Shown here in pieces: positions 1 to 58,982 of a stretch of DNA of 58,982 nt (position 1 is its first letter; each line of letters opens with the position of its first letter). The stretch spans positions 1-58,982 of the forward strand of contig CAMWXE010000027.1 in the NCBI GenBank assembly GCA_947178145.1, read 5' to 3'. The DNA comes from an uncultured Lachnospiraceae bacterium. Its GTDB lineage: Bacteria; Bacillota; Clostridia; Lachnospirales; Lachnospiraceae. Made by a program: the position numbers and the translations under genes. Under the pieces are notes generated by a model. The model was not told where the DNA came from. It saw only the letters and a list, made by a program, of their open reading frames with translations, and searched no databases.

Positions 1-1
1 T

Positions 2-79
2 ATCGGAGAAATAGACAAGTCAAGATGTGTCACTTATTTTTCTACAGTTCCTAAAAGGGGAATTCAAGTAAAAAAATAG
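2..79 (+). CDS. C-terminal tail of an unidentified protein (partial)
   Basis: An open frame enters from the left edge and ends at TAG 77-79, giving 25 residues with a basic end (GIQVKK). No family can be recognised from so little. The composition is AT-rich like the next 1.4 kb. It could be a chance open frame. Confidence 0.3.
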   Translation: MGEIDKSRCVTYFSTVPKRGIQVKK

Positions 80-139
80 ATTGTAGGAAATGTCTTTTAA
101 ATATATAATATTAAGAAAAAGGCGTTTCAGCCATGAAAC

Positions 140-370
140 ATGGGTCAGGATTTAATCTTACGGAAGGAGAGGCTGAGATGGGTAAGGCAGAAGGAGATTC
201 TGCAGTTCTTATTAGATATGATAGAACGTTTTATGCAGCCTGGTTCTGTGGAAGAGAAAACGCACCTAACTTCAAATAGGATTGGGATAGCAAAGGGACA
301 AGATTTGTATGATGATGATTTTGATGAAACGAATCCTGAGATTGAAAAAATGTTTGGGGGGATAGAATGA
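140..370 (+). pseudogene. Decayed Phd/YefM-type antitoxin remnant
   Basis: The frame encodes 76 residues. Only the last ~32 look like a protein family: RIGIAKG followed by an acidic DDDFDETNPEIEKMF tail, which resembles the C-terminus of antitoxins paired with PIN-domain toxins. The first ~45 residues do not look like the usual DNA-binding N-terminus and there is no convincing ribosome site, so the gene appears rearranged or truncated at its 5' side. Its stop overlaps the ATG of the PIN remnant by four bases (ATGA), the usual coupling of such pairs. The family call rests on the tail and on the neighbour. Confidence 0.4.
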
Positions 371-432
371 AACTGCTATTGGATACGCATATAACATTAT
401 CTAAATTTGTCGGAAAGTTGCAAAGAGCGTAA
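367..432 (+). pseudogene. PIN-domain toxin remnant (VapC-like N-terminus only)
   Basis: The frame reads MKLLLDTHI and then twelve unrelated residues before TAA. MKLLLDTH is the characteristic start of PIN-domain ribonuclease toxins, where the Asp is the first metal ligand; a complete toxin is about 125-135 residues. Only 21 residues remain, so nearly all of the catalytic domain has been deleted. It overlaps the antitoxin-like frame by four bases and is followed after 21 bases by the BtrH-like gene, whose ribosome site TTTGGAGG sits directly after the remnant. Confidence 0.45.
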
Positions 433-453
433 AATCGGTGTTTGGAGGAATGA

Positions 454-1530
454 ATGTCAAGAAAAATTATAGAGATAAAACATCATCTTTCAAGTGGATG
501 CTGTATGTGTAGTGGAATTGAGGATTTATATGCAACAAGAACAAATCAATCCATTCCAGAGGGTTTTCTTCTTGCATTGGGAAGTTTTGGTGAAACTGTT
601 TTCATTAAAATGAATAATAGTGAAAAGCCATATATGTTCAGCGCAAATGATGCAAGACCAAAAACAGTATATGAAAATTTAAAAGAAGAATTAGGTTTAG
701 ATTATAAAATTATTGGTGGAACAACTGTAAAATATGCCAAAAAGTCTATTAAAAATGAAATTGATGAAGGCAATCCTGTTGTTTTAGGTCCATTGGATAT
801 GTTTTATTTGCCCTATCTGAAAATGTACCATGTTGAACATATACCTATACATTATGTTATGATGACTGGATATGATGAAGAAAAGAATTGTGTTTTGATA
901 TATGATTGCGACCGGGAAGATATGATAGAACTTGCCATTAGTGATTTAGAACTGGCTTGGAATATTGAGAAAAATGGGGTGGGCGATAAAAACGGATTTA
1001 TAAAAATTCGGTTGGGTGACAATCTGCCCGATAAATATGCACTTAGTCGTAATTGTCTGTTGAAAAAAGCAGAAAGACAATTTAGAGAAAAACCGAATAT
1101 TCTTGGAATTTCTGCCTACGAAAAAATTGCAAAAGAACTTCCGAAATGGAAAAAGAAATTTTCAGAAGAAGATTACAGAAAAGCCCTTATTTCTATTACT
1201 GAATATATGGGGAAAGTGCCTAAAGTGCCAAATGAGATTATGGGAGTGAAAGAAGCTGATATACCATACTGTGCAAATTATGACAGGCTTGCAGAGATTA
1301 TCCATGAATTAGGACAGGAATATAAGCAGGATAATTGGATAAAGTCTGCGGAACTGTTTGATAGATGTGGGAAAAATATCGAAACGATTGTTACATACGT
1401 TGTGCAGTATTGCTGTAATCAAGTTGACAGAATAGATGAACTTCCTAACTTGTTTCTTGAAAATGCTAATTATGCAAAAGAAGCCTATCGGTTAATTCAA
1501 CATGGGCATTCCCCTGAGGGATTTCACTGA
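454..1530 (+). CDS. BtrH_N / DUF4872 family protein
   Basis: The product has 358 residues and no signal peptide or membrane segment. The N-terminal half has features of the BtrH N-terminal domain: a Cys pair near residues 17-19 (GCCMCSG), an EGFLLALGSFGE block, and a GNPVVLGPLDMFYLPY...HYVMMTGYD segment typical of papain/C39-like folds. The second half matches the all-helical DUF4872 style. BtrH of butirosin biosynthesis moves an acyl group from a carrier protein to an aminoglycoside, but most relatives have no known substrate, and no carrier protein or NRPS gene is visible here. TTTGGAGG lies 8 bases before ATG 454. Codon use is strongly AT-biased, unlike genes from 1767 on, suggesting transfer. 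Family assignment is likely; the reaction is unknown. Confidence 0.65.
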   Translation: MSRKIIEIKHHLSSGCCMCSGIEDLYATRTNQSIPEGFLLALGSFGETVFIKMNNSEKPYMFSANDARPKTVYENLKEELGLDYKIIGGTTVKYAKKSIKNEIDEGNPVVLGPLDMFYLPYLKMYHVEHIPIHYVMMTGYDEEKNCVLIYDCDREDMIELAISDLELAWNIEKNGVGDKNGFIKIRLGDNLPDKYALSRNCLLKKAERQFREKPNILGISAYEKIAKELPKWKKKFSEEDYRKALISITEYMGKVPKVPNEIMGVKEADIPYCANYDRLAEIIHELGQEYKQDNWIKSAELFDRCGKNIETIVTYVVQYCCNQVDRIDELPNLFLENANYAKEAYRLIQHGHSPEGFH

Positions 1531-1737
1531 GTATTTCAAAGGCGTTACCGCCTGGCCGAACAGATGGAAATCTGCTCTGAGCAACTCGGACTTTTCAGTA
1601 AATCTTTCTTTCAAGTACAGTTATTGCGAATCAATAACATAATCAATCAGGATTCCAACCGCACAGGTGGAAATAAGGGAGAATTTAATCGTGTTGACCT
1701 TTTTAAAGTTTCTGGATATACTCTATCTAGGTCATGA
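1531..1737 (+). other. In-frame open tail after the BtrH-like stop, possible gene remnant
   Basis: Directly after the TGA at 1528-1530 the same frame stays open for 68 codons to TGA 1735-1737. It has a protein-like composition (for example RYRLAEQMEICSEQLGLF) but no start codon with a ribosome site. It may be the fossil of a neighbouring gene cut when the AT-rich segment was inserted. No other gene is seen between 1531 and 1766. Confidence 0.2.
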
Positions 1738-1766
1738 AAATTAGGATACAGAAATGAGTTGATACA

Positions 1767-2486
1767 ATGGTACAGATTGCAGTTTGCGACGATGATGAGT
1801 GTGCGGTCAGGGCACACAAAAAAGTGGCAGAGGAATGCCTGAGACAGTGTGGAATCGCTGGGAAGCTCACAGCCTACACTGACAGCGGCAACCTGCTCTA
1901 TGACATTACAGAGGACAAATTTCATTATGATCTGATTTTGCTGGATATCGAGATGCCCGGCAGTACTGGCATGGACCTTGCACAGAAGATCAAGCCGTTT
2001 TTGCCCGACATAAAAATAATATTTATCACTTCCCATATTGAGTACGCGATCGATGCCTTCGAGCTGTCCATCTTTCGCTATGTGCCCAAGGATGAGATCG
2101 CCAGGAGACTGCCCGGCGCGATTATCGATGCCCTGAAACTGATCGATTTGGAAGAGGGAAAAGTGTATACAATCCGCACAAACAGCAGACTTGAAAAAAT
2201 ACCGTTCAAAGACATATTTTATATCGAGCGCGACGGCAAATATGCCAGCATTACAGCGGCCGGCGGTGTGTCGAAGGTGCGCAGGAGTTTGCAGCAGGTC
2301 TATGAGGAGCTGGGGGCGGAGGAATTCCTCTACATTGACCGGGGCTGCATTGTCAACGTGATACACATTATGCAGGTGAAGGACGGACAGGCTGTGTTGA
2401 AAAACGGGGTGTCGCTCCCTGTCAGCCGCTCGCATCTGCAGGGCGTGAAGGAGCGCATTAACGCATACTGGGGGAGCCACATATGA
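1767..2486 (+). CDS. LytTR-family response regulator (AgrA/ComE-like)
   Basis: Cytoplasmic two-component regulator of 239 residues. Residues 1-120 form a receiver with the acidic pocket CDDDE at 7-11, phosphoacceptor Asp60 in LILLDIEMPG, the FITSH switch near 88 and the conserved Lys in VPKDE. Residues ~135-235 form a LytTR DNA-binding domain (KIPFKDIFYIERDGKYASI, then FLYIDRGCIVNVIHI). LytTR proteins bind paired 9-bp direct repeats and usually control peptide-signal, bacteriocin or immunity genes. The gene overlaps the sensor kinase by four bases. No good Shine-Dalgarno precedes the ATG, and no alternative start looks better. The likely target is the small protein/ABC transporter operon 180 bp beyond the kinase. 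Confidence 0.9.
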   Translation: MVQIAVCDDDECAVRAHKKVAEECLRQCGIAGKLTAYTDSGNLLYDITEDKFHYDLILLDIEMPGSTGMDLAQKIKPFLPDIKIIFITSHIEYAIDAFELSIFRYVPKDEIARRLPGAIIDALKLIDLEEGKVYTIRTNSRLEKIPFKDIFYIERDGKYASITAAGGVSKVRRSLQQVYEELGAEEFLYIDRGCIVNVIHIMQVKDGQAVLKNGVSLPVSRSHLQGVKERINAYWGSHI

Positions 2487-3781
2487 CAGAAGTGCTAAAA
2501 ATGCTTTGTGACGCGGGCTGTGGAAGTGTGCGTGTCATCGTCTGTCTGTTTCTTATCACACGCCTTTTATCTGTGCAGAGACCACAAAAGAAAAGCATTG
2601 TGGCGGGAGCGGCAGGTGTGGTGTTTATCACAGTCTTTTTGTCGCTGACAGGACTTTCAGGCTTTTACCGGATGGTGCCGGAAGTGCTTCTGATTGCTCT
2701 TTGTGCCAACCGGCTGCAGCAGGCAGACATGCGGATGAGTCTGTTCGTTGGTGTCTTTTATGAGATTGCAGTCTCTTTCTGGCAGTTTCTTGTGGTGTCC
2801 GGTATAGGGATTTTGTTTCGTTCGTCGGCGTTCTTCGATGGTGGTACATGGGGCGGACAGGCTGTCATCTGTCTGTTTCATGTGCTGCTCATTGTCCTGG
2901 CGTTTTGTCTGCTCAATCAGCAGAATATAGCAGGAAAAGATGCGTTTCGCGCTGCCTCTGCAGTTGTTCTGGCGGGATTTCTGGCGGTGATTACCCTGTC
3001 GGAGCAGACGATTCTTGAAATTCCAGAGGATACACTCGATCTGTGGACGATTCTGGCGGTTGTCCTGATGATGTCTGTGCTGGTATACAATATGAACCGA
3101 CAGTACGAAGCGGAAAGGGAACTGGCAAAGCTCAAGGCCGGGCAGGCCGAGCTGCTGGAGCGGGATTACACTGCACTGAGCAGGGTCTACGCAGCCAACG
3201 CAAAGCTGTTTCATGATTTTCACAATCACGTCGGCGCATTGCGCCAACTTCTCGCCCATGAGAAATACAGGGAGGCAGTGCAGTATCTGGATGAACTGCA
3301 GGCACCGGTCCGCGAGATGGCGGATACAGTCTGGACAGGAGATGAGACGCTGGATTATCTCATCAACAGCAAAGCTGCGTCAGCTGCATCTGACCACATT
3401 GATTTTCAGGTGCAGGTTGAGTTTCCGCGTCACATGGATATCCAAAGTGCGGACTTGTGCGCGATATTGGGAAATCTGCTGGACAATGCGCTGGAAGCTG
3501 CCCGACAGGTGCCCGCAGGTCAGCAGCGCTTTGTCAGGCTTGCCGTCCGCCGCATTCATCAGATGCTGGTGATCAAGGTAGAGAACTCCTGTACGGCTGC
3601 GCCAATACAGGAAGACGGGGCACTGAAAACGACCAAGACTGATGGTGGGCTGCATGGATGGGGACTGAAAAGTGCACGGACTGCGGCGGAGAAATATGAC
3701 GGCATGCTGCAGACTGCATGCGCAGGCGGCGTATTTCGGGCGGTTGCAACATTGTCGTATCAAGGCATTACAATAGAATAA
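2483..3781 (+). CDS. GHKL-type sensor histidine kinase (AgrC-like)
   Basis: Membrane sensor of 432 residues. About six hydrophobic segments occupy residues 1-200, followed by a coiled linker and a dimerisation helix with the phospho-acceptor box FHDFHNHVGALRQLL near 245. The GHKL ATPase follows: N-box NLLDNALEAA near 335 and G-box GWGLKSA near 392. This layout belongs to the HPK10 class that senses extracellular peptides together with LytTR regulators. No agrB/agrD-like peptide genes are visible, so the ligand is unknown. Start ATG overlaps the regulator stop (ATGA), indicating translational coupling. Confidence 0.88.
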   Translation: MTEVLKMLCDAGCGSVRVIVCLFLITRLLSVQRPQKKSIVAGAAGVVFITVFLSLTGLSGFYRMVPEVLLIALCANRLQQADMRMSLFVGVFYEIAVSFWQFLVVSGIGILFRSSAFFDGGTWGGQAVICLFHVLLIVLAFCLLNQQNIAGKDAFRAASAVVLAGFLAVITLSEQTILEIPEDTLDLWTILAVVLMMSVLVYNMNRQYEAERELAKLKAGQAELLERDYTALSRVYAANAKLFHDFHNHVGALRQLLAHEKYREAVQYLDELQAPVREMADTVWTGDETLDYLINSKAASAASDHIDFQVQVEFPRHMDIQSADLCAILGNLLDNALEAARQVPAGQQRFVRLAVRRIHQMLVIKVENSCTAAPIQEDGALKTTKTDGGLHGWGLKSARTAAEKYDGMLQTACAGGVFRAVATLSYQGITIE

Positions 3782-3792
3782 AGAAGAAATCG

Positions 3793-3820
3793 CTGCGGGA
3801 TCTTTTTATCCCGCAGTTAT
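3793..3820 (+). terminator. Rho-independent terminator after the sensor kinase
   Basis: Arms CTGCGGGAT (3793-3801) and ATCCCGCAG (3808-3816) are perfect complements around a six-base loop, followed by TTATTTT. It separates the two-component operon from the downstream ABC operon. Confidence 0.75.
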
Positions 3821-3853
3821 TTTGTGGTCAAAAACCTACCGTTTGCGGACAGT

Positions 3854-3883
3854 TTGGCATGCGGCGTCTCTTTCGGTTAAAAT
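3854..3883 (+). promoter_or_regulatory. Putative sigma-A promoter of the small protein/ABC operon
   Basis: TTGGCA (3854-3859), an 18-base spacer and TAAAAT (3878-3883) lie 80 bases before the small membrane gene. Two related hexamers, ACCGTT at 3838 and ACAGTT at 3849, sit one helical turn apart just upstream of and touching the -35 element. LytTR half-sites contain a similar GTT core, though the usual start-to-start distance is ~21 bp. Binding by the 1767 regulator is inference. Confidence 0.45.
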
Positions 3884-3962
3884 AAAAATGTAACAGGGAA
3901 ATGACTCTGCTGACCATGGTATCAGGAAGGCAGATGCAGAATTTTTACAGGAGGAATAAGTG

Positions 3963-4130
3963 ATGCGTCATGTATATATTCGTGGAATTTTGGGTTTGAT
4001 TTGGATCGCAGCAGCTGTTTTTGGCGGTGTACAGGGAAGGGTGGAGATGGCAGCGTTCTATATTCTGATGGGCGGTGTGTGTCTGTATTCGGCTTACGCT
4101 ATGTGGAAGAAGGGAAAGGATCATGATTAA
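3963..4130 (+). CDS. Small two-helix membrane protein, 55 residues
   Basis: ATG 3963 is preceded by ACAGGAGGAATAAG, a strong ribosome site. The product has two hydrophobic segments (about residues 8-22 and 29-47) around a short charged loop and ends in KKGKDHD. The stop region overlaps the ATG of the ABC ATPase (4123) by eight bases, so the two are translationally coupled. No family is recognised. Position as first gene of an ABC operon next to a LytTR/GHKL pair suggests an accessory or immunity-type peptide of the transporter. Confidence 0.7.
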   Translation: MRHVYIRGILGLIWIAAAVFGGVQGRVEMAAFYILMGGVCLYSAYAMWKKGKDHD

Positions 4131-4845
4131 GACAAATCCGATACTGCGCGTACAGAATCTAAGTGCATGGTATAGCAGTGGGAAGAAGGTCCTGGCGGAC
4201 TTTTCTATCGAACTGCGGGAACATGAAGCGGTGGGGCTGATTGGCCTGAACGGGGCAGGAAAAACCACATTTTTAAAAGTTCTGTCAGGGCTTTTGCCCA
4301 CATGCTCTGCAGAGGAGATCTGCTTTTGCGGACGAGACGTGAAATGGCGGGATAATGCGTTTAAAATGTGCCGTTACACGGTGTTTGCGGAGGACAGCTC
4401 ATTTCAGTATTTCACATTTCGGGAATATCTGTCATACGTTTCCGCGGCGTATCGCCGGACGAGACTGGATATGAGTGCGGTATCTGCACTCATACAGGGA
4501 TTTCACTTTGAGGATTACACAGATATTTTGTTGAAAGACTTGTCAACCGGCAATAAGAAAAAGGCATTTTTGATAACTGCGTTTGCGTTAAAGCCTGAAT
4601 TGCTTTTGCTTGACGAGCCCGTAAATGGATTGGATTTTCAGAGTACAGAATTTTTGTATCAGCAGATTGCAGGATATAAGGCCTATGGCACAGTTCTGTT
4701 TTCATCGCACATCCTGGAAAGTATTACACTGACTTCTGACAGGGTGCTGGTTTTGGAGGAGGGGCGTATCCGGCAGACCTTTGAGGGGGAGCAATGGAAC
4801 GCCACAGAGATTCGGGAGGCACTGCGCTGTGAAAATGATGGTTAA
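4123..4845 (+). CDS. ABC transporter ATP-binding protein
   Basis: Start placed at ATG 4123, after AGGGAAAGGA and overlapping the small protein gene; this gives 240 residues and a normal N-terminus (ILRVQNLSAWY). Walker A is GLNGAGKT at 41-48, Walker B LLLLDEPVNGLD, and the H-loop LFSSHIL. The signature motif is LSTGNKKK instead of LSGGQ, a variant common in exporters of the CcmA/drug-immunity group. It overlaps the permease gene by eleven bases. It would power the 389-residue membrane partner encoded next, with substrate unknown but possibly an antimicrobial or signal peptide given the adjacent two-component pair. Confidence 0.9.
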   Translation: MIKTNPILRVQNLSAWYSSGKKVLADFSIELREHEAVGLIGLNGAGKTTFLKVLSGLLPTCSAEEICFCGRDVKWRDNAFKMCRYTVFAEDSSFQYFTFREYLSYVSAAYRRTRLDMSAVSALIQGFHFEDYTDILLKDLSTGNKKKAFLITAFALKPELLLLDEPVNGLDFQSTEFLYQQIAGYKAYGTVLFSSHILESITLTSDRVLVLEEGRIRQTFEGEQWNATEIREALRCENDG

Positions 4846-6004
4846 GATTTTTGCAAAAAAGCTTTTTGGTGTAAAATATGAGCAGCTGAGTAAGGCATTT
4901 TTGATAAACAGTATCGTGTTTCTAGGACTGCATACCGCCGGGTACAGGTTAAGGATTGCACCTTTTATATTGAATCTCATGGTCAGTACTTTCAGCGCAG
5001 GTGTGATGTGGCGGGCGTTGGCATCGGAGGACAATGCTGCCAATCTGAAAAATCTGTTTATGCTTCCATTTGGAGCGCGGACGTTTGTGTTCTCTTATGT
5101 GTCTGCTCTGGGAACATACACACTGCTCACAAAGACGATGGGTTTATTGGCGGTAGTGCTGGCGGTCTCGCCATGGAGCGGGACGGAGACTCTGTGGCAC
5201 TTTTCCTGTGCAGTAGTCTGTGCGGCCAATGCCATTCTTGTGACGGCCTGCGTTTATGCATGGAAAAAATGCCGGTGTGTGGGCGTGCTCTGGGGTGGGG
5301 CTGTTATTGCGGCTGTATTTTTGCTGGGAGATACAATTTATTTCTTGCTGATGATGGCGGGGAACGGTCTTCTGTCGGTTTTGATTCTGGCAGGAACTGA
5401 CGCATATGCATTTTACCGTCAGGACAGCAAGGGCAGACATACCGTAAAGGGCAGCAGTTGTCATTCGGTGTGGCGCTATCTGTTTCGTTATCTCACCGCC
5501 CATAAGAATTATATGATGAATACGGTAGTGCTATGGGGTGCTGCCTGTGTGCTGCCATTCTTTTTCAGGCAGATTTTTGCACAGGATTTAGCTCCGATCA
5601 AAGGGCAGTTCGTCATGCCGGTTGGATTTGCAATTCTGTCTGTGAATACGCCGCTTGGTATCCTGCTGTCGTGCGCTCCGGCACTAGAGCAGGCTGTCCG
5701 TTTTCTGCCAGATCAGGGAAAAGCGTTCTGTGTACCTTATGCGCTGTTCCTGTTTTTATGCAGCATGACTGCGGATATCATCTTCCTTTGCAGCTTTCAG
5801 TTACAGATAGGCGGTGTCAACGCTGCAGCGGTGTTGACGGCGGCATTCTTTGCCTTGTTCAGCGCGGTTGGTTCTGTGCTGCTGGAGTGGTTTTTTCCGA
5901 TACGGGGATGGAAAATTGAAAGTGATCTCTGGCATCACCCGAGGAAATATGTTGTCCCGATTGCAATGCTTTTACTTGCGGGAGTGGTCGAGAACCTCTG
6001 CTGA
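4835..6004 (+). CDS. ABC transporter membrane protein
   Basis: Start at ATG 4835, inside the end of the ATPase gene; GTG 4829 and ATG 4838 are alternatives in the same frame. The product has 389 residues with about ten hydrophobic segments, for example FLINSIVFLGLHTAGY, LLTKTMGLLAVVLAVSPW and a C-terminal VVPIAMLLLAGVVENLC. No periplasmic binding domain is present, consistent with an exporter-type (ABC-2-like) permease. It is the last gene of the 3963-6004 operon. No sequence family is recognised with certainty. Confidence 0.75.
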   Translation: MMVKIFAKKLFGVKYEQLSKAFLINSIVFLGLHTAGYRLRIAPFILNLMVSTFSAGVMWRALASEDNAANLKNLFMLPFGARTFVFSYVSALGTYTLLTKTMGLLAVVLAVSPWSGTETLWHFSCAVVCAANAILVTACVYAWKKCRCVGVLWGGAVIAAVFLLGDTIYFLLMMAGNGLLSVLILAGTDAYAFYRQDSKGRHTVKGSSCHSVWRYLFRYLTAHKNYMMNTVVLWGAACVLPFFFRQIFAQDLAPIKGQFVMPVGFAILSVNTPLGILLSCAPALEQAVRFLPDQGKAFCVPYALFLFLCSMTADIIFLCSFQLQIGGVNAAAVLTAAFFALFSAVGSVLLEWFFPIRGWKIESDLWHHPRKYVVPIAMLLLAGVVENLC

Positions 6005-6035
6005 CAATGCACTCTGGGAAATCGGCAAGTGTGGG

Positions 6036-6063
6036 TTGAAAATGATATGGAATTTGTTATAAT
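6036..6063 (+). promoter_or_regulatory. Sigma-A promoter of the LRR lipoprotein gene
   Basis: TTGAAA (6036-6041), a 16-base spacer and a perfect TATAAT (6058-6063), 65 bases before the start codon. Confidence 0.7.
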
Positions 6064-6127
6064 TAGAATATCAATGAGGAAGAGGGGAAAAATGGCTGTA
6101 TGATGGAACGAGAAAGGGGAAACAGGA

Positions 6128-8269
6128 ATGAGTGACGGCAAAAGTAAATACCAATACAAAAACTTCTGCTGTGCCGTACTGTGCAGTTTGTTTTTTTGCG
6201 CATGCGGACGGGAGGCGGAGCCAACACTGGAAAGCACCACAGCACTGTCTGAAACGCTAACAGAGGCAGAGGAAACACATGCGACAGAGGGGATTCTGTC
6301 ACTGCCGGATTTATCGGAGGCTGAGAATGCCGACGAAGTGCTGGAACTGCTCATAGCGGACGAAGGCTTCCGGGAGTGCGTGCGCTATAGCGGTGAGCTT
6401 GGGATTGCGGAGGAATCTTCGCCGGAGACGATTCTGAGGGCGATGGAGAACTGTGAGAGTATTGTGCTGCGGGAGGATGCGTATAGCAATGCGATTAATT
6501 CGCTGGAGTCCCTGGCGCTTTTTCCGAACCTGAAACAGCTCGTAATTGATATCAGTGCATGGGATGATTCATCTATTGCGGATTTTACGCCCATTGCAAA
6601 GCTGTCACAATTACAGGGGGTCTATATCAGTTACGGAAAAGAAGAACAGATTGACCTTTCTTTTTTAGGGGAAATGCACACGATCACGGAGCTTTACCTG
6701 ACACAGTGCAGCATAGCAGATCTCTCGTTTCTGGAACAGATGCCACAACTGCAGCGCCTGTCCCTGTACGAGACGCCTGTGGAGGATCTGGCGGTGCTGG
6801 AGAAGCTTCCGGAGCTGGTCGAGCTGGCGCTCTCCGGCAATGAAAACGCAAAGCACATTGAGGCGGTGGGGACACTCACGAAGATGCAGGATTTGGGGAT
6901 GCAGTACTGCGGTATTGAGGATATCCGCTTCCTGAGCGGCCTGACAGAGCTGCGGGGCGTGAACTTGAACGGCAATGCTGTCAGGGATATTACTCCGCTT
7001 GCAGGCTTAGACAAGATGGAGCGTTTAGGGCTGGCTGGGAATCAAATCAGCGATATCTCAGCGATTGGAGGAATGGACAATCTGTTTGATTTGGCGCTGG
7101 ACGGAAATGAGATTCAGGATATCTCCGCTCTTGCAAATCTTCCGCACTTAAACCAGGTGGGGCTTTCGGACAACCAGATTGAAGATTTTTCACCGCTTGC
7201 GGGCAAGAAGGAACTGATGTATGCAGCAGTGTTTGGCAATCCCGCAAAGAGTATTGAGCCAGTATGGGAAGTGCCAATACTTTTGTATACAGACACCGGC
7301 GTTTCGGATGAGGAGGAAGCATGGATCGCGGACTGGCTGGAAGAGAATTATCCTGCAGTGGAAGAATTTGAGTGTATTGACTTTATTCAGGGAGATTTGG
7401 ATAATGACGGACGGGAGGATATCGCTTTTGTGGTGGACAGTGATACCTTTGATGTGTATGAGGAGGATTTTCCCGAGCGCATGCCGGATGACCGTCGCCT
7501 GTTTGTTCTGCTGCAGCAGAAGGATGGCTCGTGGCGGGAGACAGGGAATGTTCCGTCTTTGCGAAACAGCACTTCAGGCGGAATGCGCGGCGATCCTTAT
7601 CGTGGTGCTTTTATGGAGCCTGGACACCTATTGATCAGGATTGGGTGGGGGAGCAGCTTGGGCGCAGTAGAGACAGAAATTTATGAATATCAAAGCGGGG
7701 ACTTTCGCAAGGTGAAGACAATCAGTGCAGGAGATAGCAGCTATGCAGACGGTTATGATGTACTGATATTAGAGGAACAGACAAATACTTGGAAGCGCTA
7801 TGTGATTGCCATGGATGGTTATCGCATGGTGCGCGTGGATTTGGGAGATTCAGAGAATCGGATGCACAAGGCATTTCCGGAGATCGATCTGTTTGATATG
7901 TCCTATTATATTTATCGTGAAAAAATAGATACACAAATCACTGCGTCAGAAGCGTTGGATATTGTCTGTGCTGCAGAGATGGAGAATACCAGTTCTGCGG
8001 TTCGGGAAAGGCTTCCTTATGCGGACTGGCAGAAAGAGGGATATGAGCTTTTGACAGGGATAACGCTTCCAGAGTATTATTACGTTCTGCCAGAGACCAT
8101 GAGAGCAGCGGACGGCGATTTAAGCGAGTGGGAAGGCGACTACCTCTATTATGATAATATTGTGAGGGAGACTGACGGGATGCTTTACCATGTCATCTAT
8201 TACAAACGGGAAAATGAGAGCAGGAAAATGCTGCTGAATGATGTCACAGGAGAAATGAGGGCAGTCTGA
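6128..8269 (+). CDS. Internalin-like leucine-rich repeat lipoprotein
   Basis: Surface-exposed protein of 713 residues. A hydrophobic signal segment ends in LFFCAC, a plausible lipobox with Cys near residue 29, followed by a Glu/Thr-rich linker. Residues ~140-395 hold about ten 22-residue LRR units of the internalin type (for example LAGNQISDISAIGGMDNLFDL). After this comes DLDNDGREDIAFV near residue 425, a calcium-binding-like motif of FG-GAP/VCBS type, and a C-terminal region of unknown fold. AGGGGA precedes ATG 6128. It has its own promoter, so it is a separate transcription unit. Such proteins usually bind host or dietary ligands; the ligand is unknown. Confidence 0.82.
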   Translation: MSDGKSKYQYKNFCCAVLCSLFFCACGREAEPTLESTTALSETLTEAEETHATEGILSLPDLSEAENADEVLELLIADEGFRECVRYSGELGIAEESSPETILRAMENCESIVLREDAYSNAINSLESLALFPNLKQLVIDISAWDDSSIADFTPIAKLSQLQGVYISYGKEEQIDLSFLGEMHTITELYLTQCSIADLSFLEQMPQLQRLSLYETPVEDLAVLEKLPELVELALSGNENAKHIEAVGTLTKMQDLGMQYCGIEDIRFLSGLTELRGVNLNGNAVRDITPLAGLDKMERLGLAGNQISDISAIGGMDNLFDLALDGNEIQDISALANLPHLNQVGLSDNQIEDFSPLAGKKELMYAAVFGNPAKSIEPVWEVPILLYTDTGVSDEEEAWIADWLEENYPAVEEFECIDFIQGDLDNDGREDIAFVVDSDTFDVYEEDFPERMPDDRRLFVLLQQKDGSWRETGNVPSLRNSTSGGMRGDPYRGAFMEPGHLLIRIGWGSSLGAVETEIYEYQSGDFRKVKTISAGDSSYADGYDVLILEEQTNTWKRYVIAMDGYRMVRVDLGDSENRMHKAFPEIDLFDMSYYIYREKIDTQITASEALDIVCAAEMENTSSAVRERLPYADWQKEGYELLTGITLPEYYYVLPETMRAADGDLSEWEGDYLYYDNIVRETDGMLYHVIYYKRENESRKMLLNDVTGEMRAV

Positions 8270-8490
8270 AATCCATTGTGGAGATGATCGTCAGGGAAAT
8301 GCGCGCAGGGCGCAGGGGGGAGCAGATTGCGGGGGAATCAGGTGTCGACAGCGAATTTGTGGAGCAGGTCTGCCTCATCTATGTGACGCACCCGGCGTGA
8401 GTTCACAGGGAATTGTCGACAAGATGGAGGCCAGCGCATTGTTTGAGCGGAAGGAATCAATGCGCAAAAACGGGGCAGGAATTTATGATT
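8270..8490 (+). pseudogene. Frameshifted C-terminal fragment, probably of an Rpn-type transposase/nuclease
   Basis: Immediately behind the LRR stop a frame reads SIVEMIVREMRAGRRGEQIAG and ends at TGA 8398-8400 after YVTHPA. If one base is skipped at about 8392, the reading continues GVSSQGIVDKMEASALF to TAA 8490. The joined helical, charged tail resembles C-termini of PD-(D/E)XK (Rpn-family) transposase-like proteins common in Lachnospiraceae; this family call is tentative. The catalytic region is absent, so it is a decayed fragment. It overlaps the start of the WYL regulator. Confidence 0.35.
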
Positions 8491-9393
8491 AATCGTCTGT
8501 TAGGAATGATATACATATTGATGAAGCAGGGGACAGTGACCGCCGCGGAGCTGGCGGAGCGCTTTGAGGTCTCTGCCAGAACGATATACCGCGATCTGGA
8601 CACGCTGAGCGCTGCCGGGATACCGGTCTATGCCAGGAAGGGGAAAAACGGCGGAATCTGCCTGACGGAGCAGTTCGTGCTGAATAAGATGCTGATCACG
8701 AAAGAGGAGCAGCAGGAGATCTTATCGGGGCTGATATCGCTGCGGGAGACCAGGGCGGAGGGGGAGGAAAACATTCTGCAAAAACTCGGGGAATTTTTCA
8801 AGACCGATCCGGTTGACTGGCTCGCTATCGACTTGTCTGACTGGAGCGGGAGCAGAAAGCAGCTCTACGAAAATATCAAAAACGCGATATTGGCGCGGCG
8901 GATGATTCAGTTTGACTATTACGGGCGGAACGGACAGATGAGCCGGCGCACTGTCGAGCCGGTACAGCTGCTTTTTAAGGAATACACGTGGTATCTCAAA
9001 GCCTTTTGCAGGGAGCGGAATGCGTGGCGGACGTTTAAGCTTTTTCGCATGAAAAGACTTGAAGTGATGGACGAAATATTTATACCGCGAAAGGCGTGTA
9101 TTTATGAGGAGAGAGATCCGGACGAGCCGTTTACATTGATTGACATCTGGATTGACAAAAAGGAAGCTTACCGGATTTATGACCGGTTTGAGGAGGACGA
9201 GATTGAAATCCTGCCGGACGGAAATTTTATGGTGCATATGCACGCCAGCGTGGACGACTGGGTGTATGGTGTGATTCTGGGATTCGGGCCATCGGCGGAG
9301 GTGATTGCGCCGGACGGGATCAGGAAGGAAATCAGAAGGCGCATCCGGGATATGGCGGAGCGGTACTACAGCAGCGAGGAGGAAGGAATATGA
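8485..9393 (+). CDS. HTH and WYL-domain transcriptional regulator (YafY type)
   Basis: Start chosen at ATG 8485 after GGGGCAGGA; upstream in-frame codons belong to the transposase remnant. The product has 302 residues. Residues 1-60 are an HTH_11 domain (TAAELAERFEVSARTIYRDLDTL), residues ~130-215 the WYL ligand-sensing domain (RRTVEPVQLLFKEYTWYLKAF), then a WCX C-terminal extension. WYL regulators sense small ligands or nucleic acid and often control neighbouring genes. It overlaps the BspA-like gene by four bases (ATGA), so the two are cotranslated and probably act together or are coregulated. Confidence 0.9.
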   Translation: MINRLLGMIYILMKQGTVTAAELAERFEVSARTIYRDLDTLSAAGIPVYARKGKNGGICLTEQFVLNKMLITKEEQQEILSGLISLRETRAEGEENILQKLGEFFKTDPVDWLAIDLSDWSGSRKQLYENIKNAILARRMIQFDYYGRNGQMSRRTVEPVQLLFKEYTWYLKAFCRERNAWRTFKLFRMKRLEVMDEIFIPRKACIYEERDPDEPFTLIDIWIDKKEAYRIYDRFEEDEIEILPDGNFMVHMHASVDDWVYGVILGFGPSAEVIAPDGIRKEIRRRIRDMAERYYSSEEEGI

Positions 9394-11204
9394 GAGAGGA
9401 AACAGTAGATTACGAAAATAGTTCACAGAGGGATAAAAAGGCTGTTCTGGAGCATGCGGTACTCACCAAATCTCCAGAGGAGATTTCAATGCTATACAGG
9501 CAGCTTGGACAGGTCGAAAATTCCGCGCGGGCGCTTGCACTTGCCTGTCGCTTCCGGGGACTGGAGTATGTTAAGGTACTTGTCGAGGGCGGTGCAAAGT
9601 TCGCATACAAACATCTTGAGGATGAAAGTGGATATTTTATAGAATATAAATATTGGCTGGCACCTTTGGAGATGAACGGCACACTGCGCACAGCTTTTTT
9701 TCTCAATCATACAGATGCTTGTTTTACAAACGCGGTTACAACCGGGGACAGGAGAATCGATGTGCTGCATATGGAACAGCGTGTTGAGATTGTGAAGTAT
9801 CTGTATGAAAACCGCGAGAAGGTTTGTCTGGACGCAGGAGAGCTGCTCTACTATGCGATTATGAGTGGCAGCAAACGAATTACCAGAGTTCTCAAAGAGT
9901 TTGGCGTGAAATTTACAGAGCATCGGATCAAAGAGATCACGGAAAACGGGCTTAGCTATGAGTGGCAGGAGTTTTGTTCTATGTTGGGCCACCTGGGAGA
10001 CGAGGAAGTTTTTGAAGTAGTTGACACCATCGTCAGGGAAATTGGCGGAAAATCGCTTTATTACACGGACTCCGTCTATTGGGGAAATTATAGCACTTAT
10101 CAGAAACAGTTTCGTTTTTACAAGCCCGAATTTTTCCGATTAATCCTCGAACACTTCAACCAGAAGAAAATGAATAAGACAAAGCTGATGAAAGGTGTGA
10201 TCAACCAAAACAGTGTGGCGTGCCTCGAGATTTGTGCGGAAAAGGGCTGGCTTGCGATGCCGAAAAAGCGCGATGAGATGATCAGGTATGCTTCGGAAAA
10301 CGACAAGCCCGAATGTTCCGCGTGGCTGCTGGATTTCAAGAACCGTACAGCTGACTTTGCCGCAGAGCGCGAAAAGGCAGAAAAGAAAATGATGCGGGAG
10401 CTGAATGCCAATCCCAATTCTGTCACGGAATTAAAGAAGATATGGGGCTACGAAAAGTGTGAGGACGGCACAATTGTGATCACGCGATACAAAGGCAGCC
10501 GCACCGAGGTTGAGGTTCCTGAAAAGATCGGCAGCAATATTGTGACACAAATCGGCAGCTGGGCTTTTTCACCGAGAGCGTTACGCCTGAGAATAGAACA
10601 GAGCGAGCTGCGCAGGGAAATCACGCAGATCACATTGCCCAAAACGATATGCGTGGTTGGCGAGAGCGCGTTCGAGGACTGCCAGGCACTGGTGCAGGTC
10701 AATATTCCTGACAGTGTCGTCGAGATAGGAGCGAGAGCATTTTGGGGCTGCAATTGTTTGCGCGCCATTGAGCTGCATGAAGGCGTCACAAAGCTTGGCG
10801 AGGCTGCGTTTGGAGGCTGTGCCCAGTTAGGCGCTATTGAGCTGCCCGAGGGTATCACAGAGATTGGAAACGATACATTTCAAGGCTGTCAATCCCTGAA
10901 GAGTGTGACAATTCCCAAAACCGTTGAGGTAATCCGCAGGTACGCATTTTACGGATGCACTGCATTGGAGACAGTCGTAATTTCTGAGGGCGTAATTGAA
11001 ATCAGACAGCAGGCTTTTGCAAACTGTATCAGTCTGAAAGCGGTTGTGCTTCCCTGTTCGGTTCAGAAAATCAGGAATGATACGTGTAAAGGACAAACAC
11101 CGAAGACAATTTTTGACAATGATACAAAGATAATCGTGACGGTGACACCGAAAAGTTATGCAGAAAAATACTGTAGACGAAACAACATTGCTATGGTCAA
11201 TTGA
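9390..11204 (+). CDS. BspA-like leucine-rich repeat protein with ankyrin-like N-terminal half
   Basis: Protein of 604 residues without signal peptide, predicted cytoplasmic. Residues ~20-330 contain helix pairs reminiscent of ankyrin repeats (ALALACRFRGLEYVKVLVEGGAKFA; LLYYAIMSGSKRITRVLKEFGVKF). Residues ~350-590 contain about seven LRR_5 (BspA) units of 23 residues with the pattern IGxxAFxGCxxLxxVxIPxxV, flanked by a small beta module (GTIVITRYKGSRTEVEVPEKI). BspA units usually occur on secreted proteins; here the lack of export signal and coupling to a WYL regulator suggest an intracellular recognition or scaffold role. Family clear, function unknown. Confidence 0.8.
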   Translation: MREETVDYENSSQRDKKAVLEHAVLTKSPEEISMLYRQLGQVENSARALALACRFRGLEYVKVLVEGGAKFAYKHLEDESGYFIEYKYWLAPLEMNGTLRTAFFLNHTDACFTNAVTTGDRRIDVLHMEQRVEIVKYLYENREKVCLDAGELLYYAIMSGSKRITRVLKEFGVKFTEHRIKEITENGLSYEWQEFCSMLGHLGDEEVFEVVDTIVREIGGKSLYYTDSVYWGNYSTYQKQFRFYKPEFFRLILEHFNQKKMNKTKLMKGVINQNSVACLEICAEKGWLAMPKKRDEMIRYASENDKPECSAWLLDFKNRTADFAAEREKAEKKMMRELNANPNSVTELKKIWGYEKCEDGTIVITRYKGSRTEVEVPEKIGSNIVTQIGSWAFSPRALRLRIEQSELRREITQITLPKTICVVGESAFEDCQALVQVNIPDSVVEIGARAFWGCNCLRAIELHEGVTKLGEAAFGGCAQLGAIELPEGITEIGNDTFQGCQSLKSVTIPKTVEVIRRYAFYGCTALETVVISEGVIEIRQQAFANCISLKAVVLPCSVQKIRNDTCKGQTPKTIFDNDTKIIVTVTPKSYAEKYCRRNNIAMVN

Positions 11205-11305
11205 TGGATAAACCGCAGAGTGCATAATACATCAGTCTGCAGGGAACATTGTATAAAATGGTCTGGATAAACAATGTCATTCGATTGAGAAGAGACATAA
11301 AAAAA

Positions 11306-11335
11306 TTGGAATATGACACACAGATGTCATATTAT
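11306..11335 (+). promoter_or_regulatory. Promoter with palindromic operator in its spacer
   Basis: TTGGAA (11306-11311), 18-base spacer, TATTAT (11330-11335). The spacer is nearly filled by a perfect inverted repeat, AATATGACA (11310-11318) and TGTCATATT (11325-11333) separated by six bases. A dimeric repressor of MarR/TetR/GntR type bound here would block the promoter. It drives the VOC protein and probably the Fpg-like gene. No candidate repressor gene lies adjacent. Confidence 0.45.
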
Positions 11336-11446
11336 GTATGGTATCATGTCTGTAAATTGATACAAATTATTGTGAAAGCCTAATTTAGAAAAGCCATTTT
11401 ATCGGCAGTGCGGGGGGCGGCACGGATGTCTAAGGAGGAAGCGGAC

Positions 11447-11911
11447 ATGTATACATACGGAAGCATTTATCTGATTGCAAAGGATTTTGACAAAAGCATT
11501 TCCTTTTACAGGGCATTGTTTGAGAGAGATGTCCTGAACCAGAACAAAAACCGTTTTGCAGTATTTGACATAAACGGACTGACGCTCTCCATCATGAATG
11601 GAACATTTGACAGGGAGCATTCAGATGAGGTGGTCACGAAAGGGGAGCACTGTGCTCTGTACGACGACTATGCGCCGATTATTGAGGCACCGAATTGCGG
11701 AAAAGTGGTTATCAATCTCAGCATAGATGATCTGAGGGCAGAGTATGAGCGGATTGAGTCCCTTAATATTGCAGCGGACCTGACAAAGATCCGCTACATC
11801 AACGCAGGGAATCCCTACTATTATTTCTGTCTGAAAGACCCCGACGGCAACACGATTGAGATTACAGGGAATTATGAGGGAGAGGTGCATGAGAATGAAT
11901 GTTCAAAATAA
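11447..11911 (+). CDS. VOC (glyoxalase/bleomycin-resistance/dioxygenase) family protein
   Basis: Start at ATG 11447, eight bases after AAGGAGGAAGC. The product has 154 residues with two beta-alpha-beta-beta-beta modules: IYLIAKDFDKSISFYRALF at the N-terminus and YYYFCLKDPDGNTIEITG at the C-terminus. The conserved C-terminal Glu of the metal site is in NTIEI; the first-module metal His is not evident, so it may be non-catalytic or bind a ligand. It is followed after 66 bases by the Fpg-like gene, possibly in one transcript. Confidence 0.82.
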   Translation: MYTYGSIYLIAKDFDKSISFYRALFERDVLNQNKNRFAVFDINGLTLSIMNGTFDREHSDEVVTKGEHCALYDDYAPIIEAPNCGKVVINLSIDDLRAEYERIESLNIAADLTKIRYINAGNPYYYFCLKDPDGNTIEITGNYEGEVHENECSK

Positions 11912-11977
11912 TGCTGGCGTGTGTAGCCGAACAGGCTGTTTCACATGCGCAGACAACAGACACGGAGGAGAACGATT

Positions 11978-12802
11978 ATGCTGGAATTGCCGGAAAGCTG
12001 TACAATAGCAAACCAAATCAAAGAACACCTGACAGGGAAAATCATCAGTTACATTGAAGTGCTGCAGACACCGCACAAATTTGCATTTTTTAGCGGCGAG
12101 AGGGACAAGTATGAGGAGTATCTGGAGGGGCAGACCATTACCGGAGCGGTCTTTCAGGGCGGAATGGTGCAGATTGACACGGAGGACTGCATGATTGTAT
12201 TGAACGACGGCGCGTATCCGAAGTACTGCGAGGACAAAAAGAAATTCCCCAAAAAACACCAGTTTGCGATACATTTTGACGATGAGACAGGAATCTTTGT
12301 GTCGATTCAAATGTATGGGGGGATTACCATATTCCCCAGAGGAGCATGCACAGACGGTTTTTACATCTCATCGAGCACAAAACCCAATCCGCTGACAGAC
12401 GGATTTACATTTGACTATTTCAAGTCACTTTATACAAAGGCAGGCAAGAAGCTGTCAGCCAAGGCATTTCTTGCGACGCAGCAGCGCATACCGGGACTTG
12501 GAAACGGCGTGCTGCAGGACATTTTGTGGGATGCCTGCATCGATCCGCGTTTCCCGATGCAGGAGGCGTCGGAGGAGGATTTTCACGCCTTGTATGATTC
12601 TGTCAATAAAATCATCAAAGAGATGACAGCAAAGGGAGGACGCAACACTGAGAGAGACCTCTTCGGACAAAAAGGAAACTATGTCACGCAGCTGAGTAAA
12701 AATTCATTAAACGAACCCTGTATGCGGTGTGGGTACGAGATTCACAAGGCAAACTATATGGGAGGGACGATTTATTTCTGCGAGCACTGCCAGAGGCGGT
12801 AG
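11978..12802 (+). CDS. Fpg/Nei-like DNA glycosylase homologue lacking the N-terminal proline
   Basis: Start at ATG 11978 after CGGAGGAG; 274 residues. The fold is that of the Fpg/Nei family: N-terminal MLELPES, H2TH helices around QQRIPGLGNGVLQDILWDA (~165-185), and a C-terminal zinc finger CMRCGYEIHKANY...FCEHCQ (C-x2-C-x16-C-x2-C). In MutM and Nei the mature N-terminus is Pro-Glu, and Pro is the Schiff-base nucleophile; here the position is Leu while the Glu is kept. The N-terminal amine of another residue can serve in some relatives (Val in NEIL3), so activity is possible but not assured. A terminator follows the gene. Confidence 0.8.
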   Translation: MLELPESCTIANQIKEHLTGKIISYIEVLQTPHKFAFFSGERDKYEEYLEGQTITGAVFQGGMVQIDTEDCMIVLNDGAYPKYCEDKKKFPKKHQFAIHFDDETGIFVSIQMYGGITIFPRGACTDGFYISSSTKPNPLTDGFTFDYFKSLYTKAGKKLSAKAFLATQQRIPGLGNGVLQDILWDACIDPRFPMQEASEEDFHALYDSVNKIIKEMTAKGGRNTERDLFGQKGNYVTQLSKNSLNEPCMRCGYEIHKANYMGGTIYFCEHCQRR

Positions 12803-12839
12803 AGCGGGAGCAGCAATCATAAGGCAATATAGAAATGAG

Positions 12840-12867
12840 AAGACAGGGCAATCGTTTCTGTCTTTTT
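12840..12867 (+). terminator. Terminator after the Fpg-like gene
   Basis: AAGACAG (12840-12846) and CTGTCTT (12858-12864) flank an 11-base loop and run into TTTTT. Confidence 0.65.
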
Positions 12868-12934
12868 ATCGTACAGTCACAGGCGCTCGATAAATCTCAT
12901 GCAGAGGGAATTCAGCCCAGGACCTTTTCTTGAT

Positions 12935-12963
12935 TTGAAATCTAAGGGAGAGAATGATATAAT
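12935..12963 (+). promoter_or_regulatory. Sigma-A promoter of the 13013 lipoprotein gene
   Basis: TTGAAA (12935-12940), 17-base spacer, perfect TATAAT (12958-12963), 50 bases before the start codon. Confidence 0.75.
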
Positions 12964-13012
12964 AGATTCGGTAAGTCCAAAGACCTGCCGCATATAGAAA
13001 AGGGGGATTCCA

Positions 13013-13792
13013 ATGAAAAAATCAAGTGCTGTGATGCTGCTTTTGTCTGTTTTGCTCTGCTGTCTTCTGTCAGGATGTGCAGACTTACTGAAAAGTGAGG
13101 AAATGGACGAGGAGGCAGCGCGTTTAATCAATGCGTTAAATGAGAACGATGCTGACCAGATCTTTCAATCCATGTATCCAGGTGTTGTTACCCGGGAGGA
13201 ATTTGACGAGTCCTATGAGTCTGTCCGTCAGCTATGGGAACAATCTGACGACTACACCATGAAACGAAAGTCCATCAACACGAAAAAGAATTTTAATAAA
13301 TCCGGGGATTCTCTCGTCTGCCAGGCACAGTATTACGTCTATACCCAGAATCAGGAGTACACGATCACGCTGACCCATCTGTCTGACAACAACGGAGACG
13401 GGGTGTACCAGTTCAATCTCAACGCCGGAGCGGAGCCTGTGCTGATCAGCGGAGGCGTTACAACTGCCGGAGAGAATTCCGCGCTTCAATGGGGATTGCT
13501 GCTTCTCAGCGTGCTGTCCTATCTCTTTATTATTGTCACGGAAGTCGACATTCTTCGGAAACGTCCCAGGCTGTTTGGAGTGTGGGCCGCGGCAGCGCTG
13601 ACTTTTATGGGCTTTTCGATACAGGTATCGCCTTCCAATTTTCATGTAGGTGGAAACGTGAGCTGGTTTATCCTGTCTGCTTTTAGAATTTACAGCGGCG
13701 GCAGGCGGAATTTTATTTTTGCACTTCCCGTGGGGGCCATTGTCTACTGGTGCCTGCGAAAAAAGCTGTTGTCTCAAAAGTGCAGGATATGA
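13013..13792 (+). CDS. Lipoprotein with C-terminal membrane segments, unknown function
   Basis: Product of 259 residues. Residues 1-23 form a lipoprotein signal ending in the lipobox LLSGC. Residues ~30-140 form an extracytoplasmic domain of DUF4878/NTF2-like appearance (LINALNENDADQIFQSMYPGVV...). Residues ~160-255 contain three to four hydrophobic segments, so the chain is anchored at both ends. AAAGGGGG precedes ATG 13013 and a strong promoter lies just upstream. It is followed by the EamA transporter after 55 bases. The mix of lipobox and polytopic tail is unusual; the function is not recognised. Confidence 0.65.
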   Translation: MKKSSAVMLLLSVLLCCLLSGCADLLKSEEMDEEAARLINALNENDADQIFQSMYPGVVTREEFDESYESVRQLWEQSDDYTMKRKSINTKKNFNKSGDSLVCQAQYYVYTQNQEYTITLTHLSDNNGDGVYQFNLNAGAEPVLISGGVTTAGENSALQWGLLLLSVLSYLFIIVTEVDILRKRPRLFGVWAAAALTFMGFSIQVSPSNFHVGGNVSWFILSAFRIYSGGRRNFIFALPVGAIVYWCLRKKLLSQKCRI

Positions 13793-13847
13793 AATTGAGG
13801 CTACAGATGGATGAAAACGGATAAAATATGATAAGTGGGAAACGAAG

Positions 13848-14759
13848 ATGATGAACAGATATATACTTAGGCAGTCTGTAATTTTATTCATGGCTGCCAC
13901 AATATGGGGATTTGCGTTTGTCGCGCAGAGTGTGGGAATGGATTATGTGGGTCCCTACACTTTTATCGCGGCGCGGAATGTGGTTGCATTGACGGTTCTG
14001 CTGCCATGGCTGGCGTTCCTGGAGAGAAGCCATAGGAAAAAGGGCGGACAGCGGCAGAGAGGCGACAGGAAAGCATTGATATTCGGAGGCATATGCTGCG
14101 GCATATGCCTGTTTGCCGCGAGTGTGCTGCAGCAGGTCGGCGTGCAGTATACGACAGTGGGAAAGGCGGGATTTATCACTGCAATGTATCTGGTGCTCGT
14201 GCCTGTTTTTGGAATCTTTTTGAATAAGAAAACAGGTGCAAAGGTGTGGATTGCAGTGGTGCTTGCATCGATGGGGCTCTATCTCCTGTGCATCACAAAA
14301 GGGGATTTTCGTCTGCAAAAAGGCGATATCTACATTTTTGGCTGCGCGGTGGTGTTTGCCCTGCACATTCTGGTTGTGGACCATTTTTCACCGCTGGTGG
14401 ACGGTGTGAAGCTCTCCTGTGTGCAGATTTTGACCAATGCAGTGCTGGGGACGGTTATGATGTTTTTCAAAGAGCAGCCGGACGCTGGGGATGTGTTTGC
14501 AGCGTGGCTTCCGATTGTGTACGCAGGTGCGCTTTCAAGCGGTGTGGGGTACACTTTCCAGATTATTGGTCAGAAAGGCATGAATCCCACGGCGGCATCG
14601 CTGATTCTGAGTCTGGAATCTGTTATTTCTGTTCTGGCGGGCTGGGTGCTTTTGCATCAGACACTGACCATGCGGGAACTGGCAGGATGCGCGCTGGCGT
14701 TTGCGGCAATCATCCTTGTGCAGCTGCCAGGGAAACGGGATTTGAAATCAAAGGCCTGA
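13848..14759 (+). CDS. EamA-family (DMT superfamily) transporter
   Basis: Inner-membrane protein of 303 residues with ten hydrophobic segments in two EamA repeats. Typical markers are ATIWGFAFVAQ near residue 13-23, GVQYTTVGKAGFITAMYLVLVPVFG in the first repeat, and AASLILSLESVISVLAGW in the second. Family members export metabolites or amino acids; specificity cannot be read from the sequence. A hydrophilic insert (RSHRKKGGQRQRGDRK) sits between helices 2 and 3. The last codons lie inside a 14-bp triplicated repeat. Confidence 0.88.
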   Translation: MMNRYILRQSVILFMAATIWGFAFVAQSVGMDYVGPYTFIAARNVVALTVLLPWLAFLERSHRKKGGQRQRGDRKALIFGGICCGICLFAASVLQQVGVQYTTVGKAGFITAMYLVLVPVFGIFLNKKTGAKVWIAVVLASMGLYLLCITKGDFRLQKGDIYIFGCAVVFALHILVVDHFSPLVDGVKLSCVQILTNAVLGTVMMFFKEQPDAGDVFAAWLPIVYAGALSSGVGYTFQIIGQKGMNPTAASLILSLESVISVLAGWVLLHQTLTMRELAGCALAFAAIILVQLPGKRDLKSKA

Positions 14760-14781
14760 AATCAAAGACTTGAAATCAAAG
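14743..14781 (+). repeat. Three tandem copies of a 14-bp unit across the EamA stop codon
   Basis: TGAAATCAAAG begins at 14743, 14757 and 14771, giving period 14 with two variable bases (GGC/GAC) per unit. Copy 1 and part of copy 2 are coding, the stop TGA is in copy 2, and copy 3 provides the -35 of the next promoter. Confidence 0.85.
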
Positions 14782-14798
14782 TAAAAATATTCTATACT
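14770..14798 (+). promoter_or_regulatory. Sigma-A promoter of the chemoreceptor gene
   Basis: TTGAAA (14770-14775), 17-base spacer, TATACT (14793-14798). The -10 element is the left half of a near-perfect palindrome TATACTTGAAGTATA (14793-14807), a possible operator. Confidence 0.7.
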
Positions 14799-14836
14799 TG
14801 AAGTATATCAGGATACAGGCAGGGGGATTAATACTT

Positions 14837-16183
14837 ATGGAGAACAAAACAAACAAGAAAGTTTCCGTTATCGTAACCATCAATATTTTTATGTTTCTGA
14901 TTCTTGCAATCGCGTTTTCGATCAATAATGTCATATCCTGCATAATGATGGAAAAAGAGGTTGTGAGAGTCGCCGGAATCACCATGGCGGAGGCGCGGTC
15001 ACAGATTATCGGTACAGTCAGGACGACAACGATTGTGAGCCTTACCGTGGGGATTATCGCGCTCATTTTACTGGCGCTGCTCATGGAAATTCTTCTGGTG
15101 ATGCCGCTCAAAAAGACAGTGACGGAGATTCGCCGGATCGCGCACTATGATCTGACCGAGGGAGGAATGGCAAAGGTGCGTGCCATGACGACGAGAAAGG
15201 ATGAGATTGGCAGCATCAGCAGAAATACGGTTCTGATGTTTGACAATCTGCGCACCATTGTCAGGCAGATCGAGCAGTCCTCAACCGCACTTTCCAGTAA
15301 TGCGGGTACGCTTGCGGATCAGACGATGCAGCTGCGGCGTTCGTCGGATGAGATCAGCACGACGATGAACGATCTGAGCAATGCTGCGATGTCGCAGGCG
15401 GGCGATACGACGACCAGCGCGAACGAGGTTGCAAAGCTTGACGCACTGATCGTGAATAATCTCAGTGATACGGAGAATCTCAGAAGCAACGCGGACGAGA
15501 TGGACAGAGTGAAAAACAATGGCCTTGCTGCGATAAAGGACTTGATTGAAAAGACAGCAAGAAGCCGCGAGAGTGTTGCCATTGTGCGGGAAGCGATGCA
15601 GCAGAACAATGAGCAGGCACAGAAGATTGAGGCTACAAGCCAGAAGATTAACGACATTGCGGACCAGACAAACCTGCTTTCGCTCAATGCTGCGATTGAG
15701 GCAGCAAGGGCAGGGGAAGCGGGAAGAGGCTTTGCAGTCGTCGCGGAGGAAATCAGGGGGCTTGCGGAGGAGACCAACAACCTGACAAACGAGATTGGTG
15801 TGATTATTCAGGAGCTTTTGGAAAAGACTGCCGATGCGACGCAGAATATGGAGCACATGGAAAAGATTTTTGAGGAGCAGGAGCGCAGTGTTGGGGACAC
15901 GAAGGAGAATTTTATCCAGATCGAGCAGTGTCTTGAGAGTGTACAGGCAAGTGTCGGCACGCTCTATGAGTCCAGCAGCAACATGACAGGCAGCAAAGAG
16001 ATTATCGTGGAGATGATAGAAGGAATATCGGCGACCTCGCAGGAGAATGCGGCAGGGAGCGAGGAAGTGCTGGCAGCAGTGGAGACTCAGGACAGCGTTA
16101 TTGCAGATATCACAGGCATGACGCAGAATCTGTCGGCGGTTGCGGAGGAACTGATGGAGCAGGCGCACAAGTTCAGTCTTTGA
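14837..16183 (+). CDS. Methyl-accepting chemotaxis protein with minimal sensor region
   Basis: Start at ATG 14837 after GCAGGGGG; 448 residues. Transmembrane helix 1 spans ~11-36 and helix 2 ~72-95, leaving a loop of only ~35 residues outside, too short for a ligand-binding domain. HAMP follows ([22 protein letters not shown]), then the signalling helices with the hairpin tip [31 protein letters not shown] near residue 280. It would report to CheA/CheW encoded elsewhere, possibly sensing membrane state or a partner protein. It is a single-gene unit with its own promoter. Confidence 0.92.
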
Positions 16184-16477
16184 TAATTTTTAACCTGCAT
16201 ATATTTTTTGAATCATGACATGGGTATCGACAGATTTATTTTGACAAGTACATAATCTGTTCAGAAGTAACTTGTGACAAAGACGTTGTACAATGTTCAA
16301 ATGGGAATTCTTGGGTAATCAGAAGAATATCGCAGGCACAGGGGCTAAGGCAGAAAGCCTTATGCCATCTGATGCCGCAGTTGGGCATTTCGCCGTATCG
16401 GCATTTGACAAGTCAATGTCATGAGTTTTTTACAGTTTTTAACTAAAATTTACAAATATTGGAAAGGACATAATCAG
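16184..16477. other. Intergenic region with a hairpin-rich leader before the aminopeptidase gene
   Basis: No supported gene. GGCTAAGGC (16343-16351) can pair with GCCTT-AT-GCC (16357-16366) across AGAAA, and further GC-rich complements follow to ~16400. A 43-codon ATG frame (16293-16424) lacks a ribosome site and probably reflects chance. The hairpins could form an untranslated leader; no known riboswitch class fits. Confidence 0.3.
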
Positions 16478-17884
16478 GTGGATAGGAAAAAAGACAATCT
16501 CTGGCTCAGCTATACAAAGGAGGACAGGAAAAAGGTAGACGAAGTCTGCGGACGATACAAAAAATGTCTTGACAAGGGAAAGACGGAGCGCGAGTGTGTG
16601 GCGCTTGCCGTGGAGATGGCGGAGGAAAGAGGCTACAGGGAGCTGTACAGTGTGGTGAAAAAAGGTGAGCCTGTCAAGGCGGGCGACAAACTCTATGCAG
16701 TGCAGATGGATAAGAGCGCTGTGTTCTTTCAGCTTGGAAGGAAATCATTGTCCGAGGGAATGAATATTCTTGGAGCGCATATCGATTCGCCGAGAATTGA
16801 CATCAAGCAGAATCCGTTGTATGAGAAGGACGGGTTTGCATATTTTGACACACATTATTATGGTGGTATCAAGAAATACCAGTGGACCACAATTCCCATG
16901 GCAATCCATGGCGTGATTGCAAAGAAGGACGGCACTGTTGTCAGGGTCTGCATCGGTGAGAGCGACGATGATCCTGTATTTGTTATCACTGATCTGCTGG
17001 TGCATCTGGCAGGAGAGCAGATGACGAAGAAAGCGGCAGAGGTCGTCACGGGCGAGAATCTTGATCTTCTGATAGGGAACTGTCCGATTGAACAGAGCAA
17101 AGCACTGGAAAAAGAGGAAAAAGAAGCGGTAAAGGAGAATGTTCTCAGGATTCTTGCAGATATGTACGATATTGAGGAGGAAGACCTGCTCTCTGCCGAG
17201 CTGGAGATTGTTCCGGCAGGAAAAGCGAGGGATCTGGGCTGTGACAGGAGCATGATTCTCGGGTATGGGCATGACGACAGGGTTTGTGCCTTTACTTCGG
17301 TCTTTGCGCTGTTGGATATGGCGGATGAGGTCACGGATACGACGCTCTGCTGTCTGCTTGTCGACAAGGAGGAGATTGGAAATGTGGGAGCTACCGGGAT
17401 GGCATCACACTTTTTTGAAAATACAGTGGCAGAGCTTGTTGCACTGACAGAGAGGGATTCCCAGATTCTTGTGCGCCGCGCCCTGGCAAACTCCAGGATG
17501 CTTTCCTCCGATGTCAGTGCAGGATACGATCCGCTGTACGCCAGCGCTTTTGAGAAAAATAATTCCGCGTTTCTGGCGAGGGGACTTGCGTTTAACAAAT
17601 ATACCGGTTCGCGGGGAAAGAGAGGCGCGAGTGATGCCAACGCGGAGTATGTGGCACAGATCAGGAAAATCATGGATGATGCCGGTGTGATGTATCAGTT
17701 CTCGGAGCTGGGAAAAGTCGATGTGGGCGGCGGCGGAACGATAGCGCACATCATGGCAGAGTACGGGATGAACGTGATTGACAGCGGCGTGTCTGTGATG
17801 AACATGCACGCGCCATATGAGGTGGTCAGCAAGGCGGATGTGTACGAGGCCGTGCGCGGCTACACGGCATTTTTGAGGGCATAG
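16478..17884 (+). CDS. M18-family aminopeptidase
   Basis: Start placed at GTG 16478, nine bases after GGAAAGGA; this gives 468 residues beginning MDRKKDNLWLSY, the usual family N-terminus, whereas the in-frame ATG 16421 has no ribosome site. Zinc and catalytic motifs of M18 are present: GAHIDSPRID (~90), YYGGIKKYQW, GYGHDDRVCAF (~265), LLVDKEEIGNVGATG (~295) and the closing SVMNMHAPYE. The enzyme is a cytoplasmic di-zinc metalloaminopeptidase that removes N-terminal, often acidic, residues from peptides. The 3' end of the gene appears to have seeded the tandem repeat downstream. Confidence 0.93.
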   Translation: MDRKKDNLWLSYTKEDRKKVDEVCGRYKKCLDKGKTERECVALAVEMAEERGYRELYSVVKKGEPVKAGDKLYAVQMDKSAVFFQLGRKSLSEGMNILGAHIDSPRIDIKQNPLYEKDGFAYFDTHYYGGIKKYQWTTIPMAIHGVIAKKDGTVVRVCIGESDDDPVFVITDLLVHLAGEQMTKKAAEVVTGENLDLLIGNCPIEQSKALEKEEKEAVKENVLRILADMYDIEEEDLLSAELEIVPAGKARDLGCDRSMILGYGHDDRVCAFTSVFALLDMADEVTDTTLCCLLVDKEEIGNVGATGMASHFFENTVAELVALTERDSQILVRRALANSRMLSSDVSAGYDPLYASAFEKNNSAFLARGLAFNKYTGSRGKRGASDANAEYVAQIRKIMDDAGVMYQFSELGKVDVGGGGTIAHIMAEYGMNVIDSGVSVMNMHAPYEVVSKADVYEAVRGYTAFLRA

Positions 17885-17890
17885 CAGCGT

Positions 17891-18020
17891 GATTGCGCAG
17901 TATTTTTGAGGGCAGGGCAGTATGCGATTGCGCGGTATTTTGAAGGTATGTCGGCGTGATTATGCAGTATTTTGAGGGTATGACAGAGAGATTGCGCAGT
18001 GTTTTGAGGGTATGGCAGTG
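17891..18020 (+). repeat. Four imperfect tandem repeats (32-35 bp) after the aminopeptidase gene
   Basis: Units start at 17891, 17926, 17958 and 17990 with consensus GATTGCGCAGTATTTTGAGG followed by GTATGnCAG. The last codons of the M18 gene (TTTTTGAGGGCA at 17870-17881) match the core, so the array looks like repeated duplication of the gene end. Spacing is 35, 32, 32 bases. No unique spacers are present. Confidence 0.8.
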
Positions 18021-18046
18021 CAGTATAGTATAGAGGAGAAATTCAT

Positions 18047-18587
18047 ATGGAATTGCGCGATCCGAGGAAACAGGAAGTGATCTACGGGGTGGCATACGAT
18101 ATGCCGCCATCGCCAGGCCGGAAGCATGCATTACGGCAATATTTTCAACAAGCTCAAGAACAGCTTTAAGGGCAGCAGATGCGAGATTTTTATGGAACAG
18201 CTGGACTTTTATTTCCGCTATCAGGAGGACAGGAACGATTACATCATACCAGATATTGCCATTGTCTGTGACTGGGGGAAGAATGAAAAGCGCTATCATG
18301 GCACACCGCGTTTTGTAGTGGAGACATTGAGTCCCTCGACAGGGCACAGGGATAAGACAACAAAAAAGGAAATCTATCAGAAATGCGGTGTGGAGGAGTA
18401 CTGGCTTGTGGATCCGTATGGATGCAGTCTGGAGATCTATTATCTGAAAAACGGTGTCTATGTGCTGGAACAGTACTACATTTATGATGACGACAAGGAG
18501 GAGGAAACCTACAACGCAGACACCAGAATAAACCTCCGCTGTTTTCCACATGTGGAGATTATGCTGTCAGAGACATTTGAACTGTAG
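18047..18587 (+). pseudogene. Uma2-family (PD-(D/E)XK nuclease-like) gene with frameshift
   Basis: ATG 18047 follows AGAGGAGAA and opens MELRDPRKQEVIYGVAYDM up to PGRKH. The frame then stops at TAA 18167, but from about 18119 the Uma2 sequence continues in another frame (MHYGNIFNKLKNSF, then EQLDFYFRYQ...IPDIAIVCD...PRFVVETLSPSTGHRD...YWLVDP) to TAG 18587. Asp in PDIAIVCD and Glu in VVETLSPS are the family's nuclease-type acidic residues. A one-base change near 18119 therefore splits the gene. It may be a true pseudogene, a sequencing error or a frameshifted translation product. Uma2 proteins are abundant in this lineage but their role is uncertain. Confidence 0.75.
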
Positions 18588-18674
18588 CGTGTAAAATTTG
18601 AGACGTATCAGTTTCTTATGACAGGAAGTTAGATACAGGCATTTTTAAGGGCATCGGTTTATGGATGATGCGGG

Positions 18675-18700
18675 CAGGGGGAAAGCGTCCCCCTGTTTTT
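18675..18700 (+). terminator. Strong terminator after the Uma2 gene
   Basis: CAGGGGGA (18675-18682) pairs perfectly with TCCCCCTG (18688-18695) around a five-base loop, followed by five T. Confidence 0.88.
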
Positions 18701-18727
18701 GCGTCTTTGTCTAAATAATATCAATGG

Positions 18728-18774
18728 TTGTCAAATCACACAAGTCAGTGTACAATAGCATGTAAGGGCTTACA
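18728..18774 (+). promoter_or_regulatory. Promoter plus cre-like palindrome of the hydrogenase operon
   Basis: TTGTCA (18728-18733), 17-base spacer, TACAAT (18751-18756). Over the expected start point lies TGTAAGGGCTTACA (18761-18774), of the form TGTAA-N4-TTACA, matching the flexible CcpA site type described in clostridia. A further pair CTTAC (18781-18785) / GTAAG (18792-18796) follows. The same 14-mer recurs at 36295. The 130-base leader beyond contains GGGACTGTT (18831-18839) and AACAGTTCCC (18873-18882), which can form a long-range stem. Carbon-source control is inference. Confidence 0.6.
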
Positions 18775-18907
18775 CAGTTTCTTACATAGCGGTAAGTTCT
18801 GTGTGAACGGTGTACAGTGATAGAGTATAAGGGACTGTTAGGAACTTTATATATAGTGCACAGGATTTTCGGAACAGTTCCCTGGCTACAAAACGAGGAG
18901 GTAATCA

Positions 18908-20740
18908 ATGAGCAGACTTGAAATTCCCATACCAGATAGAGCGCAGGTCGTCGTGGAGCAGCTTTATAAGGATTTGGAGAGAAGAATTGAGGCAAGCCCG
19001 TTAGGACTTTGCCCCATAGACATGTCAAAGGCATTTCTGGAGCTGTGCCATGCGCAGACATGTGGAAAATGCGTACCCTGCCGCGTCGGATTAAGGCAGC
19101 TTAAGAAAATGATATCAGATGTTTTGAACGGAAGGGCGACACTGGAGACCTTAGATGAGATGAAGGAGACAGCGCTCAGCATCATGGAGTCCGCTGACTG
19201 CGCCATCGGCTATGAGGCAGCAAACATGGTATACAAGGGACTCATTGGCTTTCATGATGAATATGTCGCGCATGTCGAGCTTGGACGCTGCAACTGCCAT
19301 TACCAGCAGCCAGTTCCCTGTGTGTCCCTGTGTCCCGCCGGAGTGGATATTCCCGGTTACATAGCGCTTGTCCATGAGGGCAGATACAAAGATGCAATTC
19401 GGTTGATCCGAAAGGACAATCCATTCCCGACAACCTGCGGATTTATCTGCGAGCACCCCTGCGAGGCGAGATGCCGCAGAAACATGATAGACGATGCCAT
19501 CAATATCAGGGGGCTGAAGCGCATGGCGGCAGACTTTGCCGGAAAGGTTGAACCGCCTGTGTGTCAGCCGTCCACCGGAAAAAAGGTGGCAATCGTGGGC
19601 GGGGGACCAGGCGGTTTGAGCACCGCGTACTATCTGCAGCTGATGGGGCATCAGGTTGTGGTGTATGAGATGCTCCCAGAGCTGGGCGGCATGCTCCGCT
19701 ATGGCATTCCGAATTACAGACTGCCAAAGGACAGGCTTGATGACGATATCAACGCCATATTGGAGACGGGCGTGCAGGTGAAGCATGGGCTTCGAATCGG
19801 CATTGACATCACAATCAATGAGCTGCGCGAGCAGTACGACGCGGTGCTCATTACAATCGGTGCCAGCACAGACAAAAAGCTCGGTGTCGAGGGCGAGGAT
19901 GCGGATGGCGTGATCTCTGCAGTACAGTTTTTGCGCGATGTGGGAAAGGGAAATGCGATCGACCTCAAAGGACAGGAGGTCTGTGTGGTCGGCGGCGGAA
20001 ATGTGTCGATGGACGCAGTGCGCACGGCAGTGCGGCTCGGTGCAAAGAAAGTGACCATCGTATACCGCAGGCGCATTGCCGACATGACGGCGCTTAGCGA
20101 CGAGATTGAGGGAGCGATTGCGGAGGGCGTGGAAGTGGCGACACTCAAAGCGCCTGTGCGGATTGAGACAGACAACGATTACAGCGCGAGAGGTCTGTGG
20201 GTGAGGCCGCAGATGATCAGCACGATTAAGAACGGACGTGCTAGTGTGCGGGATACCGGTGAGGCGGATATTTTGATTCCATGTACGACAGTGATTGTGG
20301 CAATCGGGCAGGATATCGAGTCACAGCATTTTGCGGATGCGGGCGTTCCGGTGAACAGGGGCGTGATTCAGACAGGGCGGCACGGCGGTTTTGACCTGCT
20401 TCCGGGCGTGTTTGCGGGCGGAGACTGCGCGACGGGACCGGCGACGGTGATCAAGGCGATCGGTGCGGCGAAGGTGGTCGCGGCAAATATTGACGAGTAC
20501 TTAGGGTTCCACCATGTGATACAGAGCGATGTGGATGTGCCGCTGCCCAATATGTCGGACAGAAATCCCTGCGGCCGCGTCAACATGACAGAGCGTGAAG
20601 CGTGTCAGAGAGTATGTGATTTTGACGGTGTGGAACTTCCGATGTCGGAAGCGGAGTGCCAGCAGGAGGCTTCCAGGTGCCTTCGCTGTGACCATTTCGG
20701 ATATGGAATATTCAAAGGAGGACGAAAGACAGTATGGTAA
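18908..20740 (+). CDS. GltD-like NAD(P)H oxidoreductase with NuoF-type Fe-S domain, partner of the hydrogenase
   Basis: Cytoplasmic flavoprotein of 610 residues. Residues 45-110 match the C-terminal 4Fe-4S domain of NuoF (C52-x2-C55-x2-C58 and C98). Then comes the GltD part: a Cys-rich Fer4_20 domain (~130-200, CVSLCPAGVDIPGY and CEHPCEARCRR), the FAD fold VAIVGGGPGGLSTAYYL (~222-240), and the NAD(P) fold VCVVGGGNVSMDAVRTA (~360). The NuoF FMN/NADH domain itself is missing. GAGGAGG precedes the ATG. It overlaps the hydrogenase gene by seven bases. It would pass electrons between NAD(P)H and the hydrogenase. This matches the glutamate synthase-linked [FeFe] hydrogenase arrangement (group A2 in current schemes). 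Confidence 0.88.
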   Translation: MSRLEIPIPDRAQVVVEQLYKDLERRIEASPLGLCPIDMSKAFLELCHAQTCGKCVPCRVGLRQLKKMISDVLNGRATLETLDEMKETALSIMESADCAIGYEAANMVYKGLIGFHDEYVAHVELGRCNCHYQQPVPCVSLCPAGVDIPGYIALVHEGRYKDAIRLIRKDNPFPTTCGFICEHPCEARCRRNMIDDAINIRGLKRMAADFAGKVEPPVCQPSTGKKVAIVGGGPGGLSTAYYLQLMGHQVVVYEMLPELGGMLRYGIPNYRLPKDRLDDDINAILETGVQVKHGLRIGIDITINELREQYDAVLITIGASTDKKLGVEGEDADGVISAVQFLRDVGKGNAIDLKGQEVCVVGGGNVSMDAVRTAVRLGAKKVTIVYRRRIADMTALSDEIEGAIAEGVEVATLKAPVRIETDNDYSARGLWVRPQMISTIKNGRASVRDTGEADILIPCTTVIVAIGQDIESQHFADAGVPVNRGVIQTGRHGGFDLLPGVFAGGDCATGPATVIKAIGAAKVVAANIDEYLGFHHVIQSDVDVPLPNMSDRNPCGRVNMTEREACQRVCDFDGVELPMSEAECQQEASRCLRCDHFGYGIFKGGRKTVW

Positions 20741-22479
20741 AGCTTAAAATTGATCAGAAAGCAATTGAAGTACCGGACGGAAGCACCATTATGGATGCGG
20801 CAAATATCGCCGGAATTCCCATTCCGAAGCTGTGCTTTCTAAAGGATATCAATGAAATCGGTGCCTGTCGTGTGTGTGTTGTGGAGATTGAGGGCAAGGA
20901 CAAGCTTGTCACTTCCTGCAACAACCAGGCGGAGGAGGGCATGATCATTTATACCAACAGCCCCAAAGTCCGCAGAAACCGCAAAAAGACCGTGGAGATG
21001 ATCCTCTCGCAGCACAACAGCAACTGTGTGACCTGCGCCAGAAACAGGAATTGTTCGCTGCAGACGATAACAAGAAACCTGAATATTCTCGATGTCCCAT
21101 ATGAGAAGGAACTGACACCGCTTTCGTGGAACAGGAATTTTCCGCTGATACGCGACAATGACAAGTGTATCAAGTGTATGCGCTGTATTTCTGTCTGCGA
21201 CAAGGTGCAGGGAGTCAATGTATGGGATGTGGAAGGAACAGGTTCGCGCACGGGTGTGTATGTGTCGGGAAACAGGAAAATCGAGGAGTCCGACTGTGCC
21301 CTGTGCGGACAATGCATTACGCACTGTCCGGTCGGTGCACTCCGGGAGCGCGACGACACAGAGAAGGCATGGTGGGCGATTGAAAACAGGAAAAAAGTTA
21401 CCGCCGTGCAGGTAGCGCCCGCAGTCCGCGCCGCGTGGGGAGAAGTGTTCGGGCTTTCCGGCGAGGAAGCCACGATGGGGAAAATTGCCGACGCACTGAA
21501 GAAAATCGGTTTTGACTATGTGTTTGATACTGTATTTTCCGCGGATCTCACGATTATGGAAGAGGGCAATGAGTTTGTGGAGCGCTTCCAGAAAGGCGAC
21601 ACAAAGCAGATGCCGATGTTTACATCGTGCTGTCCGGGCTGGGTGCGTTTTGTGAAATCGCAGTATCCGCATCTGGTGTCAAGATTATCGACTGCAAAGT
21701 CGCCCCAACAGATGTTCGGTGCAGTGATGAAGACTTATTTTGCAAAGAAAATCGGCGTTGCGCCCGAGGATATGGTCACGGTGTCCATCATGCCTTGTGT
21801 TGCGAAAAAGGGTGAGTGCAATATGGAGCTTTTTTATGAGGAGTACGCAGGGCATGATGTGGACGTGGTGCTCACGACGAGGGAGCTGACGCGCATGATC
21901 CGCATGGCACATATCGATCCGCACACGCTCGAGGACATTCCGTGTGACGATCCCATGGCGGACGGGACAGGCGCCGGCGTGATTTTCGGAACGACAGGCG
22001 GCGTCATGGAGGCGGCGCTGCGCTCGGCGTACTATCTGATTACAGGTGAGAACCCGGACGCAGATGCGTTCCGGGAAGTCAGGAGCACGAGGGAACAGCC
22101 CAGATGGAAGGAAGCAGAGTTCCATATCAATGACATTACAGTCAGAACTGCCGTTGTCAATGGTCTTGCCAACACGAGAGAGCTGATCGAAGCTCTCGGG
22201 CGCGGCGAAGTCCACTATGATTTAGTGGAGGTCATGGCGTGTCCGGGGGGCTGTGTCGGCGGCGGCGGACAGCCAATCAGGGATGGCTGTGAGCTTGCGA
22301 CAGAGCGAAGCAGAAACCTGAGAAGTCTGGACGAGACAGCGCCGGTCAGATTTTCCCATGAGAACAGGGCAGTGCTGAAGCTCTATGACGAGTTCATGGA
22401 GAAACCGCTGTCCCACAAGGCGCACATGCTGCTGCATACAGATCATCAGGCATGGGAAATGCCGGCTTTCAAGAGATAG
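20734..22479 (+). CDS. hydA: [FeFe] hydrogenase, catalytic subunit
   Basis: Enzyme of 581 residues that interconverts protons and H2. Modules in order: N-terminal 2Fe-2S ferredoxin (C34, C45, C48, then C62), His-ligated cluster HNSNCVTCARNRNC (~94-107), two 4Fe-4S clusters (CIKCMRCISVC and CALCGQCITHC), then the H-cluster domain. The signatures are TSCCPGW at 297-303, MPCVAKKGE at 353-361 and ACPGGC at 502-507, so the ligands Cys300, Cys355, Cys503 and Cys507 and the proton-transfer Cys299 are all present. Size and layout equal the clostridial CpI type. No maturase genes (hydE, hydF, hydG) are in the window. Coupled translation with the GltD-like gene suggests a two-subunit complex. Confidence 0.95.
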   Translation: MVKLKIDQKAIEVPDGSTIMDAANIAGIPIPKLCFLKDINEIGACRVCVVEIEGKDKLVTSCNNQAEEGMIIYTNSPKVRRNRKKTVEMILSQHNSNCVTCARNRNCSLQTITRNLNILDVPYEKELTPLSWNRNFPLIRDNDKCIKCMRCISVCDKVQGVNVWDVEGTGSRTGVYVSGNRKIEESDCALCGQCITHCPVGALRERDDTEKAWWAIENRKKVTAVQVAPAVRAAWGEVFGLSGEEATMGKIADALKKIGFDYVFDTVFSADLTIMEEGNEFVERFQKGDTKQMPMFTSCCPGWVRFVKSQYPHLVSRLSTAKSPQQMFGAVMKTYFAKKIGVAPEDMVTVSIMPCVAKKGECNMELFYEEYAGHDVDVVLTTRELTRMIRMAHIDPHTLEDIPCDDPMADGTGAGVIFGTTGGVMEAALRSAYYLITGENPDADAFREVRSTREQPRWKEAEFHINDITVRTAVVNGLANTRELIEALGRGEVHYDLVEVMACPGGCVGGGGQPIRDGCELATERSRNLRSLDETAPVRFSHENRAVLKLYDEFMEKPLSHKAHMLLHTDHQAWEMPAFKR

Positions 22480-22495
22480 ATAAAAATGAAGATAA

Positions 22496-22533
22496 TAAAA
22501 ACAGTCTCGTATAATAAGTGAGGCTGTTTTTAT
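22496..22533 (+). terminator. Terminator between convergent hydrogenase and zinc-ribbon genes
   Basis: AAAAACAG-T-CTC (22497-22508) pairs with GAG-G-CTGTTTTT (22520-22531) around 11 bases. The T-rich tail on one strand and A-rich start on the other let it serve both convergent genes. Confidence 0.75.
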
Positions 22534-22542
22534 ATTGAAATA

Positions 22543-22977
22543 TTATTCCGCAGAGTCATCCTGATAATAGACAATATCACCAGGGCGTATAACAATATTC
22601 TCTACCGCTGGCCGGGGACCTGGGTCCGGGACGGCTGTGCCGCACTCCGGGCAGAAGGCGAAATCCAGAGAGACCTCTGTTCCGCAGTGCGGACAGCGCT
22701 TCGCACCCTTTACCAGAATGATGTCTGTCTTTAAGCGCTCAATTTCTCCATATGCATTTGACACAGCGGTGTACTTTTCTTCCAGTTCTGAATCCGGAAA
22801 GGATTCCCGTTTTTCATATACCTTTTTTCCGATTTCAAGACACAGTCTGTCGATGATATCTTCCTGTGCGTGGATCTGATTGTGGAGACTGGATACTTCT
22901 GTCATCTCTCTCGCCTTTTTGACAGCGCTTTTACTTTTGTCGGAAATCGATGTGCCTACCTTATTGAGAAAACTCAT
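22543..22977 (-). CDS. Zinc-ribbon protein with helical N-terminal half
   Basis: Start at MSFLNKVG (22977), nine bases after AAGGAGGA on the minus strand; 144 residues. Residues 1-85 are charged and helical, probably coiled coil (AREMTEVSSLHNQIHAQEDI...). Residues ~92-115 form a zinc ribbon with two CxxC knuckles, CPHCG and CPECG. The tail (residues 118-144) is Pro-rich then acidic. Such YgiM/phage-shock-like small proteins are common in Lachnospiraceae but have no defined role. It stands alone and faces the hydrogenase operon. Confidence 0.75.
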   Translation of the reverse strand: MSFLNKVGTSISDKSKSAVKKAREMTEVSSLHNQIHAQEDIIDRLCLEIGKKVYEKRESFPDSELEEKYTAVSNAYGEIERLKTDIILVKGAKRCPHCGTEVSLDFAFCPECGTAVPDPGPRPAVENIVIRPGDIVYYQDDSAE

Positions 22978-23129
22978 GAAAATCCTCCTTTTTAGCAACG
23001 AAATAATATTCAAAGGCTTTGAAAAAGTGTATAATAGACGAAATGGGAAGCTGCAGTTTATGTATAATACAATGTATATGCGGTTCCCAGTATCATATAT
23101 GATTGATGGCAGAGGAGGAGACAGCTAAA

Positions 23130-24311
23130 ATGTCGGTAAAAATTTTTGCGATGACACACAAGCGGTTTGAAGTGCCCGATGACCCAATGTATATACCGCT
23201 TCACGTCGGACATAAAAATGCAAAGGAGGACTTTGGATACATAGGAGATGACACGGGGGACAATATATCAGAGTGGAACTGCTATTATGCAGAACTTTCC
23301 GGTGTCTACTGGGTGTGGAAAAATTATTTTGATGCGGATTATGTGGGAGTCTGCCATTATCGCCGGTTTCTCACAGGCGAGGAGGGGTATGTATTCCAGG
23401 AGGCAGAGTACGAACGGATTCTGGAAGAATATGACATTATCACGACAAAGCAGCTTGAGCTTCCAGGATCATACAGAAACGGATTCAGTGCGCACCACAA
23501 GGTCAGCACACTGGACGAGACAGGGCGTATCATCGCAGAACGTTTTCCGGAATATTACGACACATTTGTCCGTCTGGTACATCAGAATAAAACGTATTTT
23601 GGCAATATCATGGTGGCGCGGAAACAACTGTATGACGCGTACTGTGAGTGGCTTTTCACAATCTTCTTTGAGCTGCAGAAGCGCATCGACCTGACTTTTG
23701 AGGACGACTATCACAAGCGCGTGTTTGGATTTATCTCTGAGTTCCTGCTGTATGTGTGGGTGACGGCAAATGGCTGCAAAGCGTTTGAGTGCAGGGTTGC
23801 GATAATCGGAGAGAAGAAGGAGACTGGGGAAGTCACAGCTAAGATGGCAGAGTTTTTCAGGAAAAAGGATGCAGCCGGGGCGAAAGCGTATTTTGAAACG
23901 GTCCTGAAACAAAGACCTGATATTCTGATGGAGGCGTCCGACATCAACGGCGAGTGCAAGCTCTGCCTGCAGGCAGTGTCAACGGCAAATCTGGAGCTGG
24001 CAGAATATGGGCGCTGTTTTCTGGATGCTATCAATAACTACACGGATATCATAGATTACTTCAGGGGATTGAACAGCTTTGCGGCAAGAGCCGTCAGGGA
24101 GGTGGCAACGGCGGACGAGCTGCGGCGCCGGACGGCAAAAACAGAGTATGTCAGAACGATGGAGGAGAAGAGCTGTAAGGAGGCAAACGGAGGTATGCCG
24201 CCATGGACATCGGACATTGCACTCAGGGCTGCAGTCCGCCTGTATGCACACTGTCAGGAAATTGCGGAAAGGGCATATTTGCGTTGTAAAAAAATATGTG
24301 ATGACTTCTAA
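23130..24311 (+). CDS. DUF4422 family protein, probable glycosyltransferase
   Basis: Start at ATG 23130 after GAGGAGGAG; 393 residues, no signal peptide. The N-terminal ~225 residues have the DUF4422 pattern: KIFAMTHKRFEVP at the start, DNISEWNCYYAELSGVYWVWKN, and VGVCHYRRF near residue 77, followed by FGNIMVARKQLYDAYCEWLF. DUF4422 proteins occur in capsule and surface polysaccharide loci and are taken as sugar transferases. The C-terminal ~165 residues are helical and unassigned. No other polysaccharide genes adjoin it, so the acceptor is unknown. Confidence 0.8.
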   Translation: MSVKIFAMTHKRFEVPDDPMYIPLHVGHKNAKEDFGYIGDDTGDNISEWNCYYAELSGVYWVWKNYFDADYVGVCHYRRFLTGEEGYVFQEAEYERILEEYDIITTKQLELPGSYRNGFSAHHKVSTLDETGRIIAERFPEYYDTFVRLVHQNKTYFGNIMVARKQLYDAYCEWLFTIFFELQKRIDLTFEDDYHKRVFGFISEFLLYVWVTANGCKAFECRVAIIGEKKETGEVTAKMAEFFRKKDAAGAKAYFETVLKQRPDILMEASDINGECKLCLQAVSTANLELAEYGRCFLDAINNYTDIIDYFRGLNSFAARAVREVATADELRRRTAKTEYVRTMEEKSCKEANGGMPPWTSDIALRAAVRLYAHCQEIAERAYLRCKKICDDF

Positions 24312-24372
24312 ACATTCTGGAATTATACTGCGCCGGTATTTGTGTCAAAGCCGGAAATGTAAAAATTAGCAC

Positions 24373-24401
24373 TTGTAATAAAATTTGATTTAGCATAAAA
24401 T
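24373..24401 (+). promoter_or_regulatory. Promoter of the comEA-comEC operon
   Basis: TTGTAA (24373-24378), 17-base spacer, TAAAAT (24396-24401), 50 bases before comEA. Genes from 24451 to 31829 have no larger gap than 52 bases, so this may be the main promoter of all seven. Confidence 0.6.
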
Positions 24402-24450
24402 AATTAGTGGGTATGCATAGAGGGGCTCTGAGAAGGAGTATGTGATATCC

Positions 24451-25149
24451 ATGATAAAAAAAGACAATAAAACGAATAAAAAGTTCATATTTCGTGAAAA
24501 ATATGTGTGTATGTTGTGTGTGATTGCGTTTGCCCTGCTCTGTGGATGTGCATCAGAGCGCGACGAGGTGATGATGACGCTAATCAACAATGAGGAAGCG
24601 GCAATACCCGCGTCAGACAGTGAGAATGTGACAGAAGTGCCGCTTGTTGACGAGATGACAGAGGCAGAGGCAGAAGTTGAAGAGGAATCACAGCAAGTAT
24701 ATATTTATGTATGTGGGGCAGTGCAGCTTCCGGGAGTATATCGATTGAAGCAAGGGAGTCGCTTGTATGAGGCGGTGGAGTTGGCAGGCGGACTGACCGG
24801 TGACGCCGATGAAAATTGCCTCAATATGGCAAGGGAGATCACAGACGGAGAGCAGGTCGTGATTCTGACGCAGGAGGAAGCTTTTGCACGAAAAGAGGCA
24901 GGGACATACACATATCCGGGAGAAAGTGCCATGCAGGAGACAGCAGCAAAGGTTTCTGGTCTTGTCAATATTAATACAGCTACCCTTGCAGAATTGACAA
25001 GTGTGTCAGGTATTGGAGAGAGCAGGGCTCAGGCAATTATTGATTACAGGGAGCAACACGGCAGTTTTGGCAGCATTGAGGATATCAAAAAGGTGGATGG
25101 CATTAAGGACGGGCTTTTTTCAAAGATAAAGGATAAAATAACGATATAA
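24451..25149 (+). CDS. comEA: ComEA-like DNA-binding lipoprotein
   Basis: ATG 24451 lies 12 bases after AGAAGGAG; an in-frame GTG at 24442 is too close to it. The product has 232 residues. A signal segment ends in LLCGC, a lipobox, so the protein is membrane-anchored outside. An acidic linker follows, then an SLBB/soluble-ligand-binding domain (VYIYVCGAVQLPGVYRL, ~87-150) and a C-terminal double helix-hairpin-helix domain (VNINTATLAELTSVSGIGESRAQAIIDYRE) that binds double-stranded DNA. ComEA captures DNA and hands it to ComEC, encoded four genes on. Typical ComEA has a transmembrane anchor, so lipidation is a small variation. Confidence 0.9.
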   Translation: MIKKDNKTNKKFIFREKYVCMLCVIAFALLCGCASERDEVMMTLINNEEAAIPASDSENVTEVPLVDEMTEAEAEVEEESQQVYIYVCGAVQLPGVYRLKQGSRLYEAVELAGGLTGDADENCLNMAREITDGEQVVILTQEEAFARKEAGTYTYPGESAMQETAAKVSGLVNINTATLAELTSVSGIGESRAQAIIDYREQHGSFGSIEDIKKVDGIKDGLFSKIKDKITI

Positions 25150-25178
25150 AATAAAGATTGAGTTGGGAGATTGTAGCA

Positions 25179-25871
25179 ATGGGCAAAAAGGTTTTGGTGG
25201 TAGATGATGAGAAGCTGATCGTGAAAGGACTTCGTTTCAGTCTGGAGCAGGATGACATGGAGGTCGAGTGCGCATATGATGGAGAGCAAGCACTCGAGAT
25301 GGCAAAGAATAAAAAATACGATATGATCTTGCTGGATATTATGCTTCCGAAGCTTACAGGTTTAGAGGTGTGTCAGCAGATTAGAGAGTTCTCCGATGTG
25401 CCGGTCATCATGCTCACCGCAAAAGGTGAGGATATGGACAAGATACTTGGTCTTGAGTATGGGGCTGATGACTATATCACCAAACCATTTAATATCCTGG
25501 AAGTAAAAGCTAGAATCAAAGCAATTATACGCAGAACTGGTTCCAAGATAAAGGAGCCGGATGAGAAGAAGGCTCAGATTATAGAGGCGGGCGATTTGCG
25601 GCTTGACTGTGAGGGAAGGCGGCTTCATGTGAGTGGAAAGGAAGTGAATCTCACAGCAAAGGAGTTTGATGTACTGGAACTGCTTGTGCTCAATCCAAAT
25701 AAAGTTTACGGCAGAGAAAATCTTCTGAAGCTTGTGTGGGGAGAGGATTACCCAGGCGATGTCAGAACAGTGGATGTACATATTAGAAGACTGCGTGAAA
25801 AAATTGAACCGAACCCAAGTGAACCAAAGTACGTGCACACCAAATGGGGTGTCGGGTACTATTATAAATAG
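25179..25871 (+). CDS. OmpR/PhoB-type response regulator
   Basis: Start at ATG 25179 after TTGGGAGA; 230 residues. Receiver at 1-118 with Asp9/Asp10, phosphoacceptor Asp53 (ILLDIMLPK), Thr in MLTAK and Lys in TKPFN. Winged-helix domain at ~132-228 (LTAKEFDVLELLVLNPNKVYGRENLL...VDVHIRRLREKIEPNP). It is followed after 21 bases by its histidine kinase. Closest recognisable style is the WalR/MtrA group. Located between comEA and comEC, it could regulate cell-surface or competence genes; targets are unknown. Confidence 0.92.
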   Translation: MGKKVLVVDDEKLIVKGLRFSLEQDDMEVECAYDGEQALEMAKNKKYDMILLDIMLPKLTGLEVCQQIREFSDVPVIMLTAKGEDMDKILGLEYGADDYITKPFNILEVKARIKAIIRRTGSKIKEPDEKKAQIIEAGDLRLDCEGRRLHVSGKEVNLTAKEFDVLELLVLNPNKVYGRENLLKLVWGEDYPGDVRTVDVHIRRLREKIEPNPSEPKYVHTKWGVGYYYK

Positions 25872-25892
25872 GCTGATAAATAGGAGATAAAA

Positions 25893-27353
25893 GTGGCAAA
25901 GCTTTGGGATAAGATAAAAAACGGAAAAATGGCTGCGAGTTTTAGAAGTCTGAAAACGAGAATATTTTGTATTATTATGGCGGCGGGGATTGTTCCCTGT
26001 GTGGTGCTGCATTTTGGCATTCTAGAGCGTTATCTGGACAATACGATAGCGACGAGGACCACTGAGGTGCAGACACAGGTTAGAATTATCGCAGATCATT
26101 TGATTACATACAATTATATGCTGGACAACAGCAGTGATGTGGTCAATGCAGAGCTTTCGCAGTTGTCCAATCTCTACGACGGACGCGTGTTGATTATCAA
26201 TGGCAGTCTCAAGATCATAAAGGATACTTATGCAGTCAGTGAGGGAAAAACGATTATTTCCGAGGAGATTATAAAGTGCTTAAAGGGCGACGGTGCCTCT
26301 AACAGTCTCAAGGATGCAGGATATATAGAAATTATCGTACCGATTGAGCAGAAGCTCGAGGATAGATCTCACGTTGTTGGAGCAATGCTTACAAGTGTGT
26401 CTACCGACAGCATTAGAAGTGGCTATGAGTATATACAGAGCCGTGCTTTTTTGCTGGAAATGCTTGCTATGGTGGTTATATTTGGGATAGCGCTTCTGCT
26501 GAGCCGCAAGATGCTCAAGCCATTCGAAAAAATTACAGATGCGATCAATGACGTGAAGAACGGATTTACGGATGAGGAGATCAGTGTGACCGATTATATC
26601 GAGACGGAGCACATCGGAGATGCCTTTAATCAGATGATGGGCAGGATGAAAGTGCTTGACAATTCAAGACAGGAATTTGTGTCCAATGTGTCGCATGAGT
26701 TAAAGACACCGCTTGCTTCCATGAAGGTGCTGGCTGATTCACTGCTCACACAAGAGGACGTGCCAGCGGAACTCTACCGTGAATTTATGATGGATATTGC
26801 GGAGGAGATTGACCGGGAAAATAAGATTATTACCGATCTGCTGTCGCTTGTAAAAATGACAAGAACATCAGCTGATATCAGCGTCGAGGCGGTAGATATC
26901 AATGCGGTTCTTGAGCTTTTGTTGAAGCGATTGGGACCTATTGCATCGCGGTCGGATGTCAAATTGATTTTTGAGAGCCGCAGACCAGTAAGTGCAGAAG
27001 TAGACGAAGTTAAGTTGACGCTGGCATTGTCAAATCTGGTTGAAAATGCGATCAAATATAACAATAAGGGCGGCTGGGTAAAAGTGATACTTGATGCAGA
27101 CCATCAATATTTTTCTGTCGAAGTGTCTGATTCGGGCATTGGTATTCCGCAGGAGTCTATCGAGCACATTTACGAGCGCTTTTACAGAGTGGACAAATCG
27201 CACTCGAAGGAAATCGGCGGTACAGGACTGGGACTTGCAATTACCAGAAGTGTGGTACTCATGCACCGGGGGTCGATTACTGTGAGCAGTGAGGAAGGAG
27301 TAGGGACGATATTTCATGTCAAGATACCACGAACCTATATAGCACAATCGTGA
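25893..27353 (+). CDS. Sensor histidine kinase (HAMP, HisKA, HATPase)
   Basis: Starts at GTG 25893 with TAGGAGA six bases upstream; 486 residues. Transmembrane helix 1 at ~23-42, extracytoplasmic domain of ~150 residues, helix 2 at ~185-205, HAMP (KMLKPFEKITDAINDVKNG), then HisKA with phosphoacceptor His268 in FVSNVSHELKTPLASM. The ATPase has N-box NLVENAIKYN, G1 DSGIGIP and G2 GGTGLGLAIT. It pairs with the regulator encoded just upstream. The stop overlaps the upstream region of the GerMN lipoprotein gene, which may modulate it as LpqB does MtrB in actinobacteria. Confidence 0.93.
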   Translation: MAKLWDKIKNGKMAASFRSLKTRIFCIIMAAGIVPCVVLHFGILERYLDNTIATRTTEVQTQVRIIADHLITYNYMLDNSSDVVNAELSQLSNLYDGRVLIINGSLKIIKDTYAVSEGKTIISEEIIKCLKGDGASNSLKDAGYIEIIVPIEQKLEDRSHVVGAMLTSVSTDSIRSGYEYIQSRAFLLEMLAMVVIFGIALLLSRKMLKPFEKITDAINDVKNGFTDEEISVTDYIETEHIGDAFNQMMGRMKVLDNSRQEFVSNVSHELKTPLASMKVLADSLLTQEDVPAELYREFMMDIAEEIDRENKIITDLLSLVKMTRTSADISVEAVDINAVLELLLKRLGPIASRSDVKLIFESRRPVSAEVDEVKLTLALSNLVENAIKYNNKGGWVKVILDADHQYFSVEVSDSGIGIPQESIEHIYERFYRVDKSHSKEIGGTGLGLAITRSVVLMHRGSITVSSEEGVGTIFHVKIPRTYIAQS

Positions 27354-27388
27354 AGAATAATCGCGAAATTGACAGGAAGGGTGGATTT

Positions 27389-28336
27389 ATGAAGCGAAAA
27401 ATGTTGAAGGGATATCGCAGATTTCTGTTCCTGCTGGGGATGATGTGCCTGTCGGTTGCGCTATTAGCCGCATGCAGCAGGGAGGAGCCAGAGGGAACGC
27501 CAATTGATATCTCTTATTTGAATAAAAATGAGACAAAGCTTATGACAGAAACGCACTATCTCACAAGTACTGACACAAAGGATATGATTGTGGAAGTGTT
27601 GACTCTGTTGTGTTCTGTGCCGGATAATAAGGAGTTGAAAGCGACGCTCACAAGCGGAATTAATATTATAACCTATTCTTACGACGGGGAGCAGGTGATT
27701 GTTTCATTGGGAGAGAAATATAAGGAGCTTTCGAGGACGACAGAGGTGTTGACGAGGGCAGCTCTTGTCAGAAGTCTTACCAATATACCAGATGTAAATT
27801 ATGTGATGTTGACGATTAATGGAGAGTCATTGACAGACACATCGGGAAACGCAATTGGAATTATGACAGCGGATATGTTTGTGAATAATGCAGGGGCGCA
27901 GATGGAGACTGCAGAGAGCAAGGTAACGCTGCGGTTATATTTTGCCAATGAGGATGGCAACGGGCTGATCGCTGTCAACAGGGAGCTTACGCACAATGCG
28001 GATGTATCCAATGTACCAATGGAAAAGCTGGTGGTTGAGCAATTAATCAGCGGTCCGGCAAGCGACGAGATTTATCCAACAATCAATCCGGATACGAAGC
28101 TGGTTAACATTACAGTCAGGGATGGAGTATGCTATTTGACCTTTGACAGTGCAATGCTTACAGCGGTAAACAATGTGACAACGGATGTGACGATTTACTC
28201 CATTGTCAATTCTCTTGTGGAGTTGAGCAATATCAATAAAGTACAGATTTCCATAGACGGGAACAAGGATGGAAAGTTCCGGGATAAGTATGAGGCATCC
28301 ACAGTGTTTGAACGTAATTTGTCGCTCGTCAATTAA
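27389..28336 (+). CDS. GerMN-domain lipoprotein
   Basis: Start at ATG 27389 after AGGAAGGGTGG; 315 residues. Residues 1-31 form a signal with lipobox LLAAC. Two GerMN domains follow (~60-165 and ~180-300), each with the hydrophobic strand pattern seen in spore GerM and actinobacterial LpqB (TLLCSVPDNKELKATLTSGI; EQLISGPASDEIYPTINPDT). It lies directly behind the kinase gene and before comEC. Probable role: extracytoplasmic partner of the kinase or a cell-wall-associated protein. Domain assignment is firm; function is inferred from synteny. Confidence 0.87.
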   Translation: MKRKMLKGYRRFLFLLGMMCLSVALLAACSREEPEGTPIDISYLNKNETKLMTETHYLTSTDTKDMIVEVLTLLCSVPDNKELKATLTSGINIITYSYDGEQVIVSLGEKYKELSRTTEVLTRAALVRSLTNIPDVNYVMLTINGESLTDTSGNAIGIMTADMFVNNAGAQMETAESKVTLRLYFANEDGNGLIAVNRELTHNADVSNVPMEKLVVEQLISGPASDEIYPTINPDTKLVNITVRDGVCYLTFDSAMLTAVNNVTTDVTIYSIVNSLVELSNINKVQISIDGNKDGKFRDKYEASTVFERNLSLVN

Positions 28337-28354
28337 TGAAAGAAAGGAAAATAA

Positions 28355-30637
28355 ATGAGGAGACCACTATGCTGCATCTGTGTGGCATTTGTGGTGACTG
28401 TGTTCTTATATTTAAAATTCAGCCCGCCGTCGGAACAGGCACATGATTTGCCGGAGGGCGATCGGATTACTCTGCTGGGAGAGGTATGTCAGAAAGAGTA
28501 TAAGAAGGAAAATCTTGTATTGCAGCTAAAAAATGTAAAAATGTATAACACGGAAGCGACAGAAGGCGGAAAGGTCATATGCTATATTGCATTGGATGAA
28601 AATATGACAGAGCCAAAGGCTGGGAGCATAATTGCCGTGGAAGGCAGGCTGGTTTACTTTGAAGAAGCGAGAAACCCAGGGGAATTTGATGCGCAGGAAT
28701 ACTATCGGATTTTAGGCGTTGATTTCAAGCTTTATAAAGCAAGGATACTCACAGAGGGCAGTCGCTATTCCGTGTATCGCGAGACGCTATATCAGATTAG
28801 ACATCATTTTGAAGGGATTTTTGACAGGGTACTTACACCAAAGGATGCCTCTGTTATGAAAGCTGTTCTCCTTGGAAATAAATCGGATCTTGACGCACAG
28901 AGCAAGCAGCTGTTTCAGAAAAGTGGTATTGCACACATTTTTGCGATTTCAGGCCTGCACATAACCCTTATGGGTATGGGATTATTTAAGCTGCTGCGCA
29001 AGGCAGGCCTCCCTCAGCAATTGTGTGCGGTGGTATCGGTAGGGATTATGATCGCTTACGGAGACATGGTTGGTATGAGCAGCTCGGCTTACAGGGCTGT
29101 GTTTATGTTTGGCATGCAGCTCGCAGCGCAGCTATTGCGGCGGACTTATGATATGCTCACTGCGCTGGCACTTGCGGCTATGCTGATTTTGTTGGAACAG
29201 CCATTGTATCTGTACCATTCGGGATTTCAGCTTTCTTTTGGGGCAATCCTTGGCGTGGGGTGTCTGTCCGAGGTCATGCAGCCTGCCAAGTGCGGGGAAA
29301 AACATCGTATTTGGGATAAAATTGTCTTGTCATTGTGTGGAAGTCTCAGTATCTTTCTGGTACATTATCCAATCATGTTGTGTACATACTATGAATTCCC
29401 GGTATACTCGTTCGTGTTGAATCTGGTTATCATACCGGCTATGTCCCTTTTGATGGCAGCAGGGCTGTTATGCCTTGGCGCAGGAAGCCTGCCTGCTGTG
29501 ATTGGATTCGGCATGGCAAAGCTGATGGGACTTGTGTGCCATATACTGCTATACGGCTTTGAGCGGCTTTGCAGAATGTCGTTGAAGCTGCCATTTGCAA
29601 ACTGGATTGTCGGGAGGCCGGAAGAGTGGAGGATTGGTGTCTTTGGCGCAGTTGTTCTGTTTCTGTATGCAGCGCATCACTGTGGAAAGCATCTATCCAA
29701 AAGTACCACATGTGAAAAGCGAGGAGTCCATATTGGACTGCCATTGCAGATGAAGCTAATGACAGTGCTTGCGGCGGTTATGCTGCTCAGCGAGACTTCT
29801 GTTGACGGCGTATCGGTGGCTTTCCTGGATGTAGGGCAGGGGGATTGTATCTGGGTTGAGAGTGCAAAGGGAGAGAATTTTCTGATTGATGGTGGAAGCA
29901 CATCTAAGACGAATGTGGGAGCGTATACGATTGTTCCATATTTGAAATATATGGGTGTTTCAAAATTGGATGCAGTATTTTTGACCCATCTTGACAGCGA
30001 TCACATATCTGGCGTGCTGGAGCTGCTTGCGGGCGGCAGTGACAATATGGGGGCTGGCACGGAAGAGCGGATGGAAATTGCGGTCAGCCGGCTTTGCATA
30101 TCTGATGCCGTTATCGAGGATGAGGCATATGAGAAGTTGGCAGCATTGTGTGAAGCAAGAAAAATACCAATATTTCGCCTGAAATCTGGTGACAGAATCG
30201 AGGCGTATGGATTAGTGTTTGAAGTGCTTCATCCACAGTTGGGGTATGTGGCAGATTCCCGGAATGCGTATTCTCTGGTCATGAAGTTGGAGATTGAAGA
30301 CAAAGTTAGAATGCTTTTGACGGGAGATGTCGAGGCTGACGGGGAGCGGGCTGTGGCAGAGAGACTTTACGGGACAGATGATTTTGCGGGTATTGATATT
30401 TACAAAGCCGCTCATCATGGCTCAAAGTATTCAAACACGGAAGAATTGATCGCGATGATTGAACCAAAGCTTGCTGTCATATCCTGCGGAGAGGATAATC
30501 GCTATGGACATCCACATGCAGAGACAATCGAGAAACTTGAACAGGCGGGAAGTGACATACGGATTACAAAGGACACAGGAACCATTACGATAAAGATAAA
30601 AAATGGAAAATATACGATAGAAAACTATATCAATTAG
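28355..30637 (+). CDS. comEC: ComEC/Rec2 DNA uptake channel
   Basis: Membrane protein of 760 residues. An N-terminal segment with helix 1 and an OB-like DUF4131 part (~35-160), the Competence domain with ~8 helices (~185-450, containing GNKSDLDAQSKQLFQKSGIAHIFAISGLHITLMG), and a C-terminal metallo-beta-lactamase-like domain (~490-740) with DVGQGD, LIDGG, THLDSDHISG and AAHHGS. The channel passes single-stranded DNA into the cell, and the C-terminal domain is thought to degrade the other strand. The gene is intact, and AAAGGAAAA precedes the ATG. DNA uptake ability cannot be judged since pilus genes are not in the window. Confidence 0.95.
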   Translation: MRRPLCCICVAFVVTVFLYLKFSPPSEQAHDLPEGDRITLLGEVCQKEYKKENLVLQLKNVKMYNTEATEGGKVICYIALDENMTEPKAGSIIAVEGRLVYFEEARNPGEFDAQEYYRILGVDFKLYKARILTEGSRYSVYRETLYQIRHHFEGIFDRVLTPKDASVMKAVLLGNKSDLDAQSKQLFQKSGIAHIFAISGLHITLMGMGLFKLLRKAGLPQQLCAVVSVGIMIAYGDMVGMSSSAYRAVFMFGMQLAAQLLRRTYDMLTALALAAMLILLEQPLYLYHSGFQLSFGAILGVGCLSEVMQPAKCGEKHRIWDKIVLSLCGSLSIFLVHYPIMLCTYYEFPVYSFVLNLVIIPAMSLLMAAGLLCLGAGSLPAVIGFGMAKLMGLVCHILLYGFERLCRMSLKLPFANWIVGRPEEWRIGVFGAVVLFLYAAHHCGKHLSKSTTCEKRGVHIGLPLQMKLMTVLAAVMLLSETSVDGVSVAFLDVGQGDCIWVESAKGENFLIDGGSTSKTNVGAYTIVPYLKYMGVSKLDAVFLTHLDSDHISGVLELLAGGSDNMGAGTEERMEIAVSRLCISDAVIEDEAYEKLAALCEARKIPIFRLKSGDRIEAYGLVFEVLHPQLGYVADSRNAYSLVMKLEIEDKVRMLLTGDVEADGERAVAERLYGTDDFAGIDIYKAAHHGSKYSNTEELIAMIEPKLAVISCGEDNRYGHPHAETIEKLEQAGSDIRITKDTGTITIKIKNGKYTIENYIN

Positions 30638-30654
30638 CAGTAAAGGAAGTATAA

Positions 30655-31659
30655 ATGAAAAGGATAGCACAGGACATTAAGAGTGGTCAGTTCAGCAGTC
30701 TCTATCTTCTCTATGGAGAGGAGGCATATCTGCGCAGACAGTACCGCGATAATTTAAGGAAAGCATTGGTAGCGGAGGAGGATACCATGAATTGCAGTGT
30801 GTATTCTGGCAAAGATATCAATGTCGGCGAGGTTGTTGACCTTGCAGGTACGATGCCGTTCTTTGCAGAGCGCAGGGTGATTATTGTCGAGAACAGCGGC
30901 TGGTTCAAGAGCGGAAACGAGCAGATTGCTGCGCTAGTAAAAGCACTTCCGGATACAACCTGTATGATTTTCGTGGAGGAGGAGATTGATAAGAGAAATA
31001 AGCTGTATAAAGCAGTCACTGCCAATGGTTATGCAGCACTCTGCGAAATGCAGGACGAGACAACACTCAAAAAGTGGGTTATGGGACTGCTGAAAAAGGA
31101 GAACAAGACGATTACACCCGACGCACTCAACTTACTGTTAGATAAGACAGGCACGAGTATGGAAAATATCCGGCGGGAGGTGGAGAAGTTAGTCTGCTAT
31201 AAGTATTATGAGGAAGGCATTACGGCTGCCGATGTGGAGGAACTGTGTATTGTACAGATACAGAATCAGATCTTTGACATGGTGGAGGCAGTCGCGCAGA
31301 AAAAGCAGAAGCAGGCACTAAAGCTGTATTATAACCTGATTGCCTTAAAAGAAGCGCCTATGAAGATATTGGCGTTGATCGCCAGACAATTCAACATGCT
31401 TTTGCAGGTAAAGGAAATGAAGTCAAAGGGATATCAGGAGAGTGAGATTGCCAGACAGACTGGACTCAATCCCTACTTCCTGAAAAAGAAATATATTCCG
31501 CAGGCCGCACAATTTAAGGTGCGGCAGCTGGAAGCTGCGTTAAGGACCTGCGTGGCGGCAGAAGAAAATGTAAAGACAGGGCGTATGCCCGATATACTTA
31601 GTGTCGAGCTGATTATTGTAAGCCTGAGTGGACAAAATAAAAAGGAGCGCGCGATATGA
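30655..31659 (+). CDS. holA: DNA polymerase III subunit delta
   Basis: Cytoplasmic protein of 334 residues that opens the beta clamp as part of the clamp loader. Family features: N-terminal SLYLLYGEEAYLRRQYRDNL, the strand RRVIIVENSGWFK, EEEIDKRNKLYKAV, and the C-terminal helical collar with LYYNLIALKEAPMKILALIARQFNMLLQVKEM. holA next to comEC is a conserved Firmicutes arrangement. AAAGGAAG lies before the ATG. The stop overlaps the DUF4250 gene by four bases. Confidence 0.95.
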   Translation: MKRIAQDIKSGQFSSLYLLYGEEAYLRRQYRDNLRKALVAEEDTMNCSVYSGKDINVGEVVDLAGTMPFFAERRVIIVENSGWFKSGNEQIAALVKALPDTTCMIFVEEEIDKRNKLYKAVTANGYAALCEMQDETTLKKWVMGLLKKENKTITPDALNLLLDKTGTSMENIRREVEKLVCYKYYEEGITAADVEELCIVQIQNQIFDMVEAVAQKKQKQALKLYYNLIALKEAPMKILALIARQFNMLLQVKEMKSKGYQESEIARQTGLNPYFLKKKYIPQAAQFKVRQLEAALRTCVAAEENVKTGRMPDILSVELIIVSLSGQNKKERAI

Positions 31660-31829
31660 TACCAAATGACCCAGTGATGCTGTTAAGTTACATTAATTTA
31701 AAGCTTAGAGACTTTTACCCGAGTCTCGAAAAATTCTGTGAGGACACAGACGAAGACATGAAAAAAATAGTAGACAAATTGAGTCAAATCGATTATCATT
31801 ACGACGAAGAAAAAAATCAGTTTGTGTGA
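31656..31829 (+). CDS. DUF4250 small protein, 57 residues
   Basis: ATG 31656 overlaps the holA stop (ATGA), with AAAGGAG just upstream. The product begins MIPNDPVMLLSYINLKLRD and ends IDYHYDEEKNQFV, the typical conserved start and end of DUF4250. It is helical, acidic and without Cys or membrane segments. Its role is unknown; the coupling to holA hints at co-expression with replication genes. Confidence 0.85.
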   Translation: MIPNDPVMLLSYINLKLRDFYPSLEKFCEDTDEDMKKIVDKLSQIDYHYDEEKNQFV

Positions 31830-31879
31830 TGAGATAGTTATGTTTTCGTTTTTGGAAGCTATGAGGAGATTCGTTTAAA

Positions 31880-32962
31880 ATGTTAAAAAAATTTCTATTT
31901 CCTTTTTTGATGGCAGTTTTGCTGCTGCAGGGGTGCGCTGACAAAGATGCAGGGACGAGTGCACAGACAGCAGGCACAGTTGAGGTCTCTGAGGAAGAGT
32001 ACAGTGAAGGGGAGTCAAGGAGTACAATTCTTGAAGAAAAGCTGGAGAAGGAAGCAGCAAGGCGCGAGGAAGAAGCTTCGCAGACAGAGGAGGCGGGCAT
32101 TACATTTACTGATGACATCGGAAGAAATGTCACAGTGGAGAGTCATGACAGGGTTATTACTCTGATTGGCAGCTTTACGGATATATGGCTGCTTGCGGGC
32201 GGTGAAGTGGTGGGCGCTGCAAATGATTCGTGGAGCAGTTTTGACCTGAATATGGGAGCAGATGTGGTAAATGTTGGCTCTCATGTTGAGCCGGATATTG
32301 AAAAAATAATTGCTGCGAAACCAGATTTGATCATTGCAAGTGCGAATACAGATGCGGATCTTAACATGGAAAAGATACTTACAGATGCAGGCATCACAGT
32401 CGCGTATTTTTCTGTATCTAACTTTAATGAATACATGAATATGCTTGAAATCTGTACTGACATCACGGGTCGAAAAGATCTATTTGCCCAGAATGGGACA
32501 GAGGTGCAGAGGCAGGTTGATGAGGCGAGGGCGCTTGTAAACCAGAGAAATCTGGAAGGAAAGAAGGCACCCACAATTGTGTTCCTGCGCGCAAGTGCAT
32601 CGAGCATCAAGGCAAAGGGAAGCTATGGAAATGTCGGCGGTGAGATGCTTGCAGATTTGGGCTGTATCAATATTGCTGACGATGACAACAGCTTGCTTGA
32701 TGACCTTAGCATGGAGGCAATCATCGCTGCTGACCCTGATTACATATTTGTGACGACGCAGGGAACAGATGGCGATGCAGTGCAGCAGAATATTGAAGAA
32801 ACGCTGCTGGACAACCCCGCATGGAATAAACTTACTGCGGTGAAAAATGGCAAATACTTTGTACTTGAGAAGGAACTGTACAATCTGAAACCAAACGCAA
32901 GGTGGGGAGAGGCGTACCAAAAGCTTGCAGATATCCTGTATGGCGAGGGAACAGTTGAATAA
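31880..32962 (+). CDS. Iron-complex/cobalamin-type substrate-binding lipoprotein
   Basis: GAGGAG precedes ATG 31880; 360 residues. The signal ends in LLLQGC (lipobox, Cys near 20). A long, strongly charged Glu/Lys linker (~25-75) leads to a Peripla_BP_2 domain (~78-355): ITFTDDIGRNVTVESHDRVITL, EPDIEKIIAAKPDLIIAS, GSYGNVGGEMLADLGCINIAD, ADPDYIFVTTQG. These proteins capture siderophores, haem or corrinoids. The matching permease and ATPase lie on the other strand and converge on this gene with only six bases between stop codons. Confidence 0.88.
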   Translation: MLKKFLFPFLMAVLLLQGCADKDAGTSAQTAGTVEVSEEEYSEGESRSTILEEKLEKEAARREEEASQTEEAGITFTDDIGRNVTVESHDRVITLIGSFTDIWLLAGGEVVGAANDSWSSFDLNMGADVVNVGSHVEPDIEKIIAAKPDLIIASANTDADLNMEKILTDAGITVAYFSVSNFNEYMNMLEICTDITGRKDLFAQNGTEVQRQVDEARALVNQRNLEGKKAPTIVFLRASASSIKAKGSYGNVGGEMLADLGCINIADDDNSLLDDLSMEAIIAADPDYIFVTTQGTDGDAVQQNIEETLLDNPAWNKLTAVKNGKYFVLEKELYNLKPNARWGEAYQKLADILYGEGTVE

Positions 32963-32968
32963 ACAGGA

Positions 32969-33727
32969 TTACTCAAAGAAATAGTAGCAGCCCTCATGAT
33001 CAGAAAATTCTTTGATGCGGACATCAAAGACAGCCTCAATAATATGCTGCTGCAGACATTCTTCCGGGGAGGCTGTGGCGGCTATTTTTCTGTCCTGCAT
33101 TATGACAAGTGTGTCAGAAATTCTGAGTGCCTGTCCAAGGTCATGCAGGACAAGGATGATCGTTTTGCCCTGTTTTTTTAATTGTAGTACCATCTCCATA
33201 AATTGACGCTGCCCGTTCAGGTCAAGATAGGTGGTCGGCTCGTCCAACACAATATAGTCACAGTCCTGTGCAAGCGTCATGGCAAAAAAGGCGCGCTGCC
33301 GGATTCCGCCTGACAGTGTGTCGGCATACTGTGCAGCATAGGGACTTACATGAGTGAATTCCATAGCATTTTGGACTATCGCAATATCAGTCTGCTTTTT
33401 TTTGCGCGAGAATCCAAGGTGTGGAAAGCGCCCATGCTCCACAAGAGTTTTTACTGGCAGCGCGGGAATGATGGTGCGTACCTGTGGCAGAAAGGAGAGT
33501 TTGCGAGCGCGTTCTTTCATTGGCATGGCAAGATAGTCCCTGTCATCCAGTCGGATACGGCCAGAAGTGACTTTGGAGGAACCGTTCAGACATTGGAGTA
33601 AAGTTGTCTTTCCGCAGCCGTTTGGACCAATGACCGTTGTGATTTCACCCTTTGGAAAACGTACGGAGATATCGCTTAATATGGGGACAAAATTACAGCT
33701 GATGTTGACGTGGCAAAACTCAAGCAT
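32969..33727 (-). CDS. Iron-complex/cobalamin-type ABC transporter ATPase
   Basis: Product of 252 residues, FecE/BtuD type. Walker A GPNGCGKTT near 35-43, Q-loop in FLPQVRTII, signature LSGGIRQR, Walker B YIVLDEPTTYLD and H-loop LVLHD. The ATG (33725-33727) lies inside the end of the permease gene, an eight-base overlap. It energises the FecCD permease. Its 3' end faces the binding-protein gene 31880 at a distance of six bases. Confidence 0.92.
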   Translation of the reverse strand: MLEFCHVNISCNFVPILSDISVRFPKGEITTVIGPNGCGKTTLLQCLNGSSKVTSGRIRLDDRDYLAMPMKERARKLSFLPQVRTIIPALPVKTLVEHGRFPHLGFSRKKKQTDIAIVQNAMEFTHVSPYAAQYADTLSGGIRQRAFFAMTLAQDCDYIVLDEPTTYLDLNGQRQFMEMVLQLKKQGKTIILVLHDLGQALRISDTLVIMQDRKIAATASPEECLQQHIIEAVFDVRIKEFSDHEGCYYFFE

Positions 33728-34706
33728 TAACTCTGCGTCCTCCTTTCTTTTTGAATAGCAGATATAAGAAAAATGGCCCGCCGATAAAGGACATCAGGAC
33801 ACCGGCAGGAAGTTCAAACGGTGCGAATAAAATACGTCCCAGAATATCGCAGATGAGTACAAAGCAGGCACCGAGCAGGGCGGAGCAAGGCAGTAAACAG
33901 CGGGTGTCATTTCCAAAAAGTCTGCGGCAGATATGGGGAACGATCAATCCTACGAAACTGAGCAATCCGGCGTAGCTGACTACACAGCCAGACAGAATGC
34001 TCGATAAGATAAGCAGAATCAGCCGCACGAGAGTGACATGCAGACCGAGCGAGCGCGCGATATCATCACCGAGACTAAGGACATTGATTGCTCTTGCGAA
34101 GAGAAAGGATGCCAAAAGCGCTGCAACAATGGCCGCGGCAGGAAATTTTAGATTGTCGAAAGTCAGTCCGGACAGGGAACCAATCAGGAAGGTTGTGAGA
34201 TTCACGGTAATGTCTGTATCAAGGAGTTTGATGGTGTTGATGCCTGCATTCAGAAAGCTTGACACTGTGATACCTGCAAGGATAATCGTTGTTCGTGAGC
34301 TGTCAGCCATATACGCGAGAGCAAAGATAGTGAGTGTGGTGGCAAGGGCTCCTGCGAAGGCAGCAACAGGAACAGCAGAGGTATAGCTGTCGCCGAGCAT
34401 CAATGAGAGCATCACGGCAAATCCTGCTCCTGAGTTGACACCGATTGTGTTTGGGCTTGCGAGGGAATTGTTCATGACACTCTGCAAGATAACGCCGGCA
34501 GCGGCAAGCCCCATACCGGCAAGACACGCCCCCGCAACGCGTGGAAGGCGCACTGTATTGACAAGTATATAAGTGGTGGAATCCTTGTCATAACCAGCCA
34601 GGCACGTTAAGACACTTATGGGGGAAAGCGGTACGCTCCCCAAAAGAATGCCTGCAAACATGCAGAGTATCAGCAGCAGGACAAGGATTGCTATTTTTTT
34701 TCTCAT
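33720..34706 (-). CDS. FecCD-type ABC permease
   Basis: Start at MRKKIAIL (34706), after ACGGAGACG on the minus strand; upstream in-frame codons are rejected because they cross an AT-rich promoter-like region. The product has 328 residues with about nine to ten transmembrane helices. Typical blocks: LRLPRV-like VRLPRVAGACLAGMGLAAAGVILQ, NSLASPNTIGVNSGAGF, GLLSFVGLIVPHICRRLFG and the C-terminal ELPAGVLMSFIGGPFFLYLL. It forms the membrane channel of the iron/corrinoid importer with the downstream ATPase. Confidence 0.92.
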   Translation of the reverse strand: MRKKIAILVLLLILCMFAGILLGSVPLSPISVLTCLAGYDKDSTTYILVNTVRLPRVAGACLAGMGLAAAGVILQSVMNNSLASPNTIGVNSGAGFAVMLSLMLGDSYTSAVPVAAFAGALATTLTIFALAYMADSSRTTIILAGITVSSFLNAGINTIKLLDTDITVNLTTFLIGSLSGLTFDNLKFPAAAIVAALLASFLFARAINVLSLGDDIARSLGLHVTLVRLILLILSSILSGCVVSYAGLLSFVGLIVPHICRRLFGNDTRCLLPCSALLGACFVLICDILGRILFAPFELPAGVLMSFIGGPFFLYLLFKKKGGRRVNA

Positions 34707-34818
34707 AGTAGATCGTCTCCGTTTTGTTTGAGTGTACAGGATACGGTACAACGTAAAGTGTGAATCATTTTTGCAAAGGTTTTTCGCTCTATATATAATA
34801 ATGGCATATTTTATGCGT

Positions 34819-35541
34819 TTAATCAAACAATATTTTATCAACTGTCACAAATTCATAGCCCTGCTGTGTAAGCTCGTCGACGATCATAAGTGCAGCCTCC
34901 ACAGATGTATCATAATAGTCGTGCATCAGAATAATATCGTTGTCAGATACTTTATTGATGACAGCTTTTGCTACGCGATTGGCATTGGATGTGTTCCAGT
35001 CGAGCGGATCAACATTCCAGAGCACAGGAAACATATTCAAATCCGTCTCAAATTTTTTGTCCCATGAACCGTAGGGCGGGCGTACATATTGAATCTCATC
35101 ACCAGTGATATCATAGAGAATTTGATTTGTCTGTATCAATTCGTTTTTGAACTGCTCGCGGTTTGAGGCAGTGAGCTGTATGTGGCTGTAGGTGTGATTT
35201 CCGATGAGATGCCCTTCGTCGTGCATTCTCTTTATAATATCGGGATGAAGTTCCGCATGTTCTCCAGTGACAAAAAAGGTAGCTTTCACACCGCGTTCTT
35301 TTAGCCCGTCAAGCAGTTGTTCTGTATAGACAGGGTGCGGCCCGTCATCAAAAGTGAGAGCGGCCCGTTTGATTTCGGCCAGTGTGGAATCAGAGGGGAC
35401 AGGATCGATGGAGGCAACGGAAGCGTTGAAAGCGATAGCTGGAATCGCTTTCTGCAACAAAAGCGGTTTCATTAGCGCTGTCAAAGTCAGACAGATACAT
35501 ATGAAATACAATATGTTAAAAATATGATTATAATGTTTCAT
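34819..35541 (-). CDS. Polysaccharide deacetylase (NodB domain)
   Basis: Start at ATG 35541 (MKHYNHIFN); a TTG further upstream is possible. The product has 240 residues with an N-terminal hydrophobic anchor (~8-28) and an extracytoplasmic NodB domain. All five motifs are present: TFDDGPHP, HTYSH, RPPYG, the WNVDPLDW strand, and ILMHD. The metal-binding Asp and two His and the catalytic Asp and His are kept. It probably removes acetyl groups from peptidoglycan or another surface glycan. It precedes the iron importer genes on the same strand by 112 bases. Confidence 0.92.
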   Translation of the reverse strand: MKHYNHIFNILYFICICLTLTALMKPLLLQKAIPAIAFNASVASIDPVPSDSTLAEIKRAALTFDDGPHPVYTEQLLDGLKERGVKATFFVTGEHAELHPDIIKRMHDEGHLIGNHTYSHIQLTASNREQFKNELIQTNQILYDITGDEIQYVRPPYGSWDKKFETDLNMFPVLWNVDPLDWNTSNANRVAKAVINKVSDNDIILMHDYYDTSVEAALMIVDELTQQGYEFVTVDKILFD

Positions 35542-35642
35542 ATATAGAACCGCCGGTTTATTACATTCATGGTTATAATATGCAGAATTATCAGAATGGT
35601 TCCTGCACAAAATAAAAAAATCTTAAAAAAGCAAATGTTTGG

Positions 35643-35671
35643 TTGTGATATAAAATAAATAATGCTATAAT
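35643..35671 (+). promoter_or_regulatory. Sigma-A promoter of the 35724 gene
   Basis: TTGTGA (35643-35648), 17-base spacer, perfect TATAAT (35666-35671), 52 bases before the start codon. Confidence 0.7.
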
Positions 35672-35723
35672 ACAGCTACAGGTGCAAGAGGAAGCACAAA
35701 GAATAGAGAAAGGTATTGGCTTA

Positions 35724-36200
35724 ATGGAAAAGAATTTAAAATGGCATACGTTTGAAGATATGACTGCGAAATGTTATAAGACACTGGATAATGGCAACAT
35801 GATAAAGGAATGCTGGTATGGTGCATTCGATACATTGCTGGAAATCATAGCAGAGGAGAGAGAAAAGCATCCAGACTGTTTTGGGGAGCTGGCGGAGATT
35901 GATCAGAAAACAGAAAACAAATACAATGTCCAGGGGTGGGTTGACGATTATTTTGGAAAGCTAAATGCACTGGGGGATTATGACAGAATCTACAAGGATG
36001 GCCTGCGGCTGATTGACGCTTTTCAATGGCAGCAGCAGTCACCGGCACAGATTAAGCTGCGGGTGATGAATGCCATGAAAAGGCTTGGAATGAAAGATGC
36101 TGCCCAGAGGTATAGTGAGGAATGGGTTGGACAGGAGCCCGATGACATGAATGGACTTTTTGCTGCGTTAATTTTCGGGGATAAGGAAAAAAGAGAATAA
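35724..36200 (+). CDS. Hypothetical protein, 158 residues
   Basis: Start at ATG 35724 after GAGAAAGG. The product is soluble, acidic and helical, with no signal peptide, membrane segment or Cys cluster. Repeating helical pairs (WVDDYFGKLNALGDYDRIYKDGLRLIDAF, then RVMNAMKRLGMKDAAQRYSEEWV) suggest a TPR-like fold. It has its own promoter and ends at a strong terminator, so it is a single-gene unit. No family recognised. Confidence 0.65.
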   Translation: MEKNLKWHTFEDMTAKCYKTLDNGNMIKECWYGAFDTLLEIIAEEREKHPDCFGELAEIDQKTENKYNVQGWVDDYFGKLNALGDYDRIYKDGLRLIDAFQWQQQSPAQIKLRVMNAMKRLGMKDAAQRYSEEWVGQEPDDMNGLFAALIFGDKEKRE

Positions 36201-36212
36201 AGTATAAGAAAC

Positions 36213-36270
36213 AATATCTACACCTTTTAGAGAATTTCTCAACAATTCTCTAAAAGGTGTAGATATTTTT
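36213..36270. terminator. Perfect 24-bp hairpin, terminator
   Basis: Bases 36213-36236 and 36244-36267 are exact reverse complements with a seven-base loop, followed by more T. The stem includes CTACACCTTTTAGAGAATT on the left arm. It ends the 35724 gene. A stem this long and perfect is unusual for an intrinsic terminator. Confidence 0.8.
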
Positions 36271-36289
36271 CGTTTTGTATGGTAATATA

Positions 36290-36308
36290 TACAATGTAAG
36301 GGCTTACA
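36290..36308 (+). promoter_or_regulatory. -10 element with overlapping cre-like palindrome before the PfkB kinase
   Basis: TACAAT (36290-36295) overlaps by one base the palindrome TGTAAGGGCTTACA (36295-36308). This 14-mer is identical to the one at 18761, also adjoining a TACAAT -10. No good -35 is seen at the expected distance. CcpA-type carbon control is inferred. Confidence 0.5.
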
Positions 36309-36359
36309 GCCTGGTAAAACTGTTAACTGGGAACAATTCACATTTGAGGAGCTAAGAAT

Positions 36360-37406
36360 ATGGATACAAATAAGGAAAAATTCAAGAGAAGAGGATTCGA
36401 TCTGCTGGCGTTGGGAGAGATATTGCTTCGCCTGTCGCCGCCAGTAAATGAACGGCTTACCAGAGGGGATGCATTTCAGAAGCAGGCCGGTGGTGCGGAG
36501 TTAAACGTTGTGTCAGGCACATCGCTTTTAGGGCTGAGAACAGGTATTATCTCAAGAGTTCCTGCAAATGATTTGGGCAGATACATACAGAACCGAGTTC
36601 GATTTTGTGGTGTCAGTGACGATTATCTGGTATATGACAAGTCAAAGGATTCCAGACTTGGCATTTACTACTATGAATACGGTGCACATCCAAGAAAGCC
36701 GAATGTTGTCTATGACAGAAAGAACACGGCATTTACCGAGATAGCCATAGACGATTTCCCGGAGGAAATGTTCACATCGGCGCGCTGCTTCCACACGACA
36801 GGTATCACACTGGCACTTGGACAGAAGACAAGGAATACCGCAATTGAAATGATTAAGCGTTTCAAGGAGAATGGCACGCTTATTTCGTTTGACGTCAATT
36901 TCAGGGGAAATCTGTGGACAGGCGACGAGGCCAGAGAGTGTATTGAACAGATTCTTCCCTATGTAGATGTATTTTTCTGCTCAGAGGATACAGCCAGACT
37001 GACGTTCAAGAAAGAGGGCACAGTGCAGGATATGATGCGGAGCTTCACGAAGGATTACAATATCAGCGTGGTGGCGTCAACGCAGCGCGTTGTGCACTCA
37101 CCGAAGACCCATTCCTTTGGTTCCTGCATCTATGACGCGATCAATGACTGCTATGTGCAGGAGCCTGCTTATGAGAACATTGACGTGGTCGACCGCATTG
37201 GAAGCGGTGACGCGTACATATCGGGAGCGCTGTATGGACTGCTCGCACACAACATGGACTGCACGAAGGCGATGGAGTACGGAAATGCGACCGCGGCAGT
37301 CAAAAATACGATCCCGGGAGATCTGCCTTCGTCAGACCTGAAGGAAATCGATGGTATCATCAGGAACCATCACTCCACAGGACCGCAGCTGGAGATGAAC
37401 CGGTAA
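36360..37406 (+). CDS. PfkB-family carbohydrate kinase
   Basis: GAGGAG precedes ATG 36360; 348 residues, cytoplasmic. Family signatures: N-terminal DLLALGEILLRLSPP, substrate-binding GGAELNVVSG near 42-51, and C-terminal DRIGSGDAYISGALYGLL near 278-295, where GSGDA is the anion hole with catalytic Asp (usually GAGDA). Length and motifs are compatible with 2-keto-3-deoxygluconate kinase or a related sugar kinase; the substrate cannot be fixed. A single-gene unit between a cre-like site and a terminator. Confidence 0.87.
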   Translation: MDTNKEKFKRRGFDLLALGEILLRLSPPVNERLTRGDAFQKQAGGAELNVVSGTSLLGLRTGIISRVPANDLGRYIQNRVRFCGVSDDYLVYDKSKDSRLGIYYYEYGAHPRKPNVVYDRKNTAFTEIAIDDFPEEMFTSARCFHTTGITLALGQKTRNTAIEMIKRFKENGTLISFDVNFRGNLWTGDEARECIEQILPYVDVFFCSEDTARLTFKKEGTVQDMMRSFTKDYNISVVASTQRVVHSPKTHSFGSCIYDAINDCYVQEPAYENIDVVDRIGSGDAYISGALYGLLAHNMDCTKAMEYGNATAAVKNTIPGDLPSSDLKEIDGIIRNHHSTGPQLEMNR

Positions 37407-37429
37407 TCAGAAATAAAAGATTAAAAATG

Positions 37430-37463
37430 GAGACAACGCGGATTACTGCGCTGTCTCTTTTTT
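37430..37463 (+). terminator. Terminator after the PfkB kinase
   Basis: GAGACAACGC (37430-37439) and GCGCTGTCTC (37448-37457) pair with one mismatch around an eight-base loop and run into seven T. Confidence 0.85.
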
Positions 37464-37609
37464 TGTGCACACGGGCACCCAAAGGAAGACGCACGTTTCC
37501 AACAAAATAAAAACTTCACAAAAAATGTAACCAGATCTGCCTGTGATTTGTGTATATAATAAGGAACTGTTTGGTTTTTGCGGGAAAAAGTGGTATGAGG
37601 AGGTCCTGT

Positions 37610-38917
37610 ATGGGCAGCTGTGTAAAAAAGTGGATGCTGGGTGCGATGGGGATTTTATTGGCAGGAGCGGCACTTACAGGGTGCAGCAGAGAGGTGGTGC
37701 AGACAAATGACAGCCTAATCGTCTATGCGGGCGGGGATGATGTCATTATGGATTATGCGGTCAGGGAGTTTGAGCGGCGCTATCCGGATATCCCTGTGGA
37801 GTATAAGGGGCGCAAGGTTATCGAGGATGCGGAGGAATTTTACGGATACAACCAGCAGCTATCAGCGCAGCTGATGAGCGGCGCGGGAGCGGATGTGTTT
37901 TTCCTGCAGGACTACTGGGATATCGACAAGCTGGTGCAGGCGGGGGCATTTGCCGATCTGAGCGGGATCTATGACAGCTGTGAGCTGTTTCGGGATGCAG
38001 ACTTCAATGGCGATATCATGGACGCGGGCCTCTTTGACGGAAAACGGTATTTTTTGCCGATGGAGTACAGGATTCCCATGATGATTTCCACGCGTGAAAC
38101 ATTGGACGAGGTAGGGGTTGACATCGAAAAGTGTACTGATTTTGACAGTTTTATGGTGGAGTCCGGCCGTTATATGAACAGCGCAGATTACGACAGACGT
38201 CTGTTTCGGATGGATGTGAGTGCGATGAACTGCATCTTCTGGTCGGGATATCCGATCGTGGACAAGGGCGAGGTGGTATGGGACATTGAGGAGACGAGAA
38301 ATTACTTTGCGTGGTATAAGGATGTCTATGAGCGCGGTACCGGAGAGTATATGTTTGGCGATCTGTTTGGTGCGGCGGCAGTGCGCGATGGCGAGTGTGT
38401 TTTTGAGAGCTCCGGGTTTCTGGATACCGATTTGAACGCGGTCAGGGCGCTCTATACCGTGGGGACGCCTGTGGCTGTGCCGGTATACAATAAGGATGGC
38501 GGCATCAACGCACTGATGACCCGCGCGGTAGCGGTGCGGGCAAACAGCGGGAATCTGGACAATGTGAGAAAGTTTCTGGAAATCCTGTTTGACAGGCAGA
38601 TCATGGAGCAGCCAGGGGCACGGCGTTACGATATCAGCGTGCGGAAAAGTGTGATGGAGGACGAGTATGAGTCGTATCTGAGAGAAGCGCCGTTCAAAAT
38701 TGCAGTGAATGGATTTCCGTTTGAGCTTCCACCGTTGAAAAAAGAAGATTATGACGCGTATTTCGCCTGGGCGGACAAGGTGGACAAAGTGGTGTACTGG
38801 CCGGAATGGAGACAGGATTTCCAGGGGGAAATCAGGCGTTATCTGCGGGGAGAGGTCTCCTACGAGGAGGCGGCGCAGAGCGCGAGAAAGAAACTGGAGT
38901 TCTATCTGTCGGAATAA
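37610..38917 (+). CDS. Sugar ABC transporter substrate-binding lipoprotein
   Basis: Start at ATG 37610 after GAGGAGG; 435 residues. The signal ends in lipobox LTGCS. The rest is a type I extracellular solute-binding domain (IVYAGGDDVIMDYAVREFERRYPDIPVEYKGRK; QLMSGAGADVFFLQDYWDIDKL; AVAVRANSGNLDNVRKFLEIL). It delivers an oligosaccharide to the two permeases encoded next. The galactan operon starting at 41409 suggests galacto-oligosaccharides, by neighbourhood only. A TATAAT at 37555-37560 is the probable -10; its -35 is poor. Confidence 0.9.
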   Translation: MGSCVKKWMLGAMGILLAGAALTGCSREVVQTNDSLIVYAGGDDVIMDYAVREFERRYPDIPVEYKGRKVIEDAEEFYGYNQQLSAQLMSGAGADVFFLQDYWDIDKLVQAGAFADLSGIYDSCELFRDADFNGDIMDAGLFDGKRYFLPMEYRIPMMISTRETLDEVGVDIEKCTDFDSFMVESGRYMNSADYDRRLFRMDVSAMNCIFWSGYPIVDKGEVVWDIEETRNYFAWYKDVYERGTGEYMFGDLFGAAAVRDGECVFESSGFLDTDLNAVRALYTVGTPVAVPVYNKDGGINALMTRAVAVRANSGNLDNVRKFLEILFDRQIMEQPGARRYDISVRKSVMEDEYESYLREAPFKIAVNGFPFELPPLKKEDYDAYFAWADKVDKVVYWPEWRQDFQGEIRRYLRGEVSYEEAAQSARKKLEFYLSE

Positions 38918-38935
38918 GGAACAGGAGAGGGTGTT

Positions 38936-39793
38936 ATGAGAAGAAGACGGGCTGTGCAGGGATTTTTGTTTGTCCTGCCGTTTCTGGCTGGATTCCTGTT
39001 GTTTTTTGTTATTCCATTTCTGTGGAGTGCCGCCTACTCCCTGACAGGCGGTGTCGGGGGCATCGAATTTGCCGGACTGAGACATTACAGGTCGCTTCTG
39101 CAGAGCAGGGCATTTTTGCTGGCGGTAAAAAATACATTGAAGTTTCTGGCGACTGGCGTGCCGCTTGTGATGCTTATGGGACTGGGCGTCTCGCTGGCGC
39201 TGCACCAGGCATTCCGGGGAAGTTCCTTTCTGCGCGCTGTCTTTCTGTTTCCACTGACGGTTCCGATTGCTGCCCTGATTGCGGCAGTACGGTTTTTCTT
39301 TGCGGAGGATGGAGCGCTGAACGGACTGCTTGCGCTTATGGGTGCGGAGGGCAGAAACTGGCTTGGCAGCGGCGCGGCGTTTGGCGTGCTGGTGCTGGTG
39401 TTTCTGTGGAAGAACTGCGGGTACAATATGCTTTTGTTTCTGACAGGGCTGTACGGGATTCCGGATGAACTGATATGGGCTGCCCGGATGGAAGGGGCGC
39501 ACGCCGGACAGGTGTTTTGGTATATCCGCATGCCTCTGCTGAAACCGACGTTCTTTTTTACGGCGGTCGTCTCGATCATGAATGCGTTCAAGATTTTTCG
39601 CGAGGCGTATCTGATTGGCGGGGAGAACCCGGATGCGGGCATTTATATGCTGCAGCATTTTATGAACAACAATTTTCGGAACCTGAATTATCAGCGCCTG
39701 TCCGCTGCGGCATTTTTGATTTTCTTTTTTATCAGTCTGCTGGTCGGCGGATTGTTCTGGCTGAAAAATAAGGGGGGAACAGTGGAGTTATGA
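38936..39793 (+). CDS. Sugar ABC permease (MalF/UgpA type)
   Basis: Membrane protein of 285 residues with six transmembrane helices starting FLFVLPFLAGFLLFFVIPF. The EAA loop is at ~195-215 (IPDELIWAARMEGAHAGQVFWYIRMPLLKP) and contacts the ATPase. ACAGGAGAGG precedes the ATG. It overlaps the partner permease by four bases. Confidence 0.92.
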   Translation: MRRRRAVQGFLFVLPFLAGFLLFFVIPFLWSAAYSLTGGVGGIEFAGLRHYRSLLQSRAFLLAVKNTLKFLATGVPLVMLMGLGVSLALHQAFRGSSFLRAVFLFPLTVPIAALIAAVRFFFAEDGALNGLLALMGAEGRNWLGSGAAFGVLVLVFLWKNCGYNMLLFLTGLYGIPDELIWAARMEGAHAGQVFWYIRMPLLKPTFFFTAVVSIMNAFKIFREAYLIGGENPDAGIYMLQHFMNNNFRNLNYQRLSAAAFLIFFFISLLVGGLFWLKNKGGTVEL

Positions 39794-40617
39794 GGAATAC
39801 TGCGGGAAAAAAACGGGTGAAACCGCTGGTACTGGCAGGGCGTGCGGCGGTGCTCCTGCTGGCTGCAGCTGCGCTTTTCCCGGTTGCATTTATGTGTGTG
39901 AACGCATTTGCAGCGGAGTCAGCCATGGAAAATGCCGGGGGATTTCTGCCTTCCGGGTGGGGATTGTCAGGGTTCTATGAGGTGTTTGTGCGGCGGCCGG
40001 ATTATCTGGTAAAATTCTGGAATTCGCTGCTGCTCTCTGTAGCGGTTGTCGCGGGGCAGTGTGTGCTTTCGGCGCTGGCAGGATACGGTTTTTCGAAATT
40101 TGTGTTTCCATTCAGGGAGGCAGTCTATTTTGCCGTTATCGTGCTGATGCTCATGCCCTACCAGGTGACGCTGGTGTCGAATTTTCTGATCACGGATGCG
40201 CTGCACCTGAACAATACTTACTGGGCGATCCTGCTGCCCGGAATTTTCTCGCCGTTTGGCGTGTTTCTGATGCGGCAGGGGTTTGACGCCATGGAGGAGG
40301 GCATCCGGGAGAATGCCATGCTGGAGGGATGTTCGCAGCTGCGGGTTCTGACGCAGATTGCGGTGCCTGTCTGCCGGGGATGGATGACAGCCCTGATTCT
40401 GCTGGGTTTTGTGGATGCGTGGAACATGGTGGAGCAGCCGCTTGTCTTTCTGCAGGAGACATTCCGCTATCCGATTTCGGTTTTTCTCGCGCAGATGGAC
40501 GAGTCGCGGATGGATGTTCTGTGTACCTGCGGGATTCTGGTGCTGCTGCCTGTACTGCTGCTGTTTTTGTTCAGCGAGGAGGACTTGGCGGTCAGCGCTG
40601 CCGGATTGAAGGTTTGA
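39790..40617 (+). CDS. Sugar ABC permease (MalG/UgpE type)
   Basis: Membrane protein of 275 residues with six helices. The EAA motif is at ~175-195 (EEGIRENAMLEGCSQLRVLTQIAVPVCR); LNNTYWAILLPGIFSPFGVFLMRQ is typical of the MalG branch. It overlaps the MalF-type gene (ATGA). No ATPase gene follows, so the importer probably uses a shared MsmX/MalK-type ATPase encoded elsewhere. Confidence 0.92.
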   Translation: MRNTAGKKRVKPLVLAGRAAVLLLAAAALFPVAFMCVNAFAAESAMENAGGFLPSGWGLSGFYEVFVRRPDYLVKFWNSLLLSVAVVAGQCVLSALAGYGFSKFVFPFREAVYFAVIVLMLMPYQVTLVSNFLITDALHLNNTYWAILLPGIFSPFGVFLMRQGFDAMEEGIRENAMLEGCSQLRVLTQIAVPVCRGWMTALILLGFVDAWNMVEQPLVFLQETFRYPISVFLAQMDESRMDVLCTCGILVLLPVLLLFLFSEEDLAVSAAGLKV

Positions 40618-40625
40618 GGTGGAGT

Positions 40626-41084
40626 ATGAGTGCGAGAAAAAAGAGGACGTTGTGCTGTGCGGTTTGCATTTTTGTCATACTGTGTGTGTTTACGATTGTC
40701 TCCTACAGGACCAATATCAGGCTGATGCCCCATGTGGAGACGTTTTCGTACACGCCGCCGATTTTTCAGGCGGATGAGCGGCTGAAGTGGTATCTGCCGG
40801 AGGAAGCCTTTTTTGTAAACGCAAAGGGGCATATGGTGATTTACCGGATAAAGGAGCGCGTCGGGCGGTTTGGCAGAGAGTACTTTGTGCAGGAGGTGCA
40901 GCTTGACATTTATACGGAAAACGGACAGCGGGAAATCAGGGAGGACGGTCATATCCGTGTGATTGCGCCGAATCTGGAAGCGTGGGATAATCTGGTGTAC
41001 CGCAGCAGCCGGTTCTTTGCGGAGGGGGACGCTGTGGTGTGGGTGAATCCGGAGTCGGACAAGTCGGGGATTGTGCAGAAATAG
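40626..41084 (+). CDS. Membrane-anchored protein of unknown function, 152 residues
   Basis: Start at ATG 40626 after GAGGTGGAG. One N-terminal helix (~8-26, LCCAVCIFVILCVFTIVSY) anchors an extracytoplasmic beta-rich domain of ~120 residues (KWYLPEEAFFVNAKGHMVIYRIKERVG...). It is the fourth gene of the sugar importer operon, nine bases after the second permease, just before a terminator. No family recognised; possibly an accessory subunit of the importer. Confidence 0.7.
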   Translation: MSARKKRTLCCAVCIFVILCVFTIVSYRTNIRLMPHVETFSYTPPIFQADERLKWYLPEEAFFVNAKGHMVIYRIKERVGRFGREYFVQEVQLDIYTENGQREIREDGHIRVIAPNLEAWDNLVYRSSRFFAEGDAVVWVNPESDKSGIVQK

Positions 41085-41107
41085 TGTGTAGGTTGGTTTT
41101 GATGTAT

Positions 41108-41151
41108 AGGAACTGCAGGAAGGCCGGAACAGGCGGCGCAGTTCCTTTTTT
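41108..41151 (+). terminator. Terminator of the sugar importer operon
   Basis: AGGAACTGC (41108-41116) pairs perfectly with GCAGTTCCT (41138-41146), enclosing a 21-base loop that itself contains GGCC-type complements, followed by TTTTT. The remaining ~150 bases to the next promoter hold no supported gene. Confidence 0.8.
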
Positions 41152-41307
41152 ATGCACAGACCCGTGCAGAGGAAATATACCGCTAAGGCGGCGCACAGGT
41201 CTTTCTTCTGCTCGATTGCACATGATGCACACTTTGGCGTGGGCAATTGTGTAAAAGTGCTAAAAATCCGGACTTATTTTCTCACACATCTCCTGCCGCC
41301 TGACGTA

Positions 41308-41363
41308 TTGACTTATCATGTCTTCCTTGTTATGATAAACACAGATGCGCAAGCGGTTGCGCA
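41308..41363 (+). promoter_or_regulatory. Promoter and LacI-type operator of the galactan operon
   Basis: TTGACT (41308-41313), 17-base spacer, TATGAT (41331-41336). Ten bases downstream lies TGCGCAAGCGGTTGCGCA (41346-41363), a palindrome with a central CG and only one mismatched pair, the classic shape of LacI/GalR-family operators. It covers the start of transcription, so binding should repress. The LacI-type gene at 44086 in the same operon is the obvious ligand, implying autoregulation. Confidence 0.8.
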
Positions 41364-41408
41364 AAGTGTAGAAACATATCAAACATGATAAGAAAATGGA
41401 GAAAAATT

Positions 41409-42527
41409 ATGCTGGATTATATCAAAGGAATGGACATTTCATCATTGGATGAGATTGAAAAACTCGGTGCGAAGTTTTATGACAACGGCAAAGAGGGCGA
41501 CTTGATTCAGATTCTGAAAAGTTATGATACCAATTACATTCGTCTAAGACTCTGGAATGATCCCAAATCCCCGGAGGGAAAACCGTACGGGGCAGGAAAT
41601 ACGGACTATGAGACGACGCTTCGCATGGCAAAGCGCGTGAAGGCGGCAGGACTTGGATTTTTGCTGGACTTTCACTATAGCGATTTCTGGGCGGATCCCG
41701 GCAAACAGAGAAAGCCGAAAGCATGGGCAGACTACAATGTTGACCAGCTTGAGAGAGCAGTATATGATTTTACAAAAGAGATGATGACAGGCTTTGTCAA
41801 AGAAGGTGTGGCCCCTGATATGGTTCAGGTTGGGAATGAGTTGTCCAAAGGATTCCTCTGGCCAGAGGGACAGATTCCGAATTACGCCAACATTACACGT
41901 TTTATCAGTGCAGGCATTCGGGCTGTGCGGGAGGTATGTCCGACGGCAAAAGTCATGCTGCATCTTGACAATGGCGGAAATAATGCATTGTACAGGGAAT
42001 GGTTTGACCAGTATATTCATGTCAATAAAGGGGAGGATTTTGACATTATCGGACTTTCCTATTATCCATTCTGGCATGGTACACTGGAAGATTTGAGTAA
42101 TAATATGCAGGACATCGCTGTTCGATTTGGAAAGGAACTTGTGGTTGCGGAGGTTTCCATGGGCCACACTACACAGGATTATGCTGCGTATGAGAAACTT
42201 GCACCGGAAGATAGAAAGGGCATGGCTACAAAGCTTGAACTCTGTGAGAAAGTACCATTTGCGATGACAAAAGGGGGACAGTGTGATTTCATGAGGGCAT
42301 TTTTTGCGGTGCTCGAGAAAGTTCCTGAGAAGAAAGGGAGAGGTTTCTTCTACTGGGAGGCAGGATGGCTGCCAGTGCCGGGCAGCGGCTGGGCAACGGA
42401 AGCTGCACTTGCCTATATCAAGGAGTCAGGTCCAGGAGGAAACGAGTGGGCAAATCAGGCACTGTTTGATTACGATGGAAACGCACTCCCGGCGTTGGAA
42501 GTCATTAGAGATTATCGGCCGAAATAA
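41409..42527 (+). CDS. GH53 endo-beta-1,4-galactanase, intracellular
   Basis: Start at ATG 41409 after ATGGAG; 372 residues. The GH53 (beta/alpha)8 barrel is complete: KGMDISSLDEIEKLGAKFYDNG, YIRLRLWNDP, FLLDFHYSDFWADPGKQ, acid/base Glu144 in VQVGNELSKG and nucleophile Glu248 in LVVAEVSMGHT. There is no signal peptide, whereas most bacterial galactanases are secreted; this enzyme would cut imported beta-1,4-galacto-oligosaccharides in the cytoplasm. First gene of the operator-controlled operon, followed by galT. Confidence 0.93.
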   Translation: MLDYIKGMDISSLDEIEKLGAKFYDNGKEGDLIQILKSYDTNYIRLRLWNDPKSPEGKPYGAGNTDYETTLRMAKRVKAAGLGFLLDFHYSDFWADPGKQRKPKAWADYNVDQLERAVYDFTKEMMTGFVKEGVAPDMVQVGNELSKGFLWPEGQIPNYANITRFISAGIRAVREVCPTAKVMLHLDNGGNNALYREWFDQYIHVNKGEDFDIIGLSYYPFWHGTLEDLSNNMQDIAVRFGKELVVAEVSMGHTTQDYAAYEKLAPEDRKGMATKLELCEKVPFAMTKGGQCDFMRAFFAVLEKVPEKKGRGFFYWEAGWLPVPGSGWATEAALAYIKESGPGGNEWANQALFDYDGNALPALEVIRDYRPK

Positions 42528-42555
42528 AATTAAAATATAAATGGGGGTATTGGAA

Positions 42556-44067
42556 ATGATAACAGAGAACATTTCAACACTTGTAAACTATGGCATTGCA
42601 GCGGGGCTGCTCAATGAATCTGACAAGATTTATGTGACGAACACACTTTTGGAATTGTTTGAACTGGATGAGTATGCGGAACCCGAAAATCCGACAGTGG
42701 TAACAAACCCGGCAGAGTTTGATCTGGAGGGGCTTTTGAAGCAGATGCTTGACTATGCGGTGGATCAGGGGCTGCTTTCAGATGACAGTGTTGTGTATAG
42801 GGATTTATTTGATACAAAGATTATGGGAATGCTGGTTCCGCGTCCTTCTGATGTGATCGAAACATTCGAGAAGCTTTACAATGAGAAGGGCGCAAAAGCT
42901 GCGACTGACTGGTACTATAATTTCAGCCAGAATACAGACTATATCAGGCGCTACCGCATAGCGCGTGACATGAAGTGGAAGGCTGACACTGAGTACGGAG
43001 AGATGGATATTACGATCAATCTGTCCAAACCGGAAAAAGATCCCAAGGCAATCGCGGCAGCAAAAAATGCAAAGCAGAGCGGGTATCCGAAATGTCAGCT
43101 CTGCATGGAAAACGAGGGTTATGCTGGGAGAGTGAACCACCCTGCGAGACAGAATCACAGGATCATTCCGGTCACGATCCAGGGGAACAGGTGGGGATTC
43201 CAGTACTCACCATATGTATATTACAATGAGCATTGTATCGTGTTTAACAGCCAGCACATTCCCATGAAGATCGAACATGACACGTTTGTCAAGCTGTTTC
43301 ACTTTGTGGAGCAGTTTCCCCATTATTTTGTGGGTTCCAATGCGGATCTTCCGATTGTGGGCGGCTCTATCCTGAGTCATGATCATTTCCAGGGCGGAAA
43401 TTATGAGTTTGCGATGGCAAAAGCACCAGTTGAGAAAGCGTTTCAGATCAAGGGCTTTGAGGACATTGACGCAGGTATCGTCAAGTGGCCGATGTCAGTA
43501 ATAAGACTTTCACACAAGGATTACAACAGAATTATCGAGCTTGCAGATGTAATTCTGGCAAAGTGGCGTGGATACACAGATGAATCGGCATTTATTTTGG
43601 CAGAGACAGACGGGGAACCGCATAATACGATCACTCCAATTGCCAGAAAGCGTGGGGACAACTATGAGCTGGATCTGGTTCTTAGAAATAATATCACAAC
43701 TGATGAGCATCCGCTTGGGGTGTATCATCCGCACGGAGAACTTCATCATATTAAGAAAGAAAATATCGGATTAATAGAAGTGATGGGACTTGCGGTGCTG
43801 CCGTCGAGATTAAAATCCGAATTGGAGCAGCTTGCGGATGCAATTGTCGGGAAAGAGGATATTCGGAAAAATGAAGTGTTGGAGAAACATGCTGACTGGG
43901 TAGAAGAATTTCTTCCAAAGTATGACAATGTCAATAAGGACAATGTGAGGGAGATTATTCAAAAAGAAGTAGGTATTGTATTTGGAAAAGTGCTTGAGCA
44001 CGCAGGTGTGTACAAGAGAGACGAAGCTGGAAAAGCAGCGTTTCAGAGGTTTATTGACAGTATATAG
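42556..44067 (+). CDS. galT: UDP-glucose--hexose-1-phosphate uridylyltransferase, class II GalT
   Basis: Start at ATG 42556, seven bases after GGGGGT; ATG 42541 has no ribosome site. The product has 503 residues, the length of the Gram-positive class II family. Motifs: LPIVGGSILSHDHFQGG, YSPYVYYNEHCIVFN, and the C-terminal GVYHPHGELHHIKKENIGLIEVMGLAVLP. It exchanges UDP between glucose and galactose-1-phosphate in the Leloir pathway. galK and galE are not in the window. It links the galactanase and beta-galactosidase to central metabolism. Confidence 0.95.
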   Translation: MITENISTLVNYGIAAGLLNESDKIYVTNTLLELFELDEYAEPENPTVVTNPAEFDLEGLLKQMLDYAVDQGLLSDDSVVYRDLFDTKIMGMLVPRPSDVIETFEKLYNEKGAKAATDWYYNFSQNTDYIRRYRIARDMKWKADTEYGEMDITINLSKPEKDPKAIAAAKNAKQSGYPKCQLCMENEGYAGRVNHPARQNHRIIPVTIQGNRWGFQYSPYVYYNEHCIVFNSQHIPMKIEHDTFVKLFHFVEQFPHYFVGSNADLPIVGGSILSHDHFQGGNYEFAMAKAPVEKAFQIKGFEDIDAGIVKWPMSVIRLSHKDYNRIIELADVILAKWRGYTDESAFILAETDGEPHNTITPIARKRGDNYELDLVLRNNITTDEHPLGVYHPHGELHHIKKENIGLIEVMGLAVLPSRLKSELEQLADAIVGKEDIRKNEVLEKHADWVEEFLPKYDNVNKDNVREIIQKEVGIVFGKVLEHAGVYKRDEAGKAAFQRFIDSI

Positions 44068-44085
44068 AAGACAGGTGTGAGTCAG

Positions 44086-45135
44086 ATGGAAACATTTCGC
44101 AACGACAGACTGAAAGACAGATTTGGAAATAAAAAGATTACAATTTCAGATGTGGCGGAAGCGCTCAGTGTTTCTAAGACGACTGTCTCAAGGGCAATAT
44201 CGGGTAAGGGACGGATCAGTGAGGACACGAGGCAGAAGGTTCTCGCCTATATTGAGGAGAACGATTACAAACCAAATGTGATTGCAAAAGGGCTTGCGCA
44301 GAAGAAAACATATAATATTGCACTGGTGATTCCCGGGGACTGCAATCTTGTGGATATCCCCTTTTTCCAGAACAGTATGCAGGGGATTTGTGAGGAGGCT
44401 TCTGCGCATGACTACGATGTCATGCTTGTGACAACAACGGGGAATTCGTCTGCAAATCTGGAGCGCATGATTGCAAATAATAAGGTGGATGGTGTGATAC
44501 TGAGTCGTTCCATGATTAAGGACAGGAATGTGGACTTATTAAAGGCGCAGAATATTCCCTTCGTGTTGATGGGGACTTCGAGAGATCAGAACATTTTACA
44601 GGTAGACAATGATCATAGGACAGGATGCAGTGAGATGGTAAGTTTTCTGCTTCGCAACAAAGATGCGGGAATCGGATTGATCGGAGGCAGCAAAAATTAT
44701 GTTGTAAATCGAACTAGAAAGCAGGGATATGAGGATGCATTTAAAATTGCAGCAATAGAACCAAATCAGTCACTGATTTTTGAGAACTGCGACAGATCAG
44801 ACAAGATTGAATCTGCGGTAATTAAGCTGATTCAGGGAAAAGTATCATCTATCGTCTGTATGGATGATGTGGTCTGTTCTGTAGTGCTGCAGGTCTTAGC
44901 TGAGAAAAATATTCTGGTGCCAGGGCAGATTCAGGTAGTATCATTTTATGATAGTGCACTGCTAAAAAACAGCAGGCCGCCAGTTACATCACTTGTGTTT
45001 GACGACAGAGCGCTTGGGGCGCGCACCTGTAGAATTTTGCTGCAATACATTCAGGGTGAAGAGGTAGAGGGAAGGACATTGCTTGGCTATAAGCTGGTCA
45101 TCAGAGAGTCCACAGAAGGAGGATGGTATGTCTAA
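44086..45135 (+). CDS. LacI-family transcriptional regulator
   Basis: Start at ATG 44086 (GTG 44077 in frame is an alternative); 349 residues. N-terminal HTH ITISDVAEALSVSKTTVSRAISG with the hinge helix NVIAKGLA, then a periplasmic-binding-protein-like sensor (~65-345: NIALVIPGDCNLVDIPFFQNSM..., SIVCMDDVVCSVVLQVLAEK). It probably binds the operator at 41346 and is released by a galactoside or phosphorylated sugar. The gene is inside the operon it would control and overlaps the AraC-type regulator by eight bases. Confidence 0.93.
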   Translation: METFRNDRLKDRFGNKKITISDVAEALSVSKTTVSRAISGKGRISEDTRQKVLAYIEENDYKPNVIAKGLAQKKTYNIALVIPGDCNLVDIPFFQNSMQGICEEASAHDYDVMLVTTTGNSSANLERMIANNKVDGVILSRSMIKDRNVDLLKAQNIPFVLMGTSRDQNILQVDNDHRTGCSEMVSFLLRNKDAGIGLIGGSKNYVVNRTRKQGYEDAFKIAAIEPNQSLIFENCDRSDKIESAVIKLIQGKVSSIVCMDDVVCSVVLQVLAEKNILVPGQIQVVSFYDSALLKNSRPPVTSLVFDDRALGARTCRILLQYIQGEEVEGRTLLGYKLVIRESTEGGWYV

Positions 45136-46054
45136 GAAGAAAAAGAAACCTGCAGAGTTTCGCTTTTATGAGGTGCCACAGGATGAGTCTGTGCTGGCGC
45201 TGATGGGCAGCAAATGGATCCAGGTTTATGGTGAGAATATTGACAATATGCATTTTCACAATCTGCTCGAGATCGGATATTGCCATTATGGAGACGGGGA
45301 TCTGATCATCGAGGATGACATGTATCGGTTCGGATCTGGCATGGTTTCCTGCATTCCAGCAAATGTCCTGCATGTCACCAGAAGTGATGCGGAGGTCATG
45401 GCATTTTGGGAATACATATATATTGATCCGGAAGATATACTAAGACAGTGGGGGAAAGCGACACAGGAGATTAGGGACATCATGGAGGCGATTGGCAGGA
45501 GAGCTTTTTTTATAAAGGCTGAGGACAATCCGATGATCGTAACGCTGGTACGTGCAATCTTTGAGGAGATGCAGCACAAGAGCGAGCATTACAGGGATTG
45601 TGTCAGAGGAATCACCTATTCGCTGCTGTTTGAGATAATACGTTTTAACGGCAAGATATCTGGGCAGAGCTTCTGGAAAAGTGGCAGTCTACAGCTCGAA
45701 AGTGCGATAATGTATGTGGAGAAAAACTACGCAGATAATTTTAAGATTGCGGATTTGGCAAATGAATGTCATATGAGTGAGACGCATTTTAGGCGTGTTT
45801 TTCAGGAGAAAATGAATATGACTCCCGTTGAATATGTGAATTTTGTGAGAGTCAAAAAAGCGTGTGAGCTGATTGACAAGTCCGATATCAGCATGGAGGA
45901 TGTGGCTGAAAAAGTGGGATTTGCCACACCGTCAACGTTCAACAGAAATTTTCGGCGTATCATTGGCACATCACCTTATCAGTGGAAGAAACGTCCGGAT
46001 AATCACGAAGGAAAGTTAATGGAGTATAAGATATCAGCTTTAAAGGGGTGGTAG
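45128..46054 (+). CDS. AraC-family transcriptional regulator
   Basis: Start at ATG 45128 after AGAAGGAGGATGG; 308 residues. N-terminal cupin sensor (~15-110: MHFHNLLEIGYCHYGDGDLIIEDDMYRFGSGMVSCIPANVLHVT) and C-terminal double HTH (~205-300: YADNFKIADLANECHMSETHFRRVFQEKM... VAEKVGFATPSTFNRNFRRIIGTSPYQWKK). AraC proteins of this type activate sugar genes. It overlaps the LacI-type gene and precedes lacZ by 121 bases, making the lacZ promoter its likely target. Confidence 0.93.
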   Translation: MSKKKKKPAEFRFYEVPQDESVLALMGSKWIQVYGENIDNMHFHNLLEIGYCHYGDGDLIIEDDMYRFGSGMVSCIPANVLHVTRSDAEVMAFWEYIYIDPEDILRQWGKATQEIRDIMEAIGRRAFFIKAEDNPMIVTLVRAIFEEMQHKSEHYRDCVRGITYSLLFEIIRFNGKISGQSFWKSGSLQLESAIMYVEKNYADNFKIADLANECHMSETHFRRVFQEKMNMTPVEYVNFVRVKKACELIDKSDISMEDVAEKVGFATPSTFNRNFRRIIGTSPYQWKKRPDNHEGKLMEYKISALKGW

Positions 46055-46115
46055 CGCATTCCGTGAGAACACGATTCAGAATAAACGAAATTGCACGAAA
46101 TTAAGAAGATAATAA

Positions 46116-49223
<3,108 letters not shown>

Positions 49224-49248
49224 ATATCCCGGATAAGGAGGAATGAAA

Positions 49249-51108
49249 GTGGATAAATTTGTAGTAAACATTATCCATCGTCCGGAGATGGTTCCGGAGT
49301 ATTCTGCGACTGTCACAGGACAGGGCAAAGAGGAGGATATCGGAGATAAGGCGCTTTTGACAGAATCTCTTGACATCTTCAAGACACAGCAGAGACTGGC
49401 ACATGAGAACGGTCTGAAGGTCACAATCCAGATGACATACGCTTCGCTGTTCAATGATGAGGCAGTGGAGATTGCAAAGCATGACCATGAGGAATTTGGT
49501 GATGAGATTGCACTTTCCTTACTCGGACTTCCCTGTGAGGAGTTCCGCGAGAAGTACAAGACAAAGGACTTCTGCATCTGGATGTTCTCCATGGAGGACA
49601 AGAAGGCGATCGTGAACGATGTCTTTGAGAAGTTCCATGACCGGTTTGGTTTCTATCCCGAGTCGACAGGTTCCTACTACATGGACGCTGAGCTGACAAA
49701 CTACATCAAGGAAAAGTACCCGACAGTGAAATGCGCGGTCGCGACATGCTGGGAGGAAGGTCCCAAGGCATACCACACCTGCAACAACTCCTGGTACACC
49801 CTGTTTGACGGCGGTCCATGGGCTCCGTGGATTCCATCCAAGCAGAATACCCATGCGCCGGCAGCAAACGCGGCGGAGGACTCCGGTATCGTTGCGATCC
49901 CGCATCTGTCAAGAGATCTGATCGCGTGCTATGACGGAAATGGTTCCAACTTTGGCACGCATCCGCAGAATGTGCTCCGCGGTATGATCTACGACACCAA
50001 GACATGGGAGTATCCATATCTCTACAACTTAATCGACCAGTACCGCGACCTGGCAAAGTACAACAACGGATATTCTTACAATATGATGTTTGTGGGACCA
50101 GGCTGGATGAACAAGATGGGACGCTGGGAGCAGCCGTATGAACTTTTGTACAAGTCCTACAGCGATGGCTGCAAATATTACGGCGACCTGAAGAAGGAAG
50201 GCAAGCTCATCGACATGACGATGGCGGGGTTTGCAGACTATTATAGAGAGAAGAAAGGCGTCAATGCAGGAAACTACAATGAGCCAGAATGCGCGCCGTG
50301 GAGAGATATCCTCTATGGCTCTGACAAACAGTTGTTCTGGTACTGTGATCCGTACATGAGAGCCTGTGTCAACATGGACCAGGGCGGCGCGATTGTCGAC
50401 CTTCGCCCTTATGTGGCAAAATTAAACTGGCCTGTCGGAATCGGCACACCGCATGTGCAGGATGCGTCCTATCCGTTCCTGATTCAGGAGAAGTACCGCG
50501 CAGGTTACTTTACACACTATGCCGGAGCTGGCACCGTGAGAAGCGCGAAGCTTTCCTGCAAGGGTGAGGAAGTCGATCTCTGCCTCTGCCCGACACACTG
50601 TCATTTCTCAGAGGAAGTGATCGATGGCAGGAAGACAAGGATTCTGACACTTGATCCGGTGGAGATTCAGTTTAATGGTGTGTCTGTGAAGATTCAGACG
50701 AAAGAGTACTTTGAGGAAGGCGCTTCCAACATCAAGATCGAGAGAAACATTCTCGAGATCAGTGATCCTTCCGCGGAGATTACGCTTGACGAGTACATCA
50801 CGGCATGCTACGGCACGACAGAGTATCCGGAGGACATGTCAGGCATCACACTTGCATGCGAGGGCGAGAACGGCACGACCATCAACTATGAATACAGATG
50901 CCGCGATGCGAAGCTTGACGGCGCGAGCGCAGTAAGCGCAGTGATTCCGGCGATCCAGACCAAGGTTTCCCTCACTGCTTCTGACAAGGCGCTCGGATAT
51001 ATCGAAGAAGGATACGCGTTCTCTCCGATGTTCAAGCTCGGCTACAAGAAGACAATTTCTGATAAGGAGGTATTTGCAACATGGCTCAACTTGGAAAAGG
51101 CAAATTAA
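49249..51108 (+). CDS. Unidentified 619-residue protein, probable carbohydrate-active barrel
   Basis: Start taken at GTG 49249, seven bases after AAGGAGG; ATG 49243 is one base from it and too close. No signal peptide. The N-terminal ~300 residues look like a (beta/alpha) barrel of polysaccharide-deacetylase/glycosidase type (NGLKVTIQMTYASLFNDE; FGFYPESTGSYYMDAELTNYI; VAIPHLSRDL), followed by beta-rich segments. It may belong to the DUF3863/DUF3864 proteins, but I am not certain. Codon use is strongly biased to C-ending TAC, AAC, GAC and ATC, unlike lacZ, which suggests very high expression. It overlaps the next gene by 28 bases and probably takes part in galactoside or glycan use. Confidence 0.7.
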   Translation: MDKFVVNIIHRPEMVPEYSATVTGQGKEEDIGDKALLTESLDIFKTQQRLAHENGLKVTIQMTYASLFNDEAVEIAKHDHEEFGDEIALSLLGLPCEEFREKYKTKDFCIWMFSMEDKKAIVNDVFEKFHDRFGFYPESTGSYYMDAELTNYIKEKYPTVKCAVATCWEEGPKAYHTCNNSWYTLFDGGPWAPWIPSKQNTHAPAANAAEDSGIVAIPHLSRDLIACYDGNGSNFGTHPQNVLRGMIYDTKTWEYPYLYNLIDQYRDLAKYNNGYSYNMMFVGPGWMNKMGRWEQPYELLYKSYSDGCKYYGDLKKEGKLIDMTMAGFADYYREKKGVNAGNYNEPECAPWRDILYGSDKQLFWYCDPYMRACVNMDQGGAIVDLRPYVAKLNWPVGIGTPHVQDASYPFLIQEKYRAGYFTHYAGAGTVRSAKLSCKGEEVDLCLCPTHCHFSEEVIDGRKTRILTLDPVEIQFNGVSVKIQTKEYFEEGASNIKIERNILEISDPSAEITLDEYITACYGTTEYPEDMSGITLACEGENGTTINYEYRCRDAKLDGASAVSAVIPAIQTKVSLTASDKALGYIEEGYAFSPMFKLGYKKTISDKEVFATWLNLEKAN

Positions 51109-51299
51109 ACTACAGATGTCCATCCTGCTTTATGCGAGACCTCGACATCGATATGTTCTACAATAAGGACACGGGCATCTACAGCTGCATCCGCTGCCAG
51201 TACAGGGGAACAGAGGAAGATGTGCTCGAGAAAAACGAGATGGTGCGGTTCCGCTATCTCGACAGGGCAAAGCGATTTACGAAGTTTGATTTTGATTAG
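51081..51299 (+). CDS. Small zinc-ribbon protein, 72 residues
   Basis: ATG 51081 lies inside the end of the preceding gene, eight bases after AAGGAGG, which is itself coding. The product is CPSC (12-15) ... CIRC (35-38), a four-Cys zinc ribbon, with a basic-aromatic tail ending RFTKFDFD. The 28-base overlap implies coupled translation and a functional link. No known family recognised; a role as a small subunit or regulator of the upstream protein is inferred. Confidence 0.8.
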   Translation: MAQLGKGKLNYRCPSCFMRDLDIDMFYNKDTGIYSCIRCQYRGTEEDVLEKNEMVRFRYLDRAKRFTKFDFD

Positions 51300-51302
51300 A
51301 TG

Positions 51303-51335
51303 AAAAAAGGACTGCGAGATGCAGTCCTTTTTTAT
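51303..51335 (+). terminator. Terminator ending the lacZ transcription unit
   Basis: AAAAAAGGACTGC (51303-51315) and GCAGTCCTTTTTT (51321-51333) are perfect complements around a five-base loop. Confidence 0.9.
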
Positions 51336-51471
51336 AGTTTCTAATAGCGTGGTTGAGTTTGGCGTCTGATCTCAATTGTTCATTGATTGTGTATTCCGCG
51401 CTGCTGTGATAGACTTTTATGTAACAGGGAATCCTGTTTTTAACAGGTTGAAACGCATGGGAGGGGAAAGA

Positions 51472-52716
51472 ATGCTGGACAGGGAGAAAGTCGGGAGGGC
51501 AATCTCAGAACAGAGGAAGTCAAAAGGAATGACGCAGAAACAGCTTGCAGATATGCTGAACGTATCCTATCAGGCAGTCTCCAGATGGGAGCAGGGGACC
51601 AGCCTGCCTTCAGTGGATATGATTTATGATATTGCGCAGGTGCTTGACACTACTGTTGATTTTCTGTTAAATGGGCTTTCGAAGGAACGAAAGATGATCA
51701 GCTATCTGGATACAGGTCTGGATGCCAAAAAGATTCATATCATAAAGGACAGATTAAGCCGTCTGATCACGCAGGATGAGAGGCTGCTCCATGCAACTGT
51801 TGCGGATCCAGTATTTTTTCAGCCAGAGTTTCAGGAAATGGAGGATCCAGTATGTGTACTGGCAAACCAGGTTCCTGGTTCCAAGGAGCGCTTTGCCATG
51901 GAGAACGGATACGACAGGGAGATTTGCATGGATCTGGTTTCGGCCACAGCGAACAATTTGATACGTTTTGGGGTGAAACCGTCTGTCTTACTGGTGAATA
52001 CGGTCTGCGGAAACAACGACGGAGGCCAGCTTCTGCTCATGGGGGAAGCGTTTAAGGAGGCATGCGAGAGCAACGGAATGATATTCGCGGGGATGGAGGT
52101 GGCGGCACAGGCTGTCAATTATAATGCAAATGAATACAAAATAGGGGCCTTGGTGATGGGAATCTGTGACAGGAAGGAAATCATAACAGGAAACAAAATC
52201 ACAGAGGGAGATATCCTGATTGCCCTGCACACACAAGGCATCTCATCGCTCAGTTATCCCTTTGTCAAAGTGATTCTTGACAGAAGACCGGACATCGCAT
52301 ATGCAAAGCTGGAGGGAGAGAAAATCTTTATGGACGAACTGATGAAACCAAACACTTCATATGTGAATGTAATCTGCGAGCTAAAGAGACAGAATCTGAT
52401 ACATGGCGTTTTTGCGGTCAGCAAATCGCTGTTTAATCGAAAGTGCTACAATACCATGCCGAAAGGTCTGGGAGCAGGTATCTGCGTTGCAGCGATACCA
52501 GTTCCTGCGCTGTTTCAATATCTCTATGATTTGAATATGATGGACAGAGAGTGTTTTCTGGATGATTTTTCGCTTGGTGTTGGCATGCTGCTGGCAGTGC
52601 CAAAGGAGCAGTGTGACAGAGCAGTGAAGGTTATCGAGAAGTACCACCCATGCTATTGCGTTGGAAAAATAGAAAAGGATGCGGAACATCCTGATGCACG
52701 TGTATGGGAAGTGTGA
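51472..52716 (+). CDS. XRE-type HTH fused to a degenerate AIR-synthase (PurM)-like domain
   Basis: Start at ATG 51472 after GGGAGGGG; 414 residues. Residues ~5-65 are an XRE helix-turn-helix (ISEQRKSKGMTQKQLADMLNVSYQAVSRWEQG). From ~80 on the chain follows the PurM/AIR-synthase fold: YLDTGLDAKKIHIIKDRLSRL, DLVSATANNLIRFGVKPSVLLVNTV, LVMGICDRKEIITGNKITEGDILIALHTQGISSLSYPFVKVIL, and the C-terminal FSLGVGMLLAVPKEQ with HPCYCVGKI. Catalytic blocks are altered: the SGTDGVGTK segment reads NQVPGSKERF and GGETA reads GMEVA. It is therefore probably a ligand-sensing regulator rather than an enzyme. The ABC exporter pair follows after 20 bases. Confidence 0.82.
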   Translation: MLDREKVGRAISEQRKSKGMTQKQLADMLNVSYQAVSRWEQGTSLPSVDMIYDIAQVLDTTVDFLLNGLSKERKMISYLDTGLDAKKIHIIKDRLSRLITQDERLLHATVADPVFFQPEFQEMEDPVCVLANQVPGSKERFAMENGYDREICMDLVSATANNLIRFGVKPSVLLVNTVCGNNDGGQLLLMGEAFKEACESNGMIFAGMEVAAQAVNYNANEYKIGALVMGICDRKEIITGNKITEGDILIALHTQGISSLSYPFVKVILDRRPDIAYAKLEGEKIFMDELMKPNTSYVNVICELKRQNLIHGVFAVSKSLFNRKCYNTMPKGLGAGICVAAIPVPALFQYLYDLNMMDRECFLDDFSLGVGMLLAVPKEQCDRAVKVIEKYHPCYCVGKIEKDAEHPDARVWEV

Positions 52717-52736
52717 AGAGAGGTTGGAGGGATTGT

Positions 52737-54440
52737 ATGGTAAGGGCGGGGGTGCGCAATGGTTATCTGTTGCTGCTGTTTATAATATTTTCGGTAGTAT
52801 TGAATGAAATTGTTTTGATGGGAAACGATTTGATCGCGCAGGCTGCAGACAAGGTGCTGAGCGGGCATCAGGTGGATTTTACAGCGTTTATGGTGCCGTT
52901 GATGTGGATGATTGTGCTGGGGACAGCGGCAGCTTATCTGAAAAGTATCTCTGGCAGTCACTACAGTGCGGTGGTGCAGAGGGATGTGCGTGCATCGCTC
53001 GGAAGACATTTAATGAAACTGCCCTTTTCTTACTTTGATGAAAAGAGCAGTGGAAGTGTCATCACCAGGCTGATATCAGATATGGATGAGCTTGGAAGGT
53101 TCTTCTCGGAAATTCTACCCAATCTTTTAGCCAATATCATTGTAGTGGTGATATCGACTATATATCTTGTTCAGTTGGATGCATTGCTGATCGTTGTATT
53201 ATTTGCAAGTTATCCGATTATGCTGGTTGTGGCAGACAGGCTGTCCAAGAAGCTTGCCGAGATTACCAAAAGATTGCGCACTCATATGGACGAGTGCAAT
53301 GAGAAGGCCTACGACGCGATTCAGGGCATCGTGATTGGCAGGAGCTACAACCTTTATGAGTTGCAGAAAAAGGAGATTGATGCTGTCGTTGACCGCAAGG
53401 TGGAGCAGGCCTGTAAGAGTACACGCATCTCCTCCATGGGCTGGGTTCTGAAAAATGTAATCACCACAATACCTGTTATCATTTGCTATCTGTTTGCGCT
53501 GTATGAGACGATGCAAGGAAGGATTACAGTCGGTGAAATGCTTGCGTTCACAGTGATTCTCGGCAGAATTTTGTATCCGATTGGCGATATTGTATTCTGT
53601 GCAAATGATATCCGGGAAGTCGGTGTATCTTTGAAAAGACTGCAGGAGATTTATGATCAAAAGGAAGAGAGCGCAGGAGGAGACATACATACACAGCCGC
53701 AAGACAACGAGGAGATTGCAGCGATCGAGTGGAAGGATGTAACATTTCGTTATGATAACAGCGAAGCACACCCTGTTTTAAATGGAATGAGCTTTCTGAT
53801 TGAAAAGGGCGAACAGACCGCATTTGTGGGAGGTTCCGGAGAGGGAAAAACAACCATATTTAAGCTGCTTTGCGGCTTTTATGAGAAAAATAGCGGTCAA
53901 TATAAGCTTTTTGGACATTCCTTTGAGGAGTGGGATTTGGAGGCGGCAAGGAGCTGCTTTTCCGAGGTCTCACAGAATGTCTTTTTGTTTCCAGAAACCA
54001 TCAGGCAGAATGTAGCTTGTGGCAAAGAGAATGCGACGTTTGAGGAAGTTGTGGAAGCGTGCAAAAACGCAAATATCCATGATTTTATTCAGCAGCTTCC
54101 GGAGGGTTATGAGACGCTTGTGGGTGAGCGCGGTGTGCGTCTTTCCGGAGGACAAAGACAGAGAATTTCAATAGCGAGGGCTTTTCTGAAGGATGCACCG
54201 ATTCTGCTGCTGGATGAGCCGACAGCTGCTGTCGATGTCGAGGCAGAGCAGAAAATACAGGAGGCGATTGACAGAATCACAGCGGGAAGAACAGTGATTG
54301 TCATTGCGCACAGGCTTTCCACGGTCAGAAATGCGAGACGGATCTATGTGGTGAGCAGCGGTCAAATAGTGGAGACGGGAAGCCATGAGGAGCTCGTTGA
54401 GAGAAGGGGAATCTATGCAGAAATGTATGCAAAAGGTTGA
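52737..54440 (+). CDS. ABC exporter half-transporter, first subunit
   Basis: Start at ATG 52737, four to six bases after TTGGAGGGA; 567 residues. Six transmembrane helices (~10-300, ABC_membrane type), then the ATPase: Walker A GGSGEGKT, signature LSGGQRQR, Walker B ILLLDEPTAAVD, H-loop VIAHRLS. The gene overlaps the second half-transporter by 26 bases, so the two likely form a heterodimer. Cargo unknown; multidrug or peptide export is typical of this class. It lies directly behind the XRE-PurM regulator and is probably controlled by it. Confidence 0.9.
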   Translation: MVRAGVRNGYLLLLFIIFSVVLNEIVLMGNDLIAQAADKVLSGHQVDFTAFMVPLMWMIVLGTAAAYLKSISGSHYSAVVQRDVRASLGRHLMKLPFSYFDEKSSGSVITRLISDMDELGRFFSEILPNLLANIIVVVISTIYLVQLDALLIVVLFASYPIMLVVADRLSKKLAEITKRLRTHMDECNEKAYDAIQGIVIGRSYNLYELQKKEIDAVVDRKVEQACKSTRISSMGWVLKNVITTIPVIICYLFALYETMQGRITVGEMLAFTVILGRILYPIGDIVFCANDIREVGVSLKRLQEIYDQKEESAGGDIHTQPQDNEEIAAIEWKDVTFRYDNSEAHPVLNGMSFLIEKGEQTAFVGGSGEGKTTIFKLLCGFYEKNSGQYKLFGHSFEEWDLEAARSCFSEVSQNVFLFPETIRQNVACGKENATFEEVVEACKNANIHDFIQQLPEGYETLVGERGVRLSGGQRQRISIARAFLKDAPILLLDEPTAAVDVEAEQKIQEAIDRITAGRTVIVIAHRLSTVRNARRIYVVSSGQIVETGSHEELVERRGIYAEMYAKG

Positions 54441-56133
54441 TTTAAAAACTTCAAATATAAGAATTTTTTGGCGTTTTATGGGTCTGATGGGTGACAGGCT
54501 TCCAGTCTATTTAGGAGCTATTTTGGTTTCTACGGTAGGTGATGCGGGGCGCAGGATCGCAAACTCTTATCTGATCAATAATATTGTCACAGCGGCGCAG
54601 AAGCAGAATACAGATAACGTGCTGTTGCCTGTTCTTGGTAATTTTATAGTATTTGTACTCTGCTTGCTGCTTTGGCGGTTTGGCATTATACACTACAATA
54701 TCGAGGGGCGAACTGGCGCAGGGAAACTGGAGAAGCTCGTGTTTTCTAAGGCGATGCGCCTACCCATGTCCTATTATGAGAACAATCACAGCAGTGACTT
54801 TATGTCACGTCTGATTTTTGATACACAGAAGGCTTCAGATATTTACACATCAAGGCTGCGCAGACTGCTTGCGGCGATGTTATCGACGGTAATGTATCTC
54901 ATTCCTATGCTTTATTTTAGCTGGGAACTAACACTCTGTATGGTCGGAATCAGTCTGTTGGCTTTTGCGGGAAACAGTTTCTTTGCAAAGCCTATGAAAG
55001 AAGCCGGAAGTCGTCTTTCTGACAAGAACAAAAAGATGCTTGAGAAGCTGACTAGCATTCTGTCCGGCATGGAATTGATTAAGATATTTTCAGTTGGGAC
55101 AAAGCTGACAGAGGAGTATGAAGACGCAAACAGGGAATATTTTCACATTCAGAAAAGAACGAACCGGCTGTCGGCGGGACTGGAATCCCTGAATCAGATG
55201 CTTGACCTAGTCGGTGCGTTGGCTTTTCTGGGGATTGGGATCTGGTTTGTGTCGCTTGGACGGGTGAGTCTGGGGGCGTTGACAGCACTTTACTCGCTGT
55301 ATGGCACATTTCGGTATGCCTTTTTGGAAATAGGGCAGTATCTGCCGCAGATGATGAATTGTATTGCCAACGCCGAGAAAATTTTTGAGCTGGTTGATAT
55401 GGCGGAGGAGCCAGCGCAGTGGAAGATAGAGGTTGATTCAGACTGCGACTGTGAAGACAATATGGAAGACGAAAAAATGATGCTGTCCATGCGGAATGTG
55501 AGTTTCTCTTATGATAATAGTGAGCGAAAGATTCTGGACCAGTTTTCGATGGAAGTCAGAAAAGGAAGTTATGTTGCGGTTGTGGGTGAATCAGGGTGTG
55601 GAAAAAGTACACTTGTGAAACTTTTGTTAGGGTTTTATCCAGTTGGAGCGGGGAGTATGTCGATTGGAGGAAAGGCGTATCGCGACCTTACATTAAAGGA
55701 AATCAGGGAGCAGATTGCCTATGTCCCGCAGGAGCCCTATCTGTATGAAGTGAGTATTGCCGAAAATATAGCTTATGGCAGGTGTGGTGTGAGCCGCGAG
55801 GAAGTCATAGCGGCAGCAAAGGCGGCAAATGCCCATGAATTTATTATGAAACTGCCAAACGGATATGACACAATGCTGGGAGAGCGTGGAAATACGTTGT
55901 CAGGTGGGGAAAGACAACGGATTGCGATTGCCCGTGCTATTATCAGAAATACGCCTGTAATGATATTGGACGAAGCGACTTCGGCGCTTGACAATGAGTC
56001 TGAGTCACTTGTACAGGAGGCGATCAAAAGGCTGAGACAGGATCGCACGATACTGATGATTGCCCACCGCCCCGGCACGATTGCTGCGGCAGATGAGGTG
56101 GTTACTGTTCATGCTCCGTCTGATTTTTTATGA
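54415..56133 (+). CDS. ABC exporter half-transporter, second subunit
   Basis: Start at ATG 54415 after GAGAAGGGGA (ATG 54427 also possible); 572 residues. Six transmembrane helices to ~300, then ATPase with Walker A GESGCGKST, signature LSGGERQR, Walker B VMILDEATSALD and H-loop MIAHRPG (Pro for the usual Leu after His-Arg). An acidic insert DSDCDCEDNMEDE links the two halves. Both subunits keep the catalytic Glu, so neither nucleotide site is obviously dead. Last gene of the 51472-56133 unit. Confidence 0.9.
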   Translation: MQKCMQKVDLKTSNIRIFWRFMGLMGDRLPVYLGAILVSTVGDAGRRIANSYLINNIVTAAQKQNTDNVLLPVLGNFIVFVLCLLLWRFGIIHYNIEGRTGAGKLEKLVFSKAMRLPMSYYENNHSSDFMSRLIFDTQKASDIYTSRLRRLLAAMLSTVMYLIPMLYFSWELTLCMVGISLLAFAGNSFFAKPMKEAGSRLSDKNKKMLEKLTSILSGMELIKIFSVGTKLTEEYEDANREYFHIQKRTNRLSAGLESLNQMLDLVGALAFLGIGIWFVSLGRVSLGALTALYSLYGTFRYAFLEIGQYLPQMMNCIANAEKIFELVDMAEEPAQWKIEVDSDCDCEDNMEDEKMMLSMRNVSFSYDNSERKILDQFSMEVRKGSYVAVVGESGCGKSTLVKLLLGFYPVGAGSMSIGGKAYRDLTLKEIREQIAYVPQEPYLYEVSIAENIAYGRCGVSREEVIAAAKAANAHEFIMKLPNGYDTMLGERGNTLSGGERQRIAIARAIIRNTPVMILDEATSALDNESESLVQEAIKRLRQDRTILMIAHRPGTIAAADEVVTVHAPSDFL

Positions 56134-56143
56134 GAAAAAACCC

Positions 56144-56172
56144 TTGATTTTCAAGCCTTTTCGTGCTATAGT
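56144..56172 (+). promoter_or_regulatory. Sigma-A promoter of the truncated FMN riboswitch
   Basis: TTGATT (56144-56149), 17-base spacer, TATAGT (56167-56172), 24 bases before the aptamer-like sequence. Confidence 0.7.
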
Positions 56173-56195
56173 AATCTACGGAAACAAAATAACAA

Positions 56196-56220
56196 ATCTT
56201 CGGGGCAGGGTGTGATTCCT
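56196..56220 (+). promoter_or_regulatory. 5' fragment of an FMN riboswitch (RFN element)
   Basis: ATCTTCGGGGCAGGGTG (56196-56212) followed by TGATTCC matches the conserved first part of the FMN aptamer (P1 strand and P2 5' side). The required continuation, with the ACCGGCGGT block and later AGTC-GGATG and closing AGAAGAT strand, is not found downstream. The element therefore breaks off near 56219, probably at the insertion point of the AT-rich island. Established: the motif is diagnostic of FMN riboswitches. Inferred: the rest and its riboflavin gene were displaced. Confidence 0.7.
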
Positions 56221-56727
56221 ATAGCCAAAAACCGTGTAAAATAAGGCATTTCAGAGGGTACAGTAAGTGGGTTTACACCAATTTTACACCAAACGCAAAA
56301 ATGAGAGCCTTAATATGATATGAATTGAATATTCGGACAAATGCATAAGTCCATTATCAGTTAAATTCCAATAGCTGATAGTGGGCTTATTTTGATGCCT
56401 GAGTATATCCAACAAGGAATATACACACAAACCATTTAACCATCTTAGAATAGCTCACAGTGAGTCACAGAGGCATTCCAGAATCACTATACCATTCAAA
56501 TTATCATTATCAAGAATTAACTATCCATTAATCACCAACCATCAAATTGACACAAAATCACACGCAACATAAAAACAGTATTTCATTGACAATTGACACA
56601 CAAATCAAATTCCATCAGTTAGATAGCTCAATCTGACTTAAACTTATCAATCAACAAAATTCAGCAACCTAATTTAATGATGCAGTAAACATCAATCCAC
56701 CCAACACAAATCAAGGAGGACAAATGC
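56221..56727. other. Gene-free AT-rich stretch with TTTACACCA repeats
   Basis: No gene is supported in these ~500 bases. TTTACACCA occurs at 56272-56280 and 56283-56291 (period 11), and GTGTAAA at ~56234 is its inverse, a pattern seen at recombinase arm or attachment sites. The remainder is AT-rich without ORFs or clear hairpins until the AAGGAGG before 56728. Confidence 0.4.
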
Positions 56728-57087
56728 ATGTACGGTAGAGTAACCAAATATTTCACAGACAGGGGATATGGCTTCATACGTGGTGAGGATAACAATTCAT
56801 ACTTTGTGCACCATTCACAGTTAAACGGTGAGCACATTGAGAGAGGATACTATGTATTCTTTAAACCATACAAAACGGACAGGAGTGATTACAATGCTGG
56901 GAACGTAACTGTAATTGAAACGCCAGATAAACAATTAAATAGTACAGCCAAAAAGAAAAAGACCAAGAATCATATTTCATCTAAGCATAAATCATGTAAC
57001 GCAGATAAGATAATCAGACCGGACAAACAATTTAAGAAGTTCATCAAAAAATTTATGGAAGAAAAGGAGACACACATATGTCAGTAA
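56728..57087 (+). CDS. Cold-shock-domain protein with basic tail
   Basis: AAGGAGG lies eight bases before ATG 56728; 119 residues. Residues 1-66 form a CSD/OB fold (MYGRVTKYFTDRGYGFIRGEDNNSYFVHHSQL; RNP1-like GYGFI and RNP2-like YFVHH). The remaining ~50 residues are Lys-rich. It would bind single-stranded nucleic acid. The tail is unusual, since normal Csp proteins end at ~67 residues. The gene overlaps the HU gene by ten bases and has AT-rich codons, fitting a mobile island. Confidence 0.8.
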   Translation: MYGRVTKYFTDRGYGFIRGEDNNSYFVHHSQLNGEHIERGYYVFFKPYKTDRSDYNAGNVTVIETPDKQLNSTAKKKKTKNHISSKHKSCNADKIIRPDKQFKKFIKKFMEEKETHICQ

Positions 57088-57371
57088 ATAAAAAAGAATT
57101 TGCAGATAGAATGGCTGAAAAAGGCGGAATAATGAAGAAAGATGCAATGAAGGGATTGGAACTGTTCATTGATACACTCATGGATTGTATGAGCAACAAT
57201 GAAAGAGTAATGATTAAGGGATTTGGCAGATTTGAGATGAGAACAGCAAAAGAGAAAATAGGCAGGAACCCACAAACCGGGCAGCAATGTATCATACCTG
57301 AACATGAAAAAATAAAATTTGTTGCAAGTGAGGGACTTGTGGACAGAATCAAAGAAAGAAGGAACGAATAG
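57078..57371 (+). CDS. HU-family DNA-binding protein
   Basis: GAAAAGGAG precedes ATG 57078; 97 residues. HU/IHF fold: NKKEFADRMAEKGG at the start, VMIKGFGRFEMRTAKEKIGRNPQTGQQCIIPEHEKIKFVAS in the beta arms, including the GRNPQTG tip. HU bends DNA as a dimer. The seven-residue C-terminal helix SEGLVDRIKER is normal. It belongs to the AT-rich island and may help recombination or replication of the element. Confidence 0.92.
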   Translation: MSVNKKEFADRMAEKGGIMKKDAMKGLELFIDTLMDCMSNNERVMIKGFGRFEMRTAKEKIGRNPQTGQQCIIPEHEKIKFVASEGLVDRIKERRNE

Positions 57372-57375
57372 TCAT

Positions 57376-57726
57376 ATGCAGTTAAAAGACAGAATTGTAA
57401 TAATCAGTGAAAAGAATATGAACAATATTAATGCTTTGTATGGTAAATGTACCACAGATGAATTAGAGCGGATTGTAAACAATATGATTGATAATGCAGT
57501 TGTAGAGATTAATGAGGATAGGAGCAAATTACATATGGATAAGATAGTTAGTTGCAGCGAATGTGAATTTATGAAGATGTATGATTATGGGAGCAGGATT
57601 TATTATTGTGACCATGAAGATAGGACAGACGATATGGGGAAATTGGGTGTAGGTGATGTACCAAGGATATGTCCTAAATGGTGTCCGTTGAGTTGTAAGA
57701 TTGATGACAGCTCTGCTGCCAAATGA
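57376..57726 (+). CDS. Cys-rich small protein, unknown, 116 residues
   Basis: ATG 57376 lies four bases after the HU stop; no strong ribosome site, so translation may be coupled. Residues ~60-108 hold CSEC, YYC, ICPKWC and C, a likely metal-binding set. The N-terminal half is helical. No family recognised; similar Cys-rich proteins occur in phages and plasmids. Confidence 0.6.
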   Translation: MQLKDRIVIISEKNMNNINALYGKCTTDELERIVNNMIDNAVVEINEDRSKLHMDKIVSCSECEFMKMYDYGSRIYYCDHEDRTDDMGKLGVGDVPRICPKWCPLSCKIDDSSAAK

Positions 57727-57782
57727 AAAATCTGACTGTCCAAATTTGGACAGTGAAATTTAAAAATATAGGAGTGTATCAT

Positions 57783-58067
57783 ATGAAGTTTAAAGATTTA
57801 GAATGGAAAGATGTTGTATCAGATAATGTGATTGTAAGTAGTCATTGCATGATTAATTTATGCGGCGTGATAAAAATAGAATTTCAGATTAATTATGATC
57901 CAAAAGACAATCAATATTATCTATATGCATTTGGTAAAGGGAGTAGCAGGAGATTACAGCCTGAAAAGTGTGGTTCAATAGAATCGGCTAGGAATGTTGC
58001 ATATAAGATATATTCAAATGAGATGGAACGGATAAAAAAAGCGATTGATTATCTGGTGGTTACTTAG
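57783..58067 (+). CDS. Hypothetical island protein, 94 residues
   Basis: ATG 57783 follows TATAGGAG; an in-frame ATG 57723 overlapping the previous gene lacks a ribosome site. The product is a small alpha/beta protein (MKFKDLEWKDVVSDNVIVSS... YYLYAFGKGSSRRLQPEKC...) without signal or membrane segment. No family recognised. Confidence 0.55.
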   Translation: MKFKDLEWKDVVSDNVIVSSHCMINLCGVIKIEFQINYDPKDNQYYLYAFGKGSSRRLQPEKCGSIESARNVAYKIYSNEMERIKKAIDYLVVT

Positions 58068-58176
58068 AAAAAAGTAACGAGAATGACTGGGAACCAAATG
58101 TTGCCGAGTGAATTTAACTGAACACGAAATCGTGGTGAGTGAAATTTAACAAAATATTTGAAAATAAAAGTAAGGT

Positions 58177-58209
58177 AAAAGATTGCGCCGTTTTTGGCGT
58201 GGTCTTTTT
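58177..58209 (+). terminator. Terminator in the island
   Basis: AAAAGATTGCGCC (58177-58189) pairs with GGCGTGGTCTTTTT (58196-58209), using several G-T pairs, around a six-base T-rich loop. It follows two short direct repeats GAGTGAATTTAAC (58106) and GAGTGAAATTTAAC (58137). Confidence 0.7.
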
Positions 58210-58601
58210 ACAATGCGATCAATCAGGAAGGGACTTAAAAGTTTTAAGACCCATGAATCAACAAAGGGGTGAACGAAACATTTATCCCTATAAACAAAAA
58301 GAGGATGTTAAAATTTTTAACAGGCTTACAAGTAACAACCATTTGGTTGTAAGTAAAAACTACTCAAGCGAAAATTATCTTTAGTAAATTTCTATCTGCC
58401 AGTAGAACAAAAAAAGAGAATATATAGGTATGGTTTCGGATGTGAAATATATTCACAGCAGAAAATATATTTACCAGAAGAAATGTAAATATGTGGTGTC
58501 CCAAAATGGGAAGTCACATTGCAGAAAAAGAAAAATTGATAGAAGAAATGTAGAAGTATTTATTGTAAAGGTTATTTAGTTGAAAAATGAATATTGAAAA
58601 T

Positions 58602-58820
58602 ACATATAAAGTTTTCGTGCTGACGCACTCAAAAATCTTATTTGTATTGTCGGGTTCCATTTTTGACTATACGAGAATGACATATAAATTATTTCCTTAT
58701 ATGTGCATTTCAAACAGTCAAATTTGGAAAACAATATATGTAAATTAAGAAGTCAAATTACAACATCAAAAATCAGATTTTTTGAGCGGTAGCGAAAAAC
58801 TTTATATGTGATTGACTATA
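58602..58820. repeat. Cluster of ACATATAA inverted repeats and TTGACTATA direct repeats
   Basis: ACATATAAAGTTTTCG (58602-58617) is mirrored by CGAAAAACTTTATATGT (58793-58809), one extra A apart. Between them ACATATAA (58680-58687) and TTATATGT (58697-58704) form a hairpin. TTGACTATA occurs at 58663 and 58812. No gene lies from 58385 to 58851. The arrangement could be an operator, origin or recombination region of the mobile element. Confidence 0.5.
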
Positions 58821-58851
58821 TTCTAAAAAAGAAAAATGAAGGAGAAAAAGC

Positions 58852-58982
58852 ATGTATACACAAAGAGGGAAGAAATATATCTATTCAGTTATTCAGGCAA
58901 ACGAATTTATCCAGAGAGGATATAGATGCTTGGAGACAGGATTTAATTCAAAACAGAGGAAGTATTATTGGGTATTTGATTA
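58852..58982 (+). CDS. Start of an unidentified island gene (partial)
   Basis: GAAGGAGAA lies seven bases before ATG 58852. Forty-three codons are visible to the window edge (MYTQRGKKYIYSVIQANEF..., ...YYWVFD). The sequence is basic and aromatic, and no family can be named. Confidence 0.6.
   Translation, partial: MYTQRGKKYIYSVIQANEFIQRGYRCLETGFNSKQRKYYWVFD

Follow-up and report, generated by a model that had tools for sequence, protein, structure and literature searches.

New regulators are known to have arisen by fusion of a DNA-binding head to an enzyme that has given up its catalytic role. PurR of B. subtilis combines a dead phosphoribosyltransferase with a winged helix-turn-helix (HTH), GabR/MocR regulators combine an aminotransferase fold with an HTH, and ROK repressors a sugar-kinase fold with an HTH. 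The regulator described here is like these proteins in carrying a metabolic-enzyme fold, its catalysis probably lost, on a DNA-binding head, but it differs from them in that the fold belongs to the AIRS superfamily, the head is of the XRE type and the apparent targets are export and acetylation. Another AIRS-fold protein takes part in transcription in human Zincore (SEPHS1:QRICH1), which differs in being a eukaryotic coregulator that acts in a complex; SEPHS1 is not known to be fused to a DNA-binding head there. Among the literature matches listed for PurM or AIR synthase regulators, no title or abstract opening described a bacterial PurM-fold regulator, in agreement with the original prediction, made from the DNA alone, which knew of no described system of this kind.

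Efflux pumps controlled together with a GNAT acetyltransferase are also known. Blt and BltD form an operon under the control of BltR, in which Blt is an MFS pump and BltR is of the MerR type. The present locus differs by an ABC pair instead of the MFS pump and an XRE-PurM fusion instead of the MerR-type regulator, and the GNAT of its relatives scores far below the SpeG cut-off. Blt of B. subtilis is a spermidine exporter and BltD an acetyltransferase (PMC11998418). The likeness lies in an efflux pump apparently co-controlled with a GNAT that, in relatives of our locus, resembles SpeG and diamine acetyltransferases.

The window, a stretch of 58,982 nucleotides from an uncultured Lachnospiraceae bacterium, contains the regulator gene followed by two ABC transporter genes. 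The regulator gene and the first exporter gene share 13 bases at their junction, and the frame of the second overlaps the first, although its real start may be somewhat later. The predicted terminator-like hairpin sets this unit apart from the upstream gene.

Table. Features of the regulator-exporter locus, in coordinates of the window
Feature	Position	Strand	Evidence
Intrinsic-terminator-like hairpin	51303..51333	+	Scan: 14 pairs; 1 found versus a mean of 0.1 in shuffles
Operator-like element TTGAG-N13-CTCAAT-N5-ATTGATTG	51353..51389	+	18/18 consensus positions; conserved upstream of relatives
Probable promoter, -35-like TTGTGT, 17 bp, -10-like TAGACT	51387..51415	+	Hexamers assigned by eye
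XRE-PurM fusion regulator, 414 aa	51472..52716	+	Pfam, profile, fold, alignment
ABC half-exporter 1 (ABC_membrane + ABC_tran)	52704..54440	+	Pfam; paired with the regulator in relatives
ABC half-exporter 2 (ABC_membrane + ABC_tran)	54385..56133	+	Pfam; relatives' loci

The regulator is composed of an HTH (residues 1-65), a low-confidence linker (70-82) and a PurM-derived domain (about 75-414). Its head is a Cro/C1-type helix-turn-helix that matched HTH_3 with 61.1 bits against a Pfam cut-off of 23. The comparison of the C-terminal part with PurM that had been proposed gave a match, both by profile and by the fold of the predicted model, and the predicted union of an XRE domain with an AIR-synthase-like domain bearing altered catalytic blocks was confirmed by HTH_3, by profile and fold and by alignment. 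VIA-align rows mostly cover residues 85-414, so that the HTH is assigned from Pfam and from the secondary structure predicted for it. The protein differs from PurM (AIR synthetase, phosphoribosylformylglycinamidine cyclo-ligase) in its XRE head, its replaced catalytic blocks and its transport-gene neighbours, and it scored below the NCBIfam TIGR00878 equivalog cut-off (130.7 vs 236.35 bits). A separate, ordinary purM is present in the same genome (at C30).

To place the catalytic changes, 39 PurM proteins, four standalone paralogues and 35 fusions were aligned, the fusions forming clade A (21, with the window), clade B (4) and clade C (10); one fusion cut at a contig end (L084) and one with a shortened frame (L083) were excluded from alignment and tree. 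Clade B is 37-41% identical to the window regulator and clade C 32-34% (three compared). Among 97 positions conserved to at least 90% in PurM, 33 still have the PurM residue as the commonest in clade A, 31 have another state that is itself conserved to at least 90% (in one case a gap) and 33 vary; the corresponding numbers for clade C are 61, 33 and 3. The catalytic blocks DGVGTK, VND, GGETAEMPG, HSNG and HITGGG are largely replaced in clades A and B. In clade A, DGVGTK has become (H/Q)VPGSK, the aspartates of VND and DGVGTK, the HSNG block and the histidine of HITGGG are gone, and most of GGETAE is lost, with its first G and its E staying. Clade C keeps VND, GGET, HxNG and HITGGG, and EEPGSK stands for DGVGTK. 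Residues that matter in E. coli PurM are this histidine, the aspartate of VND and a lysine at about position 27; the titles of solved structures of Pyrococcus mutants H239A and N186A are in keeping with this. Because most catalytic motifs are lost, the PurM-derived domain is probably catalytically dead in the window's clade. A DNA-binding head on an enzyme fold that has lost its catalytic residues makes the protein, judged by sequence, a putative enzyme-derived one-component regulator.

In an unrooted tree of 45 sequences, a subset of those aligned, a branch with support 100/96 set off the 25 fusions, another (100/100) set off the 16 PurMs, and the four standalone EEPGSK proteins lay between them. 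Clades A and B, with 15 rows, stood behind a long branch (2.28), and the direction of change is one that we infer. It appears that, in or near Lachnospiraceae, a PurM enzyme whose active site was lost acquired a DNA-binding head and now controls its own gene together with an export pump and, in some relatives, an acetyltransferase. The gradient from enzyme-like (clade C) to remodelled fusions (clades A and B), with operator-like layouts that resemble each other in A and C, means that an enzyme-to-sensor origin could be traced stepwise.

Fusions of type A or B occurred in 17 of the 36 genus genomes searched, the window's own included, and type C in three. Nine further genomes among 397 of the family matched at E <=1e-45 with 31-36% identity, all of them nearer to clade C (64-81% to L058). 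A search of 391 class genomes at E <=1e-60, which scored only a few candidates per genome, matched 28, and the HTH part was found in none but the window's own genome, the other matches beginning at model position 64 or later. The name Lachnospiraceae is borne by 13 of the 21 loci from named records. Plasmid records gave 28 matches, all below 60% identity, and the annotated ones among the 20 listed are named purM; at the phylum level 338 of 398 genomes matched, mostly with ordinary purM as far as read. Standalone EEPGSK proteins were found at L085 and at three of 30 loci fetched from the phylum search. These paralogues (L085:1501-2589 and L104-L106) retain GGET-like and HITGGG blocks with EEPGSK for DGVGTK, and the gene next to the one at L085 looks by eye like a glycyl-radical enzyme. 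The curated TIGR00878 cut-off of NCBIfam was passed by one standalone paralogue (P0004, 256.3 bits) and by the clade-C XRE fusion L058:5890-7137 (272 bits). Databases are therefore likely to carry such regulators under the name of purine enzymes. Directly behind the clade-C regulator, all three genus loci (L056-L058) have an SDR-like and then a thioredoxin-reductase-like gene, calls that rest on position and length in the three loci and on Pfam for L058. In other genera, clade-C fusions have by eye an ANT(6)-like nucleotidyltransferase (L076, L077) or a hisZ-hisG-like pair (L078) as neighbours.

Each of the two adjacent half-transporters behind the window regulator has a transmembrane and a nucleotide-binding domain by Pfam, and they are 29% identical to each other; they form a putative heterodimeric exporter. 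Both resemble MsbA/P-glycoprotein-type exporters in matching TIGR02203 and P-glycoprotein chains strongly, but differ in scoring below the curated cut-off in every family listed (25 of 190 and 25 of 198 families matched). Linkage was examined in 25 clade-A loci (the window, L034-L054 and L062-L064, of which L047 and L054 are near-identical). The ABC pair lies directly behind the regulator in 20 of them, counting L037 with a broken first ABC frame, L064, which ends at a contig end, and L062 with the regulator in two pieces. One locus (L053) carries a fused ABC remnant and four have no pair, namely L044, L047 and L054, with a GNAT acetyltransferase behind the regulator instead, and L045, with a divergently transcribed EamA-type permease. 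Three modules look decayed or misassembled: L053:8001-9787 (truncated regulator and fused remnant), L037:2090-3747 (split first ABC frame) and L062:5279-6512 (regulator in two pieces, with N bases). Conversely, in 60 genomes, with at most 22 candidates scored per genome, 14 orthologues of the first exporter were found at 58% identity or more, the next match being at 43%; 13 adjoin a regulator, and the last one, in G011, is divided between the ends of two contigs, of which one carries a regulator, so that this pairing is inferred. Linkage to the exporter therefore holds in most close relatives (20 of 25 clade-A loci; 14 of 14 orthologues). In clade B, the orthologous pair is present at L059 and L060. 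L061 breaks off where its contig ends, and at L055 there is an AraC gene together with a more distant ABC pair. No orthologous pair was found behind the clade-C regulators at three loci in the genus and nine in other genera, although other ABC genes were seen by eye near two of them (at L077, two genes downstream, a MacB-type ATPase with a permease; at L076 a similar pair upstream). Export by this pair therefore does not characterise the fusion family as a whole, which narrows the idea of an exporter-linked family.

A GNAT acetyltransferase was found for eight of the 25 clade-A loci, with L034, L035 and L036 taken as genomes G012, G034 and G032; ABC pair and GNAT occur together at L050 and L052. 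A search of 40 genomes found it in five, each time no more than about 9 kb from the regulator and on the same contig, the operator search described below added G032 and G034, and it was not found in the window's own genome. The GNAT scored 40.2 bits, below the 218-bit cut-off of NCBIfam PRK15130 (SpeG), and among PDB chains it came closest to a spermidine acetyltransferase (1.1e-9), which places it nearest, by sequence comparison, to SpeG and the diamine (polyamine) acetyltransferases.

Upstream of the regulators, the consensus TTGAG-N13-CTCAAT-N5-RTTGATTG was recognized. In a scan of the window at up to three mismatches, the element before the regulator was the sole match and had no mismatch; 16 of 100 shuffles gave at least one match at this threshold. 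A shorter pattern has a single exact match in the window's 5.48 Mb genome, at the regulator. The element was scored over 18 positions, some of them degenerate. Of the 24 clade-A loci scored, 23 reached 16-18, above all 200 shuffles of their own upstream regions, which preserve single-base content only; the remaining one (L042) has only 91 upstream bases, and L063, which breaks off within the gene, was left out. The right ends in clade C are GGTTATTG-like, and all 11 loci scored 15-18, ten of them above all shuffles. The four clade-B loci, two with the full ABC pair, scored 12-13, no better than shuffles, and three of them show by eye a similar layout with one extra base; eight purM controls scored 11-14. 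As the consensus was drawn from the scored sequences, these scores are descriptive and no independent test, and the scan of genomes is the more independent one. In 60 genomes the exact short pattern gave 27 matches in 19 genomes, against two for the reversed control. Ten lie at regulators, two at GNAT genes and 15 elsewhere, and for this last number the short pattern alone was rejected as a specific marker; the TTGATTG end is missing in all seven of those 15 that were read. The longer pattern at up to three mismatches gave nine matches in 36 genomes, eight of them at regulators, and none for the control. In G032 and G034 a second copy of the element stands directly before the GNAT gene, about 4.5 kb beyond the pump on the above assignment of L036 and L035 to these genomes. 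The spacing to a -10-like sequence is the same, but the spacer within this copy differs from the one at the regulator. The distant GNAT of G012 has no strict-pattern element in its locus. A perfect palindrome with an extra half (AACAGG-GAAT-CCTGTT-TTT-AACAGG, from 51423) was rejected as an operator, since among the upstream regions compared this inverted repeat was listed only for the window.

Of 20 aligned sites, 18 have TGATAAA or a close variant at a constant distance behind the element; in the other two, L041 and L049, this distance is longer by one base. An automatic promoter scan gave no sigma-70 site at 51280-51500. The probable -35 overlaps the right end of the element, which fits repression. 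The operon structure and the shared element support joint control of the regulator, the pump and, in some relatives, the GNAT. The predicted control of the exporter is supported by an element common to regulator genes and two GNAT genes, except in clade B. With a second target, the element makes the regulon directly testable.

We consider it fairly likely that this is a one-component regulator with a dead PurM sensor and an XRE head, which represses its own operon until released by a ligand. The former enzyme would serve as a dimerising sensor domain, by analogy with PurM, and the XRE head of a PurM-type dimer would sit on the element and block the promoter. Without a signal, the regulator would repress its own gene and the two half-exporters, and in some relatives also the SpeG-like GNAT. 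A small toxic compound would bind the remodelled PurM pocket and release the regulator, and the exporters, and the GNAT where present, would then export or acetylate it. The regulator may therefore sense a harmful compound. The GNAT of relatives hints at an amine, the PurM ancestry, by analogy, at a purine-like compound, and the fusion-specific Cys152 and Cys394 leave room for a thiol switch.

PurM is dimeric, clade A has altered or variable residues at two thirds of the PurM-conserved positions, and the domain could accordingly be a dimerisation scaffold, the protein being a constitutive autorepressor without small-molecule input or one released by another protein. This seems improbable to us. 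At 31 of the PurM-conserved positions clade A has another conserved state, in one case a gap. All 35 fusions and the four standalone paralogues retain G-S-K from the former DGVGTK loop, with P in front of it except in at least one clade-C row; these conserved new states and the kept G-S-K suggest a maintained pocket. An exporter and an acetyltransferase, the targets seen here, are moreover typical of ligand-controlled regulators. A thiol, redox or metal switch responding to electrophiles or disulfide stress, which would use Cys152 and Cys394 with the conserved Cys179 and Cys198, has still less in its favour. Cys152 and Cys394 are present in all 35 aligned fusions and in 0% and 3% of the 39 PurMs, and clade C has the SDR and thioredoxin-reductase-like flavoprotein genes at its three genus loci, but Cys198 is equally conserved in PurM, Cys179 occurs in 44% of PurMs and Cys152 in half of the four standalone paralogues, and an ABC exporter with a GNAT would be an atypical redox regulon.

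The ligand might instead be, in line with the original suggestion of a possible nucleotide sensor, a purine-pathway intermediate or a purine-like antibiotic that the module exports or acetylates, which is unlikely but the most plausible of these alternatives. Cells are known to counter aminonucleosides such as puromycin by N-acetylation and efflux, the sensor descends from PurM, and clade C keeps most active-site blocks except for EEPGSK. Clade A, however, has lost the HITGGG histidine, HSNG, most of GGETAE and the DGVGTK and VND aspartates; with most conserved active-site residues gone, the guess of a normal purine intermediate is weakened. Among the neighbours of clade-A regulators in the loci that were read, no purine gene stood out, and the GNAT is nearest to polyamine acetyltransferases. 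In a related and rather doubtful scenario, PurM gave rise through a clade-C-like intermediate to ligand-sensing factors, of which the derived branch senses a purine-like or nucleoside toxin and induces export and N-acetylation; the PurM pocket would then have been reused as an antibiotic receptor. That an XRE regulator and a multidrug pump are adjacent by chance or shared inheritance, with PurM as a decaying passenger, is very unlikely. The ABC orthologue is confined to one genus in the genomes searched, so shared inheritance explains part of the linkage, and some copies are broken (L037, L053, L062), but exporter and regulator are paired in all 14 genomes, even where identity falls to 58% for the exporter and 38% for the regulator, most loci keep open frames, and a second element precedes the GNAT. 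Ligand-released repression by the XRE-PurM fusion remains the reading that we favour.

Positions 40000-58982 gave no Rfam match at the gathering score. Directly behind the operon, 56192-56263 resembles weakly an FMN riboswitch (14.9 bits, gathering score 66.2, E 0.94); this stretch appears shortened in the middle and is possibly a remnant broken by an insertion. Further on, small cold-shock-domain and HU-like genes (56728-57371) lie in a stretch that by eye resembles a mobile element.
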